Shown here one piece after another: positions 1-64,000 of a stretch of 64,000 bases of DNA (positions are counted from its first letter, which is position 1; every line of letters begins with the position of its first letter). The notes below the pieces were generated by a model. The model was not told where the DNA came from, searched no databases, and saw only the letters and a program-made list of their open reading frames with translations. The DNA lies in assembly GCA_022496185.1 (NCBI GenBank), contig WTXG01000019.1, positions 1 to 64,000 of the forward strand, written 5' to 3'. Origin of the DNA: Multifurca ochricompacta (Eukaryota > Basidiomycota > Agaricomycetes > Russulales > Russulaceae). The position numbers were made by a program, and so were the translations under genes.

Positions 1-144
1 GGATTGAAGTCCTTCTAAGGTGCAAACTTAGAGGGTTCAAGTGGAGTATTCAGTTCAGTGAAGTGAGTCCCAAACACCTGTATTGAATACAGAAGAACAG
101 ACTTAACATCTTGTCCTTTCTACTAGGAGTTTTATATACATGTA
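1..144 (-). repeat. GypE-type LTR fragment (R-U5 side, truncated)
   Basis: Read on the minus strand, this begins at a TATA box (around 133-139) and matches the downstream half of the GypE LTR at 33555-34094. Shared features are the palindrome CTGTATTCAATACAG and the run TTAGAAGGACTT. The U3 side is missing because Foldback I starts at 145. The LTR may continue beyond the left edge of the window. No coding sequence is visible. Confidence 0.75.
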
Positions 145-505
145 CAGTGCCTCACCAAACTGAGTCAATGTTTTGCACTTTTGCACTGTTTGTTGAATAT
201 CACATCAGCCAAAACAAATATAAACAAAGTCTTGGTATACCATAAAAGGTACAAGATAAGGGTTATGTAATGCAACAATAATTATGTAATTCTGATCAAA
301 ACCTGTGGAGCTATGCCCATTTCAAATTGGGGACTCATTGACTCAGTTTTGTGAGTGGGTATCAGAATATAAGAATCTGATGCTCCACCAAATGTACAGC
401 AACCAATCCTTAATATATGGTTACCATAGTTATCTTAATATTGATGGGACCTGGAATAGAGCTATTTAACCATGGTTTACATTCCCAGAATATTATAATT
501 TCCCA

Positions 506-985
506 ATGCACCCCACCTCCTCTGCTGAGAAAGAAAACATGCACTCTCTGGCCTCTGAAGGTCATTCCACTCACACTATTGCCTCCAGACTCAGCCTCAG
601 CCAGTCCAGAGTCTCTAGGACACTCAGAACCCTCCTTCCCAACCATCAGTCACCTCATTTTGGTCATCTTTCCAAGCTCTCTGCTACCTCTGAACATGCT
701 ATCATGATACAAATCACCACAGGAAAGGTTGGCAATGCTGTCCAGGCCACAAAGCACATCAATTCCATCATCCCCAACCATGTCTCTTCACAAACTGTGC
801 ACTGGGTTCTTAAACAACATTCATTCAAGGCTGTAACAAAGAAGTAAAAGCCACCACTCTCTGCAGTACATTGCAAGAAACACTTAGCCTTTGCTTTGAA
901 ATACCAAAACTGGACTGTGGTGTACTGGAAGAGGGTGATTTGGTCAGATGAGACCAAAATCAACAGGTTTGGGTCAGATGCCAGT
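506..985 (+). pseudogene. Tc1/mariner transposase, N-terminal half
   Basis: A 113-residue frame carries an N-terminal helix-turn-helix region (residues about 18-45, with the Tc1-like run GHSTHTIASRLSLSQSRVS) and ends at a TAA at 845-847. Reading on past that stop in the same frame gives the linker and then NWTVVYWKRVIWSDETKIN in the palindrome loop, where the D of WSDE is the first DDE/D catalytic residue. The frame then runs into the inverted arm, so the second aspartate and the last catalytic residue are missing. This is a family-level call. The product, if any, would be a DNA-binding fragment recognising the terminal repeats. Confidence 0.75.
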
Positions 986-1061
986 CCTCCATAGTCCACT
1001 CTCTGTACTTCAAAGCAAAGGTTAAGTGTTTCTTGCAATGTACTGCAGAGAGTGGTGGCTT

Positions 1062-1403
1062 TTACTTCTTTGTTACAGCCTTGAATGAATGTTGTTTAAG
1101 AACCCAGTGCACAGTTTGTGAAGAGACATGGTTGGGGATGATGGAATTGATGTGCTTTGTGGCCTGGACAGCATTGCCAACCTTTCCTGTGGTGATTTGT
1201 ATCATGATAGCATGTTCAGAGGTAGCAGAGAGCTTGGAAAGATGACCAAAATGAGGTGACTGATGGTTGGGAAGGAGGGTTCTGAGTGTCCTAGAGACTC
1301 TGGACTGGCTGAGGCTGAGTCTGGAGGCAATAGTGTGAGTGGAATGACCTTCAGAGGCCAGAGAGTGCATGTTTTCTTTCTCAGCAGAGGAGGTGGGGTG
1401 CAT
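1062..1403 (-). pseudogene. Mirror copy of the Tc1 transposase N-terminal half
   Basis: This is the inverted duplicate of the frame at 506-847, with an identical 113-residue translation, lying in the right arm of Foldback I. It is not an independent gene. The identity of the two arms at protein level suggests that the duplication is recent, or that the arms are homogenised by gene conversion. Confidence 0.8.
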
Positions 1404-1763
1404 TGGGAAATTATAATATTCTGGGAATGTAAACCATGGTTAAATAGCTCTATTCCAGGTCCCATCAATATTAAGATAACTATGGTAACCATATATTAAG
1501 GATTGGTTGCTGTACATTTGGTGGAGCATCAGATTCTGATATTTCTGATACCCCTCACAAACTGAGTCAATGAGTCCCCAATTTGAAATGGGCATAGCTC
1601 CACAGGTTTTGATCAGAATTACATAATTATTGTTGCATTACATAGCCCTTATGTTGTACCTTTTATGGTATACCAAGACTTTGTTTATATTTGTTTTGGC
1701 TGATGCAGTATTCAACAAACAGTGCAAAAGTGCAAAACATTGACTCAGTTTTGTGAGGCACTG

Positions 1764-2028
1764 TATAAGTCCACTGTAGCTACATTGTAAGCCTCAGACT
1801 CGACTTATTGAATACATTGGTGTTTGTCTTCTGGACAAAGTCCCTTTGACTCAGTACTTGCCCATCTCAGTGCTTCTGGCACTTCTCTGCTCAACATCGT
1901 CTTAGGGTACAGCCCCTTTGACTTTGACTCATCCACATATTACTCCAAAGGGTCCTATTGACCTTTTACCCAATCCCAAATGAACACTGTCACACAAGTC
2001 ATGTGGAATGTCCCACACCAGACATAAC
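1764..2028 (+). repeat. GypA/H-type LTR remnant (R-U5 only)
   Basis: It begins at a TATA box cut by Foldback I (TATAAGTCC) and runs through the R motif AGACTCGACTT, the U5 hairpin AGTGC-TTCTG-GCACT and the usual LTR end (ACATAACA at about 2021-2028). The U3 half is missing. The sequence after the LTR end is not the primer-binding site seen in complete elements, so this is a solo or 3' LTR remnant. Confidence 0.8.
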
Positions 2029-2258
2029 AAGTGATAATGAGAGACCTTGGCCCAAGCACCTGGGTCCTGTAGATCATCCAGTGCCATGCTAACCAGTGGA
2101 GTGAATGTCTGCTCTGCCTCAAACAGACATTGTTGGAATTGTGTAAGAACTGGGTTTGATCCTCAAGTGAAACATGGATAAGGTTGAGCATAGAGGGGTA
2201 GGTAAGTAATTGGCTGTCCTGCTCCCATCATGAGGGCAATGTGCAGATTGGTGCAATG
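2029..2258. other. Unassigned 230-bp segment between LTRs
   Basis: No LTR, zinc finger or polymerase motif could be recognised. A minus-strand frame (1955-2191) overlaps the adjacent LTR and looks like a by-product. Another minus frame reads with few stops and has a coding-like composition (FEAEQTFTPLVSMALDDLQD), so it may be a piece of an older retroelement gene. Confidence 0.4.
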
Positions 2259-2569
2259 TGTTATGAACCCCGTCTCTTCCCGTTTACTTCTTTCTACCCA
2301 ATGACGACCCTTCCCTGCCACCCACTCTTCATTATCAGATTACGTCTCCATCGTGGGATCCCTCACGTGCTCTTCATCCATCCACGTGATCTCCTTGTTT
2401 ATCTCTGTGTGTTCATTATCATCTATGCTTATCACTTATCTCCTTATCATACGAACGGACATTTACTTAATTCCCTATCAGTAGAAGCTAGGCTTTACGC
2501 CCTCCGCTTTCAGATATTTGGGCCCACTTGACTCCATGACTCTTATCTATAGACGCCCATCCTCTTATG

Positions 2570-2615
2570 TATATAAGTCGGCTATAGTGTACACTGTAGA
2601 GCTCAGACTCGACTT
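2570..2615 (+). promoter_or_regulatory. LTR core promoter: TATA box and predicted transcript 5' end
   Basis: TATATAA at 2570-2576 is followed 35 nt later by AGACTCGACTT (2605-2615), a suitable distance for the transcription start. The 11-mer is exactly complementary to the primer-binding site at 2840-2850. The transcript start is inferred from this spacing; no start was measured. Confidence 0.65.
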
Positions 2616-2676
2616 ATTGAATACATCGGTGCCTGTCTTCTGGACATCCCCTTTGAAACTCTGACTCGTTCGTCTC

Positions 2677-2691
2677 AGTGCTTTTGGCACT
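2677..2691 (+). other. U5 hairpin AGTGC-TTTTG-GCACT
   Basis: A 5-bp stem with a 5-nt loop, placed about 70 nt downstream of the predicted transcript start. The same hairpin is found at the same place in every GypA, B, C and H LTR. In two families the stem changes on both sides together (AGTAC/GTACT), which supports an RNA structure. Confidence 0.65.
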
Positions 2692-2837
2692 TTCCACTTA
2701 ACATTGTCTCGAGGGGCAGCCCTTTGGACTTTGACTCACTTCACCCGAACTCCAGGAAGCCCTATTGACTTCCTACCTGAAACCGTAGATCGAGCTGTCA
2801 CACAAGTCGTGTGGAATGTCCCGCACCGGACATAACA

Positions 2838-2853
2838 TCAAGTCGAGTCTCTC
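2838..2853 (+). other. Self-complementary primer-binding site
   Basis: Immediately after the 5' LTR, TC is followed by AAGTCGAGTCT (2840-2850), the reverse complement of AGACTCGACTT at the predicted 5' end of the element's own RNA. It does not look like a tRNA 3'-end complement beginning TGG. In Tf1 of fission yeast, the first 11 nt of the mRNA fold back onto the primer-binding site and prime reverse transcription; the geometry here is the same. Confidence 0.7.
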
Positions 2854-2856
2854 ATC

Positions 2857-4368
2857 GTGGCTTCCAGCCGCAGTCAGACCCTCTTTCGAGAAGAACTCAT
2901 TGAACGCAGAGACAAGCATAATCTTTCACAGCAAGTACTTGGCTCTGCCACCTGGAAAGACTTTGAGTCCGAGTTTGGATACTACGTCTATCACGACGGA
3001 AGATACCAACTGGTAGAATACAACGACGAGAAGAGAGTTTGGTATCATATCCGATACTCGGATAGCCGACACTCTTGGGTTACTACAGGACCCACCCCAC
3101 CTGAATTTGGATTAGGACCGTGGAGAGAAAACCCCCCGGCCATTGTCACGGACTCTGAACCAGAAGAGTACGTAGAAGAACCTAGTGAAGAAGCACTGGT
3201 ATTAGCGTCGACTATCACCCCAGTTGCACCTGGAGTTGCCACGTCCAGAGCCCCTGCTTTGACAACTCCCCAGATTTCTATACAATCTACCAACACTGTC
3301 ACCCTGTTTTATCAAGGAATGTCTACCATTGCTGCCCAGCTTCCAGACCCAGCTCCTCCCCCGCCACCACCTCCAGCCATGCTGCCACCAAACATTCCCC
3401 CACCATCAGGACGTTTGTCAGGAGTACTGCCACAGACGTTTACAGGGGACCGATCACAAAGCAAAAAGTTCATGTTGGAATTCACCACCTTCAAAAACTT
3501 TAATCACGATGTTCCCCAAATCATCAACCCTTTCCAGGTGCCAATCTCTTCCTATCGTTAATTCGAGGAGAGGCCGTGGATGACTGGACAATGGAGCAGC
3601 TGGAATGGCTGAACGAAGAAATTGAAAGTGGGCGTCAACCACAAGCGAAGGCCTTTGGGAGACCATTGCCCAGAGGTTCAAGGACGCATTCACAGACGGG
3701 CAGGCCAAGCAGAAGGCAGCCCGAGAATTAAAAGCTCTAAAAATGGAGAAGGGAGAACTGGACGCCTATGTAGCAAAGTTCAGAAGTTTGGCCAACAGGG
3801 CGGTTATGACACAGACGAAGAGGCAACACTGGACCTCTTCTCCCAGGGGTTGCCCAACCCCCTGGTAAAGAATATTATCCAGTTCCATCATCCCAATGAC
3901 TGGGATACATGGGTTGACGCTGCTAGACGACAACAGCAGGATTACCTCGACTTCCAAACGCGCTTTGGGGTCGATACAAGGAAGGGAAAGACCTGCGACC
4001 AATGGAAGGCCGCCTTTGGGATTAAACCCACGCACACCGGTCAGAGGGATCCAAACGCAATGGATACTTCTGCTGACAGAACCAGAGCATGGGTCGCCCT
4101 TACAGAAGACGAAAGGCAGACGTTGATGAAGGAAGGATGGTGCTTTCGCTGCAAAGCACAAGGGCACATGTCAAGGGAATGCCCGAAGAAGGGAGTACGT
4201 GCAGCAGAAGCAACTGTTACACCTATCCGCAACAACCCACCAACGGTTGACAAGAAAACGTCGACGAAGGAGGAAAAGGCACAAGAAATATGGGCCAGTA
4301 TGATGAAGGAAAGTGAAGAAGTGCGGGCCATTCTAGTAGAAAAGGCATTCGCAAAGAAGGATTTTTGA
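2857..4368 (+). pseudogene. gag: gag of GypA-1 (frameshifted)
   Basis: Structural protein that would form the particle and bind the RNA. The frame opens at GTG (GTGGCTTCC), not ATG; a stop lies just upstream at the LTR end. An acidic and proline-rich N-terminal half (about residues 1-190) is followed by the capsid-like region. Near the C-terminus is a CCHC zinc knuckle, CFRCKAQGHMSREC (about 4142-4183). Frameshifts near 3536 (a few bases lost at NPFQ relative to GypA-3) and about 3640 split it into three frames. It ends at TGA 4366-4368, in the gag-pol shift site. Compared with GypA-3, few other changes are visible. Confidence 0.88.
4359..4368 (+). other. gag-pol -1 frameshift site GGATTTTTGA
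   Basis: Gag reads GAT TTT TGA and stops. Pol is open one base upstream as GGA TTT TTG. The U-run is kept in every GypA, B, C and H element here, while the upstream A-run and the stop codon vary, so the U-run is the likely slip point. Confidence 0.6.
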
Positions 4369-7300
4369 CCGGCTCAAACCCATCGGCCTGGGCGCGAGCA
4401 TTACATGTAACCTCTGTGTATACTAGTCGCTTCAAATCTTTGAAAATACCAGTACATTTCAAGACTACACAGAGGACGGCCGACCGTGACATCCTGATCG
4501 ACTCAGGAGCCACGATAACTTTATCAGCCCCGAATGGCGAGAACCATGGGGTTGGGGATGCTGGCACTCCCTCAGGAAAAGAACATCTGGAATATTGATG
4601 GAACTGCCAACTGAGCGGGAAAAATCACGCACTACACCGACCTTAGTGTCCAAGTAGGAGAAAAAACGAAAGTCATACGTTTCCTGGTCACCAACTTGGG
4701 TGAAGAAGATTTAGTGCTGGGATACCGTGGCTTGCCGCATTCGAACCTAAGATCAACTGGAGCGATGCAACCATGGACAGAGATTCCTACCCTGTTCTCA
4801 TCACGTCACTAGGGTACGACTATGTAGCTCGACACTCGATAGTGCGAAGGGTGGAAGAAGAAGAGGAAGACCCAGGCTGTTGCTTCGTACCAAAGCATCG
4901 GAACTTGCGCAGAAAGCGGTGGAAGGACATACAGAGAGAACCTTTGAAGAGGTAGTGCCCAAGGAGTACCACCGGCACTGGAGGGTGTTCTCAGAAGAGG
5001 AATCGCAACGTTTTCCCCCTGCGAGACCATGGGACCATGCCATTGATTTCACACCTGACACCCCAACGGCAATCGACTGTAAAATTTACCCACTATCCCA
5101 GGCAGAACAACAGCGCTCACGACATTCCTCGAGGAACATCTTGCCAAGGGGTACATCCGTCCGTCTAAATCACCATACGCGTCACTGTTCTTCTTCATCA
5201 AGAAGAAAGATGGCAAACTTCGACCTGTACAAGACTACCGACGGATAAATGCCACACTGTAAAAAATGCTTACCCACTGCCGCTCATATCAGAACTCATT
5301 GATACTATGCGAGACAAGTCCTTATTTTCCAAAATGGATGTCCGCTGGGGCTACAACAATATTCGGATCAAGGAGGGAGACCAGTGTAAGGCAGCGTTTA
5401 AGACCAACCAAGGGCTCTTTGAGCCAAACGTCATGTTCTTCGGTCTTACCAACTCGCCCGCCACCTTTCAGTCTATGATGAACCACATCTTCCGCGACCT
5501 CATTCTTACTGGAGAAGTGGTGGTATACATGGATGACATACTAGTGGCTACCACAGACGACCTGACCCACCATCGAGAACGAGTACACCAGGTACTAGAC
5601 ATCCTACGCGAACATGATCTGTACCTTAAACCAGCCAAATGCTCATTGAACAACGGAGCGTGGAATATCTGGGAGTCATCCTAGAAGGAGGACACGTACG
5701 GATGGACCCGATAAAAGTACAAGGAATCAGGGAATGGCCCATACCTACATGTGTCAAGGATGTGCGATCCTTCATCAGGTTTTGCAACTTCTATCGACGC
5801 TTTGTCAAAGGATTCTCAGGGATCGCCCAACCACTAAATGGATTGTTAAAGAAGGATGTACCTTGGCATTGGACAGAAGAACAACAGCAAGCCTTTGAAC
5901 AGATCCGAGACATCGTTGGCTCAGAACCAGTCCTCCTACAGCCGGATCTGAAGAAACCCTTTGAACTCGAAGTCGACGCATCCCGCTTTGCCAACGGCGC
6001 CGTACTAAACCAGAGGGATACAGCGGGACTACTTCACCCAGTCGCCTTCTATTCGGAGACATTTTCACCAGCGGAACGAAATTATGATATCTGGGATAGA
6101 GAGCTGCTTGCTATTGTAAAAGCGCTACGACATTGGCGACCATACCTAGCAGGAACGCCTCACAAGACCATCATTCATACCGATCACTCCAACCTACTCT
6201 ATTGGAAGGAACCCCACAAAATTAGTCGAAGGGTTGCGCGCGAAGTCCTAGAGCTGGAAGAATACAACTTCGTGTTGAAACATATTGCAGGAAGTCGCAA
6301 TGCACGCGCAGATGCCCTGTCAAGACGACCCAATTTCAGTAGTGGAGAAGAAGACAATAATAATATCACGGTACTCCCAGAAGAGGTTTTTGCAAAGCAA
6401 GCGGTCGTAAGCCTCCATGACATGGACCTGTGGGCGCAGGTGTCACAGAACATGAACCAACAGTTATGCCAATCCTGGGTAGAGGCCCATAACCTGAAAC
6501 AAGTCGACGGCTTGTGGTGGAAAGACGGGATCGTCTCGTTGTCACCAGTGGTGACAACATTAAGAGGGGGGTGATCCATTTTCACCACGATCTCCCCTCC
6601 GCTGGACACCCTGGCATTGCTAATACATACGCTCTGGCCAAACAGACTACTGGTGGCCGAACATGAAGAAGGACATAGAGGATTATGTGAAAGGATGCGC
6701 AGAGTGCCAAGCCAATAAAGTGAACACGCACCCGCATCCACCAGCACCATTCCCAATCACACCCACGACCTCGCAACCATTCCAAACCATTGCCATGGAC
6801 TTCATCGTGAAACTCCCCATGTCCCGAGGCTTTGACTCCATCTTAACTATCACCGATCATGACTGTTCAAAAGCAGCATTATTTATACCTTGTAACGAAT
6901 CCATCACAGCAGAAGGAGTGGCCAAACTCTACCTTGATCACGTCTACAGACATTATGGCCTCCCTGAAAAGATTATTTCAGACCGCGACCCGCGCTTCAC
7001 CTCCGCGTTTGCCAAAGCACTCTGCAAGGTCCTGGACATAACCCAGAACATCTCGACAGCCTATCACCCACAGACAGATGGACAATCAGAAAGGACAAAT
7101 CAGTGGCTTGAGCAATATCTTCGGTTCTGGTGCAACGGACGACAAGATGACTGGGCTGATTGGCTAGCGACGGCCGAGTTTGCACATAACTCCTGGCCCA
7201 ATGGCACCACTAAGACCTCCCCATTTTCACTTATCATGGGATGGACACCACGAACGACTTGGACCGGGAAGTCCACGAACGTGCCCTCGGCTTCGCAGCG

Positions 7301-7837
7301 TATCGGCCAATGGGAGGAGATCAGGAAATCGGCCAATGAGAACCTGCTGAAGGCGCAAAAGGCCCTGTCAGACAAACCATTGAAATTCACACCTTATCAG
7401 ACCCATGACCTTGTCTGGCTGGAAGGGAAGAACATTCATACGTCACATCCAACTGCCAAGCTAGCGCCCCGACGTCACGGACCATTCGAGATAACGAGGA
7501 AGCTGTCAGATGTGTCATACGAACTCAAGCTCCCATCCACATGGAGAATCCATCCGGTCTTCCATGCCAAGCTTCTGACGCCTTACAAGGAGACGACTCT
7601 CCATGGGGAAAACTTCCCAAGACCTCCCCCTGACCTTATGATGGAGAAGCAGAATGGGAAGTGGAACGGATTCTAGACTCGCTACATAAAGGCCGAGGGC
7701 GCAAGCTGCATTACCTCGTTAAGTGGAAAGGATTCCCAGACTCTGACAACTCGTGGGAGCCAGTCGGGAATATCTTTGCCCCAGCCCTTATCTCGGAGTT
7801 CCATGCCCGACACCCAGAAGCGCCCAAGGACAGTTAA
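4361..7837 (+). pseudogene. pol: pol of GypA-1: PR-RT-RNase H-IN-chromodomain (frameshifted)
   Basis: In order: aspartic protease motif ILIDSGAT (about 4494-4517); RT with the catalytic YMDD near 5527; RNase H with the DRELLAIVKALRHW segment (about 6098-6139); integrase with an HHCC-type zinc finger (about 6575-6720), the core aspartates in MDF (about 6796) and SDRDPRF (about 6979), and SERTNQ (about 7087); then a chromodomain (about 7640-7820) with WKGFPDSDNSWEP. Frameshifts near 4510, 4725, 5110, 5250, 5650, 6530, 6645 and 7640 split it into pieces. The product would copy the RNA and integrate the cDNA; the chromodomain is expected to steer integration to modified chromatin. The copy is dead. 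It ends with TAA at 7835-7837, 36 nt before ORF3. Confidence 0.9.
6553..6587 (+). other. Internal (central) polypurine tract
   Basis: This 35-nt stretch with core AAGAGGGGGGTGAT (6562-6575) is identical, base for base, in seven elements from four families. The core matches the 3' polypurine tract beside the LTR (AGAAGAGGGGGTGA, 9127-9140). It lies at the RNase H/integrase junction and is preceded by a perfect inverted repeat, GTTGTCACCA-G-TGGTGACAAC. It is likely a second plus-strand primer. Confidence 0.65.
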
Positions 7838-7873
7838 AAGGAGCGACCCTCCCCGCATAAAAAACCCCAGTAC

Positions 7874-9109
7874 ATGCTCTCACAGCAACGTCCTACCACT
7901 GAATCCTCTATCATGTCTTTCATTGCTGCCAACGCCGCCGTCGATGCTTTCACTGCCACCACTGTAGTTGTCGAGAACTTCCCATCCGCTCATCCCTCTA
8001 CACGCCCGTCGTCCCCCATTGATTATGAAGCAGCTGAAGCACGAGTTAAGAACCAATCCCCCAACCCCAATGATGACTTTGAACACAGCGAAGAGCCACA
8101 CCCGAATGATCTGCTGGGCATGGAGTTGGATGATGAAGTACCCGAATTCCCATTCATTGCTAACAATCCCAACTCCTCCATGTACTTCCCTCTCGAGATC
8201 ACCATGGCAGACGGGACCACTGCCATTGCCAATACATATTCTACACCAACGGAGGGATGGACGTCGCGGGATGTATGAAGAAGAATGGCCCTGTCTATGG
8301 GGCTCCGGTCTATTTGGAAGAAAGGTATACAGGACGCCTACACCATACTATGACCGATGAACAGCTCGGACACCTGGCTGCTGAGGACTCTCGCGCCTTT
8401 GCAATCGACGAAGTACTGAACGACATGCGCCTTCCGCGTCTCAAGGCAGAAGTAATGAGACTGCGGAAGAATCTGACGTTGCGCACCACACTCAATAAAC
8501 AGTACAAGGAACATGCGAAGATGATGGCGAGGTTGACCAATGGGATGTTCCAGATAGAGCAGGAGTTGGTAGAGATCAGAAAGAGGCTGGAGATAGGGGA
8601 TGCATACCAGACCATCGCCGAAAGGTACGCCGATACATATGCACGACCCCTCCCTCCACGGTCATTGGGGCTGCCCCGCAACTGCTGCCCAATCGATTCG
8701 AGATGCCGCGCATGCACGAAAACCCACGAGGAGAGACGTGCTGGCGATGTGACAGCAAGTATCACATCAGCTGGAATTGCCCACTCAACCGCAAGTGGTG
8801 CCGGCATTGTCGTAGCAACCTTCATTGGAGCCGTTTCTGCATTTTTCGCCGCGTAGGAGTTGCCCCGACGATCGTCAATCCATCAGGATGGTGTGGCAAG
8901 TGCCTCCGTCACAACTCGGGCATCGTGAACTAGACTGCCCAATTCATGACCTGTGCCATTCGTGTGGACAGCGTGGTCCATACGGATTTCTTCGCACCCA
9001 CCAGTGTCCACAAGATTCAGACAAGGAGAATTACACACTGGACGATCGTAATGTAGCTGACGATTACCTGGACTTGGTGCAGGATGATGACGGTACGAGT
9101 CGTTTCTAG
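7874..9109 (+). pseudogene. ORF3 of GypA-1: multi-zinc-module accessory protein (frameshifted)
   Basis: A third gene between pol and the 3' LTR, starting in the conserved context CCCCAGTACATG. Its parts, in order: a Ser/Pro/Ala-rich N-terminus; an acidic linker (DDEVPEFPF); a conserved globular segment (YFPLEI to VYLEERYTGR); a charged heptad-like region (LKAEVMRLRKNLT to EIRKRLE); two CCHC knuckles C-x2-C-x4-H-x4-C; a third module C-x2-C-x6-H-x4-C; a fourth C-x2-C-x11-H-x-C; and an acidic tail, VADDYLDLVQDDDG. Frameshifts near 8230, 8670 and 8925 break it. There is no signal peptide or membrane segment, so it is not an envelope protein. The function is unknown; nucleic-acid binding is inferred from the zinc modules. 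Confidence 0.8.
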
Positions 9110-9126
9110 CCGGGTCTGCTAGAACC

Positions 9127-9140
9127 AGAAGAGGGGGTGA
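9127..9140 (+). other. 3' polypurine tract of GypA-1
   Basis: AGAAGAGGGGGTGA directly abuts the 3' LTR. It is the expected primer for plus-strand DNA synthesis. Confidence 0.8.
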
Positions 9141-9717
9141 TGTTACGAACCCCGTCTCTTCCCGTTTACTTCTTTCTACCCAATGACGACCCTTCCCTGC
9201 CACCCACTCTTCATTATCAGATTACGTCTCCATCGTGGGATCCCTCACGTGCTCTTCGTCCATCCACGTGATCTCTTGTTTATCTCTGTGTATTCGTTAT
9301 CGTCTATGCTTATCACTTATCTCCTTATCATACGAACGGACATTTACTTAATTCCCTATCAGTAGAAGCTAGGCTTTACGCCCTCCGCTTTCAGATATTT
9401 GGGCCCACTTGACTCCATGACTCTTATCTATAGACGCCCGTCCTCTTATGTATATAAGTTGGCTATAGTGTACACTGTAGAGCTCAGACTCGACTTATTG
9501 AATACATCGGTGCCTGTCTTCTGGACATCCCCTTTGAAACTCTGACTTGTTCGTCTCAGTGCTTTTGGCACTTTCCACTAACATTGTCTCGAGGGGCAGC
9601 TCCTCGGACTTTGACTCACTTCACCCAAACTCCAGGAAGTCCTATTGACTTCCTACCTGAAACCGTAGATCGAGCTGTCACACAAGTCGTGTGGAACGTC
9701 TCGCACCGGACATAACA
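9141..9717 (+). repeat. 3' LTR of GypA-1
   Basis: It begins TGTTACGAACC and ends GGACATAACA. It keeps several CpGs that the 5' LTR has lost (TTACG against TTATG, TTCGTTATCG against TTCATTATCA). It directly abuts the GypA-2 integrase fragment. Confidence 0.93.
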
Positions 9718-11368
9718 CCATTGCCATGGACTTCATTGTCAAATTACCAGAATCACAAGGCTTTGACACCATTCTTGTTACGAACCCCACTGCATCATCT
9801 CTTTTTCATTCCTTCTCATGTGATGAGCTGCTTGGCTTTGTTTGTCACTTGTTGATCACATTTTATGACTCCTTTGTACATATTTGTTCCTTATCTTTGA
9901 CCCAGGCTGTGCTTATCTCTGACTCATATTTTACACAAGAACTCTTATGTATTTTCCCACCAGAATTGCAACTATACCAGATTCGTCTACGTATATTCTC
10001 ACCTGGCCCACCTTGACTCCGTTCCCCATTTAGTCAGATTGCGACTTTGTTGATACATCAAGTATAATACTCCAATTTAGACTCCAATCTCTAGGACGTA
10101 TATAAGGCCTGCCTAGATAGCCTGTATGCCTCAGACTCGACTTCTTAATCAACTTGGTGCATTACCTTCTGGGTGATCTCTAAGACCCAACCTCTGAATC
10201 GTCTCAGTGCTTCTGGCACTTCTCTGCTCACCAGTACTAAGGGATTAGCTCCTTGGTAGTGACTTCTCACCCGATCTCCATACACTTGAAAGACAGTGTA
10301 CACTTGACTTCATAGTTTTGCTACGCGACCTGTCACACGTCATGTTGAACACCTGCACCAGGCATTACAATTCTCACCATTACTGACCATGACTGCTCCA
10401 AGGCAGCCCTGTTCATACCCTGCAGAGAGACCATTACAGCCGAGGGAGTAGTGAAACTATACTTGAACCATGTCTATCGCCATTATGGACTCCCCAAGAA
10501 GATCATATCTGACTGAGACACCCGGTTCACATCGGCATTTGCTAAAGCCCTGTGCCAGACGTTAGACATCACACAGAACATATCCACTGCATATCACCCA
10601 CAAACTGATGGACAATCAGAACGAATGAACCAATGGTTAGAACAATACCTCCGGTTCTGGTGCAATGGATGACAGGACAACTGGGCAGAATGGCTGCCAA
10701 CCGCAGAGTTTGCACATAACTCATGGCCCAATGGGACAACAAAGGCCACCCCCTTCTCCCTTATCATGGGTTGGACACCACGCATGATGTGGACAGATAA
10801 GCCCACTAATGTCCCATCCGTTGCCCAACAGGTTGGCCAATGGGAAGAGCTACAATGATCAGCCAATGAAAACCTGGCAAAGGCACAACAGCTCTTATCA
10901 GCACAGCCAGGAACATTCACACCTTATCAAACCAATGATTGGGTATGGCTCAAAGGAAGGAACATTCACATGTCACACCCTTCGGCCAAATTGGCACCCT
11001 GACATCATGGACCCTTCCAGATCAAATGGAAGCTGTCAGACGTGTCATATGAGCTGCAATTGCCGCCGAAATGGAAGATCCACCCTGTCTTCCATGCCAA
11101 ACTCCTGACTCCATACAAGGAAACCCCCATGCATGGAGAAAATTTCCCAAGACCTCCACCTGACCTTATCAATGGAGAAGCGGAGTGGGAAGTGGAGTGT
11201 GTTCTAGACTCCACATGGAAAGGCCGAGGGCATAAACTATATTACCTGATCAGCTGGAAGGGATTCCCCAACTCTGACAACTCATGGGAACCAGCTGGGA
11301 ATATCTTCGCCCCAGCTCTTATCTCGGAGTTCCACCGCCGACACCCAGAAGCACCCAGAGATGATTAA
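9718..11368 (+). pseudogene. pol: pol 3' part of GypA-2: integrase and chromodomain
   Basis: It starts inside the integrase core at TIAMDFIVKLP, is split at 9775/10370 by the solo LTR (FDTI/LTITDHDCSK reads through), and runs to the chromodomain with YLISWKGFPNSDNSWEP before the stop at 11366-11368. In-frame TGA codons at about 10514 and 10669 stand where relatives have Arg CGA (SDRD, NGRQ); two more lie at about 10856 and 11001. It is non-functional. Confidence 0.85.
9776..10369 (+). repeat. GypB solo LTR
   Basis: A 594-bp LTR starting TGTTACGAACC and ending GGCATTACA, flanked by a perfect ATTCT duplication (9771-9775 and 10370-10374). No internal region is attached. It was presumably left by recombination between the two LTRs of a full GypB element. 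It interrupts GypA-2 integrase. Confidence 0.95.
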
Positions 11369-11406
11369 AAGGATGACCCCCAGACCTTAATTGAATTCCC
11401 CAGTAC

Positions 11407-11495
11407 ATGCTCCCCCAGCAACATCCTACCACTATCCAATCCATTATGTCTTTCATTGCTGCCAACGCTGCCATCGATGCTTTCACCTCCTCCAC
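11407..11495 (+). pseudogene. ORF3 of GypA-2, N-terminal piece
   Basis: It opens with ATG in the CCCCAGTACATG context 38 nt after the pol stop and encodes the Ser/Ala-rich start including MSFIAANAAIDAF. The GypC-1 insertion cuts it after DAFTSST. It continues in frame at 26507 once one copy of the TCCAC duplication is removed. Confidence 0.85.
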
Positions 11496-12078
11496 TGTTA
11501 CGTCCGGTGCAGGACATTCCACATGACTTGTGTGACAGCATTCGTTCGTGATCAGATAAGGGATCAATAAGATCCCTTGGAGTTTATGCGGGAGGAGTCA
11601 GAGTCAAAGAGGCTGCACTCTAAGATAATGTTAAGCGGAAAGTACCAGAAGTACTGAGATGATCGAGTCAAGGCTTTCAAAGGGATGTCCAGAAGACAAG
11701 CACCGATGTATTCAATAAGTCGAGTCTGAAGTCTACAGCATAGCTACAGCGGACTTATATACGTAATCTAGTGGGCGTCTATAGATAAGATAACAGAGTC
11801 AAGTGGGCCCAAATATACGAAAGTGGATGGCATAAAGCCTGGCTTCTGATAGGGTACTAAGTAAGTGTCCGGTCCTAAGATAAGGAGATAGAATGATAAG
11901 AAGGTAAACATGAACAAGCATTGAGTCAACAGATACAAACTGAGTCACGGGGAAGGAAGCAAAGCATGTGATGGGTCCCAGGACGGGGATGTGATCAAGA
12001 AATGTAACGTAGGTGGTAACAGAGGGTTTGCATTGGGGAGAGTGAAGAAAGTGGGGTTGCTCAGCAAAGGTCGTAACA
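11496..12078 (-). repeat. 3' LTR of GypC-1 with adjoining polypurine tract
   Basis: On the minus strand it starts TGTTACGACC and ends GGACGTAACA. The complement of the 3' polypurine tract (AGAAGAGGGGGTGA on the minus strand) lies at 12079-12092, exactly at the U3 edge. The R motif AAGTCGAGTCT (plus-strand reading) is intact in this copy and mutated in the 5' LTR. Confidence 0.93.
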
Positions 12079-12109
12079 TCACCCCCTCTTCTGGTTCTAG
12101 CAGACCCAG

Positions 12110-13345
12110 CTAGAAGCAACTCGTACCATCATCATCTTGTATCAGTTCCAGATAGTCATCAGCTACATTACGATCATCCAGAGTATCATTCTCTCTATCT
12201 GAGTCTTGTGGACATCTATGGGCGCGGAGGAACCCGTAGGGGCTGCGCTGACCACAGGAGTGGCAGAGATCGTGGATGGGGCAGTCTAACTCTTGATGCC
12301 CCGAATTGTGGTGGAGACATTTGCCACACCAACCTGATGGATTGATGATTGTCAGGGTAACACCTACATGGCAGAAGATGCAGAACTGGCTCCAGTGCAG
12401 GTTGCTGTGACAGTGACGGCACCACTTGCGATTGAGGGGACAGTTCCAGCTGATATGGTACTTACTGTTGCACTGCCAACATGTTTCCCTGCAGGGGTTT
12501 TCATGCATGCGTGGCATCTTGAACCGATTCGGCAGCAATGTCGGGGCAGCTCCTAATGATTGCAGGGGGAGGGGCCATGCATAAGTGTCCGCATACCTTT
12601 CTGCAATAGTTTGGTATGCATCTCCAATCTCCAATCTCTTTCTAATCTCCGTCAGCTCTTGTTCAACCTGGAACATCCCACTGGTCAACCTCATCATCAT
12701 CTTTGCATGCTCTTTGTATTGCTTGTTGAGTGTCGTTCGCAGCATCAGGTTTTTGTGCAGTCTCATTACCTCAGCTTTGAGACACGGGAGATGCATATCG
12801 TTCATCACTTCATCAATGGCGAACGCTTGGGAGTCTTCGGCAGCCAAGTGACCAAGCTGCTCATCACTCATCGTATGGTGGAGGCGTCCAGTATACCTCT
12901 CCTCCAAATACATGGGTGCCCCGTAAACAGGACCATTCTTCTTCATGCAGCTGGCCATGTCCATGCCTCCATTGGTATAAAAGATGTACTTAGCTATGGC
13001 CATGGTCCCATCCACCATAGTTATCTCGAGCGGAAAATACATCAACAAGTTCGGGTTGTTTGCAAAGAAGGGGAATTCAGGGACTTCGTCGTCCAGCTCC
13101 ATACCCAATAGATCGTTTGGGTGTGGTTCCTCACAGTGTTCGAAATTGTCGTTGGGGTTGGGGGACTGATTTTTGACTCGTGCTTCTGCAGCTTTGTAAT
13201 CGATAGGGGAGGAGGGGCATGTAGAGGGATGGGCAGAGGGGAAGTTTTCGACGACTATGACAGAGGTGAAGGCATCAACGGTGGCATTGGCAGCAATGAA
13301 AGACATGATTGACTGAGTGGTAGTAGGACGTTGCTGAGGGAGCAT
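12110..13345 (-). CDS. ORF3 of GypC-1: intact 411-residue multi-zinc-module protein
   Basis: The only full-length uninterrupted copy in the window. Approximate layout: residues 1-75 low-complexity Ser/Pro/Ala; 80-100 acidic; 100-180 conserved globular part containing YFPLEI and YLEERYTGRLHH; 185-250 charged, heptad-like, probably coiled coil; 290-305 first knuckle CWQCNSKYHISWNC; 311-325 second knuckle CRHCHSNLHWSQFC; 344-358 CGKCLHHNSGHQELDC; 365-385 a C-x2-C-x11-H-x-C module; last 30 residues acidic, with DDYLELIQDDDG. The start ATG is in the shared CCCCAGTACATG context, 39 nt after the pol stop. No hydrophobic segment long enough to cross a membrane is present. Nucleic-acid binding is inferred; the role in the element is unknown. 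Confidence 0.85.
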   Translation of the reverse strand: MLPQQRPTTTQSIMSFIAANATVDAFTSVIVVENFPSAHPSTCPSSPIDYKAAEARVKNQSPNPNDNFEHCEEPHPNDLLGMELDDEVPEFPFFANNPNLLMYFPLEITMVDGTMAIAKYIFYTNGGMDMASCMKKNGPVYGAPMYLEERYTGRLHHTMSDEQLGHLAAEDSQAFAIDEVMNDMHLPCLKAEVMRLHKNLMLRTTLNKQYKEHAKMMMRLTSGMFQVEQELTEIRKRLEIGDAYQTIAERYADTYAWPLPLQSLGAAPTLLPNRFKMPRMHENPCRETCWQCNSKYHISWNCPLNRKWCRHCHSNLHWSQFCIFCHVGVTLTIINPSGWCGKCLHHNSGHQELDCPIHDLCHSCGQRSPYGFLRAHRCPQDSDRENDTLDDRNVADDYLELIQDDDGTSCF

Positions 13346-13384
13346 GTACTGGGGAATTTCTTTGGGGTCTGCAGGTTGGTTCTT

Positions 13385-14560
13385 TTAACTGTTTCTGGGT
13401 GCTTCTGGATGTTGGTCATGAAACTCCAAGATAAGGGCCGGGGCAAAGATATTCCTGGCTGGCTCCCACGAGTTGTCAGAGTCTGGGAATCCTTTCCACT
13501 TGACTAGGTAATGCAGTTTGTGCCCTTGGCCTTTTCGCTGGGAGTCTAGAATCCGCTCCACTTCCCATTCCGCTTCCCCATCAATTAATTCAGGGGGAGG
13601 CTTCGGGAAGTTTTCCCCATGTAGGGACATTTCTCTATAAGGTGTCAGGAGCTTGGCATGGAAGACGGGATGAATTCTCCATGTGGATGGAAGCTCGAGT
13701 TCATATGACACATCTGACAGCTTCCTTGTTATCCTGAATGGTCCATGGCGTCGGGGCGCCAATTTGGCCATTGGATGTGACGTATGAATGTTCTTCCCTT
13801 CCAGCCAAATAAGGTCATTGGTCTGATAAGGTGTGAATTTCGAAGGTCTGTCCAATAAAGCCTTTTGTGCCTTGAGTAGGTTCTCATTGGCTGATTTCCT
13901 GACCTTGTTCCATTGGTCGATATGCTGTGCAGCTGATGGAACGTTCGTTGGTTTACTAGTCCAGGTTGTTTGTGGCATCCATCCCATGATAAGTGAGAAT
14001 GGAGGGGTCTTGGTGGTCCCGTTGGGCCATGAGTTGTGCACAAACTCTGCCATAGCCAGCCAATCAGCCCAATCATCCTGTCGTCCGTTGCACCAGAACC
14101 GAAGGTATTGTTCTAGCCATTGGTTCGTTCTTTCTGACTGTCCATCAGTCTGTGGATGGTAGGCAGTTGAAATGTTTTGAGTGATGTCCAAGGTTTTACA
14201 GAGCGCCTTAGCAAATGCGGAGGTGAAACATGGGTCGCGGTCAGAAATGATCTTTTCTGGGAGACCATAGTGTCTGTAGACATGATCCAGGTAAAGTTTG
14301 GCTACTCCCTCTGCTGTGATGGACTCATTGCATGTTATGAACAGTGCCACTTTGGAACAGTCGTGGTTGGTGATAGTCAAGATAGAATCGAAGCCTCTGG
14401 AGATGGGGAGCTTGACGATAAAGTCCATTGCAATGGTCTGGAATGGTAGTGAGGCTGTCGGTGTAATTGGGAACAGTGCTGGTGGGTGTGGGTGCATGTT
14501 TACTTTATTGGCTTGGCAGTCCGCACATCCTTTAACATAGTCTTCTACATCCTTTTTCAT
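13385..14560 (-). pseudogene. pol: pol C-terminal part of GypC-1: integrase and chromodomain
   Basis: A 391-codon open stretch: end of the integrase zinc finger (CADCQANK), catalytic core with MDFIVKLP, SDRDPCF and SERTNQ, GPF-type C-terminal region, then a chromodomain containing YLVKWKGFPDSDNSWEP. It stops at 13385-13387. It is cut off from the upstream pol by a TGA at about 14586 where relatives have CGA (AKRDYWW), so it is not expressed as a normal Pol. Confidence 0.88.
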
Positions 14561-16210
14561 ATTTGGCCACCAGTAGTCTCATTTGGCCAGGGCGTATGTG
14601 TTAGCAATGCCAGGGTGGCCCACAGAAGGGAGGTCATGGTGAAAATGGATCACCCCCCTCTTAATGTTGTCGCCACCGGTGACAACGAGGTGATCACCGT
14701 CTTTCCACCAAAGGCCATCTATCTCTTTCAGATTATGCGCTTCTGCCCAGGATTGGCAGAGTTGTCAGTTCATATTCTGTGATACTTGTGCCCATAAATC
14801 CATATCATGGAGGCTGATGACTGCTGTACGCGTGAAGACCTCTTTGGGGAGTACAGTGATGTTTTCATTGTCTTCTTCACCTCCTTGCTTGTCTGCTCTT
14901 CGTGATAGAGCATCTGCACGGGCGTTATGACTTCCAGCAATATGTTTCAGTGTGAAGTTATACTCCTCAAGTTCCAAGACTTCGCGGGCAACTCGTCGAC
15001 TAATCTTATGGGGTTCCTTCCAATATAACAGGTTGGAATGGTTGGTGTGGATGATGGTTTTATGAGGGGTCCCTGCTAAATATGGTCTCCAATGTCGTAG
15101 GGCTTTTACGATAGCGAGGAGCTCACAATCCCAAATATCATAATTTTGTTCAGCTGGTGAGAATGTCTTGGAGAAAAAGGCCACTGGGTGGAGCACACCC
15201 ATTGTGTCCCTCTGATTCAATACTGCTCCATTGGCAAAGTGGGAGGCGTCAACCTCAAGTTCAAAGGGCTTTGCCAGATCCAGCTGTAGGAGAACCGGTT
15301 CTGAGCCCACAATATCTCGGATACATTCAAATGCTTGTTGTTGCTCTTTTTCCCAGTGCCAGGGTATGTCCTTCTTCAACAGCCCATTGAGTGGTTGTGC
15401 GATCCCAGAGAATCCTCGTACAAAACGTCGGTAGAAGTTGCAGAATCCTATAAAGGATCTCACTTCTTTGACACACGTAGGCATAGGCCATTCTCAGATT
15501 CCCTGCACCTTTACCGGATCCATTCGTACGTGTCCACCTTCCAAGATGACCCCCAAGTACTCGACACTCCATTGTTCAAACGAGCATTTTGATGGTTTGA
15601 GATATAGGTCATGCTCCCGAAGGATATCCAATACCTGGTGGACTCACTCTCAGTGATGTGGGAGATCGTTGGTAGTAGCCACTAATATGTCATCCATGTA
15701 CACCACTACCTTGCCAGTGAGAATAAGGTCACGGAAGATGTGATTCATCATTGATTGGAAGGTGGCTGGTGAGTTGGTAAGACCAAAGAACATGACATTT
15801 GGCTCAGACAGGCCTTGGTTGGTTTTAAAGGCTGCCTTGCACTGGTCTCCCTCCCTGATCTGGACGTTGTTATACCCCCATCGGACATCCATTTTCGAGA
15901 AGAGTGATTTGTCCCTCATAGTGTCGATGAGTTCTGAAATAAGAGGCAACAGATAGGCATTCTTTACTGTGTAGGCATTTATGCGATGGTAATCTTGTAC
16001 AGGCCGGAGCTTGCCATCCTTCTTTTTAATGAAGAAGAAGGGGGAGGTGTACTGCAACTTGGATGGATGGATATACCCTTTTGCCAGTTGCTCCTCAAGA
16101 AACACCGTCAATGCTTCTTGCTCTTGTTGGGACAAGGGGTAGATTTTACAATCTATTGCCTTTGGCATTTCTGGCACAAAATCGATAGCATGGTCCCAGG
16201 GGTGCACTGG
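14561..16210 (-). pseudogene. pol: pol middle part of GypC-1: RT and RNase H
   Basis: RT runs from PWDHAIDF (about 16205) through the [28 protein letters not shown] and YMDD segments (YMDD near 15696). RNase H follows with NYDIWDCELLAIVKALRHW. Stops near 15654 and about 15495 and one near 14765 break the frame. The upstream end was cut by GypB-1 at 16210 within the segment ESQHFPPVHPWDHA and resumes at 23737. Confidence 0.86.
14637..14671 (-). other. Internal polypurine tract of GypC-1
   Basis: Complement of the same 35-nt invariant block as at 6553-6587, in the RNase H/integrase linker. Confidence 0.65.
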
Positions 16211-16806
16211 TGTGTTACGAACCCCGTTGTGTCGTCTTATTTTCTTTCTCCATCATGTGACACATTGCTTGGCCTTGTTTGCCTCTTTGTTGACTGTGTT
16301 GTGACTGGCATTGCACTTGTTTGTTCCTTATCTATGACTCAACTTCTTGCTTATCTGTGACTCATACCTTACCTCAGAACTCTTATGTATTTTCCCACCA
16401 GAATCGCAACTATACCGGATCCGTCTACATATATTCTCATCTGACCCACCTGACCCCATTCCCTCTTTGGATATATTACGACTTCGTTGATACATCAAGT
16501 ACGACACTCCGATTCAGACTCCGACCTCTATTATGTATATAAGGCCTGCATAGGTAGCCTGTACACCTTAGACTCGACTTCTTAATCGACTTGGTGCATT
16601 ACCTTCTGGGTGATTCCTAAGACCCAACTCCTGAATCGTCTCAGTGCTTTCGGCACTCTTCCGCTCACCAACACTAAGGGATTAGCTCCTTTGTGTTGAC
16701 TTCTCACCCGATCTCTGTGTACTTGAAAGACAGTATACACCTGACTTCGTAGTTCCGCTACGTGACTTATCACACGTTGTGATGAACGCCTGCACCAGGC
16801 ATTACA
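16211..16806 (+). repeat. 5' LTR of GypB-1, with promoter and primer site
   Basis: It starts TGTTACGAACC and ends GGCATTACA. TATATAA at 16536-16542 is followed 34 nt later by AGACTCGACTT (16570-16580). The U5 hairpin AGTGC-TTTCG-GCACT is at 16643-16657. After the LTR, TT and AAGTCGAGTCT (16809-16819) form the self-complementary primer site. U3 lacks the GGCCCAC block shared by GypA, C and H, while R and the primer site are the same. Confidence 0.93.
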
Positions 16807-16828
16807 TTAAGTCGAGTCTCTCCCCACC

Positions 16829-18354
16829 GTGGCTTCATCCAGCTGCAGTCAGACCTTGCACAATGAAGAACTTATTGACCGCCGAGACGAGGATAACCTT
16901 TCACAACAGGTCCTTGGCTCTGCCATCTGGAAAGATTTGAAACCGAGTTTGGATACTATGTCTATCACAATGATCAGTACCAGCCAGTTGAATACGACGA
17001 ACAGAAATAGTCTGGTACCATATCCATTACTCTAGAAGCCATCGTTCCTGGGTCACCACAGGACCTGCCCCACCAGAGTACGGCTTAGGACCTTGGAGAG
17101 AGAATCCTCCAGCCATCATCACAGACTCCGAACCAAAGAATATATTGAAGAAAGCAGCGAAGATGCACAAGTCATAGCCCCTAGTTTTACGGCTCAGACA
17201 GTTGCACCCAAGAGTACTACATTCAGAACATCTGCTTTAGTCTCTCCCCAGATCACACGACAGACCTCAGACACCCCGACCCTCATGTACCCAATAATGT
17301 TGACCATTGCTGCACAGTTACCAGACCCCGCCCCGATTGTCCCTGCTCCGAACCTCCCCCCCCATCAGGACACCTTACGGGAGTCCTGCCAACCACGTTC
17401 ACCAGTGATCAATCTCAGAGCAAGAAGTTCATGCTCAAGTTTGAGACGTTCAAAAACTTCAATCATGATGTCCCACAAATCGTGAACCCTTTCCAACAGA
17501 CCAACCTTTTCCTCTCGCTTATCAGAGGGGATTCTGTCAATGATTGGACAATGGAGCAGATCGAATGGCTGAATGATAGAGTTACAGCTGGAACCAGAAC
17601 CACAGATGAGGATCTGTGGGATACAGTGGCGCAAAGATTTAAAGATGCCTTCACAGATGGGCAGGCCAAGCAGAAGGCTGCCAGAGAATTGAAGTCCCTG
17701 AAAATGGACAGAGGGGACTTGGATGGCTATGTGGCCAGATTCCGCAACCTGGCCAAGAGAGTGGGGTACAATGTGAATGAAGAGGCAACACTCGACCTCT
17801 TCTCCCAGGGGCTGCCCAACCCCCTGGTGAAAAATATCATCCAATTCCATCACCCCAAGTCATGGAGCCAGTGGATGAGTGCTGCCAGGACGCAGCAACA
17901 GGATTATTTAGACTTCCAAACATGTTTTGGAGTGGACACAAAGAAGGGCAAGACCCGTGATCAGTGGAAGGTGGCGTTTGGGGTGAAACCTACCCACTCT
18001 CGAGACCCCAATGCCATGGACACATCAGCAGATCGCACCAAAGCCCGTGCAGCCCTCACTGACGATGAAAAAAGAAACCTTATGAAGGAAGGGTGTTGCT
18101 TTCACTGCCGAGCACAAGGGCATATGTCACAATTCTGCCCAAAGAAAACAGTCTGTGCTGCTGAAGCAACAGTAGCCACTATGACCACAGCTCCACTGAT
18201 ACAAAACTTGCCTACTCCAGTGAAGGAAAATCCAGCAACCGTCCTGAAAACTAAAGAACAGAAGGCGGCAGCCATATGGGAACATATGATGAACAAAGAC
18301 GAGGCAGTACGTGCCTTAATTGTTGACAAGGCCTTCGGCCAAAAGGATTTTTGA
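16829..18354 (+). pseudogene. gag: gag of GypB-1 (frameshifted)
   Basis: It opens at GTG (CACCGTGGCTTC), as in GypA, C and H copies. The N-terminal segment (SQTLHNEELIDRRDEDNLSQ) is shifted after about 16940 and again before 17431. From 17431 the capsid-like region reads cleanly to a CCHC knuckle, CFHCRAQGHMSQFC, and ends at the frameshift site GGATTTTTGA (18345-18354). Its sequence diverges substantially from GypA gag, but the NIIQFHHP and FGVDTKKGK segments are kept. Confidence 0.86.
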
Positions 18355-21300
18355 TTGGCTCGACCCCATCAGCCTGGGCAAGAGCACTCCATGTAACTTC
18401 TGTGTACACTAGTCGTTTCAAATCATTAAAAATACCAGTACATTTTGAAACCAAACAGAAGACGGCTGACAGACAGATATTAATCGACTCTGGAGCTACA
18501 GACAACTTCATTAGCCAATGACTCCAGAGGATGCTGGGACTGGGGACGCAGTTACTCCCCCAAGAGAAAAACATTTGGAACATAGACGGGACAGCTAACA
18601 AAGCTGGGAAAATCACACATTGCTGTGATTTAGAAGTACAGGTTGGGGAACGGACGAAACAACTTCGTTTCCTCATCACAGATCTAGGAGAGGAAGACAT
18701 GGTTCTAGGATATCCATGGCTGGCAGCGTTCGAACCCAAAATCAACTGGGCAGAGGCCACAATGGATAAAGATTTCTACCTGGTTATCATTATGTCCCTA
18801 GGATATGACTACGCTGCACGACACACTCTCACCCATGCTATCGTCATGGGATCGGCCATCACCTGGAGTGATGTAGAACCTGTGGATCAGGTATACTGTT
18901 ATGTTACGAAAGCATTGGAATTGGCCCAGGCAGAGGCGCAGAAAAACCCAGAAAAGACGTTTGAAGAAGTGGTCCCTGTAGAATATCATCGACATTGGAA
19001 GGTTTTCTCAGAGGAGGAATCGCAACGCTTCCCTCCCTCTCGACCTTGGGACCATGCCATTGACTTCGTCCCGGATGCCCCACGATCGGTAGACTGTAAG
19101 ATCTATCCCCTGTCGCAACTGGAAAAGGAAGCGCTCTCTACCTTCCTGGAGGAACACCTGGCGAAAGGATACATACGACCCTCCAACTCGCCTTATGCGT
19201 CACCCTTCTTTTTCATTAAAAAGAAGGACGGGAAATTGCGACTGGTACAGGATTACAGACGGATTAACGAACTTATGGTGAAAAACAACTATCTGCTTCC
19301 TCTGATCTCGGAAATCATTGATAAAATGCGCGACAAAGCCCTATTCTCAAAGATGGACATTCGTTGGGGTTATAATAACATTCGTATTTGAGAAGGCAAC
19401 CAACCTAAGGCTGCCTTTAAGACCAATCAAGGACTCTTTGAACCCAACGTTATGTTCTTTGGCTTGACGAACTCGCCAGCGACCTTCCAATCCATGATGA
19501 ACCATATTTTCCGAGATTTGATCCTTACAGAGGAAGTTGTGGTGTATATGGACGACATTCTAGTGGCCACAAAGGACAACATTCATCACCATCAGACCCG
19601 AGTTCACAAAGTACTGGAAATCCTGGCAAAATACGACCTTTATTTGAAACCCGCCAAGTGCTCCTTTGAGCAGAAAACTGTCGAATATTTGGGTGTTATC
19701 CTAGAAGGGGGGCAAGTACGCATGGACCCCGTAAAGGTACAAGGCATTCAAGAGTGGTCAATCCCTCAGTGTACCAAAGACATCAGGTCATTCATTGGTT
19801 TCTGTAATTTCTACTGGCGCTTCATCAAAGGGTTCTCAGCCATCACTTGACTGCTTAACAATCTGTTGAAAAAGGACATACCCTGGCATTGGGATGGGCT
19901 ACAGCAAAAGGCATTTGATCAGATAAAAGCAATCATCAGTTCTGAACCAGTTCTTATCCAACCCGACTTAGCCAAACCCTTTGAACTGGAAGTTGACACG
20001 TCCATGTATGCCAACAGTGCAGTTTTGTCGCAAAAAGATACTGAAGGGATCCTTCACCCAGTTGCGTTCTACTTGGAAACATTCTCATCAGCAGAAAGGA
20101 ACTATGATATTTGGGACAGGGAACTACTGGCTATTGTAAAAGCACTATGACACTGGCGACCATACCTGGCCGGATCTCTGCACAAAACCATCATCTATAC
20201 AGACCACTCCAATCTTCTTTATTGGCGAGAACCACATAAGATCAGCCGACAAGTAGCATGAGAGGTTTTGGAGCTCAAAGAGTATAACTTCACACTCAAA
20301 CACCTACCTGGAGCTTGAAATGCATGAGCCGACACCTTGTCCAGACCAACCAGACGTGATGAAGGAGAGAACGACAACGACAACATCATTGTTTTACCAG
20401 AAGAAGTTTTCGCGAAAACTGCTGTCGTCAGCCTCCACGACATGGACTTATGGGCCCAAGTAACGCAAAATATGAATCAGAGATTGTGCAAATCTTGGGC
20501 AGAGCCACATAACATAAAATTGAGAGACAGCCTCTGGTGGAAAGATGGTGACCGATTGGTTGTCACCAGTGGTGACAACATTAAGAGGGGGGTGATCCAT
20601 TTTCACCATGACCTCCCCTCAGCAGGACATCCAGGGATCGCAAACACCTACGCCCTTGCCAAACAAGACTATTGGTGGCCAAACATGAAAAAGGACATGG
20701 AAGCATATGTCAAGGGATGCGCTGAATGCCAGGCAAATAAAGTAAACACACACCCAAAACCGCCAGCACTTTCACCCATCACACCAGTAGCGACAGCTCC
20801 GTTCCAAACAATTGCCATGGACTTCATCGTCAAACTCCCACAGTCACAAGGATACAACTCGATACTCACCATCACGGACCATGACTGCTCAAAAGCCGCC
20901 CTCTTTATCCCCTGTAATGAGACGATATCAGCAGAAGGAGTTGCGAAACTCTACCTGAATCATGTCTACTGGCACTATGGACTTCCCCAAAAGATCATTT
21001 CAGACCGGGACCCGTGATTTGCGTCCATGTTTGCCCGAGCCCTCTGTAAACGCCTTGACATTCGACAGAACATCTCTACAGCCTACCACCCTCAAACGGA
21101 TGGTCAGTCAGAACGTACGAATCAGTGGCTAGAACAATACCTTCGATTCTGGTGTAATGAACGACAAGATGACTGGGCAGAATGGCTAGCAACGGCTGAG
21201 TTCGCACATAACAGCTGGCCAAACAGAACGACGAAGGCTACCCCCTTCTCCCTTATTATGGGATGGAACCCCCGCACTACGTGGACAGACAAACCCACAA

Positions 21301-21890
21301 ACGTACCATCTGTGGCACAGCGTATCGGCCAATGGGAGGAGATACGGGAATCGGCCAATAGAAATCTTCAGAAGGCGCAAAGGACCCTGGCTGAGAAGCC
21401 CACTAAGTTTACACCCTACCAGGTTGGGGACCAAGTCTGGCTAGAAGGGCGTCACATTCATACATCACATCCAATGGCAAAACTAGCTCCTAGATGCCAT
21501 GGCCCCTTCGTAATTGAACAGAAGCTCTCAGACATCATGTACAAGCTCACGTTACCTGCCACCTGGAAAATACACCCTGTCTTCCATGCCAGTCTCCTGA
21601 CACCATACAAAGAAACCTCTATTCATGGACAGAATTTTCCCAGACCCCCCCCTGACCTAGTTGATGGAGAGCCAGAATGGGAGGTAGAACGTATCACTGA
21701 CGCAAAATGGAAGGGCCAAGGGCACAATCGAAGGCTCCACTACTTGATCAAATGGAAGGGATTCCCGGATGCCGACAACTCGTGGGAACCTGCTGCGGAT
21801 GTCTTTGTGCCCAAGCTCATCGAAGACTTCTATAGGCGCCACCCAGAGGCAGATAAAGAGCCAGAGAAAATACGAATTGCTGAACCGTTC
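18347..21890 (+). pseudogene. pol: pol of GypB-1: PR-RT-RNase H-IN-chromodomain
   Basis: Protease ILIDSGATDNFIS (about 18480-18518); RT with YMDD near 19548; RNase H with NYDIWDRELLAIVKAL (to 20148); integrase zinc finger about 20600-20740, core MDFIVKLP (about 20818) and SERTNQ (about 21109); chromodomain with YLIKWKGFPDADNSWEP (about 21740-21795). TGA codons at 18519, 19389, 19848, 20148 and 21015 stand where relatives have Arg CGA. The reading frame does not stop after the chromodomain but runs directly into ORF3. Confidence 0.88.
20574..20608 (+). other. Internal polypurine tract of GypB-1
   Basis: The same invariant 35 nt as in the other families, although this element is the most divergent. 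The 3' tract of this element (GAGAGGGGGTAA, just before 23143) is less like the GypA tract than the internal one is. Confidence 0.68.
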
Positions 21891-23111
21891 CCTCCCCCAC
21901 AACTGACCAGAAGCTCACCTATGTCACCATCCAAGATCCATGCCTCTGCCGCCATCGATGCATTTCCCGTACTTACTCCTGTGCATCCTCCTTCTTGCCC
22001 ACTTTCTCCTATTAACTACGATGCAACCGCCCAAGTGGCCCAAGGGGACAGAATCATCGACATCAATGAAGATTTTAATCTGCCCAAACACCCCCATCCC
22101 AACGACCTGATCAACGTAGATTTTGGCGATGAGTCCCCTGAGTTCCCCTTCTTTCCTAACGATCCAAATTCACAATTCTACTTCCTGCTTATGATCCCAT
22201 CATCCAAAAACAACGGCACTATGGAGGTGGCCAAATACATCTACTACACCAACGAAGGTATGGACGTAGCTGGGTGTCTGGAAAAAGGAGGGCCTGTCTA
22301 TGGAGCTCCAGTCTATTTGGAGGAAAAGAATGTCAATCAGCTGCATTACGTCTTGGGGCCTGAACATTTGCAACACCTCTCGGCCCATGACCCACACGCT
22401 TTTGCTATCAATGAGGTGCTTCGGGATCTCCGTATGCCACGACTGACGGCCGAGATTGCGCAACTTTGCAAGTTCCAGGTGCTCCAGGACAACCTGGAGA
22501 TGCAGCGTTGTGATTACGAGCGACAGATGGTGAAGATTAATCGGGGGGTTTTCGACATAGAGCATCACCTGGCCAGCATCAGGACAAGGCTGGAGCGAGG
22601 GGAGGCGTACCAGATTATATCTGAACGGTACGCAGATATCTTTGCTCGACTGCTCCCCCGTTGCCACCTCAACCTTGCACCTCAACTCAACCCCCATTGC
22701 TTCGAAATGCCACGCCTCCATGAAAACCCCGACGGTAAGCTTTGCTGGTGCTGTAGCAGCAAGTACCACCTTAGCTGGTGTTTTCCCATGGCCAAGAAAT
22801 GATGTCGACACTGCCAGAGCACCTCACACTGGAGCCATCAATGCCTATTCCGATGACTTACACAGGCCCCCACCGTCCAGAACCCGTCTGGATGGTGTGG
22901 CAAGTGTCTCTCCCATAACGCCGGACATCGAGAAATCGATTGTCATGTCTACGATGGCTGCTTTCGCTGTGGGAGGCGAGGGCCCTACGGTTTTCTACGA
23001 ACACACGTTTGCCCCACAGACAACGAAAAAGAAAATTATGATGCAGACCACTACGCCGTAGCTGACGACTATCTCTCCTTGGTTCAGGACGACGATGGTA
23101 TGCCACTCTAG
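21891..23111 (+). pseudogene. ORF3 domain of GypB-1, fused in frame to Pol
   Basis: The frame 21027-22802 continues from the chromodomain (FYRRHPEADKEPEK) without a stop into the ORF3 sequence. The acidic linker (GDESPEFPFF), globular part (KYIYYTNEGMDVAG), coiled-coil-like region and first knuckle (CWCCSSKYHLSWCF) are all there. A TGA at 22800-22802 replaces the Trp codon before the second knuckle. Beyond it the same frame keeps CRHCQSTSHWSHQC, the third module, the fourth module and the tail VADDYLSLVQDDDG, stopping at 23109-23111. Zinc ligands are kept although the rest is very different from GypA ORF3, indicating purifying selection before the copy died. Confidence 0.8.
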
Positions 23112-23142
23112 CTGGCTCTGCTAGGACTTAGAGAGGGGGTAA

Positions 23143-23736
23143 TGTTACGAACCCTGTTGCATCGTCTTATTTTCTTTCTCCATCATGTGACACGTTGCTT
23201 GGCCTTGTTTGCCTCTTTGTTGACCGTGTTGTGACTGGCATTGCACTTGTTTGTTCCTTATCTATGACTTGACTTCTTGCTTATCTGTGACTCATACCTT
23301 ACCTCAGAACTCTTACGTATTTTCCCACCAGAATCACGACTATACCAGATCCGTCTACATATATTCTCATCTGACCCACCTGACCCCATTCCCTCTTTGG
23401 ATATATTACGACTTCGTTGATACATCAAGTATGACACTCCGATTCAGACTCCGACCTCTATTACGTATATAAGGCCTGCATAGGTAGCCTGTACACCTTA
23501 GACTTGACTTCTTAATCGACTTGGTGCATTACCTTCTGGGTGATTCCTAAGACCCGACTCCTGAATCGTCTCAGTGCTTTCGGCACTCTTCTGCTCACCA
23601 ACACTAAGGGATTAGCTCCTTTGTGTTGACTTCTCACCCAATCTCCGTGTACTTGAAAGACAGTATACACCTGACTTTGTAGTTCCGCTATGCGACTTAT
23701 CACATGTTGTGACGAATGCCTGCACCAGGCGTTACA
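23143..23736 (+). repeat. 3' LTR of GypB-1
   Basis: 594 bp, preceded by the purine tract GAGAGGGGGTAA. Differences from the 5' LTR are mainly CG against TG or CA (for example GACGAATGCC against GATGAACGCC, complementary losses from one ancestral sequence). Confidence 0.92.
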
Positions 23737-24404
23737 TGGTGGGAAGTGCTGCGACTCTTCTTCCAAGAACACCTTCCAATGTTGATGATAAATGATAGGT
23801 ACTACTTCTTTGAAGGTTTTCTTGGTTTGTCCTTGTACCGCTTTTTGGGCCAGTTCCGACGCTTTTGTGGTATAGCAGCGACCGGGATCCTCCTCCCTCA
23901 GTTCAGCGGTACCATTGATTGCCACATGCCGGGCCTGGTAATCATACCCCAGAGACGTGATCAAGACTGGGTAAGATTCTTTATCCATGGTGGCATCCAT
24001 CCAGTTAATCTTTGGTTCGAATGCCGCCAGCCATGGGTATCCTAAGATGAGATCCTCGTCCCCTAGATTGGTAACGAGGAAATGAATGACCTTCATTCTC
24101 TCTCCTACTTGGACATTGAGATCAGTGTAATGTGTGATCTTTCCTGCCCGGTTAGCCGTCCCATCAATGTTCCAAATGTTCTTTTCTTGGGGAAGTGCCA
24201 GCATCCCCAGCCCCATAGTTCTTGCTAATCATGGGCTGATAAAATTATCAGTAGCTCCTGAATCAACCAGGATGTCTCGATTGGCCGTCTTCTGTGTAGT
24301 TTCGAAATGTACTGGTATTTTCAAAGATTTGAAACAACTAGTATACACAGAGGTTACATGGAGTGCTCGTGCCCAGGCCGATGGGGTAGAGCCGACTAAA
24401 AATC
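23737..24404 (-). pseudogene. pol: pol N-terminal part of GypC-1: protease and start of RT
   Basis: On the minus strand it follows the frameshift site and carries ILVDSGATDNFISP (about 24275-24234), then the linker with NIWNIDGTANRAGKITHYTD and ILGYPWLAAFEPKINW, and reaches EEESQHFPP where GypB-1 interrupts it. A stop near 24225 separates protease from the linker. Confidence 0.86.
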
Positions 24405-25904
24405 CTTTTTGGCAAACACCTTCTCGACTAGAATGGCGTGCACTTCCTTGCTTTCCTTCATCATATTTGCCCATATATCCTGGGCCTTCTCTTCCTTGGT
24501 CCACTTGTCTGTCGTAGGTGGGTTGCTGATGGGGTGGACTGGGGTGGTAGTAGCTTCAGCAATGCGTGCTCCCTTCTTTGGACAGTCTCGAGACATATGT
24601 CCTTGTGCTTTACAGCGGAAGCACCGGCCCTCTTTCATTAAAGTCTGATGCTCATCTTCTGTAAGCGTTGCCCTAGCCCGGGTCCTGTCTGCTGAGGTAT
24701 CCATGGCATTTGGATCTCTCTGGTGATGCGGGGGTTTGACACTGAAGGCCGCTTTCCATTGGTCTCAGGTTTTCCCCTTCTTGGTATCAACTCCAAAACG
24801 CATTTGGAAGTCAAGGTAATCTTGCTGCTGTTGTTGGGCAGCATCAACCCAGGTATCCCAATCCTGGGGGTGATGGAATTGTATGATATTTTTCACTAAA
24901 GGGTTGGGTAGCCCTTGGGAGAAGAGGTCCAATGTGGCCTCTTCATCAGTGTCATATCCAGCTCTATTGGCCAGACTTCTGAATTTAGCGACGTAGGCAT
25001 CGAGGTCTCCTTTGTCCATTTTTAGAGACTTCAATTTGCGGGCTGCCTTCTGTTTGGCTTGTCCGTCAGTAAATGCATCCTTAAACCTCTGGGTGATTGT
25101 TTCCCAAAGGCCTTCACTTGTGGTTCGTCATCCACTCTCAATTTGTTCATTCAGCCACTCCAGCTGCTCCATAGTCCAGTCATCTACTGCCTCTCCTCGG
25201 ATAAGGGAGAGAAAGAGGTTAGCCCGCTGAAACGGGTTAATGATCTGGGCGACGTTGTGGTTGAAGTTTTTGAAGGTAGTGAACTCCAACATAAACTTCT
25301 TGCTTTGTGAATGATCCCCCGTGAATGTCTGGGGTAATACACCTGACAACCGTCCCGAAGGCAGGGGAATATTTGGTGGTGCCATGACTGGTGGTGGGGG
25401 TGGAGGGGCTGGGTCGGGGAGCTGAGTGGCAATGGTGGACATGTTCTGATGAAATGGGGTGACTGTGTTGGTAGATTGTATGGATATCTGAGGAGTTGTC
25501 AAAGCAGGGGCTCTGATCGTGACAACTGTGGGTGCAACTGGGGCAATAGTCAATGCTAATACCAGTGCTTCTTCACTATTCTCTTCTACGTACTCTTCTG
25601 GTTCAGAGTCTGTAACAATGGCCAGGGGATTTTCTCTCCATGGTCCTAATCCAAATTCTGGCAGGGCAGGTCCTGTAGTGACCCAAGAGTGTCGGCTTTC
25701 CAAGTATCAGATACAATACCAAACTCTTTTCTCATCGTCGTATTCTACCGGTTGGTATCTTCCATTGTGATAAACATAGTATCCAAACTCGGATTCAAAA
25801 TCTTTCCAGGCAGCAGAGCCAAGTACTTGTTGTGAAAGATTATTCTCATCTCTGCATTCAATGAGTTCTTCTTTAAACAGGGTCTGACTGCGGCTGGAAG
25901 CCAC
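24396..25904 (-). pseudogene. gag: gag of GypC-1
   Basis: It opens at GTG (minus strand CATCGTGGCTTCC at 25904). The N-terminal segment, the acidic and proline-rich middle and the capsid-like part are like GypA gag. CCHC knuckle CFRCKAQGHMSRDC is at about 24625-24584. Stops near 25706 and 25125 and breakage around 24765 interrupt it. The gag stop here is TAG (GAT TTT TAG), unlike the TGA of GypA-1, but the GGATTTTT shift site (24398-24405) is unchanged. Confidence 0.86.
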
Positions 25905-25923
25905 GATGAGAGACTCGACTTGA

Positions 25924-26506
25924 TGTTATGTCTGGTGCGGGACATTCCACATGACTTGTGTGACAGCATTCATTCGTGATCAGATAAGGGATCAATAAGA
26001 TCCCTTGGAGTTTATGTGGGAGGAGTCAGAGTCAAAGAGGCTGCACTCTAAGATAATGTTAAGCGGAAAGTACCAGAAGTACTGAGATGATTGAGTCAAG
26101 GCTTTCAAAGGGATGTCCAGAAGACAAGCACCGATGTATTCAATAAGTCAAGTCTGAAGTCTACAGCGTAGCTACAGCGGACTTATATACGTAATCTAGT
26201 GGGTGTCTATAGATAAGATAATGGAGTCAAGTGGGCCCAAATATACGAAAGCAGATGGCATAAAGCCTGGCTTCTGATAGGGTACTAAGTAAGTGTCCGG
26301 TCCTAAGATAAGGAGATAGAATGATAAGAAGGTAAACATGAACAAGCATTGAGTCAACAGATACAAACTGAGTCACAGGGAAGGAAGCAAAGTGTGTGAC
26401 AGGTCCCAGGACGGGGATGTGATCAAGAAATGTAACGTAGGCAGTAACAGAGGGTTCGCATTGGGGAGAGTGAAGAAAGTGGGGTTGCTCGGCAAAGGTC
26501 GTAACA
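25924..26506 (-). repeat. 5' LTR of GypC-1, with primer site
   Basis: 583 bp. The primer site lies at 25911-25921 (AGACTCGACTT in plus-strand reading, so AAGTCGAGTCT on the element's strand). The U5 hairpin is AGTAC-TTCTG-GTACT (26069-26083), with both stem positions changed relative to the usual AGTGC/GCACT. The R motif has lost its CpG (26145-26155). Confidence 0.93.
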
Positions 26507-27660
26507 TCCACCATCATCATCGAAAACTTCCCTTCTGCCCACCCCTCGACACGTCCCTCTTCCCCCATTGACTACAAAGCCACAGAGGCACACACCAAAA
26601 ACCAATCCCCCAATCCCAATGACGACTTTGAACACTGTGAGGAGCTGCACCTGAACAACCTATTAGGTATGGAGATGGATGATGAGGTCCCAGAGTTCCC
26701 CTTCTTCACCAACAATCCGAACTCCTCAATGTACTACCCTCTGGAGATTACCATGGCAGACGGAACAGTCGCCATAGCTAAGTATATCTTCTACACAAAT
26801 GGAGGTATGGATGTCGCAGGATGCATGAAGAAGGATGGCCCTGTCTACAGGGCACCAGTCTATCTGGAGGAAAGGTATACAGGCCACCTCCACCATATGA
26901 TGAGCGATGAGCAGCTTGCACATTTGGCTGCTGAAGATTCATGGGCCTTTGCAATTGATGAGGTCCTGAACGACATGCACCTTCCATGTCTCAAGGCTGA
27001 GGTCATGAGACTGTGGAAGAACCTGACGTTGTGCATGATGCTCAACACCCAATACAAGGAACATGCAAAACGAATGACGAGACTGACAAGTGGGATGTTC
27101 CAAGTGGAGCAGGAGCTGGTTGAGATTTGAAAGAGGTTGGAACAGGGGGACGCATACCAAACTATTGCCGAGAGGTACGCAGACACTTACACATGCCCCC
27201 TTCCACCACAGTCATTGGGAGCTGCACCAATGCTGCTGCCCAACTGATTTGAAATGCCACACATGCACGAGAACCCCAAGGAGAGACATGTTGGCGATGC
27301 GATAGCAAGTACCACATTAGTTGGTACTGCCCTCTCAATCGCAAGTGGTGCCACCATTGTCACAGCAATCTGCACTGGAGTAGGTTCTGTATTTTCTGCC
27401 ATGTGGGCATGGCCCCGATGATCATCAATCCATCAGGTTGGTGCAGCAAGTGCTTACATCACAACTTGGGGCATTGCGAGCTCGACTGCCTGATCCACGA
27501 TCTATGCTACCAGTGCAGACAACGGGGTCTGTATGGATTCCTGCGCACCCATAGATGCCCCCAGGATTTGGACAAAGAGAACGACACCCTCAATGATTGT
27601 AATGTAGCTGATGACTATTTGGAACTGGTGCAGGATGATGACAGTACAAGTCATTTCTAG
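26507..27660 (+). pseudogene. ORF3 of GypA-2, main piece
   Basis: It continues the frame interrupted at 11495: IIIENFPSAHPSTRPSSPIDY, acidic linker, globular part, coiled-coil-like region, then the zinc modules CHHCHSNLHWSRFC and CSKCLHHNLGHCELDC and the tail DDYLELVQDDD. TGA codons at 27128 and about 27245 replace Arg CGA, and there is a frameshift around 27275, so it is dead. Confidence 0.84.
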
Positions 27661-27691
27661 CTGGGTCTGCTAGAACCAGAAGAGGGGGTGA

Positions 27692-28282
27692 TGTTACAAA
27701 CCCCACTGAGCATACCTCTTTTCTTCACTCTCCCCAACATAGACCCAGCCCTCCCACCTACGCTACACTTTTCAATTACATCTCCATCCTGGGATCTGTC
27801 ACATGCCCTTTGCCCATCCCCATGACTTGTTGATGCCTGTTGACCCCATGTTTGCTTATGTTTGCTTCCTTATCTCGTATCTGTTATCTCCCTATCTTTA
27901 TGACCGGACACTTACTTAACACCCTATCAGAAGCCAGGCTTTACGCCATCCACTTTTGTATATTTGGGCCCACCTGACTCCATATCTTTATCTTGTAGAC
28001 GCCCACCTCATTACATATATAAGCCCACTGTAACTACTATGTAGACCTCAGACTTGACTTATTGAATACATTGGTGTTTGTCTTCTGGACTTCCCCTTGA
28101 AACCTCTGACTCATTTGTCTCAGTGCTTTTGGCACTTTCCGCTCAACATTGTCATTAGGGAACAGCCCCTTTGACTTTGACTCATCCTCCTTAACTCCAA
28201 GAAGTCTTATTGGCTTCTTATCTGAACGTATGAACGAAGCTGTCACACAAGTTGTGTGGAACGTCCCACACCGGACATAACA
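27692..28282 (+). repeat. 3' LTR of GypA-2
   Basis: It starts TGTTACAAACC directly after AGAAGAGGGGGTGA and ends GGACATAACA. The GypD integrase sequence begins immediately after it. Confidence 0.92.
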
Positions 28283-30003
28283 CACTGTGAGTTCTAGCAT
28301 TGTGGGCAAACTCCATAAAGGGGATCAGTTCTGCCCAGTCATCTTGTTGGAAGTTGCAAAAGACATGGAGGTATTGTTCTAGTTCTTGGTTGACTTGTTC
28401 AGTCTCTCCATCGGTCTGGGGGTGATAGGCAGTGCTCAGGGATGATTGTACTCCTAACTTGCTCCACATTTCCTTCATGACTTTGGATGCAAATTGGGGG
28501 CCTCAATCAGAGATGACTTGGTCTGGGAGGCCAGTGCATCTCCATACATGTTCAAGGAATAGTTTGGAGGTTTCTGGAGCAGTGATATCTTTGGTGCAAG
28601 GAACAATGATGGTGGCTTTGCTGAACCAGTCCACCACCACAAATAGGGAGTCGTATGACTGAGACAGGGGTAAGTCTGTGATAAAGTCCATGGTGATTGT
28701 TCCCCATACTCGAGCTGGAACTTGGTTGGGTTGCAAAGGGATGGGTAGTCAAGGTCGAACTTTGGTTTCTTGGCAGGTGGCACATCTGTCCACATATTCT
28801 TTGACAAAGGAGGACATCCCTGGCCACCAAAACTCTCATGATACTAGTTCATAGGTCTTCCATCTGCCTGGATGTCCTGTGGCAATGGAGTCATGATGTA
28901 ACTTTACAATGTCTCTTTGTAGGTCTTGGGATTTGGGGATGTAGACTTGGCCTTTATGTAGGATTAGGCCATTCTCTAGGTTCCAGTCCTCCAGTCCTTT
29001 GGTGAGGGAGTGTGGACCATTGTGCAAGATGGTGGTCAGGGCTTGGGTGACTTCATCATCATGGTCTTGGCAGTCTTTGATTCTGTGGTGTAAGGTGGAG
29101 TCATGAGTTGTTGTGACTGTGGTTTTCATGGCCTGAATGCAAAAAAACTTAGAGTCCAGGAGTATGTGCTCATCATTATCATGCTCTATCCCCTCTTTAT
29201 GGTCTGGATGCTGGGACAGAGCATCAGATTTGTTGAAAGAGCCAGGTTTGTGAACAATGGTGAGGTTGTACTGAGACAGTTCAAGGGCCCACCATGCTTG
29301 GCGGTGGGAGAGTTTTTTCTTGGAGCAGAAGTAAGTCAGGTTGTTGTGGTCAGTCCACACCTCAAAGGGAAGGGCTGTGCCCTCAAGGTAGTGTCTCCAG
29401 GTGTCCAGAGCATGAACAATGGCAAGAAGTTCTTTGTCATGGATGTCATAGTTGTGTTCAGCATCCAGCATGGACTTGGATAGGAAAGCAAGGGGGTGGT
29501 AGCAATTGAGTTCATCAGGTTGTTCAAGGATAGCACCAATAGCAAAGTCACTGGCATCAGTGATGACATGGAAGGCTTTAGTATGGTCAGGGAGGGCGAG
29601 GACAGGGGCAGTGGTGAAAGCATTCTTTAGGGTGGAAAAGGCAAGGTCATGGTTGGAAGTCCAGAGGAAAGGGGTGTCTTTCTTGGTGAGATCATGAAGG
29701 GGGTGGGCAATAAGGGAGAAGTCTTTGATGAAGCATCAATAGAAGTTACAGAATCCAAGGAAGGCTTGGAGTTGTTTCAGGGTGCGTGGGGGAGGCCATT
29801 TTGTAATACCTTCCAATTTAGCAGGGTCTATCTGGACACGGCCAGCTGTGATGACTAGGCCAAGGTAGTCAATGGTTGTTTGAGCAAAGGTACATTTCTC
29901 AGGCTTTAGATATAAGTTGAACTGTTGGAGGCACTGGAGGACTTGGTGAGTAAGTGTTCTGTGGTGTTCCATGGTGTCTGTAAATATCAAGATGTCATCC
30001 ATA
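28283..30003 (-). pseudogene. pol: pol of GypD: end of RT, RNase H, integrase
   Basis: From 30003 downward: MDDILIF (the second half of YMDD), RT thumb (LKPEKCTFAQTTIDYLG), RNase H (VITDASDFAIGAILEQ and NYDIHDKELLAIVHALDTW), integrase zinc finger (CATCQETK region), core TMDFITDLP, SDXGPQFAS, and the [15 protein letters not shown] segment. It is cut at EFAHNARTHSV by GypA-2. TGA codons near 29736, 28842, 28745 and 28502 disable it; the first stands where YRRF is expected. Confidence 0.85.
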
Positions 30004-30636
30004 TACAGTGGATCAAAACACTGTCCTGATGTTGGCACCATTTCTAGTATTCACTTTATAGCACCTCAGCATTTAGGAATCTGGTTATTGTGTGGCTGTA
30101 TGTCTGAAAGCCCTGCTTCCTGGCTACCATACCCAATTTGGATCAAAGAAAGTGGCCATGATATAAGCATTTTATGATCAAATCAAATCAATCAATCATT
30201 GGGACAGTTTTTTGACCCACATTTTAAATCCACTATCTGCCCAAATACTACTTTATTTCACCCCTTTTTGCCTTGGTAAATCCTTGAATCCTTTTAGTCA
30301 TCCTTTCTATAACCTTTTGCCATCATTCTGGTGCATTTTTATTCCACTCCTCCACCACCCTCTCCCACAACTCAGGTACCCCCTTGACTGGTTAAGAACC
30401 TTCTTCAGATCCACCCAGAGGTGTCCAATGGGGCTAATATTTCAAGGGATTGGGCTATCCATACCAGGCTTCAATATTCCTGTCTTAAAACTGCTGGTTT
30501 GCCTTCTTGGAATTGTGTTTTGGGTCATTGTCCTGCTGAAACATGGTTTCACCCTCCACCATTTCCAACTTTTCAAACCTTTCCACCACTCCACCATCCA
30601 AAATATCACAGTACTGGCATGGATTCATGATCCCCT

Positions 30637-31046
30637 TGTGGAAACGCAGCTGAGGTTAGATAAGCGCTACCTAAACGGGTAGCAAGATAATTCAGTTGTG
30701 AATGGTCAAAACTATATATTAATTAGTCTTTACCTAAACGGGTAGCAAGATAACTACGCGAGTAATGTTAGCTATACGCGTGGTAAAGATAATCTAAGTA
30801 AATACTCACTTCAGTTGTGAATGGTCAAAACTGAAGTGTACAACACAGAAATAATGTCCTTAAATACTGTAAAGAGTGTGCTGTGCTATGGTCATAAAGG
30901 ATTGTATCTTTAATCATAAGTAATCATAGTAAACGAGTGGAATGTCAGTAGGTATATTACAATGTCCACTTAACTCCATCTTGCACCGGCAACTCCGGTC
31001 ACCTCTGATCCGGTCCGGCCAACTCTGATCCGTTACCGGCTCAACA
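30637..31046 (+). repeat. GypG solo LTR (unclassified, 410 bp)
   Basis: It starts TGTGGAAACG and ends GGCTCAACA, flanked by CCCCT on both sides (30632-30636 and 31047-31051). It has two pairs of direct repeats: ACCTAAACGGGTAGCAAGAT (30669 and 30732) and TTCAGTTGTGAATGGTCAAA (30691 and 30810). Strand is assigned only from TG to CA and is ambiguous. The short length would fit a Ty1/copia LTR, but nothing internal remains to show this. Confidence 0.85.
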
Positions 31047-31124
31047 CCCCTAAACCCCTGTAAGCATTCCTAGTCCATTCCACCCCATACAAGACCAATA
31101 CCATAAGTTCTTCCTCCTCCATGC

Positions 31125-31770
31125 TTGACTGTTGGAGTGGTGGTTCTGTCAGAGAGTGGTTACCATGAAAATTGGACAGTGGATGACTGGAAAAGGATCT
31201 TGTGGTCAGGTGAGACTATAATGAACAGAATTGGTTCAGACAGAAGGAGCTACACTTGGAAAAATAAGGGAGAACCACCCTCTGACAGAACCACCACCCT
31301 GACAGTCAAGCATGGAGGAGGAAGAACTTATGGTATTGGTCTTGTATGGGGTGGAATGGACTAGGAATGCTTACAGGGGTTTAGGGGATCATGAATCCAT
31401 GCCAGTACTGTGATATTTTGGATGGTGGAGTGGTGGAAAGGTTTGAAAAGTTGGAAATGGTGGAGGGTGAAACCATGTTTCAGCAGGACAATGACCCAAA
31501 ACACAATTCCAAGAAGGCAAACCAGCAGTTTTAAGACAGGAATATTGAAGCCTGGTATGGATAGCCCAATCCCTTGAAATATTAGCCCCATTGGACACCT
31601 CTGGGTGGATCTGAAGAAGGTTCTTAACCAGTCAAGGGGGTACCTGAGTTGTGGGAGAGGGTGGTGGAGGAGTGGAATAAAAATGCACCAGAATGATGGC
31701 AAAAGGTTATAGAAAGGATGACTAAAAGGATTCAAGGATTTACCAAGGCAAAAAGGGGTGAAATAAAGTA
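31125..31770 (+). pseudogene. Tc1/mariner transposase, C-terminal half
   Basis: The frame 31125-31364 holds NWTVDDWKRILWSGETIMN, in which the first catalytic Asp is replaced by Gly, then WKNKGEPPSDRTTTLTVKHGGG. In the right arm a second frame holds FQQDNDPKHNSKKANQ, with the second catalytic Asp, and a decayed segment where Tc1 proteins have the SPDLNPIEHLW block, followed by LWERVVEEWN. It is broken by stops and frameshifts. The antisense copy fills the left arm. Confidence 0.8.
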
Positions 31771-32013
31771 GTATTTGGGCAGATAGTGGATTTAAAATGT
31801 GGGTCAAAAAACTGTCCCAATGATTGATTGATTTGATTTGATCATAAAATGCTTATATCATGGCCACTTTCTTTGATCCAAATTGGGTATGGTAGCCAGG
31901 AAGCAGGGCTTTCAGACATACAGCCACACAATAACCAGATTCCTAAATGCTGAGGTGCTATAAAGTGAATACTAGAAATGGTGCAAACATCAGGACAGTT
32001 TTTTGACCCACTG

Positions 32014-33190
32014 TAGATGACAACATGGTTGGTGGCAAGGAGATCTTCAAAGGCTCTATTCATGAAGGCTTGGAATGTGGCAGGGGAGTTACAGAGTCCA
32101 AAGAACATGACAAGGGGTTCAAAGAGACCTTGGTTGGTCTTAAAGGTGGCTTTCCATTCATCTCCTTCTTTGATGCAGATATTGTTATATCCCCAGTGGA
32201 TATCAAACTTGGTGAAGTAGCAAGCATGGTGAAGTTTGTCAATGAGTTCTGGGATCAAGGGTAGGGGGTAGGCATTCTTTACTGTGATTTCATTCAAGGC
32301 TCGATAATCTTGGACAGGATGTAGTTTTCCATCCTTCTTTTTCACAAAGAAGAAGGGGCTAGCAATGGGGGACTTGGATTCTCTGATGTATCCCTTGGCA
32401 AGATGGTCATTTAAAAAAATGTCCAGGGCTTTCTGTTCTTCAGGGGTGAGCTTGTAGATGCCACAGTCTCGCACTTTGGCATCCAGTTTGAGTTCTATGG
32501 CATGGTCCCATGGTTGGTGCTGTGGCAAATGTTGAGAGGCTTTCTCTTCAAAGACAGATCAGTATGCAAGGTATTCATGAGGGAGTTGTTCTTCTAAGGA
32601 TGTAGGGGTCTTTACTTGATCTGCAGCAATCTGAGTAGACATGGTGGTCTTGGCATGGATGTGGATGATGAATTTGGGAGGTACTTCTTCTGGAGTGATT
32701 ATGGGGTGATCTGTGATTAGGGCTGCAAAGGTTTCTGCTGCTGCTATGAGTGCTTGGTCCATCAGGGGTTTCACTGTGATTGTAGATAGAGTGGGGCAAG
32801 AGGGGTGTGTTGAAGCAAAGGTCAGAGGGGTCATGGTAAGGGTGCAGGATGTGGGGCAGTGTTTCAAGGTCAGAGTGTTGTCTTTCCAGTTTACTTCTGG
32901 GTTGTGGCAATGTAGCCAGTCAGTTCCTAAGATAATGTCATGGTCCCCTATATTAGTGACATAGAACTCTGCAAGTTCTTCATGGTATTGGTCTTGGAGG
33001 GGTAGTTGTAGGATTTGGGTTGTGGTGTGGTAAATGGCTCCATTAGCATTACTAGTTCCATCCACATTCTTGACTTGGAGAGGCTTGGCAAGGGTGCTCA
33101 AGGTTAGGTGATGTGCTTTGGCATAGTCTTGGTGGATTATTAATCCTTCTGCCCCACTATCTATTAGGGCATGTGCACTGATTTTCTTCC
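32014..33190 (-). pseudogene. pol: pol of GypD: protease and RT fingers/palm
   Basis: Protease motif ALIDSGAEGLIIHQ (about 33178-33137), then a long linker with YVTNIGDHDIILGTDWLHCHNPEVNW, then [11 protein letters not shown] (about 32510), [47 protein letters not shown], and VVIY at the Foldback II boundary. A stop near 32560 separates the linker from RT. The sequence is well preserved considering its many insertions. Confidence 0.86.
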
Positions 33191-33554
33191 TAGTGTTTCA
33201 TCCAATGAGTTCTGCTTTGAGCACAATAGAAGGTGATCTAGCATTTCTAGTCACTAACAAGGATACATGCTCAAAACCAAGGTTATCTAGGACCACAGAG
33301 TGGCTTGTACAAGGAACACTGGGGGTACAAGAAGTCCTCACAGACAGTGCAGCTGTAGGACATGTTAAAAATCCGAAGGTCCATCTTCATCCATCATGTA
33401 TGGTACTGGATCTTCATAGCTCTTGGTGGCAGATACTGAGAGGTAGTCAGGGGGAGGTTGTGGTGCTTGGGGGGGTGTTTCTTCTGATGCCAGGGCTCTT
33501 ACTGTGACGGTTTCATCTGCTGGTATTGGAGTCATGTGCATCATGTTGGTTACT
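33191..33554 (-). pseudogene. gag-pol linker of GypD
   Basis: On the minus strand the segment VTNMMHMTPIPADETVTVRAL to about 33370 is coding-like and joins the gag zinc-knuckle fragment at 34095 in frame if one TTACT copy is removed. Downstream of it, stops accumulate before the protease motif. No domain is recognised. Confidence 0.55.
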
Positions 33555-34094
33555 TTTCTTTTTCTATATTTACCATATCACACAGATACACACATGACTT
33601 GCTTATGAGGGACTTATTACTTATATGCTGACTGATTTGCTTACTGATCTTACTTAGTGGCTTACTGATCAACATCCAGAGGGTGCAACCCCTCCCCCTT
33701 CTTTATCCATCTGGGGTATTCTACTGTACAACCATTAGATTACCTAGTGAATGCTCTAGTAACTACCAGAACCAACCCTCATAGGTACTGAACATGTATA
33801 TAAAGCCTAGTAGTACAGGACAGGACACTAAGTCTGTTCTTCTGTATTCAATACAGGTGCTTGGGACTCACTTCACTGAACTGAAAGACTCCTGCTTGAA
33901 CCTTCTAAGCTTGCGCCTTAGAAGGACTTTGACCCCAGAAACTTGTGGCAGGACTTAGCGTCTCTGCTCAATTCCATCTTGCACGCACGCCCCTTGATTG
34001 GCACACCTTGACTCGACCCAAAGAACCTTGAAGTCTTGATAGACGACCTTGAAATCCAGAAACATCGACACAGCGTTGCACCTAGCTGTGACAC
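33555..34094 (+). repeat. GypE solo LTR
   Basis: Inserted between the gag zinc knuckle and the protease linker of GypD, with TTACT on both sides (33550-33554 and 34095-34099). It has a TATA box at about 33797-33803 and the palindrome CTGTATTCAATACAG about 50 nt downstream. The termini implied by the duplication (TTTC and ACAC) are not the usual TG and CA, so the exact ends are uncertain by a few bases. It is related to the fragment at 1-144. Confidence 0.75.
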
Positions 34095-34609
34095 TTACTG
34101 GGGTAGGGCGAGGAGGTCCTTGACCTTGGATGGCTCTGGTCTTGCTGTGACATTGATTGGTGATGTGATTAGGCTTCCCACAATAGAAGCAAAGCTTATT
34201 TTCTCATCGATACTTCTTTTCTTCTGGGGTTAACTTGGTAGTGCGTGGAGGGGTGCTAGGGTTTCTGGGCTGGGAAGAGGCAACAAAGTTGACTTGGGCT
34301 TCTGGGTTGTCAGTGGTAGCTTCTCTGATGTGCAGATGGAGGGGCCAAGGCTTGGTGGTCTTGCCATAAAGCTGCCATGCTGCATCAAATTCTCTGGCTT
34401 TTGTGACAAGATCATGGAGTGTGGTGGGCTGGGGGGATAGTCCAAGAAGTTTCTGCCCCAGGCCCTGATTGATCATGCTTTGGAAGGCATAGATCTTGGT
34501 ATTTTCATCCACTGTAGCATGAGTAGCATGGGTGGACCATTCTTGGTACCAGTCATTGAAGGGGCAAGTGCCTTGGTGGATTTCATACATGGCTTTGGTG
34601 GACAAGAGG
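34095..34609 (-). pseudogene. gag: gag of GypD, C-terminal part with zinc knuckle
   Basis: Capsid-like text (YEIHQGTCPFNDWYQEWSTHA, AFQSMINQGLGQKLLGLSP, LVTKAREFDAAWQLYGK) is followed by the knuckle CFYCGKPNHITNQC (about 34186-34145). One stop (TGA, about 34212-34214, before ENKLCFYC) is present. The fragment is bounded by the GypE and GypF solo LTRs. Confidence 0.82.
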
Positions 34610-35201
34610 TGTGACACTTTCTTGCTAGTATTTCGTGTTTTCTCTCTTTTTTGTCTTCTATGCCCCTTTCCTTCACTATATACCTTATCAGATCCACTTA
34701 TCTGATGACCATAGCCTGGACAAGGGATTCAACTCCCATGTCATCTGATTGATGATCTCATAGCTGATGTCATAGACCTTGTGACCCTAGTATGATCTCA
34801 TAGGTGATGTCATGACCATTGTGACTTGTTATGATATCATTTGTACAAGACTCTAGACTATGACTTCATAGTAGCTACATTGTATTTAAGGACTGCAATA
34901 AATCTAAGGACAGACTAAGTCTGTTCTCCTTGTACCAATCAAAGGTCCTTAGGAAGTCCCTTCAGCCCTCTTCCAAGATGTGACTTGAGAGGGTTTGGCT
35001 CACCAGTAGCTCCAGCAAAGGCTCTTGCCTTGCTATCTGAACACCCTGACTTCACATGTGACATTCAGACTCATTGCCTTGATCCACACCAGCTGCATGC
35101 TGTGATGTCTTGACTTGACTTGACACTTGCACATCTTCACTACCTTGATTGACCCTGACCTGAACCTGAACTGATGCATGCTGAAGGACCTGTGTGTGAC
35201 A
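34610..35201 (+). repeat. GypF solo LTR, copy 1
   Basis: 592 bp, TGTGACACTTTC to GTGTGTGACA, with a perfect AGAGG duplication (34605-34609 and 35202-35206). The U3 has a tandem repeat of about 40 bp (34751-34790 and 34791-34830), each unit containing TGATGTCAT, a bZIP/CRE-like site. A likely TATA (GTATTTAAGG) lies near 34882. A second copy is at 45249-45839. Confidence 0.93.
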
Positions 35202-35434
35202 AGAGGCAACTTTCTACTGGGATGAACTGTTTCTCAAAGTCAATTCTGAAGTGGTCCCAAGTCCCAAAGGAAGGGGGGTTGGCTTGGAGTGCAGTGTTGG
35301 TGCAGTCTCTGGCCCATTCCCCTGCTGGTGTATCAAGTTTAAAGTGGGTGAGGGCTGCAGAGACTCATCTACTCTCATCAGTGAAGGCTCCTTCATTTAG
35401 GTAGTAGTAGTTGGCTAGTTGGGACCAGAAGCAT
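35202..35434 (-). pseudogene. gag: gag of GypD, middle fragment
   Basis: The minus strand reads FWSQLANYYYLNEGAFTDES, then ALTHFKLDTPAGEWARDC and NPPSFGTWDHFRIDFEKQF, typical of the gypsy gag/capsid region. One TGA stands where Arg or Lys is expected. The fragment is bounded by GypF copy 1 on the left and GypA-3 on the right and continues at 42939. Confidence 0.8.
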
Positions 35435-36029
35435 TGTTACAATCCCTGCCAAGCAACCCTGTTTTCTTCACCCTTCCCAACGACGACCCCTCCTTGCCAC
35501 CTACCCTACACTTCATGATCGTGTCCCCATCCTGGGACCCATCACATGCTCTCCTCCCATCCCCGTGATCTCCGTTGTACTTGTTGACTCGTTGCTTACC
35601 TATGTTTGACTCTTATCTTGTTATCTCTTATCCCTTTATCTTTATGACCGGACACTTACTTAATACCCTATCAGAAGCCAGGCTTTACGCCCTCTGCTTT
35701 TGCATATTTGGGCCCACCTGACCCCATTATCTTTATCTCATTGGCGCCTGTTTACTTACATATATAAGTCCGCTGTAGCTACCTTGTAGACCTCAGACTC
35801 GACTTATTGAATACATCGGTGCCTGTCTTCCGGACATCCCCTTTGAACCCTTTGACTCGTTCGTCTCAAGTGCTTCTGGCACTTCCCGCTCAACATCGTC
35901 TCAAGGCGCAGCCCTTCTGACTTTGACTCATCCCACCCGAACTCCAAGGAGCCTTATTGGTTCCTTACCTGAACTCACAGACCGAGCTGTCACACAAGTT
36001 GTGTGGAACGTCCCGCATTGGACGTAACA
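35435..36029 (+). repeat. 5' LTR of GypA-3, with promoter and primer site
   Basis: TATATAA at 35761-35767 with AGACTCGACTT at 35795-35805, and the U5 hairpin AAGTGC-TTCTG-GCACTT at 35868-35884. The primer site AAGTTGAGTCT (36032-36042) has one CG to TG change and still pairs through G-U. Between 35795 and the gag start at 36049 there is no ATG in any frame. Confidence 0.93.
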
Positions 36030-36048
36030 TCAAGTTGAGTCTCTCAAC

Positions 36049-37559
36049 GTGGCTTCCAGCCGCAGTCAGACCCTCTTCCGCGAAGAACTCATCGAATGCA
36101 GAGACGAGCATAATCTTTCACAACAAGTACTTGGCTCTGCCACCTGGAAAGACTTTGAATCCGAGTTTGGATATTACGTCTATCACGATGGAAGATACCA
36201 ACCGGTAGAATACGACAACGAAAAGAGAGTTTGGTACCGTATCCGATACTCGGACAGCCGACACTCTTGGGTCACTACAGGACCCGCCCCACCTGAATTC
36301 GGATTAGGACCGTGGAGAGAGAATCCCCCGGCCATTGTCACGGACTCTGAACCAGAAGAGTACGTAGAAGAACCTAGTGAAGAAGCACTGGTATTAGCGT
36401 CGACTATTGCCCCAGTTGCACCCAGAGTTGCCACGTCCAGAGCCCCCGCTTTGACAACTCCCCAGATTTCCATACAGTCTACCGACACCATCACCCCATT
36501 CTACCAAAGAATGTCTACCATTGCTGCCCAACTCCCAGACCCAGCTCCCCCTCCTCCACCACCAGCTATGCTGCCGCCGAATATCCCCCACCATCGGGAC
36601 GCCTGTTGGGTGTATTGCCACAGACATTCACAGGAGACCGATCACAGAGCAAGAAGTTTATGTTGGAGTTTACGACTTTTAAAAACTTCAACCACGATGT
36701 CCCCCAGATCATCAACCCTTTCCAACGAGCCAACCTCTTCTTATCATTAGTTCGAGGAGAGGCCGTGGATGACTGGACTATGGAACAGCTGGAATGGCTG
36801 AACGAGCAGATTGAAAGTGGATGCCATACCACTAACAAGGACCTTTGGGAAACCATTGCCCAAAGATTTAAAGACGCATTCACCGATGGGCAGGCCAAGC
36901 AGAAGGCTGCTCGAGAGCTAAAAGCTCTGAGAATGGAGAAGGGAGAACTGGACGCCTATGTAGCAAAGTTCAGAAGCCTGGCCAACAGAGCCGGTTACGA
37001 CACAGATGAAGAAGCGACACTGGATCTCTTCTCCCAAGGGTTGCCCAACCCACTGGTAAAGAACATCATCCAGTTCCACCACCCCAATGATTGGGATACT
37101 TGGGTCGACACTGCACGACGACAGCAGCAGGATTACCTCGACTTCCAGACACACTTTGGAGTCAACACGAAGAAGGGGAAGACCTGCGACCAATGGAAGG
37201 CCGCCTTCGGGGTCAAACCCGTGCACTCCAGTCAGAGGGACCTGAATGCCATGGATACCTCAGCCGACAGAACTAGAGCATGAGTTGCACTCACCGAAGA
37301 TGAGAGGCAGACATTGATGAAGGAAGGAAGGTGCTTTCGATGTAAAGCACAAGGGCATATGTCAAGGGAATGCCCGAAGAAGGGGGTGCAAGCGGCCGAG
37401 GCAACAACTGCGCCCATACGTAATAACCCACCGACTGTCGAAAAGAAAATGCCGACAAAAGAAGAAAAGGCACAAGAAATATGGGCAAACATGATGAAAG
37501 AAAGTGAGGAAGTGCGGGCCATTTTGGTCGAAAAGGCATTCGCAAAAAAGGATTTTTGA
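36049..37559 (+). pseudogene. gag: gag of GypA-3
   Basis: Opens at GTG (CAACGTGGCTTCC). N-terminal conserved segment, acidic and proline-rich middle, capsid-like region (QLEWLNEQIESG, LDLFSQGLPNPLVKNIIQFHH), and CCHC knuckle CFRCKAQGHMSREC (about 37332-37373). There is a frameshift near 36590 in the proline-rich part and a TGA at 37281-37283 where Arg CGA is expected (TRARVAL). It ends in GGATTTTTGA (37550-37559). Apart from these two lesions it is a good reference for the family. Confidence 0.9.
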
Positions 37560-40500
37560 TTGGCTCAAACCCATCGGCCTGGGCATGAGCATTACATGTA
37601 ACCTCTGTGTACACTAGTCGCTTCAAATCGTTGAAAATACCAGTACATTTCGAAACTACACAGAGGATGGCTGACCATGACATCCTGATTGACTCAGGTG
37701 CCACTGATAATTTATCAGTCCATGAATGGTGCGGACCATGGGACTGGGAATGCTGGCACTTCCCCAAGAGAAGAACATTTGGAATATTGATGGGACCGCC
37801 AATCGAGCAGGCAAGATTACACATTATACTGATCTCAACGTTCAAGTGGGAGAAGTAACAAAAGTTATTCGTTTCCTAGTCACCAACTTAGGCAACGAAG
37901 ATGTTGTTCTGGGATACCCCTGGCTTGTGGCATTTGAACCAAAAATCAACTGGAGGGATGTGACCATGGACAAGGAGTTCTACCCCATCCTCATCACGTC
38001 AATAGGGTACGACTATGCCGTTCGACATTCCGTAGCACGCAGAATGGAAGAAGAGAGCGAAGACCCTGGTTACTGTTTCACTACCAAGGCATCAGAACTT
38101 GCGCAGAAGGCGGTGGAAGGACATGCTGAAAAGACCTTTGAAGAGGTGGTGCCCGAAGAATATCGCCAACACTGGAGGGTATTCTCCGAGGAAGAATCCC
38201 AACGCTTCCCACCCGTGCGACCATGGGACCACGCCATCGACTTTGCACCTGATACCCCGTCGGCAATTGACTGCAAAATTTACCCATTGTCACAGGCAGA
38301 ACAAACAGCACTTACAGCATTTCTCAAGGAACATCTTGCAAAAGGGTACATCCATCCATCAAAGTCACCATACGCTTCACCATTCTTCTTTATCAAGAAG
38401 AAAGATGGAAAACTTCGGCCCATCCAGGATTATCGACGAATCAATGCCTACACTGTAAAGAATGCCTACCCACTGCCACTTATATCAGAACTCATTGATA
38501 CTATGCGAGACAAATCCCTATTTTCTAAGATGGATGTCCACTGGGGATACAACAACATCCGAATCAAGGAAGGAGACCAGTGTAAAGCAGCATTCAAAAC
38601 CAACCAAGGGCTCTTTGAACCAAATGTCATGTTCTTCGGTCTCACCAATTCGCCCACCACGTTCCAGTCCATGATGAATCATATCTTCCGTGACCTCATT
38701 CTTACCGGCGAGGTTGTAGTGTATATGGACGATATCCTGGTAGCTACTGCAAACGATCTTGCCCACCATCGCGAACGGGTACACCAAGTGTTGAACATCC
38801 TGCATGAGCATGACCTATACCTTAAACCGGCCAAATGTTCATTCGAACAAACCAGTGTGGAGTACTTGGGAGTTATCCTGGAAGGGGGGCATGTGCGCAT
38901 GGACCCGGTAAAGATCCAAGGGGTCCGGGAGTGGCCCATACCCACGTGTGTCAAAGACGTGCGGTCCTTCGTTGGATTTTGCAACTTCTACTGACGCTTC
39001 GTTCGAGGATTCTCAGGGATCGCCCAACCACTAAACGGACTACTGAAGAAAGATGTCCCGTGGCATTGGGCGGAGGAACAACAGCATGCTTTTGAACAAA
39101 TCCGCGATATCATCAGCTCAGAACCGGTTCTACTACAGCCGGATCTAGAAAAACTTTTGAACTAGAAGTTGACGCGTCTCGTTTTGCCAATGGAGCGGTA
39201 CTGAATCAACGAGACGCGGCTGGGATGCTTCACCCAGTGGCCTTCTACTCAGAGATGTTCTCATCGGCAGAGCGGAATTACGACATTTGGGACAGAGAGT
39301 TACTGGCCATTGTGAAGGCCCTACGACATTGGCGACCATACCTAGCGGGAACCCCTCATAAGACTATTATTCATACCGACCACTCCAACCTGCTCTATTG
39401 GAAGGAGCCCCATAAGATCAGTCGACGGGTCGCTCGCGAAGTCCTGGAGCTGGAAGAGTACAATTTCGTATTGAAACATATCACGGGAAGCCGCAATGCA
39501 CATGCCGATGCTCTCTCACGACGATCAGATTTAGACAATGGCGGGGAGGACAACAATGATATCACAGTACTCCCTGAAGAGGTCTTTGCGAAAGCAGCCG
39601 TCATCAGTCTTCACAAAATGGACCTGTGGGCTCAAGTGTTGCAGAACATGAACCCGCAGTTATGCGAATCATGGGCAGATGCACATAATCTGAAGAAAAT
39701 TGATGGCCTCTGGTGGAAGGACGGGGATCGTCTCGTTGTCACCAGTGGCGACAACATTAAGAGGGGGGTGATCCATTTTCACCACGACCTCCCCTCGGCA
39801 GGACACCCAGGAATTGCTAACACATATGCCTTGACCAAGAGAGATTACTGGTGGCCAAGCATGAAGAAGGACGTAGAGAGCTACGTGAAAGGATGTGCAG
39901 AATGCCAAGCCAATAAAGTCAACACACACCCGCATCCACCAGCTCTATTCCCAATCACGCCCATGAACGCGATGCCATTCCAGACAGTCACAATAGACTT
40001 CATTGTGAAACTGCCCACGTCAAGGGGCTTCGACTCAATCCTGACCGTTACGGACCACGACTGCTCCAAAGCAGCACTGTTCATACCCTGTAATGAGTCC
40101 ATCACAGCGGAAGGAGTAGCCAGACTTTACCTGGACCATGTCTACAGACATTACAGCCTCCCCCAGAAGATCATCTCCGACCGCGATCCACGCTTTACTT
40201 CCACCTTCGCTAAGGCGCTCTGTAAAATACTGGACATAACCCAAAACATCTCGACAGCCTACCACCCACAGACCGATGGGCAATCAGAAAGGACAAACCA
40301 GTGGTTGGAACAGTACCTTCGGTTCTGGTGTAACAGGTGACAAGATGATTGGGCTGACTGGCTAGCAACAGCGGAATTCACGCATAACTCGTGGCCCAAT
40401 GGCACCACTAAAGCCTCTCCATTTTCACTTATCATGGGATGGACGCCGCGAACCACCTGGACCAACAAACCCACAAATGTCCCATCAGCTGCGCAGCATA

Positions 40501-41036
40501 TCAGCCAATGGGAAGAGATCAGGCAATCGGCCAATGAGAACCTGCTGAAGGCGCAAAAGACCCTGTCAGAGAAACCTTCGAAGTTCACACCTCATCAGAC
40601 CAATGACTTGGTATGGCTCGAAGGGAAGAACATCCGTACGTCACATCCGACGGCCAAGTTAGCACCCCGACGACATGGACCCTTCAAAATAACACGGAAG
40701 CTGTCAGATGTGTCGTACGAGCTTGAACTTCCACCCATGTGGAGGATCCACCCAGTCTTCCATGCCAGACTTCTGACACTGTATAAGGAAACACCCCTGC
40801 ATGGGGAAAACTTCCCAAGGCCCCTTCCAGAACTGATTGATGGAGAAGCGGAATGGGAAGTGGATCAGATTCTAGATTCCATATGTAAAGGCCGAGGGTG
40901 CAAACTGCATTACCTTGTCAAGTGGAAGGGATTCCCAGACTCTGACAACTCGTGGGAGCCAGCCGGGAATATCTTTGCCCCGGTCCTTATCTCGGAGTTC
41001 CATACCCGACACCCAGAAGCGCCCAAGGACACTTAA
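37551..41036 (+). pseudogene. pol: pol of GypA-3: PR-RT-RNase H-IN-chromodomain
   Basis: Protease ILIDSGATDN (about 37683), frameshift near 37710, then 422 codons to the end of RT including YMDD near 38728. A TGA at 38992 replaces CGA (FYRRF) and there is a frameshift near 39155. A 371-codon stretch follows (39225-40340) with RNase H, integrase zinc finger, MDF-equivalent (IDFIVKLP), SDRDPRF and SERTNQ. A TGA at 40338 replaces CGA. Then come the integrase C-terminus and a chromodomain with YLVKWKGFPDSDNSWEP, stop 41034-41036. The chromodomain keeps the aromatic residues of WEVDQI, VKWKG and NSWEP. Confidence 0.9.
39750..39784 (+). other. Internal polypurine tract of GypA-3
   Basis: The invariant 35-nt block, in the segment coding DNIKRGVIHFHH. 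Confidence 0.66.
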
Positions 41037-41074
41037 AAGAGCAGTCCTAGACCCCCAACTAAATTCCCCAGTAC

Positions 41075-42312
41075 ATGCTCCCTCAGCAACGTCCTACCTC
41101 CGAACAATCCATTATGTCTTTCATTGCTGCTAACGCCACCGTTGACGCCTTCACCGCCACCACCGTGGTCGTCGAGAATTTTCCCTCTGCTCATCCCTCC
41201 ACACATCCCTCCTCACCCATCGACTACGAGGCCGCAGAAGCCCGAGTCAAAAGACAATCCCAAATCCCAACGATGACTTTGACCACAGCGAAGAGCCGCA
41301 CCCAAACGACCTTTTGGGTATGGAATTAGATGACGAGGTCCCAGAGTTTCCATTTATTGCTAACAACCCCAACTCCTCCATGTATTTCCCCCTGGAGATC
41401 ACAATGGCCGATGGGACAACTGCCATCGCCAAGTATATCTTTTATATGAATGGGGGAATGGATGTGGCTGGATGCATGAAGAAGGGTGGCCCCGTTTATG
41501 GAGCTCCTGTTTATTTGGAGGAAAGGTATACTGGACGCCTCCATCACACGATGACCGACGAGCAACTGGGGCATTTGGCTGCAGAAGACACATGAGCCTT
41601 TGCCATTGACGAAGTACTCAACGACATGCGGCTCCTGCGCCTCAAGGCTGAGGTCATGAGGCTGCAGAAGAACCTGACGCTCCGTTCCACGCTCAACAGA
41701 CAGTATAAGGAGCACGCGAAGATGATGGCAAGGCTGACGAATGGGATGTTCCAGATAGAGCAGGAGTTGGTGGAGATTCGAAAGAGACTGGAAATAGGGG
41801 ACACGTACCAAACCATCGCTGAAAGGTACGCCGACACTTATGCACGGCCTCTCCCCCCACGATCCTTGGGCGCAGCCCCTGTGCTGCTGCCCAACCAATT
41901 CGAGATGCCACGCATGCATGAGAATCCCCGCGGTGAAACATGCTGGTGCTGCGATAGCAAGTACCACATCAGCTGGAACTGCCCACTCAACTGCAAGTGG
42001 TGCCGTCATTGTCGCAGCAACCTGCATTGGAGCCGATTCTGCATCTTTCGCCAGGTAGGAGTCGCTCTGACGATCAGCAACCCGTCAGCATGGTGTGGCA
42101 AGTGCCTCCGACATAACGCGGGACACCGTGAATTGGATTGTCCGATCCATGACCTCTGCCGCTCCTGTGGGCAACACGGCCCTTATGGGTTCCTCCGTAC
42201 TCACCAATGTCCACAAGATTCAGACAAGGAGAACTACACGCTGGATGATCGTAATGTAGCGGATGACTATCTGGATTTGGTACAGGATGATGACAGTACG
42301 AGTCGTTTCTAG
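41075..42312 (+). pseudogene. ORF3 of GypA-3
   Basis: Starts in CCCCAGTACATG, 38 nt after the pol stop. A frameshift near 41262 and a TGA at 41593 (where Arg is expected) break it. From 41626 to 42312 a 228-codon stretch keeps the coiled-coil-like region, CWCCDSKYHISWNC, CRHCRSNLHWSRFC, CGKCLRHNAGHRELDC, CRSCGQHGPYGFLRTHQC and the acidic tail. All zinc ligands are present. Confidence 0.84.
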
Positions 42313-42343
42313 CCGGGTCTGCTAGAACCAGAAGGGGGGGTGA

Positions 42344-42938
42344 TGTTACAATCCCTGCTGAGCAACCCCGTTTTCTTCACCCTTCCCAACGACGACCCCT
42401 CCTTGCCACCTACCCTACACTTCATGATCGTGTCCCCATCCTGGGACCCATCACGTGCTCTCCTCCCATCCCTGTGATCTCCGTTGTACTTGTTGACTCG
42501 TTGCTTACCTATGTTTGACTCTTATCTTGTTATCTCTTATCCCTTTATCTTTACGACCGGACACTTACTTAATACCCTATCAGAAGCCAGGCTTTACACC
42601 CTCTGCTTTCGCATATTTGGGCCCACCTGACCCCATTATCTTTATCTCATTGGCGCCCGTTTACTTACGTATATAAGTCCGCTGTAGCTACCTTGTAGAC
42701 CTCAGACTCGACTTATTGAATACATCGGTGCCTGTCTTCCGGACATCCCCTTTGAACCCTTTGACTCGTTCATCTCAAGTGCTTCTGGCACTTCCTGCTC
42801 AACATCGTCTCAAGGTGCAGCCCTTCTGACTTTGACTCATCCCACCCGAACTCCAAGGAGCCTTATTGGTTCCTTACCTGAACTTGCAGACCGAGCTGTC
42901 ACACAAGTCGTGTGGAACGTCCCACATCGGACATAACA
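42344..42938 (+). repeat. 3' LTR of GypA-3 with polypurine tract
   Basis: 595 bp, preceded by AGAAGGGGGGGTGA. Compared with the 5' LTR it shows complementary CpG losses at the same site (GCCAAG against GCTGAG, and CTCACAG against CTTGCAG), each explained by one ancestral CG. Confidence 0.93.
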
Positions 42939-43400
42939 AGCATTCTGCTTTAGAGGCTTGACCATCAAAGGATTCTGGGGGTGATCCCAGGATCTTCCCA
43001 CTGGAGGCAGTAGCAGTGCTCATGATGTTTAGGGGTGTTGGTGCCTTGGGAGGATGTGAGGCTATGACAGTAGCAGTGGAGGCAAGGGATATTGATGGGA
43101 GAGTAGGAGGGGTTCTAATAGTGATAGCACAAAGGGATTGTTCTACAGCTTCAAGGGACTGGGATACTTCTTCTTTGTCAGAGGTGATGGAGGCAACAGG
43201 GTTATTAAGATAAACCCAGGCTTTATGGGTGTCAGACCAACAGACTTCCTTTCCATTGTATGTTCTGTAAAATGTGTGAGAGTCAAGATTGCTGATGAGG
43301 TCAATGTTAGGGAAATTACTGAGGTATTCTTTTGCAAGAAGGATCAACTGTCTTGGAGGCATCTCCAGTCAGTTCCAAGAGTTTGAGTATAGTAGTTTTC
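42939..43400 (-). pseudogene. gag: gag N-terminal part of GypD
   Basis: The minus frame from 43362 reads LILLAKEYLSNFPNIDLISN, WSDTHKAWVYLNNP, then ILGSPPESFDGQASKAECL, the last being typical of the start of a gypsy capsid domain (PP-x-FDG-x-x-SKA). It is interrupted by GypA-3 exactly there and continues at 35434 with FWSQLANYYY. There is a frameshift near 43375. Confidence 0.75.
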
Positions 43401-44171
43401 TTCTTTCCAGGTAGCAACAAAAGCACTGTCATTGTAGTCAAAGATGGGATGGGTAAAGCCAAAGGGGACCTGAGCTAGTTCTTCAGCAGTAAGAGGTCAT
43501 TCTGAGGTCATTCAGAGCAGGTACTAAGATGGTATGTAGTCCACCCTTGGGTGCTCCAGGTGTAGTAGACTTGATAGGCTGGATGAAGGATGGCATGGTC
43601 TAAATGATAGTTGTGGATGTTTCTGTGGATCCAGTAATACTCTTCAACTATTCCTGGGGCAGAGATAACAATGCAAAGTCACCAAAGGAGGTTTTCAAAG
43701 TACAGGGGGTCTGTGGTGATACGATTAGCTTCACTCAAGGGATGGTAGATGTCAAGGTGATTGGCTCTTTGAGTTGCAAGCTGAGCAGAACAATGAAGGT
43801 GGAATTCTCATAGTTCACTAGGGTTTCAAGTGGGTAATGTCCTAGAGATGAAGATATCTGTGACAGGGTAGATGTGGTTGACTTGATGAACAATGGAAGG
43901 GGATTGAGACTGAGACTGATCAGATTCTACTACTGGAAGGTTCAGGAAGGGTGTTGATGTCGAGGCAAGCTGGGTGGATGTTGGTGGGATGGGGGAATAG
44001 TTTAGATGAGCAAGGAAGGGTTCTGGGACAGGGGGAATTGGTTGCTCTGGCGGCGGTGCACTAGGGCTGGGGTGGGTTTGTGCTCTTTGTCTTCTGGAGG
44101 TGTGATGGGGGGCAGGTGTGGCAGGTGTGTCGTTACTACTATGTCTTCTAGGGTTTCTTCTTCTGTCTTGG
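43401..44171 (-). pseudogene. Decayed coding region upstream of GypD gag
   Basis: Short minus-strand stretches are coding-like (AEELAQVPFGFTHPIFDYND, FVATWKEENYYTQTLG near 43480-43390; TPPEDKEHKPTPALVHRRQ near 44100), but frameshifts and stops are frequent and no domain is recognised. Position suggests an extended N-terminus of the GypD gag polyprotein. It ends at the GypH-1 LTR. Confidence 0.5.
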
Positions 44172-44753
44172 TGTTACATCTGGTGCGGGACATTCCACAT
44201 GACTTGTGTGACAGCGTATTGTTCGTGATCAGGTAAGAGACCAATAGGATCTCTTGGAGTTCAGGTGGGATGAGTCAAAGTCAAAGGGGCTGTTCCCTAT
44301 GACAATGTTGAACAGAAAGTGCCAAAAGCACTGAGACAGTCAAGTCAGAGACTTCAAAGGAGACATCCAGAAGACAAGCACCAATGGATTCAATAAGTCG
44401 AGTCTGAAGCTTACAGTGTAGCTAAGGTGGACTTATATATGTAATCAGACAGGCATCTATAGATAAGCTGTCTCGGAGTCATGTGGGCCCAAATATACAA
44501 AAGCGTAGGGCGTAAAGCTGGGCTTCTGATAGGGAATTAAGTAAGTGTCCGGTCGTAGAGATAAAGAGATAAGGAAGGCAATCATAAGCAAACAGCGTAT
44601 ACACAAGTCCAAACAGTAGTCATGGGGATGGAAGCAATGTGTGTGAGGGATCCCAAGAGGGAGATGTGATGAGAAAGTGTAGCATTGGTGGGCAAGTGGG
44701 GTCCCTGTTGGGGAGGGTAAAGAAAATAGGGCTGCTGGGCCCTGATCATAACA
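44172..44753 (-). repeat. 3' LTR of GypH-1 with polypurine tract
   Basis: 582 bp, minus strand TGTTATGATC to CAGATGTAACA. The polypurine tract complement follows at 44754-44767 (minus strand AGAAAGGAGGGTGA), a variant of the GypA tract. Confidence 0.9.
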
Positions 44754-44784
44754 TCACCCTCCTTTCTGGTTCGAGCTGACCCAG

Positions 44785-45248
44785 CTAGAAATGCGCACCA
44801 TCATCATCCTGCATCAAATCCACATAATCATCTGCTAGGTTTCGATCCCCTATAGTGTAAGTTTTGTCCGCCACACATTGGTGTGTGCGCAGAAAGCTGT
44901 ATGGACCATGTTGTCTGCATTGGCGGCACAGGTCGTAGACTGGACAGTCGAGCTTGCGATGTCCTGCGTTGTGTCGCAGACACTTTCCACACCAGCCCAA
45001 GGGATTGACAATGGTGGGAGCGACACCGAGGCGTCGGAAAATGCAGAACCGACTCCAATGTAGGTTGCTTCGGCAGTGACAGCACCATTTGCGATTGAGG
45101 GGGCAATTCCAGCTTATGTGGTACTTGCTGTCACATCACCAGCAAGTCTCTCCTTGGGGGTTTTCATGCATACACGGCATCTCAAATCGGTTTGGCAGCA
45201 GTTGTGGTGCTGCTCCTAGCGATCATGGGGGGAGGGGTTGAGTGTAGG
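44785..45248 (-). pseudogene. ORF3 of GypH-1, C-terminal piece with zinc modules
   Basis: The minus strand carries a first knuckle (C-W-x-C form near 45140), a second knuckle near 45100, CGKCLRHNAGHRKLDC, CRQCRQHGPYSFLRTHQC and the acidic tail DDYVDLMQDDDG. It is cut at 45248 by GypF copy 2 and continues at 45845. Confidence 0.8.
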
Positions 45249-45839
45249 TGTGACACTTTCTTACTAGTATTTCGTGTTTTCTCTCTCTTTTTGTCTTCTA
45301 TGCCCCTTTCTTTCACTGTATACCTTATCAGATCCACTTATCTGATGGCCATAGTCTGGACAAGGGATTCAACTCCCATGTCATCTGATTGATGATCTCA
45401 TAGTTGATGTCATAGACCTTGTGACCTTAGTATGACCTCATAGATGATATCATGACCATTGTGACCTACTATGATATCATTTGTACAAGACTCTAGACTA
45501 TGACTTCATAGTAGCTACATTGTATTTAAGGACTACAATAAATCCAAGGACAGACTAAGTCTGTTCTCCTTGTACCAATCAAAGGTCCTTAGGAAGTCCC
45601 TTCAGCCCTCTTCCAAGATGTGACTTGAGAGGGTTTGGCTCACCAGTAGCTCCAGCAAAGGCTCTTGCCTTGCTATCTGAACACCCTGACTTCACACGCA
45701 ATGTTCAGACTCGTTGCCTTGATCCACACTGGCTGCACGCTGTGATGTCTTGACTTGACTTAACACTTGCATACCTTGATTACCTTGTGACCCTGACCTG
45801 AACCCGAACCAATGCACACCGAAGGACCTGTGTGCAACA
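45249..45839 (+). repeat. GypF solo LTR, copy 2
   Basis: 591 bp, closely similar to 34610-35201, with a perfect GTAGG duplication (45244-45248 and 45840-45844). It carries the same tandem repeat with TGATGTCAT and TGATATCAT units. Confidence 0.94.
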
Positions 45840-45844
45840 GTAGG

Positions 45845-45929
45845 TATCTGCGTACCTCTCAGCAATCATCTGATATGCATCCCCTATCTCCAGCCTTTTC
45901 CGAATCTCCATCAACTCCTGCTCTACCTG
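45845..45929 (-). pseudogene. ORF3 of GypH-1, short middle piece
   Basis: 85 bp of the coiled-coil-like region (minus strand QELMEIRKRLEIGDAYQMIAER), trapped between the GypF and GypI solo LTRs. It connects the pieces on either side in frame. Confidence 0.8.
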
Positions 45930-46533
45930 TGTTATGCTCAGAGGGGCGTACACAATCGAGTGCGGGCGGCTAGGTCACAGGGACAAGGTCGGGACGATCT
46001 TGGGTTGATGCAGAAGACAATAAGTCCAACGCTGTGCTCAGTCACAAGCCAATCAGTGTGCAAGGCCCCAGAAGGACAAAGCACCAAAGAGAGGAGTCCG
46101 GGTGGTGAGACGCAAGGAAGGAAGTTAAAGGTCCACAAGGCTACTGATTGTCACAGGAGCTCAAGATGGGGAACCATCTGAGCAAGACTAGCTAGGGTAT
46201 ATATACATGCTGGTACTAGCTTAGTCATCCGTTCTTATCAGGCTTATCTAGACGCTTGTGGTTCTGGACGTGTGACTATGGAACCTTCCATCAGAACCAG
46301 TGCCACTGTCTTCCCATGTCAACTAAGGTTCAGGGTCCTTCTGTACACGAGGCATCAAACCTTACTGTCACGTGATCTGCTTCTGTACCTCATGCCGTAT
46401 CTGTCTTCTGGACTTCGGCATGGGACATCATGACTAAGCCGGCGATGTCCTTGCGGACTCCGCGCGGCTGCTGTCACTGCTTGTGTGTCCCCACGTCTTG
46501 CCGTCTGTCGGGTATGCTGGGTAGGTCGTAACA
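45930..46533 (+). repeat. GypI solo LTR (604 bp)
   Basis: TGTTATGCTC to GGTCGTAACA, with a perfect ACCTG duplication (45925-45929 and 46534-46538). A TATA-like TATATATACATG lies near 46199. The sequence is unrelated by eye to the GypA-H LTRs except for the terminal TGTTA and GTAACA. No internal region is present. Confidence 0.92.
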
Positions 46534-46969
46534 ACCTGGAACATCCCCCTTGTAAGCCTTGTCATTTGTTTTGCATATTCTTTGTACTGGGTATTGAGCG
46601 TGGTGCAAAGCATGAGGGTTTTCCGCAGTCTCATTACTTCGGCCTTGAGACGCGGAAGCCGCATGTCGTTCAATACCTTGTCGATTGCAAATGCTTGGGG
46701 GTTGTCAGCTGCGAGATGCCCCAACTGTTCGTCACTCATCGTGTGGTGGAGACGACCTGTGTATCGCTCTTCCAGGTACACTGGGGCCCCATAGACAGGC
46801 CCATCCTTTTTCATGCACCCTGCGACATCCATTCCTCCATTGGTGTAAAATATGTACTTAGCTATGGCTTTCTCTCCATCGGCCATGGTAATTTCGAGGG
46901 GAAAGTACATGGAGGAATTTGGATTGTTGGCAAAGAAGGGGAATTTGGGTACATCGTCATCTTGCTCCA
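46534..46969 (-). pseudogene. ORF3 of GypH-1, central piece
   Basis: The minus strand reads MEQDDDVPKFPFFANNPNSS, the globular part with YLEERYTGRLHH, and the start of the coiled-coil-like region (LKAEVMRLRKTLML). It is open throughout. It is bounded by the GypI LTR and GypA-4 and continues at 54480 as DLLDME. Confidence 0.84.
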
Positions 46970-47562
46970 TGTCACAACCTTTACTGAGTAACCCCATCTT
47001 CTTTACCCTCCCTAATGACGACCCCTCTCTTCCACCCATGCTGCACTTCATGATTACGTCTCCATCCTGGGACCCATCACATGCCTTACTCCCATCCCCA
47101 TGACACACTTTGGACTTGTTGACTTGTTGATTACCTATGTTTGCTGTGTTATCGTCTTATCTCGTTATCTCTTTATCTTTACGACTGGACACTTACTTAA
47201 TTCCCTATCAGAAGCCAGGCTTTACGCCCTCCGCTTTCATATATTTGGGCCCACCTGACTCCAGTATCTTATCTTGTAGACACCCATCTGATTATGCATA
47301 TAAGCCCGCTGTAGCTACACTGTAGACTTCAGACTCAACTTATTGAATACATCAGTGCTTGTCTTCTGGACTTCCCTTTGAATGCCTTGACTCAATCATC
47401 TCAAGTACTTCTGGTACTTTCCACTCAACATTGTCTTAGAGTGCAGCCTCTTCGACTTTGACTCCTCCCATATAACTCCAAGGGGCCTTATTGGTTTCTT
47501 ATCTAATAACAAACAAACGCTGTCACACAAGTTGTGTGGAACATCCCGCACTGGACGTAACA
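46970..47562 (+). repeat. 5' LTR of GypA-4, with covarying U5 hairpin
   Basis: It starts TGTCACAACC and ends GGACGTAACA. The hairpin AAGTAC-TTCTG-GTACTT at 47405-47421 has a G-C pair replaced by A-T on both sides. The R motif AGACTCAACTT (47331-47341) and the primer site AAGTCAAGTCT (47565-47575) have each lost the CpG on opposite strands. Confidence 0.93.
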
Positions 47563-47584
47563 TCAAGTCAAGTCTCCTCCCAAC

Positions 47585-49106
47585 ATGGCTTCATCTAGCT
47601 GCAGTCAGACCTTGTTCAAAGAAGAGCTCATTGAACGCAGAGACGAGAATAATCTTTCACAACAGACACTTGGCTCTGCCGTCTGGAAGGACTTTGAATC
47701 CGAGTTTGGATACTACGTCTATTACGATGGAAGATACCAACCGGTAGAATACGACGACGAAAAGAGAGTTTGGTATCATATCCAATACTTGGATAGCAGA
47801 CATTCATGGGTTACTACCACTCCCGCTCCACTGGAATTTGGTCTCGGACCATGGAGAGAGAACCCACCCACAATTATCACAGACTCAGAACCAGAAGAAT
47901 ACGTTGAAGAAAACAGCGAAGACGCACCAGTATTAGCATTGTCTACACCCCTGGTTGCACCAGCAGTTGTCACGATCAGAGCCCCTGCTTTGACAACTCC
48001 CCAGATATCGATACAATCTTCCGACACCATCATCCCATTCCACCAGACCATGTCAACCATCACTGCCCAACTCCCTGATCCCGTCCTGCCTCCCCCTCCT
48101 CCTCCTCCTCCTGCTATCCCAAACATTCCACCACCATCTGGACGTCTGTCGGGGATCTTACCACAGACCTTCATGGGAGATCGCTCCCAAAGTAAAAAGT
48201 TTATGCTGGAGTTCACTACGTTCAAGAACTTCAATCACGATGTTGCCCAAATCGTCAACCCTTTTCAACGTGCCAACCTCTTTCTGTCACTCATAAGGGG
48301 GGACGCAGTTGACGATTGGATGATGGAACAACTTGAATGGCTGAATGAGCAGGTAGAGAGTGGATGACATACCACTAGTGAAGGCCTTTGGGAAACCATC
48401 GCCCAGAGGTTCAAAGATGCATTCACTGATGGGCAGGCAAAACAGAAAGTGGCCAGAGAGTTGAAGTCATTGCGAATGGAGAAGGGAGATCTTGATGCCT
48501 ATGTGGCAAAGTTTCAAAGCCTGGCAAATCGCGCAGGCTATGACACTGACAAAGAAGCAACCCTGGACCTCTTCTCCCAGGGACTGCCAAACCCACTTGT
48601 CAAGAATATTATTCAATTTCATCATCCCCATGACTGGGATGAATGGGTAGATGCTGCTTGATGCCAGCAGCAGGATTATCTCGACTTCCAAACTCGATTT
48701 GGAGTCAATACAAAAAAGGGAAAGACCAGAGAGCAGTGGAAGACAGCGTTTGGAGTCAAACCAATGCATACTACCCAGAGGGATCCCACATGATGGATAC
48801 CTTGGCAGATAGAGTCAAGGCAAGAGCCACACTCACAGAAGATGAACGGCAGGTGCTGATGAAGGAGGGGTGATGTTTCCGTTGCAAAGGACAAGGGCAC
48901 ATGTCCCAGGACTGCCCGAAGAAGGAGTACGGGTAGCAGAAGCAACAACTGCGCCTGTGGCCCCCATCCATAATAACCCACTGGCTGCAGACAAACGAAC
49001 CAAGGAGGAAAAGGCCCAGGATATATGGGCAAACATGATGAAGGAGAGTGAGGAAGTGCGTGCCATCCTGGTCGAGAAGGCATTTGCAAAGAAGGATTTT
49101 TGTTAA
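47585..49106 (+). pseudogene. gag: gag of GypA-4
   Basis: Starts MASSSCSQTLFKEELIERRD. Reads to 48364, then a TGA; further TGA codons at 48659 and 48871 are at or near Arg positions, and there is a frameshift around 48910. The CCHC knuckle is CFRCKGQGHMSQDC (about 48874-48915). The gag stop is TAA two codons after the U-run (GAT TTT TGT TAA), so in this copy the stop is displaced from the shift site (49094-49102). Confidence 0.87.
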
Positions 49107-52100
49107 GCTCTACCCCATCGGCCTGGGCACGAGCACTCCATGTTACCTCTGTGTATACTAGTTGATTCAAATCGTTGAAAATACCAGTTCATTTCGAGAC
49201 TACACAGAGGATGGCCAACTGAGATATCTTAGTGGACTCAGGAGCCACTGACAACTTTATCAGTCCGCGATTGATTAAAACCTTAGGCCTGGGGATACTG
49301 GCCCTTCCCCAAGAAAAGAATATCTGGAATATTGATGGGACAGCCAATTGCGCTGGGAAAATCACACATTATACTGACCTGAACGTCCAAGTTGGAGAAA
49401 CAACAAAAGTCATCCGCTTCTTGATTACCAATTTAGGGGATGAGGACCTCATCCTAGGATACCCGTGGCTTGCCGCATTCAAACCCAAGATCAATTGGGC
49501 TGATGCAACAATGGATAAGGAGTCATATCCCACCATCATCACATCGATCAGCTATGATTATGCAGTCAGGCATCCGGCAATAAAGACCATCAGTACGAAT
49601 GAAGAAGACCCAGGCCGCTGCTACGTTACCAAGGCATCAGAGCTAGCCCAGAAGGCAATACAAGGACAGGCAGAAAGAACATACAGCGATGTAGTACCAA
49701 GTGCCTATCACCAGCATTGGAAGGTGTTTTACGAAGAAGAGTCCCAGCGTTTTCCACCCTCTAGACCATGGGATCACGCCATAGACCTACTTCCTGACAC
49801 GCCAGCGGCAATCGACTGCAAAATCTATCCACTATCCCAGTCCGAGCAGGTGGCATTGATGGAGTTCCTTGAAGAACATTTGGCAAAAGGATACATTCGC
49901 CCATCCAAATCACAGTATGCCTCACCCTTCTTTTTCATCAAGAAGGACGGTAAGCTGCGACCGGTCCAAGATTATCGGTGAATCAACACTTACACCGTGA
50001 AAAACACCTATCCCCTGCCACTCATCTCCGAGCTCATTGACACTATGAGAGACAAAACCCTCTTTTCCAAGATGGATGTACGATGGGGTTACAACAACGT
50101 TAGGATCAAGGAAGGTGATCAGTGCAAGGCGGCATTCAAAACAAATCAAGGATTGTTCGAACCAAACGTCATGTTCTTCGGTCTCACGAACTCGCCAGCA
50201 ACATTTCAATCTATGATGAATCACATTTTCCGTGATCTTATTCTCACGGGAGAAGTGGTAGTCTACATGGACGACATCTTAGTAGCCACCCCAGATAACC
50301 TGAACCACCATCGAGATCGCGTACATCAGGTATTGGACATATTGCACGAACACAACCTATATCTCAAACCCGCCAAATGCTCCTTCGAACAACAGAGTGT
50401 TGAATACCTAGGGGTTATATTAGAAGGAGGGCAAGTGCGCATGGATCCCGTTAAAGTACAAGGAATCCAGGAATGGCCTACACCAACCTGTGTCAAGGAT
50501 GTCTGATCCTTTATCGGATTCTGCAACTTCTACCAACGATTTGTCAGAGGATTTTCAGGCATTGTGCGACCATTGAACGACCTACTGAAAAAGGATGTAC
50601 TATGGCATTGGGATGTAGCACAGCAGTGAGCATTTGAGCAGATTCAGGACCTCGTCGGCTCGGAACCAGTACTTATCCAGCCAGACCTGAGTCACTCATT
50701 CGAGTTAGAAGTGGATGCCTCTCACTTTGCGAATGGGGCATTATTGTACCAGAGAGATGCCACACAAATCCTTCACCCAGTGGCATACTACTCCGAAACC
50801 TTCTCCCCAGCCAAAAGGAACTATGACATTTGGGATAGGGAGCTCTTAGCCATAGTCAAAGCATTATGACACTGGCGACCCTACCTAGCGGGAACCCCTC
50901 ACAAGACCATCATCCACACTGACCATTCCAACCTATTGTACTGGAAGGAGCCCCATAAGATTAGTCGACATGTGGCACGCAAGGTCTTGGAGTTGGAAGA
51001 ATATAACTTCACCCTGAAACACATTGCTGGAAGCCAGAACGCTAGAGCAGATGTGCTGTCACGCAGACCAGACATGCATACCGGCGAGGATGACAACAAT
51101 GACATCACTGTCCTCCCAGAAGAAGTATTTGCAAGGACCGCTGTGGTCAGTCTCCATGACATGGACCTTTGGGCACAAGTTTCTCAAAATATGAACCGAG
51201 AACTGTGTCATTCATGGGCTGAAGCGCATAACCTAAAAGAAGTCAATGGCTTGTGGTGGAAAGACGGAGATCGACTCGTTGTCACCGGTGGCGACAACAT
51301 TAAGAGGGGGGTGATCCATTTTCACCACAACCTCCCTTCTGCTGGTCATCCAGGCATTGCCAATACCTATGCCCTTGCCAAAAGAGACTATTGGTGGCCC
51401 AATATGAAAAAGGACGTCAAAAGCTATGTGCAAGGATGTGCAGCGTGTCAAGCAAACAAGGTGAACACACACCCAAAAGTCCCACCAATCTACCCCATTA
51501 CTCCCACTGCATCAACCCCCTTTCAAACCATTGCCATGGACTTCATTGTTAAACTGCCCAAATCACAAGGCTTCGACACTATCCTTACAATCACAGATCA
51601 TGATTGCTTCAAAGCAGCTCTCTTCATTCCCTGTAACGAAACTATCACAGCTGAAGAGGTGGCAAGACTATACCTAGACCATGTATACCATCACTACGGA
51701 CTCCCTAAGAAGATTATCTCTGACCGGGACACCCGTTTTACATCAACATTTGTGAGAGCCCTATGCAAAACATTAGACATCACGCAAAACATCTCTACAG
51801 CATACCACCCACAAACAGATGGACAATCTGAGCAGACAAACCAATGGTTGGAGCAGTACCTTCGGTTTTGGTGCAATGGCAGGCAGGATGACTGGGCGAA
51901 GTGGCTGTCAACTGCGGAGTTTGCTCATAACTCATGGCCCAATGGAACGACAAAAGCCACCCCATTTTCTCTTATCATGGGCTGGACCCCGCATACCACA
52001 TGGACAGATAAGCCCACTAATGTCCCCTTGGTGACCCAACGGATAAACCAATGGGAAGAACTACGGCAATTGGCCAATGAAAACCTGATGAAGGCGCAGC

Positions 52101-52579
52101 AACTTCTGGCAGCACAGCCAAGCACATTCACACCTTATCAGACCAATGACTGGGTATGGCTCAAGGGCAGGAACATTCACATGTCACACCCCTCGGCCAA
52201 GTTGGCACCCCAACACCACAGACCCTTCCAGATTACAAGGAAGCTGTCAGACATGTCCTATGAACTGCAGTTACTGCCGAAATGGAAGATCCATCCTGTC
52301 TTCCATGCCAAACTCCTGACCCCATACAAGGAAACCTCCATTCACAGGGAGAACTTCTCGAGACCCCCACCTGACCTTATCGATGGAGAAGAAGAATGGG
52401 AAGTGGAGTGCGTTCTAGACTCCAGGCGACAAGGCCAAGGGCGCAAGCTGTACTACCTAATCAAGTGGAAGGGATTCCCAGACTCTGACAACTCATGGGA
52501 ACCAGCCGGAAATATCTCTGCCCCGGCCCTTATCTCAGAGTTCCACGCCCAACACCCAGAAGCACCTAAGAACGCTTAA
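49095..52579 (+). pseudogene. pol: pol of GypA-4: PR-RT-RNase H-IN-chromodomain
   Basis: Protease LVDSGATDNFISPRL (about 49231), RT 49620-50500 with YMDD near 50264, TGA at 49979 and 50504 in place of CGA, further TGA codons near 50627 and 50868. A 547-codon open stretch follows (50936-52579): end of RNase H, integrase finger (CAACQANK), MDFIVKLPKSQGFDTI, SDRDTRF, SEQTNQ and a chromodomain with YLIKWKGFPDSDNSWEP. This integrase-chromodomain stretch is one of the best preserved in the window. Confidence 0.9.
51293..51327 (+). other. Internal polypurine tract of GypA-4
   Basis: The invariant 35-nt block. Upstream is the imperfect inverted repeat GTTGTCACCGGTGGCGACAAC. Confidence 0.66.
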
Positions 52580-52616
52580 AAGAAGTGCCCCCAGACCCCA
52601 TCGAACTCCCCAGTAC

Positions 52617-53855
52617 ATGCTCTCCCAGCAACGTTCTAACACTATCCACTCTATCATGTCTTTTGTCGCTGCCAACGCCGCTGTCGATGCCTTCATGGCC
52701 ACCACCATAGTTATCGAGAACTTCCTGTCCGCCCACCCTTCTACACGCCCCTCATCACCCATTGACTACGAGGCCGCCGAAGCTCAGGTCAAAAACCAAT
52801 CCCCGAACCCGAATGATGACTTTGAACACAGTGAAGAACCACACCCGAATGACCTATTAGGTATGGAGTTAGATGATGAAGTACCGGAGTTCCCATTCTT
52901 CACCAACAACCCCAACTCCTCGACCTACTTCCCCCTCGAGATCACCATGGCTGATGGAACTGTCGCCATCGCCAAATACATATTCTACACGAATGGAGGA
53001 ATGGATGTCGCTGGATGCATGAAGAAGGACGGCCCTGTCTACGGGGCCCCGGTCTACTTGGAGGAAAGGTACACAGGACGCCTTCATCACACGATGACTG
53101 ATGAGCAGCTTGGACACCTGGCCACCGAGGATTCTCGCGCCTTTGCAATTGACGAAGTATTGAACAATATGCACCTTCCGTGTCTCAAGGCAGAAGTGAT
53201 GAGACTGCAGAAGAATCTGACGCTGCATACAACACTCAACAAACAATACAAGGAGCATGCGAAGATGATGGCGAGGCTGACTAATGGGATGTTCCAAGTG
53301 GAGCAGGAGTTGGTGGAAATCAGAAAGAGGCTGGAGCGAGGAGATGCATACCAGACCATCACTGAACGGTATGCTGACACATATGCACAACCCCTCCCCC
53401 CACGATCGCTGGGGGCCGCCCCAAGGCTGATACCAAACCGGTTCGAAATGCCACGAATGCACGAGAACCCCCACAGAGAGACATGTTGGTGATGCGACAG
53501 TAAGTACCACATCAGCTGGAACTGTCCCCTCAACTGCAAGTGGTGCCAGCACTGTCATAGCAACCTCCACTGGAGCCGGTTTTGCATTTTCCGCCATGTA
53601 GGAGTTGCCCCGACAGTTGTCAATCCATCGGGGTGGTGTGGCAAATGCCTCTGCCACAACTCCGGGCACCGCGAGTTGGACTGTCTGATCCATGACCTGT
53701 GCCAACTATGTGGTCAACGCAGCCCATATGGGTTTCTTCGCACCCACCAATGCCTGCAGGACTCGGATAAGGAGAATTACACATTGGATGGTCATAATGT
53801 AGCCAATGATTATTTGGACTTGGTGCAGGATGATGATGGTATGAGTTGTTTCTAG
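52617..53855 (+). pseudogene. ORF3 of GypA-4 (single nonsense codon)
   Basis: 292 codons are open from the CCCCAGTACATG start, 37 nt after the pol stop, to a TGA at 53490-53492 that replaces Arg CGA inside the first knuckle (CW-stop-CDSKYHISWNC). Beyond the stop the frame continues with CQHCHSNLHWSRFC, CGKCLCHNSGHRELDC, CQLCGQRSPYGFLRTHQC and the acidic tail to TAG 53853-53855. One base change separates it from an open frame. Confidence 0.86.
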
Positions 53856-53886
53856 CTGGGTCTGCTAGAACCAGAAGAGGGGGTGA

Positions 53887-54479
53887 TGTCACAACCTTTA
53901 CCGAGTAACCCCATCTTCTTTACCCTCCCTAATGACGACCCCTCTCTTCCACCCACGCTGCACTTCATGATTACGTCTCCATCCTGGGACCCATCACATG
54001 CCTTACTCCCATCCCCATGACACACTTTGGACTTGTTGACTTGTTGATTACCTATGTTTGCTGTGTTATCGTCTTATCTCGTTATCTCTTTATCTTTACG
54101 ACTGGACACTTACTTAATTCCCTATCAGAAGCCAGGCTTTACGCCCTCCACTTTCATATATTTGGGCCCACCTGACTCCAGTATCTTATCTTGTAGACGC
54201 CCATCTGATTACACATATAAGCCCGCTGTAGCTACACTGTAGACTTCAGACTCGACTTATTGAATACATCAGTGCTTGTCTTCTGGACTTCCCTTTGAAT
54301 GCCTTGACTCGATCATCTCAAGTACTTCTGGTACTTTCCGCTCAACATCGTCTTAGAGTGCAGCCTCTTCGACTTTGACTCCTCCTGTATAACTCCAAGG
54401 GGCCTTATTGGTTTCTTATCTAATAATGAACGAATGCTGTCACACAAGTCGTGTGGAATGTCCCGCACTGGACATAACA
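53887..54479 (+). repeat. 3' LTR of GypA-4 with polypurine tract
   Basis: 593 bp, preceded by AGAAGAGGGGGTGA. It differs from the 5' LTR mainly at CpG sites (TTACCGAG against TTACTGAG; TTACACAT against TTATGCAT, both derivable from TTACGCAT). Confidence 0.93.
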
Positions 54480-54698
54480 CTCCATGTCAAGGAGGTCGTT
54501 TGGGTGGGGTTCTTCGGAATGGGTGAAGTCATCATTGGGATTGGGTGACTGGTTCTTGACTCGTGCTTCAGCAGCTTCATAGTCGATGGGGGAAGAGGGA
54601 CAAGTGGAGGGGTGAGTGGAAGGAAAAGCCTCTATGACCACAGTAGTGGCAGCGAAGGTGTTGATGGCAGCAGAGGCAGCAATGAAAGAGGAAGACAT
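54480..54698 (-). pseudogene. ORF3 of GypH-1, N-terminal piece
   Basis: The minus strand starts MSSSFIAASAAINTFAATT and continues to PHPNDLLDME, where GypA-4 cut it. The start context differs from GypA/C (AACCAACATGTC), and this ATG aligns with the second Met (MSFIAA) of GypA ORF3. Confidence 0.82.
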
Positions 54699-54770
54699 GT
54701 TGGTTGTGGTTAGGACGTTGCTGGTGGAGCGTTGTTCTGGGGAGTGGAGTGGGTCATGAGTTGCTGCTAT

Positions 54771-55808
54771 TTAACTTCCTCCGGGCACCTGAGGATGTTG
54801 TAAGTGGAAGTCTTTGATAAGGGCCGGTGCAAAGATATTCCTGGCAGGTTCCCAGGAACTGTCAGAGTCAGGGAACCCCTTCCACTTAATTAGGTAGTGT
54901 AGTCTGTGCCCTTGGCCTTTTCAGGCTGAATCTAGGATGCGCTCCACTTCCCATTCCACTTCTCCATCAATAAGATCAGGTGGGGGTCTTGGGAAATTTT
55001 CCCCATGAATTGAAGTCTCCTTATATGGAGTTAGAAGCTTGGCGTGGAAGACGGGGTGGGTCTTCCATTGCAGGGGCAGTTGCAATTCGTAAGATAGATC
55101 TGACAGCTTCCATTTGATCTGGAAGGGTCCATGATGTCGGGGTGCTAATTTGGCCATAGGGTGTGACATATGAATATTCCTTCCCTCGAGCCATACCCAG
55201 TCATTGGTCCGATAAGGTGTGAATGTGCTCAGCTGTGCAGATAGAAGTTGTTGCACCTTCAGCAGGTTTTCATTGGCTGATTGATGCAGTTCTTTCCATT
55301 GGTTGATTTGCTGGGTTACTGATGGAACGTTGATAGGCTTATCGGTCCATGTGGTGCGTGGGGTCCAACCCATAATGAGGGAGAAGGGAGTCACTTTTGT
55401 CGTCCTGTTGGGCCATGAGTTGTGAGCGAACTCTGCAGTAGAGAGCCACTTTGCCCAGTCATCTTGCCGCCCATTACACCAGAATCGGAGGTACTGTTCT
55501 AACCATTGATTCGTTCGTTCTGACTGCCCATTGGTCTGTGGGTGATATGCCATGGATATATTCTGTGTGATTCCTAATGTCCTGCATATAGCCCTTGCAA
55601 ACGTCAATGTAAAGCAGGTATCCTGGTCAGATATGATTTTGTTTGGGAGTCCATAATGACAGTAAACATGGTCCAGGTACAGTTTTGCCACTCCTTCTGC
55701 TGTAATAGTTTCCCTGCAGGGTATGAAGAGGGCCGCTTTGGAGCAGTCATGATCGGTGATCGTGAGGATGGAGTCGAATCCTTCTGATTCAGGGAGTTTG
55801 ACTATGAA
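54771..55808 (-). pseudogene. pol: pol of GypH-1: integrase core and chromodomain
   Basis: From 55808 downward: FIVKLPESEGFDSILTITDH, SDQDTCF, SERTNQ, the GPFQI region, then a TGA at 54921-54923 and the chromodomain with YLIKWKGFPDSDSSWEP to TAA at 54771-54773. GypH-2 interrupts it in MDF. Confidence 0.85.
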
Positions 55809-56399
55809 TGTTATGTCCGGTGTGAGATGTCCTGCACGACTTGTGCGACAGCTTCAGTACGTTTGTTCAGATAAGAAGTCAATAGGACTTCTTGGAGTTG
55901 TTAGAATGAAAGAGTCAACATCAAAGGGGCTGTTCCCTAGTGACGATGTTAAGCGGAAAGTGCCGAAAGCACTGAGACGATTGAGTCAAAGGTTTCAAGG
56001 GGAAGTCCAGAAGACAAACACCGATGTATTCAATAAGTCGAGTCTGGGGTCTACAAGGTAGCTACCGCGGACTTATATACGTAACTCAGTGGGCGTCTAG
56101 GAGATAAGGGTACAGAGTCAAGTGGGCCCGAATATCTGAAAGCGGAGGGCGTAAAGCCTGGCTTCTGATAGGGAACTAAGTAAGTGTCTGGTCGTAAGAT
56201 AAGAAGATAACGAAGTAAGAGAGACAAGCATAGGCAAACAGTACATATACAAGTCCAAACAGCAGTCACGGGGATGGGAGGAGTGCATGTGAGGGATCCC
56301 ACAATGGAGATGTAATAAGGAAGTGTAGCGTCGGTGGGCGAGTGGGGTCTCTGTTAGGGAGGGTAAAGAAAATTGGGCTGCTGGGCCCTGTTCATAACA
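55809..56399 (-). repeat. 3' LTR of GypH-2 with polypurine tract
   Basis: 591 bp. The polypurine tract complement is at 56400-56413 (minus strand AGAAAGGAGGGTGA). It has GATGTCC where the 5' LTR has GACATCC, both from one ancestral GACGTCC. Confidence 0.93.
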
Positions 56400-56430
56400 T
56401 CACCCTCCTTTCTGGCTCGAGCTGACCCAG

Positions 56431-57620
56431 CTAGAAACGCGCACCATCGTCATCCTGGACCAAGTCCACATAGTCATCTGCCAAATTCCGATCCTCCACA
56501 GTGTAAGTTTCATCTGTGGCACATTGATGCGTGCACAGAAACCCATATGGGCTGCGTCATCCACACTGGCGACACAGGTCGTAGACAGGGCAGTCAAGCT
56601 CGCGATGTCCCGCATTATGTCGTAGACATTTTCCGCACCAACCTGAGGGATTGACGATGGTGGGAGCAACGCCCAGACGTCGGAAAATGCAGAACCGGCT
56701 CCAATGTAAGTTACTTCGGCAGTGACGACACCATTTGTGATTGAGCAGGCAATTCCAACTGATGTGATACTTGCTGTCACATCGCCAGCAAGTCTCTCCG
56801 TGGGGGTTTTCGTGCATGCGTGGCATCTCGAATCGGTTTGGCAATAGTTGTGGCGCCGCTCCTAATGATCGTGGGGGAAGGGGTCGTGCGTAGGTGTCTG
56901 CGTACCTCTCGGCAATTGTCTGATATGCGTCCCCCTTCTCCAGTCTCTTCCGAATCTCTGTCAACTCCTGCTCCACTTGGAACATCCCCCTTGTAAGCCT
57001 TGTCATCTGTTTGGCATATTCTTTGTACTGGGTGTTGAGCGTGGTGTGAAGTGTGAGGGTTTTCCGCAGCCTCATTACTTCGGCTTTGAGGCGCGGGAGT
57101 CGCATGTCGTTCATCACCTCATCGATGGCAAAGGCTCGGGGGTCGTCAGCTGCAAGGTGTCCTAACTGTTCATCACTCATTGTGTGGTGGAGACGGCCTG
57201 TGTACCATTCCTCCAAATAAACCGGGCCCCGTAAACAGGTCTGTCCTTTTTCATACATCCCGCGACATCCATCCCTCCATTGGTGTAGAATATATATTTT
57301 GCTATGGCCTTTTCTCCGTCAGCCATGGTGATTTCGAGGGGGAAGTACATTGATGAGTTGGGATTGTTGGCAAAGAATGGGAACTTGGGCACTTCGTCAT
57401 CTTGTTCCATACTGATGAGATCATTGGGGTGGGGCTCTTCAGCATGGGTGAAGTCGTCGTCAGGATTGGGTGACTGGTTCTTGACTCGTTCTTCTGTGGC
57501 CTCATAGTCAATAGGGGAGGAAGGGCGAGTGGAGGGGTGAGCGGAGGGGAAAGCCTCTACAACCACATGAGTGGTAGTGAAGGTGTCGATAGTGGTGGAG
57601 GCAGCGATGAAAGAAGACAT
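56431..57620 (-). pseudogene. ORF3 of GypH-2
   Basis: Starts MSSFIAASTTIDTF at 57620. Acidic linker (EQDDEVPKFPFF), globular part with a one-base break around 57225, then a 233-codon open stretch with the coiled-coil-like region, CWRCDSKYHISWNC, CRHCRSNLHWSRFC, CGKCLRHNAGHRELDC and CRQC. A TGA near 56555 breaks the last module, whose remainder (YGF, acidic tail) is still visible to the TAG at 56431-56433. Confidence 0.84.
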
Positions 57621-57691
57621 ATTGGTTGTGGTTAGGACGTTGCTGGTGAAGCGGTGTTCTGGGGAAGAAGAGGTCGGGAATCCATCCTCTT

Positions 57692-60600
57692 TTAATTGTT
57701 CTTGGGCGCTTGGGGATGTCGTAAATGGAACTCCGCGATCAGGTCTGGAGCAAAGATGTTCCCAGCTGGTTCCCACGAATTGTCAGAGTCTGGGAAACCC
57801 TTCCACTTGATCAGGTAATACAGCTTGCGCCCTCGCCTCAATAGGCGGAGTTTACAATCTGCTCCACTTCCCATTCCGCTTCTCCATCCACTAATTCCGG
57901 TGGAGGTCTCGGGAATTTTCCCCATGAATGGATGTTTCTTTATATGGTGTGAGGAGCTTGGCATGGAAGACCGGGTGGATCTTCCATGTGGGGGGGAGAT
58001 CGAGCTCATATGACACATCTGACAGCTTCCTTGTGATTCTGAAGGGTCCGTGACGTCGGGGTGCCAGTTTAGCTGTGGGGTGTGACGTATGGATGTGCTT
58101 CCCTTCCAGCCAAACCCGTTCATTGGCTTGATAAGGTGTGAATTTCAGGGCTTATCCGATAGGGTTCGTTGTGCCTTCAGCATGTTTTCATTGGCTGATT
58201 TCCGGATCTCGTCCCATTGGCTAAGCCGTTGTGAAGTCGTGGGGACGTTTGTTGGCTTATCAGTCCACGTGGTGCGTGGTACCCAGCCCATGATAAGGGA
58301 AAATGGGGGGGTCTTTGTTGTGCCATTAGGCCAGGAGTTATGCACAAACTCTGCTGTTGCCAGCCAGTCTGCCCAGTCGTCCTGTCATCCGTTGCACCAG
58401 AATGGAGGTATTGCTCCAGCCATTGATTGGTATGCTCTGACTGTCCGTCTGTTTGGGGGTGATAGGCTGTCGAGATGTTCTGCTGTATGTCCAGAACCTT
58501 GCATAGTGCTCTGGTGAATGTCAAGTAAAGCATGGGTCTCGGTCAGAGATAATCTTCTCTGGGAGGCCGTAATGTCGGTAGACGTGGTCGAGATAAAGTT
58601 TAGCCACTCCTTCAGCTGTGATCGACTCCTTGCATGGTATGAAGAGTGCTGCTTTAGAGTAGTCATGGTCAGTGATGGTCAAATGGAGTCAAAGCCCCTA
58701 GAGTTGGGTAGCTTGACTATGAAATCCATGGCAATGTCTGGAATGGCAGAGATGTAGTGGGAGTGATGGGAAACGTCGCTGGGGGATGTGGGTGCGTGTT
58801 TACTTTGTTAGCCTGGCAGTCTGCACATCCCTTCACGTAAGCTTCAACGTCCTTCTTCATGTTGGGCCACCAGTAGTCTCGTTTGGCAAGGGCGTAAGTG
58901 TTGGCAATGCCGGGTGGCCAGCAGAGGGGAGATCGTGGTGAAAATGGATCACCCCCCTCTTAATGTTGTCGCCACCGGTGACAACAGACGATCTCCGTCT
59001 TCCACCAAAGACCATTAACTTCTTTCAGATTATGCGCGTCAGCCCATGAGTGGCAGAGTTCTGGGTTCATGTTTTGTGAGACTTGTGCCCATAGGTCCAT
59101 GTCATGAAGGCTGACTACGGCTGTTTTGGCGAACACTTCTTCTGGGAGGACGGTTACATGGTCATTGTCGTCTTCCCCTGTGTGCATGTCTGGCCTTCAT
59201 GACAATGCGTCCGCTCGTGCATTCTGGCTTCCTGCAATATGCTTTAGGATAAAGTCGTATTCCTCAAGCTCTAAGACCTCTCGTGCTACGCGTCGACTAA
59301 TTTTATGGGGTTCCTTCCAGTATAACAGGTTAGAGTGATCCGTATGGATGACTGTTTTGTGGGGGTTCCCTGCAAGGTACGGCCACCAATGTCGTAATGC
59401 CTTGACTATGGCTAGGAGTTCCCGATCCCAAATGTCATAATTTCGTTCAGCGGACGAGAAGGTTTCCAAGTAGTATGCCACCGGGTGAAGTGCTTGCAAG
59501 CCGTCCCTTTGATATAGTACGGCCCCATTCGTGAAATGGGAGGCGTCCACTTCTAACTCGAAGGGACGGCTCAGGTTGGGTTGGATAAGTACTGGTTCTG
59601 AGCCAACTAGATCTCTAATCCGTTCAAATGCTTGTTGCTGTTCGGCACTCCAATGCCAGGGCACATCCTTTTTCAGGAGGTTATTCAAGGGCCGTGCTAT
59701 GCCCGAGAATCCTTTGACAAAATGCCGGTAAAAGTTACAAAATCCAATAAAGGATCGGACGTCCTTGACGCAAGTTGGTGTCGGCCATTCCCGAATTCCC
59801 TGCACCTTGACAGGGTCCATGTGCACTTGTCCTCCCTCCAGAATTACTCCTAGGTACTCGACGCTGCGCTGTTCAAAGGAACATTTTGCAGGCTTGAGGT
59901 ACAAATCATGCTCATGCAATATGTCCAGCACCTGATGCACTCGTTCTCGGTGGTGGTTTAAGTCATTGGTGGTGGCAACCAGGATGTCGTCCATGTAGAC
60001 TACCACTTCGCCGGTAAGGATGAGATCCCGAAAGATGTGGTTCATCATGGATTGGAATGTCGCTGGCGAGTTCGTAAGCCCAAAGAACATGACATTTGGT
60101 TCGAACAATCCTTGATTCGTTTTGAATGCCGCCTTGCATTGGTCACCTTCCTTGATTCTCACATTATTGTAACCCCAGCGTACGTCCATTTTCGAAAAGA
60201 GGGATTTATCCTGCATGGTGTCAATAAGTTCAGAAATGAGGGGCAAGGGATAGGCATTCTTCACAGTATACGTATTGATTTTCCGGTAGTCCTGGACTGG
60301 TCGTAGCTTGCCATCCTTCTTTTTGATAAAGAAGAAGGGTGAGGCATACTGCGACTTGGACGGGCGAATGTACCCCTTGGCTAAGTGTTCTTCGAGAAAC
60401 TCCGTGAGTGCTACCTGTTCGGTCTGGGACAGTGGGTAGACTTTGCAGTCTATGGTGGCTGGCGTGTCTGGGAGGAGGTCAATGGCGTGATCCCATGGTC
60501 GTTCTGGGGGAAAGCGATGTGATTCTTCTTCCGAGAATACTTTCCAGTGCCGCTGATAGGCACTTGGCACTATGTCTTGGTAGGTTTTCTCGGCTTGTCC

Positions 60601-61172
60601 CTGCATGGCCTTTTGGGCCAGTTCCGATGCTTTGGTGACGTAACATTGACCAGGGTCATCCCCTTCTTCTGTCTGTGTAGCCCTGACTACTGGATGCCTG
60701 ATTGCATAATCATAGCCCAGCGACGTGATAATGGTTGGGTACGAGTCCCGATCCATGGTCGCATCGGCCCAGTTAATCTTGGGTTCGAAAGCTGCAATCC
60801 AGGGATACCCCAAGATGAGATCTTCATCTCCTAAGTCCGTAATCAAGAAGCGAATGACCTTTGTCATTTCCCCAACCTGGACTTTTAGGTCCGTGTAGTG
60901 AGTGATCCTTCCAGCGCAATTGGCTGTTCCGTCGATATTCCAAATATTTTTTTCCTGGGGAAGCGCCAGTCTTCCCAAGCTCATTGTTTTGATTAGTCGT
61001 GGGTGAATGAAATTGTCTGTGGCTCCAGAGTCCACTAAGATATCTCGGTCGGCCATCCTCTGTGTAGTTTCAAAATGAACTGGTATTTTTAACGACTTGA
61101 ATCGACTAGCATACACAGAGGTGACATGGAGTGCTCTTGCCCAGGCTGATGGGTTCGAGCCTAACAAAAATC
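57692..61172 (-). pseudogene. pol: pol of GypH-2: PR-RT-RNase H-IN-chromodomain
   Basis: After the shift site (61165-61173) a single open stretch (61209-59197) contains protease ILVDSGATDNFIHPRL, RT with [12 protein letters not shown] and YMDDILVA (about 60003), and RNase H with NYDIWDRELLAIVKALRHW. A TGA at about 59194 replaces CGA (LSRRPDM). The integrase part (59187-57850) has several small indels. The chromodomain region (58123-57692) keeps YLIKWKGFPDSDNSWEP. Protease to RNase H looks fully coding; only the integrase is seriously broken. Confidence 0.9.
58936..58970 (-). other. Internal polypurine tract of GypH-2
   Basis: Complement of the invariant 35-nt block. It is unchanged although the integrase reading frame around it has decayed. 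Confidence 0.66.
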
Positions 61173-62672
61173 CTTTTTTGCAAATGCCTTCTCTACCAAA
61201 ATGGCACACACTTCCTCACTTTCTTTCATCATATTAGCCCATATATCCTGGGCTTTCTCCTCCTTTGACCTTTTGTCCACGGTTGGCAGGTTGTTCTGAG
61301 CAGGACTTTCTGGTGCAACGGTTGCCGTGGCGACACGCACCCCCTTCTTGGGGCAGTCCTGAGACATATGCCCCAACACTCTGCAACAAAAGCATTGCCC
61401 TTCCTTCATTAATGTCTGCTGCTCATCTTCTGTGAGTGCTGCCCGAGCTTGGGCTCGATCCACAGAGGTATCCATAGTGTTTGGATCCCGCTGGGTATGC
61501 TGGGCAGGTTTTACTCTGAAGGCAGCCTTCCACTGATCTTGGGTTTTCCCCTTCTTAGTGTCAACTCCAAACCGCGTTTGGAAGTCCAGATAATCTTGCT
61601 GCTGTCGTCAGGCAGCGTCGACCCAGGTATCCCAGTCGTGAGGATGATGGAACTGTATGATGTTTTTGACTAGTGGATTGGGTAGTCCTTGCGAGAAGAG
61701 GTCCAGTGTGGCCTCTTCATCCGTATCGTAGCCGGCTCTATTGGCCAGGCTTCTGAACTTGGCTACATACGCGTCAAGTTCCCCTTTCTCCATTCTGAGG
61801 GATTTCAGCTCTCGCACTGCCTTTTGTTTGGCCTGCCCGTCTGTGAAGGCATCTTTGAATCTTTCGGCTATGGTCTCCCAAAGACCTTCGCTTGTGGTTC
61901 GTCGCCCACTCTCGACTTGCTCATTCAGCCACTCCAACTGTTCCATAGTCCAGTCATCCACCGCATCCCCTCGAATCAGGGAAAGAAACAGATTGGCACG
62001 TTGGAATGGGTTGACAATCTGTGGGACATCATGGTTGAAGTTCTTGAACGTCGTGAACTCCAACATGAATTTTTTGCTTTGAGAATGGTCCCCTGTGAAT
62101 GTTTGGGGCAACACTCCTGACAAGCATCCCGAAGGGGGAGGAATGTTTGGAGGTGGTGCCACAGGGGCTGGTGGGGCGGGGTCTGGAAGTTGGGCGGCAA
62201 TGGTGGACATGATTGGATGGGATGGGGTGATGGTATTTGTGGATCGTATCGATATCTGGGGAGTTGTCAAAGCAGGGGCTCTGATCGTGACAACTTCGGG
62301 TGCAACCGGAAACGTAGGCGCTGCTAATGCCAGTGCTTCTTCACTAAGTTCTTCTACATACTCCTCTGGTTCGGAGTCCGTGACAATGGCCGGGGGATTT
62401 TCTCTCCACGGACCCAGTCCAAATTCAGGTGGGGCAGGTCCTGTAGTGACCCAAGAGTGTCGGCTGTCCGAGTATCGGATGCGATACCAAACTCTCTTTT
62501 CGTCGTCGTATTCTACCGGTTGGTATCTTCCGTCGTAATAGACGTAGTATCCAAACTCGGATTCAAAGTCTTTCCAGGTGGCAGAGCCAAGTACTTGCTG
62601 TGAAAGATTATTCTCGTCTCTGCGCTCGATGAGTTCTTCCCGGAAGAGGGTCTGACTGTGGCTGGAAGCCAC
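61161..62672 (-). pseudogene. gag: gag of GypH-2
   Basis: Opens at GTG (minus strand CACAGTGGCTTCC). 354 codons are open to a TGA at about 61605 that replaces CGA (DAARRQQQ). After this the knuckle CFCCRVLGHMSQDC and the end FAKKDFC read to TAG 61161-61163. Apart from that one nonsense codon and a short gap in the frame before 61475, gag looks intact. Confidence 0.9.
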
Positions 62673-62691
62673 TGTGAGAGACTCAACTTGA

Positions 62692-63282
62692 TGTTACGTC
62701 CGGTGTGAGACATCCTGCACGACTTGTGCAACAGCTTCGGTACGTTTGTTCAGATAAGAAGTCAATAGGACTTCTTGGAGTTGTTAGAATGAAAGAGTCA
62801 ACGTCAAAGGGGCTGTTCCCTAGTGACGATGTTAAGCGGAAAGTGCCGAAAGCACTGAGACGATTGAGTCAAAGGTTTCAAGGGGAAGTCCAGAAGACAA
62901 ACACCGATGTATTCAATAAGTTGAGTCTGGGGTCTACAAGGTAGCTACCACGGACTTATATACGTAACTCAGTGGGCGTCTAGGAGATAAGGGTACGGAG
63001 TCAAGTGGGCCCGAATATCTGAAAGCGGAGGGCGTAAAGCCTGGCTTCTGATAGGGAACTAAGTAAGTGTCCGGTCGTAAGATAAGAAGATAACGAAGTA
63101 AGAGAGACAAGCATAGGCAAACAGTACATATACAAGTCCAAACAGCAGTCACGGGGATGGGAGGAGTGCATGTGAGGGATCCCACGATGGAGACGTAATA
63201 AGGAAGTGTAGCATTGGTGGGCAAGTGGGGTCTCTGTTAGGGAGGGTAAAGAAAATAGGGCTGCTGGGCCCTGTTCGTAACA
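62692..63282 (-). repeat. 5' LTR of GypH-2, with primer site
   Basis: 591 bp. The primer site complement AGACTCAACTT is at 62679-62689, two bases from the LTR end. The U5 hairpin is at 62842-62856 (minus strand AGTGC-TTTCG-GCACT). Confidence 0.93.
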
Positions 63283-64000
63283 ATGAAGTCCATAGCAATG
63301 GTCTGGAATGGAGTCAATGTGGTGGGCGTGATGGGATGCATTGGTGGGACTTTTGGGTGTGTGTTCACCTTGTTTGCCTGACATGCTGCACATCCTTTGA
63401 CGTAGTTTTCAATGTCTTTTTTCATGTTGGGCCACCAATAGTCTTGTTTGGCAAGGGCGTAGGTATTGGCAATGCCAGGGTGGCCTGCAGAGGGGAGGTC
63501 ATGGTGAAAATGGATCACCCCCCTCTTAATGTTGTCGCCACCAGTGACAATGAGTCGATCTCTGTCTTTCCACCAGAGGCCATTGATTTCTTTCAAGTTA
63601 TGTGCATTGGCCCATGAGTGGCACAGTGCGGGGTTCATATTTTGCAAAACTTGTGCCCATAGGTCCATGTTGTGAAGGCTGACAATGGCAGTTCTTGTGA
63701 ATACTTCTTCTGGAAGAACTGTGATATTATCATTGTCGTCTTCCCCTGTATGCATATCCAGCCTTCATGACAGTGCGTCTGCTCGTGCATTTCAACTCCC
63801 TGCAATGTGCTTTAGAGTGAAGTTATACTCTTCCAACTCCAGGACTTCCCATGCAACGCATTGACTGATCTTGTGGGGTTCTTTCCAGTATAGCAAATTG
63901 GAGTGGTTGGTGTAGATGGTGGTCTTATGAGGGGTTCCTGCTAGATAGGGTCGCCAATGTCGCAATGCCTTGACTATGGCCAATAGCTCTCTGTCCCAGA
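63283..64000 (-). pseudogene. pol: pol of GypH-1: RNase H and integrase zinc finger (runs off the window)
   Basis: Minus strand: RNase H end (AIVKALRHWRPYLAGTPHKT, TNHSNLLYWKEPHKIS), linker, then the zinc finger HFHHDLPSAGHPGIANTY to CAACQANK and the start of the integrase core TIAMDFI, where GypH-2 cuts. A TGA at about 63767 replaces CGA (LSRRLDM). Confidence 0.88.
63502..63536 (-). other. Internal polypurine tract of GypH-1
   Basis: Complement of the invariant 35-nt block; the seventh copy in the window. Confidence 0.66.

What the first reader, a model, noticed from the sequence alone, without database searches (positions are those of the whole stretch)
7874..9109. A third retrotransposon gene (ORF3) with four zinc modules, conserved in four families
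Between the chromodomain and the 3' LTR, every GypA, B, C and H element here has about 1.2 kb encoding the same protein plan: Ser/Pro-rich start, acidic linker, unique globular segment, coiled-coil-like centre, two C-x2-C-x4-H-x4-C knuckles, a C-x2-C-x6-H-x4-C module, a C-x2-C-x11-H-x-C module, and the tail DDYLxLVQDDDG. Copies are at 7874, 11407+26507, 12110 (intact), 21891, 41075, 52617, 56431 and in pieces in GypH-1. The zinc ligands are shared even by the divergent GypB-1. Ty3/gypsy elements normally end with pol; extra 3' genes are usually envelope-like, but no signal or membrane segment is present here. I do not recognise the globular segment.
Basis: partly seen in the sequence, partly recalled or inferred. 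Interest (0 to 1): 0.88.

Follow-up and report, generated by a model that had tools for sequence, protein, structure and literature searches.

The report
Extra zinc-finger protein in fungal retrotransposons
A large group of probably fungal jumping genes carries an extra, strongly preserved protein with four zinc-binding modules after its usual last enzyme; it matches no described family in the libraries searched, and about half of the related enzymes examined carry some extra protein at the same place.

Summary
Chromodomain-bearing Ty3/gypsy elements in this window carry a ~411-aa protein between chromodomain and 3' LTR. In the host assembly (53.8 Mb) the GypA query matched 101 scored copies and the GypB query 130, both lower bounds. 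All 16 zinc ligands are invariant in 27 stop-free copies spanning two groups ~50% identical. Among 25 stop-free GypA-type copies median dN/dS is 0.041 and pN/pS 0.084, lower than for the pol C-terminus: a real, selected gene. Correction: in the GypA/C type it is a separate ORF starting 33-41 nt after the pol stop, in no fixed frame; in GypB it is fused in frame to pol. No match in Pfam, NCBIfam or a word-seeded search of ~5.8 billion proteins; PDB gave only weak nucleocapsid and LIN28 knuckle matches. Of 106 environmental chromoviral pols with a recognisable chromodomain, 56 have post-chromodomain extensions, and one group (P0118) may share ORF3's globular domain. Best reading: a Pol-associated, oligomeric, nucleocapsid-like nucleic-acid-binding cofactor that is, or began as, a Pol C-terminal module. 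Function is inferred. A new variant of a known kind (additional ORF of an LTR retrotransposon).

The parts
12110..13345 (-). ORF3, the only open full-length copy in the window (411 aa)
12821..13060 (-). acidic/globular segment, residues ~96-175; fold unknown; residues 96-206 align with a Pol-fused extension of environmental chromoviruses
12584..12787 (-). long helix / coiled-coil-like centre, residues ~187-254 (only residues ~201-240 reach pLDDT 70-79 in a model that is poor overall)
12440..12481 (-). zinc module 1, C-x2-C-x4-H-x4-C (289-302)
12380..12421 (-). zinc module 2, C-x2-C-x4-H-x4-C (309-322), 6 residues after module 1
12281..12328 (-). zinc module 3, C-x2-C-x6-H-x4-C (340-355)
12212..12265 (-). 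zinc module 4, C-x2-C-x11-H-x-C (361-378)
13346..13387 (-). pol stop TAA and 39-nt spacer ending in the conserved CCCCAGTAC just before the ORF3 ATG
13385..14560 (-). pol 3' part: integrase core, Tf2-1-like SH3, chromodomain
7874..9109 (+). ORF3 of the element named in the finding; broken by frame shifts (pieces in frames 2, 1, 3, 2)
21891..23111 (+). GypB ORF3 domain, fused in frame to pol (ORF 21027-22802); internal TGA stops at 22800 and 22854, final TAG at 23109
41075..42312 (+). ORF3 copy, one frame shift and one in-frame stop in the second piece
52617..53855 (+). ORF3 copy (GypC) with one internal TGA at 53490; starts 37 nt after the pol stop
56440..57632 (-). ORF3 copy, one frame shift and one stop
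44794..46970 (-). ORF3 in pieces (GypH)
26489..27657 (+). ORF3 residues 22-411 (with stops) of a copy whose residues 1-34 lie at 11407-11508
2259..2837 (+). 5' LTR of the element of the finding (97.1% identical to the 3' LTR)
9141..9717 (+). 3' LTR of the element of the finding
2605..2615 (+). AGACTCGACTT, 35 nt after the start of a TATATAAG, complementary to the site after the LTR: likely 5' end of the transcript (inferred)
2840..2850 (+). AAGTCGAGTCT, likely primer-binding site of self-priming (Tf1/sushi) type
17431..18354 (+). GypB gag part with its own single CCHC knuckle (CFHCRAQGHMSQFC)

Best explanation
ORF3 is an extra protein of a self-priming chromovirus lineage in a probable basidiomycete. 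It is a post-chromodomain module of Pol: fused to Pol in GypB, a separate cistron directly behind pol in the GypA/C type. Shown: position, four conserved zinc modules, strong purifying selection, fusion in one family, separate start in the other. Inferred: the coiled-coil centre oligomerises it; the basic zinc region (two knuckles spaced much as in retroviral nucleocapsid, plus two more) binds element RNA/cDNA; and because one family makes it as part of Pol, it acts where Pol acts, as a packaging, reverse-transcription or pre-integration cofactor adding to the single knuckle of Gag. In the GypA/C type it is probably translated by re-initiation after the pol stop or from a spliced message.
For: Selection: 25 stop-free GypA-type copies, 300 pairs (295 used), median dN/dS 0.041; median pN/pS 0.084 over 300 pairs, against 0.156 for the last 350 aa of pol (10 copies, 45 pairs). 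Zinc ligands 16 of 16 invariant in 27 rows, where 148 of 411 columns are invariant. By my count 71 of the 101 listed copies have no internal stop (these are the best-scoring of 2188 candidates, so biased to good copies). GypB fusion: 13 of 19 printed GypB loci keep a chromodomain WKG and the ORF3 globular motif in one open frame; L043 (889 aa) and L045 (648 aa) run to the tail. Separate cistron: in 29 of 30 GypA-type loci the ORF3 ATG follows the pol stop after 33-41 nt, in all three frame relations (10, 7, 12). Of 20 PDB matches at E<=5, the 13 in the zinc region are 9 retroviral nucleocapsid/Gag and 4 LIN28 knuckle sequences, all weak (best E 0.099). Zinc region pI 9.4 in L005 and 8.6 in P0001, between acidic segments and tail. 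A profile of P0118, P0123, P0109 and L076, holding no ORF3, hits only ORF3 besides itself: 26 of 26 hits at E<=1 among 3468 segments; 20 column-shuffled profiles gave one ORF3 hit in all.
Against: No biochemical or expression data. Both AlphaFold runs failed (mean pLDDT 38 and 39), so neither fold nor zinc sites are modelled. Similarity to nucleocapsid is no better than generic knuckles; 7 of the 20 weak PDB matches are other proteins, mostly coiled coils. Gag already has a knuckle in 6 of 6 gag regions looked at, so a second nucleocapsid is not obviously needed. The link to the P0118 group is weak alone (hhalign E 0.004-0.005, one of 9 extension groups tested; 0.02 with L076 added; ORF3 against L076 directly 0.14). 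In single-sequence tests an apparently unrelated tail, P0117, scored as well (E 0.016, 30 columns). The P0118-group profile without L076, and L076 alone, do not find ORF3 clearly, and the 26 hits are related copies, not independent events.
Confidence: 0.45

Rival explanations
1. ORF3 is a regulator of unspliced genomic RNA (Rev- or CERV-like): made from a spliced message, it multimerises on the RNA and takes it out of the nucleus.
For: An AG sits 4-5 nt before the ATG in 33 of 34 copies, mostly in CCCCAG or TTTCTTCAG, inside an otherwise fast-changing spacer; position, coiled coil and RNA-binding-type zinc modules fit. [quoted passage not shown] A loose NES-like pattern recurs near residue 178 in 25 of 25 copies, but also at three other places in 23-25 copies, so it means little.
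Against: No GTRNGY donor is shared by the three window elements compared and no branch-point motif is conserved. In GypB the protein is fused to Pol, which a separate early regulator would not be.
Confidence: 0.2
2. ORF3 guides integration: as an extension of the integrase end it binds DNA or chromatin next to the chromodomain and sets target choice.
For: It follows the integrase chromodomain directly, fused to it in GypB, as other extensions are in environmental chromoviruses, which vary much at this end.
Against: In the GypA/C type it is a separate protein; knuckles of this spacing are typical of RNA/ssDNA binding (recalled); insertion sites were not analysed.
Confidence: 0.15
3. ORF3 is a counter-defence protein, for instance a suppressor of RNA silencing or of CpG-directed mutation.
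For: Many copies show TGA stops, the signature of CpG decay, so the host probably acts against the element; Cys-rich zinc proteins are often suppressors (recalled).
Against: No direct support; counter-defence proteins usually evolve fast (recalled), whereas this one is more constrained than the pol end.
Confidence: 0.08
4. ORF3 is an envelope-like gene.
For: Position between pol and 3' LTR.
Against: No clear membrane segment: the highest 19-residue hydropathy is 1.62 in P0001 (residues 13-31, borderline) and 1.45 in L005; zinc modules and a basic region are unlike envelopes.
Confidence: 0.02

Closest known systems
CERV of the C. elegans LTR retrotransposon Cer1 (PMC10309623; abstract and passages seen)
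   Same: extra protein between pol and 3' LTR of a gypsy/Ty3 element, not resembling envelope, with a predicted dimerisation segment; an acceptor-like CAG lies before the start
   Different: no homology shown; CERV is joined from several exons and the passages shown describe no zinc module in it; here one family has the protein fused to Pol
Sense additional ORFs (aORF-3S) of plant LTR retrotransposons (PMC7264820; passages seen)
   Same: sense ORF between pol and 3' LTR conserved in a family
   Different: described mainly as envelope-like; the word zinc does not occur in that text
ORF3s of bdelloid rotifer LTR elements (PMC5408684; passages seen)
   Same: non-envelope ORF3 after pol
   Different: those are GDSL esterases or DEDDy exonucleases (others envelope-like); the word zinc does not occur
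Retroviral nucleocapsid (tandem CCHC knuckles)
   Same: two C-x2-C-x4-H-x4-C knuckles 6 residues apart in a basic region; weak profile matches
   Different: not part of Gag; two further, differently spaced modules; E-values 0.15-3.6
Post-chromodomain Pol extensions of environmental chromoviruses, P0118 group (found here)
   Same: position right behind the chromodomain, Ser/Pro-rich start, collinear 108-column match ending at the start of the coil
   Different: no zinc part in the stored proteins, which end at that point; similarity weak
Tf1/sushi-type self-priming chromoviruses (recalled)
   Same: chromodomain integrase and an 11-nt sequence after the 5' LTR complementary to the likely transcript start
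   Different: no third protein recalled for them

Membership tests
Chromovirus (Ty3/gypsy with chromodomain) | integrase core + Tf2-1-like SH3 + chromodomain at the Pol end | tested here: met
Chromovirus (Ty3/gypsy with chromodomain) | gag, RT and two LTRs | tested here: met
Self-priming (Tf1/sushi-type) elements | sequence behind the 5' LTR complementary to the transcript's first bases instead of to a tRNA | tested here: met
   11-nt complement in 4 of 4 elements: perfect in two, one CpG-type change in the third, two in the fourth; the transcript start is inferred from a TATA-like box, and tRNA priming was not searched for
Retroviral nucleocapsid | tandem CCHC knuckles with a short basic linker (6-7 residues, recalled) | tested here: met
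Retroviral nucleocapsid | C-terminal part of Gag | tested here: not met
   encoded behind pol; Gag has its own knuckle
Retroviral nucleocapsid | significant sequence homology | tested here: not met
   best nucleocapsid E 0.15
Envelope-like ORF3 | transmembrane segments | tested here: not met
   hydropathy only, one window borderline; no signal-peptide program was run
CERV/Rev-type export factor | product of a spliced subgenomic mRNA | tested here: inconclusive
   conserved acceptor-like AG (33 of 34) but no shared donor or branch point
CERV/Rev-type export factor | needed for export of genomic RNA | not testable with these tools
   needs an experiment
P0118-type post-chromodomain extension | homologous globular + coil-start segment | tested here: inconclusive
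   hhalign E 0.004-0.005 over 107-108 columns; profile specificity 26 of 26; same register
Captured host gene | homologous single-copy cellular gene | tested here: inconclusive
   no Pfam, NCBIfam or protein-database match; low-copy genes of the host could not be screened behind the many element copies

The most novel reading that the evidence does not exclude
Basidiomycete chromoviruses as a group carry a fast-diversifying accessory module behind the chromodomain, as Pol extension or separate cistron, of which this four-zinc protein is one form: a second, Gag-independent nucleocapsid-like component that travels with Pol.
Probability: 0.3. Interest if true: 0.75.

Novelty: new variant of a known kind. 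Interest (0 to 1): 0.58.

Why it matters
Ty3/gypsy chromoviruses are taught to end with the integrase and its chromodomain. Here a coding segment better preserved than the pol end it follows lies behind it, in families with well over a hundred copies in one genome, and matches no protein family searched. If the module acts with Pol, it shows how elements without an envelope gain new functions at the integrase end; fused and unfused versions of the same protein make the question directly testable by proteomics and RNA-seq. It also gives a profile for annotating fungal genomes, where copies of this ORF would otherwise be called orphan host genes.

Tried and rejected
Rejected: chance ORF (dN/dS); envelope (hydropathy only); a fixed read-through or frameshift fusion in the GypA type (spacers fall in all three frames). 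Left open: splicing (acceptor-like AG but no donor or branch point); host gene capture.

Led nowhere: Pfam, NCBIfam, PDB and protein-database searches with the single protein and with a 10-row profile; three viral-contig scans; two structure predictions, so no fold search was run; an exact DNA pattern for the tail; genome searches with P0039 and P0101, whose lists held pol matches only; paper searches, in whose listings I saw no title or abstract start describing a fungal chromovirus with this protein. Passages only were seen of PMC10627285, PMC2864245, PMC5408684, PMC9289625, PMC3411680, PMC10309623, PMC7264820 and PMC11963269. That is not proof that it is not in print: the library lacks most subscription papers and bioRxiv.

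Dropped rows: dN/dS used 25 of 30 GypA-type loci (5 with stops or a shifted cut), and for pol the 10 loci whose last 350 aa are open; per-region dN/dS dropped pairs with unmeasurable dS (zinc region 204 of 300 used, globular 221 of 300). One search printed 19 of 30 GypB loci (11 lacked the landmark motif). In one search the script found a clean pol end in 23 of 30 loci, none in 2, an interrupted one in 4, and misplaced L013; one search measured the spacer from the TTAAAA at the pol stop instead (29 of 30; L009 has unrelated sequence). One search used 106 of 123 stored proteins (those with a WKG-type motif).

Full report
WHAT IS THERE. The window is part of contig C101 of a 53.8 Mb assembly in 605 contigs. 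The host is probably a basidiomycete; this is my inference from the kind of elements and genome size, not a test. Four copies sit in elements with both LTRs, ~580 bp long and 95.9-97.2% identical within a pair; the ORF3 stop lies 30-31 nt before the 3' LTR, just upstream of a purine-rich tract. Pol upstream has integrase core, Tf2-1-like SH3 and chromodomain. The gag regions looked at have one knuckle each (6 of 6; domain call on one of them).

COPY NUMBER. In the whole genome the GypA query matched 101 copies, all that were scored of 2188 first-look candidates, and the GypB query 130, all that were scored of 1825; both are lower bounds. By my count 71 of the 101 listed GypA-type copies have no internal stop, but the list is of the best-scoring copies. 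Nearly all stops that occur are TGA, as CpG-to-TpG decay of CGA codons would give.

SELECTION. Twenty-five stop-free GypA-type copies gave a median dN/dS of 0.041 (295 of 300 pairs used; Nei-Gojobori). Synonymous sites are largely saturated, so uncorrected values are safer: median pN/pS 0.084 over 300 pairs, 0.083 in the 53 pairs with pS below 0.5. The last 350 aa of pol in 10 copies (45 pairs) gave 0.156; ORF3 in the 7 copies shared with that set gave 0.074. GypA against GypB (50 pairs): pS 0.76, pN 0.32, ratio 0.42, with pS at saturation, so only a weak statement. By region the globular part (0.031, 221 of 300 pairs) and the zinc part (0.036, 204 of 300) have the lowest medians, the N-terminus (0.071) and tail (0.080) the highest. 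All 16 zinc ligands are invariant in 27 rows including two GypB copies; 148 of 411 columns are invariant, and 47 of 96 within the zinc region.

TWO ARRANGEMENTS. In GypA-type copies pol ends HPEAPKxS-TAA or similar. In 29 of 30 loci the ORF3 ATG follows the stop after 33-41 nt, in all three frame relations (10, 7 and 12 loci), so no fixed read-through or frameshift can join them (one search gave 23 loci with a clean pol end and the same range). The GypC copy at 52617 has 37 nt. The spacer changes fast but is bracketed by TTAAAAG and CCCCAGTACATGCT. An AG precedes the ATG by 4-5 nt in 33 of 34 copies; the exception, L009, has unrelated sequence upstream. No donor of the form GTRNGY is shared by the three window elements compared, and no branch-point motif is constant. 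Three of 33 spacers contain another ATG (L022, L027, window 11407). In GypB there is no stop between chromodomain and ORF3: 13 of 19 printed loci keep a WKG and the ORF3 motif EFPF in one frame, and L043 (889 aa) and L045 (648 aa) run to the end; the 9 loci printed in frame have no stop from WKG into ORF3. So the same protein is made as a Pol domain in one family and as its own product in the other type.

HOW WIDE. The single protein and a 10-row profile find nothing at E<=0.001 in a word-seeded search of ~5.8 billion predicted proteins, though the same database holds at least 7525 matches to the GypA pol, the best about 59% identical. That control shows chromoviruses are sampled, but not close kin of this clade. 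Of 106 stored proteins with a WKG-type chromodomain motif, 56 continue at least 76 aa beyond the point 35 residues after it. These tails fall into nine groups of two or more and 10 singletons; the four largest have 16, 8, 8 and 4 members and 30-95% identity inside groups. The list is limited to proteins up to 684 aa, so longer extensions are missing. One group (P0118, P0123, P0109, P0119) aligns with ORF3 residues 96-206 over 107-108 collinear columns at 24% identity, hhalign E 0.0042-0.0047. Nine groups were tested, so this is suggestive, not proof; as single sequences P0109, P0117, P0039, P0118 and P0123 scored E 0.012-0.023, of which P0117 looks unrelated. P0118 searched against the genome independently gave alignments that run through the pol stop into the ORF3 region and end at P0118 residue 652 in 4 of 68 listed places; at C586 that end matches ORF3 residue ~207, the register of hhalign. 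The P0118 tail also found a divergent family in the same genome (ten weak matches, best E 0.0035); its representative L076 matches the P0118 group at E 3.8e-5 over 83 columns, but ORF3 directly only at E 0.14. L076 in turn has 121 matches at E<=1 among 142 scored places, many around 29% identity in open frames of 200-460 aa; I could not read these. A profile of P0118, P0123, P0109 and L076, searched against 3468 six-frame segments of the window and fetched loci (137 of them ORF3), hit only ORF3 besides itself (26 of 26 at E<=1, best E ~0.03); 20 column-shuffled profiles gave one ORF3 hit altogether. The hits are related copies and count as few independent events. The same profile without L076, or L076 alone, gave no clear result. 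Two other chromovirus families of this genome, seen in one (L073) and two loci (L074, L075), show no ORF3: no match of the ORF3 profile there and no ORF of 150 aa or more behind the pol of L074 and L075; L074 breaks off within the chromodomain, and L073 runs into another element's pol.

WHAT IT DOES. Shown: architecture and selection. From knowledge of retroviruses: tandem CCHC knuckles 6-7 residues apart are the hallmark of nucleocapsid and bind RNA and single-stranded DNA. The profile's PDB matches in the zinc region are of that kind but weak (13 sequences, best E 0.099; the other 7 of 20 are mostly coiled coils). Inferred: oligomerisation by the coiled-coil centre, nucleic-acid binding by the basic zinc part, and action together with Pol because one family makes it as Pol. 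A Rev/CERV-like export role is the main rival; the CERV paper itself asks whether 3' ORFs of other LTR elements act in that way (PMC10309623, passages).

SIDE RESULT. The elements appear to be of the self-priming type: AGACTCGACTT, 34-35 nt behind the start of a TATA-like box in the LTR, is complementary to AAGTCGAGTCT directly after the 5' LTR, perfectly in two of four elements, with one and two CpG-type changes in the others.

VERDICT. A genuine, strongly selected protein of LTR retrotransposons that no library searched here describes; the kind (additional ORF behind pol) is known, the protein and its fused/unfused arrangement are new to the sources I could search.

Noticed in passing
2605-2615 and 2840-2850; 16570/16809; 35795/36032; 47331/47565: Self-priming signature: 11-nt LTR sequence complementary to the site after the 5' LTR, with a TATA-like box 34-35 nt upstream.
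   Followed up: partly
ORF3 copies genome-wide; window 12110-13345: Internal stops are almost all TGA and the 12110 copy is CpG-depleted (observed/expected 0.53): CpG-directed mutation of repeats.
   Followed up: partly
L076 (contig C110) and about 80 weaker places listed: Further open frames, many of 200-460 aa, related to L076, perhaps other families' versions of the module; not readable here.
   Followed up: partly
proteins P0086, P0078: Other post-chromodomain extensions with a C-x2-C-x5-6-C-x-H/C motif, another possible zinc module at the same place.
   Followed up: no
environmental pols: Several distinct conserved groups of post-chromodomain extensions (16, 8, 8, 4 members) without a known function.
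   Followed up: partly
window 28296-33107, minus strand: A different chromovirus family in the window (pol 42%, RT 44-49% identical); a relative elsewhere (L073) has no ORF3.
   Followed up: partly
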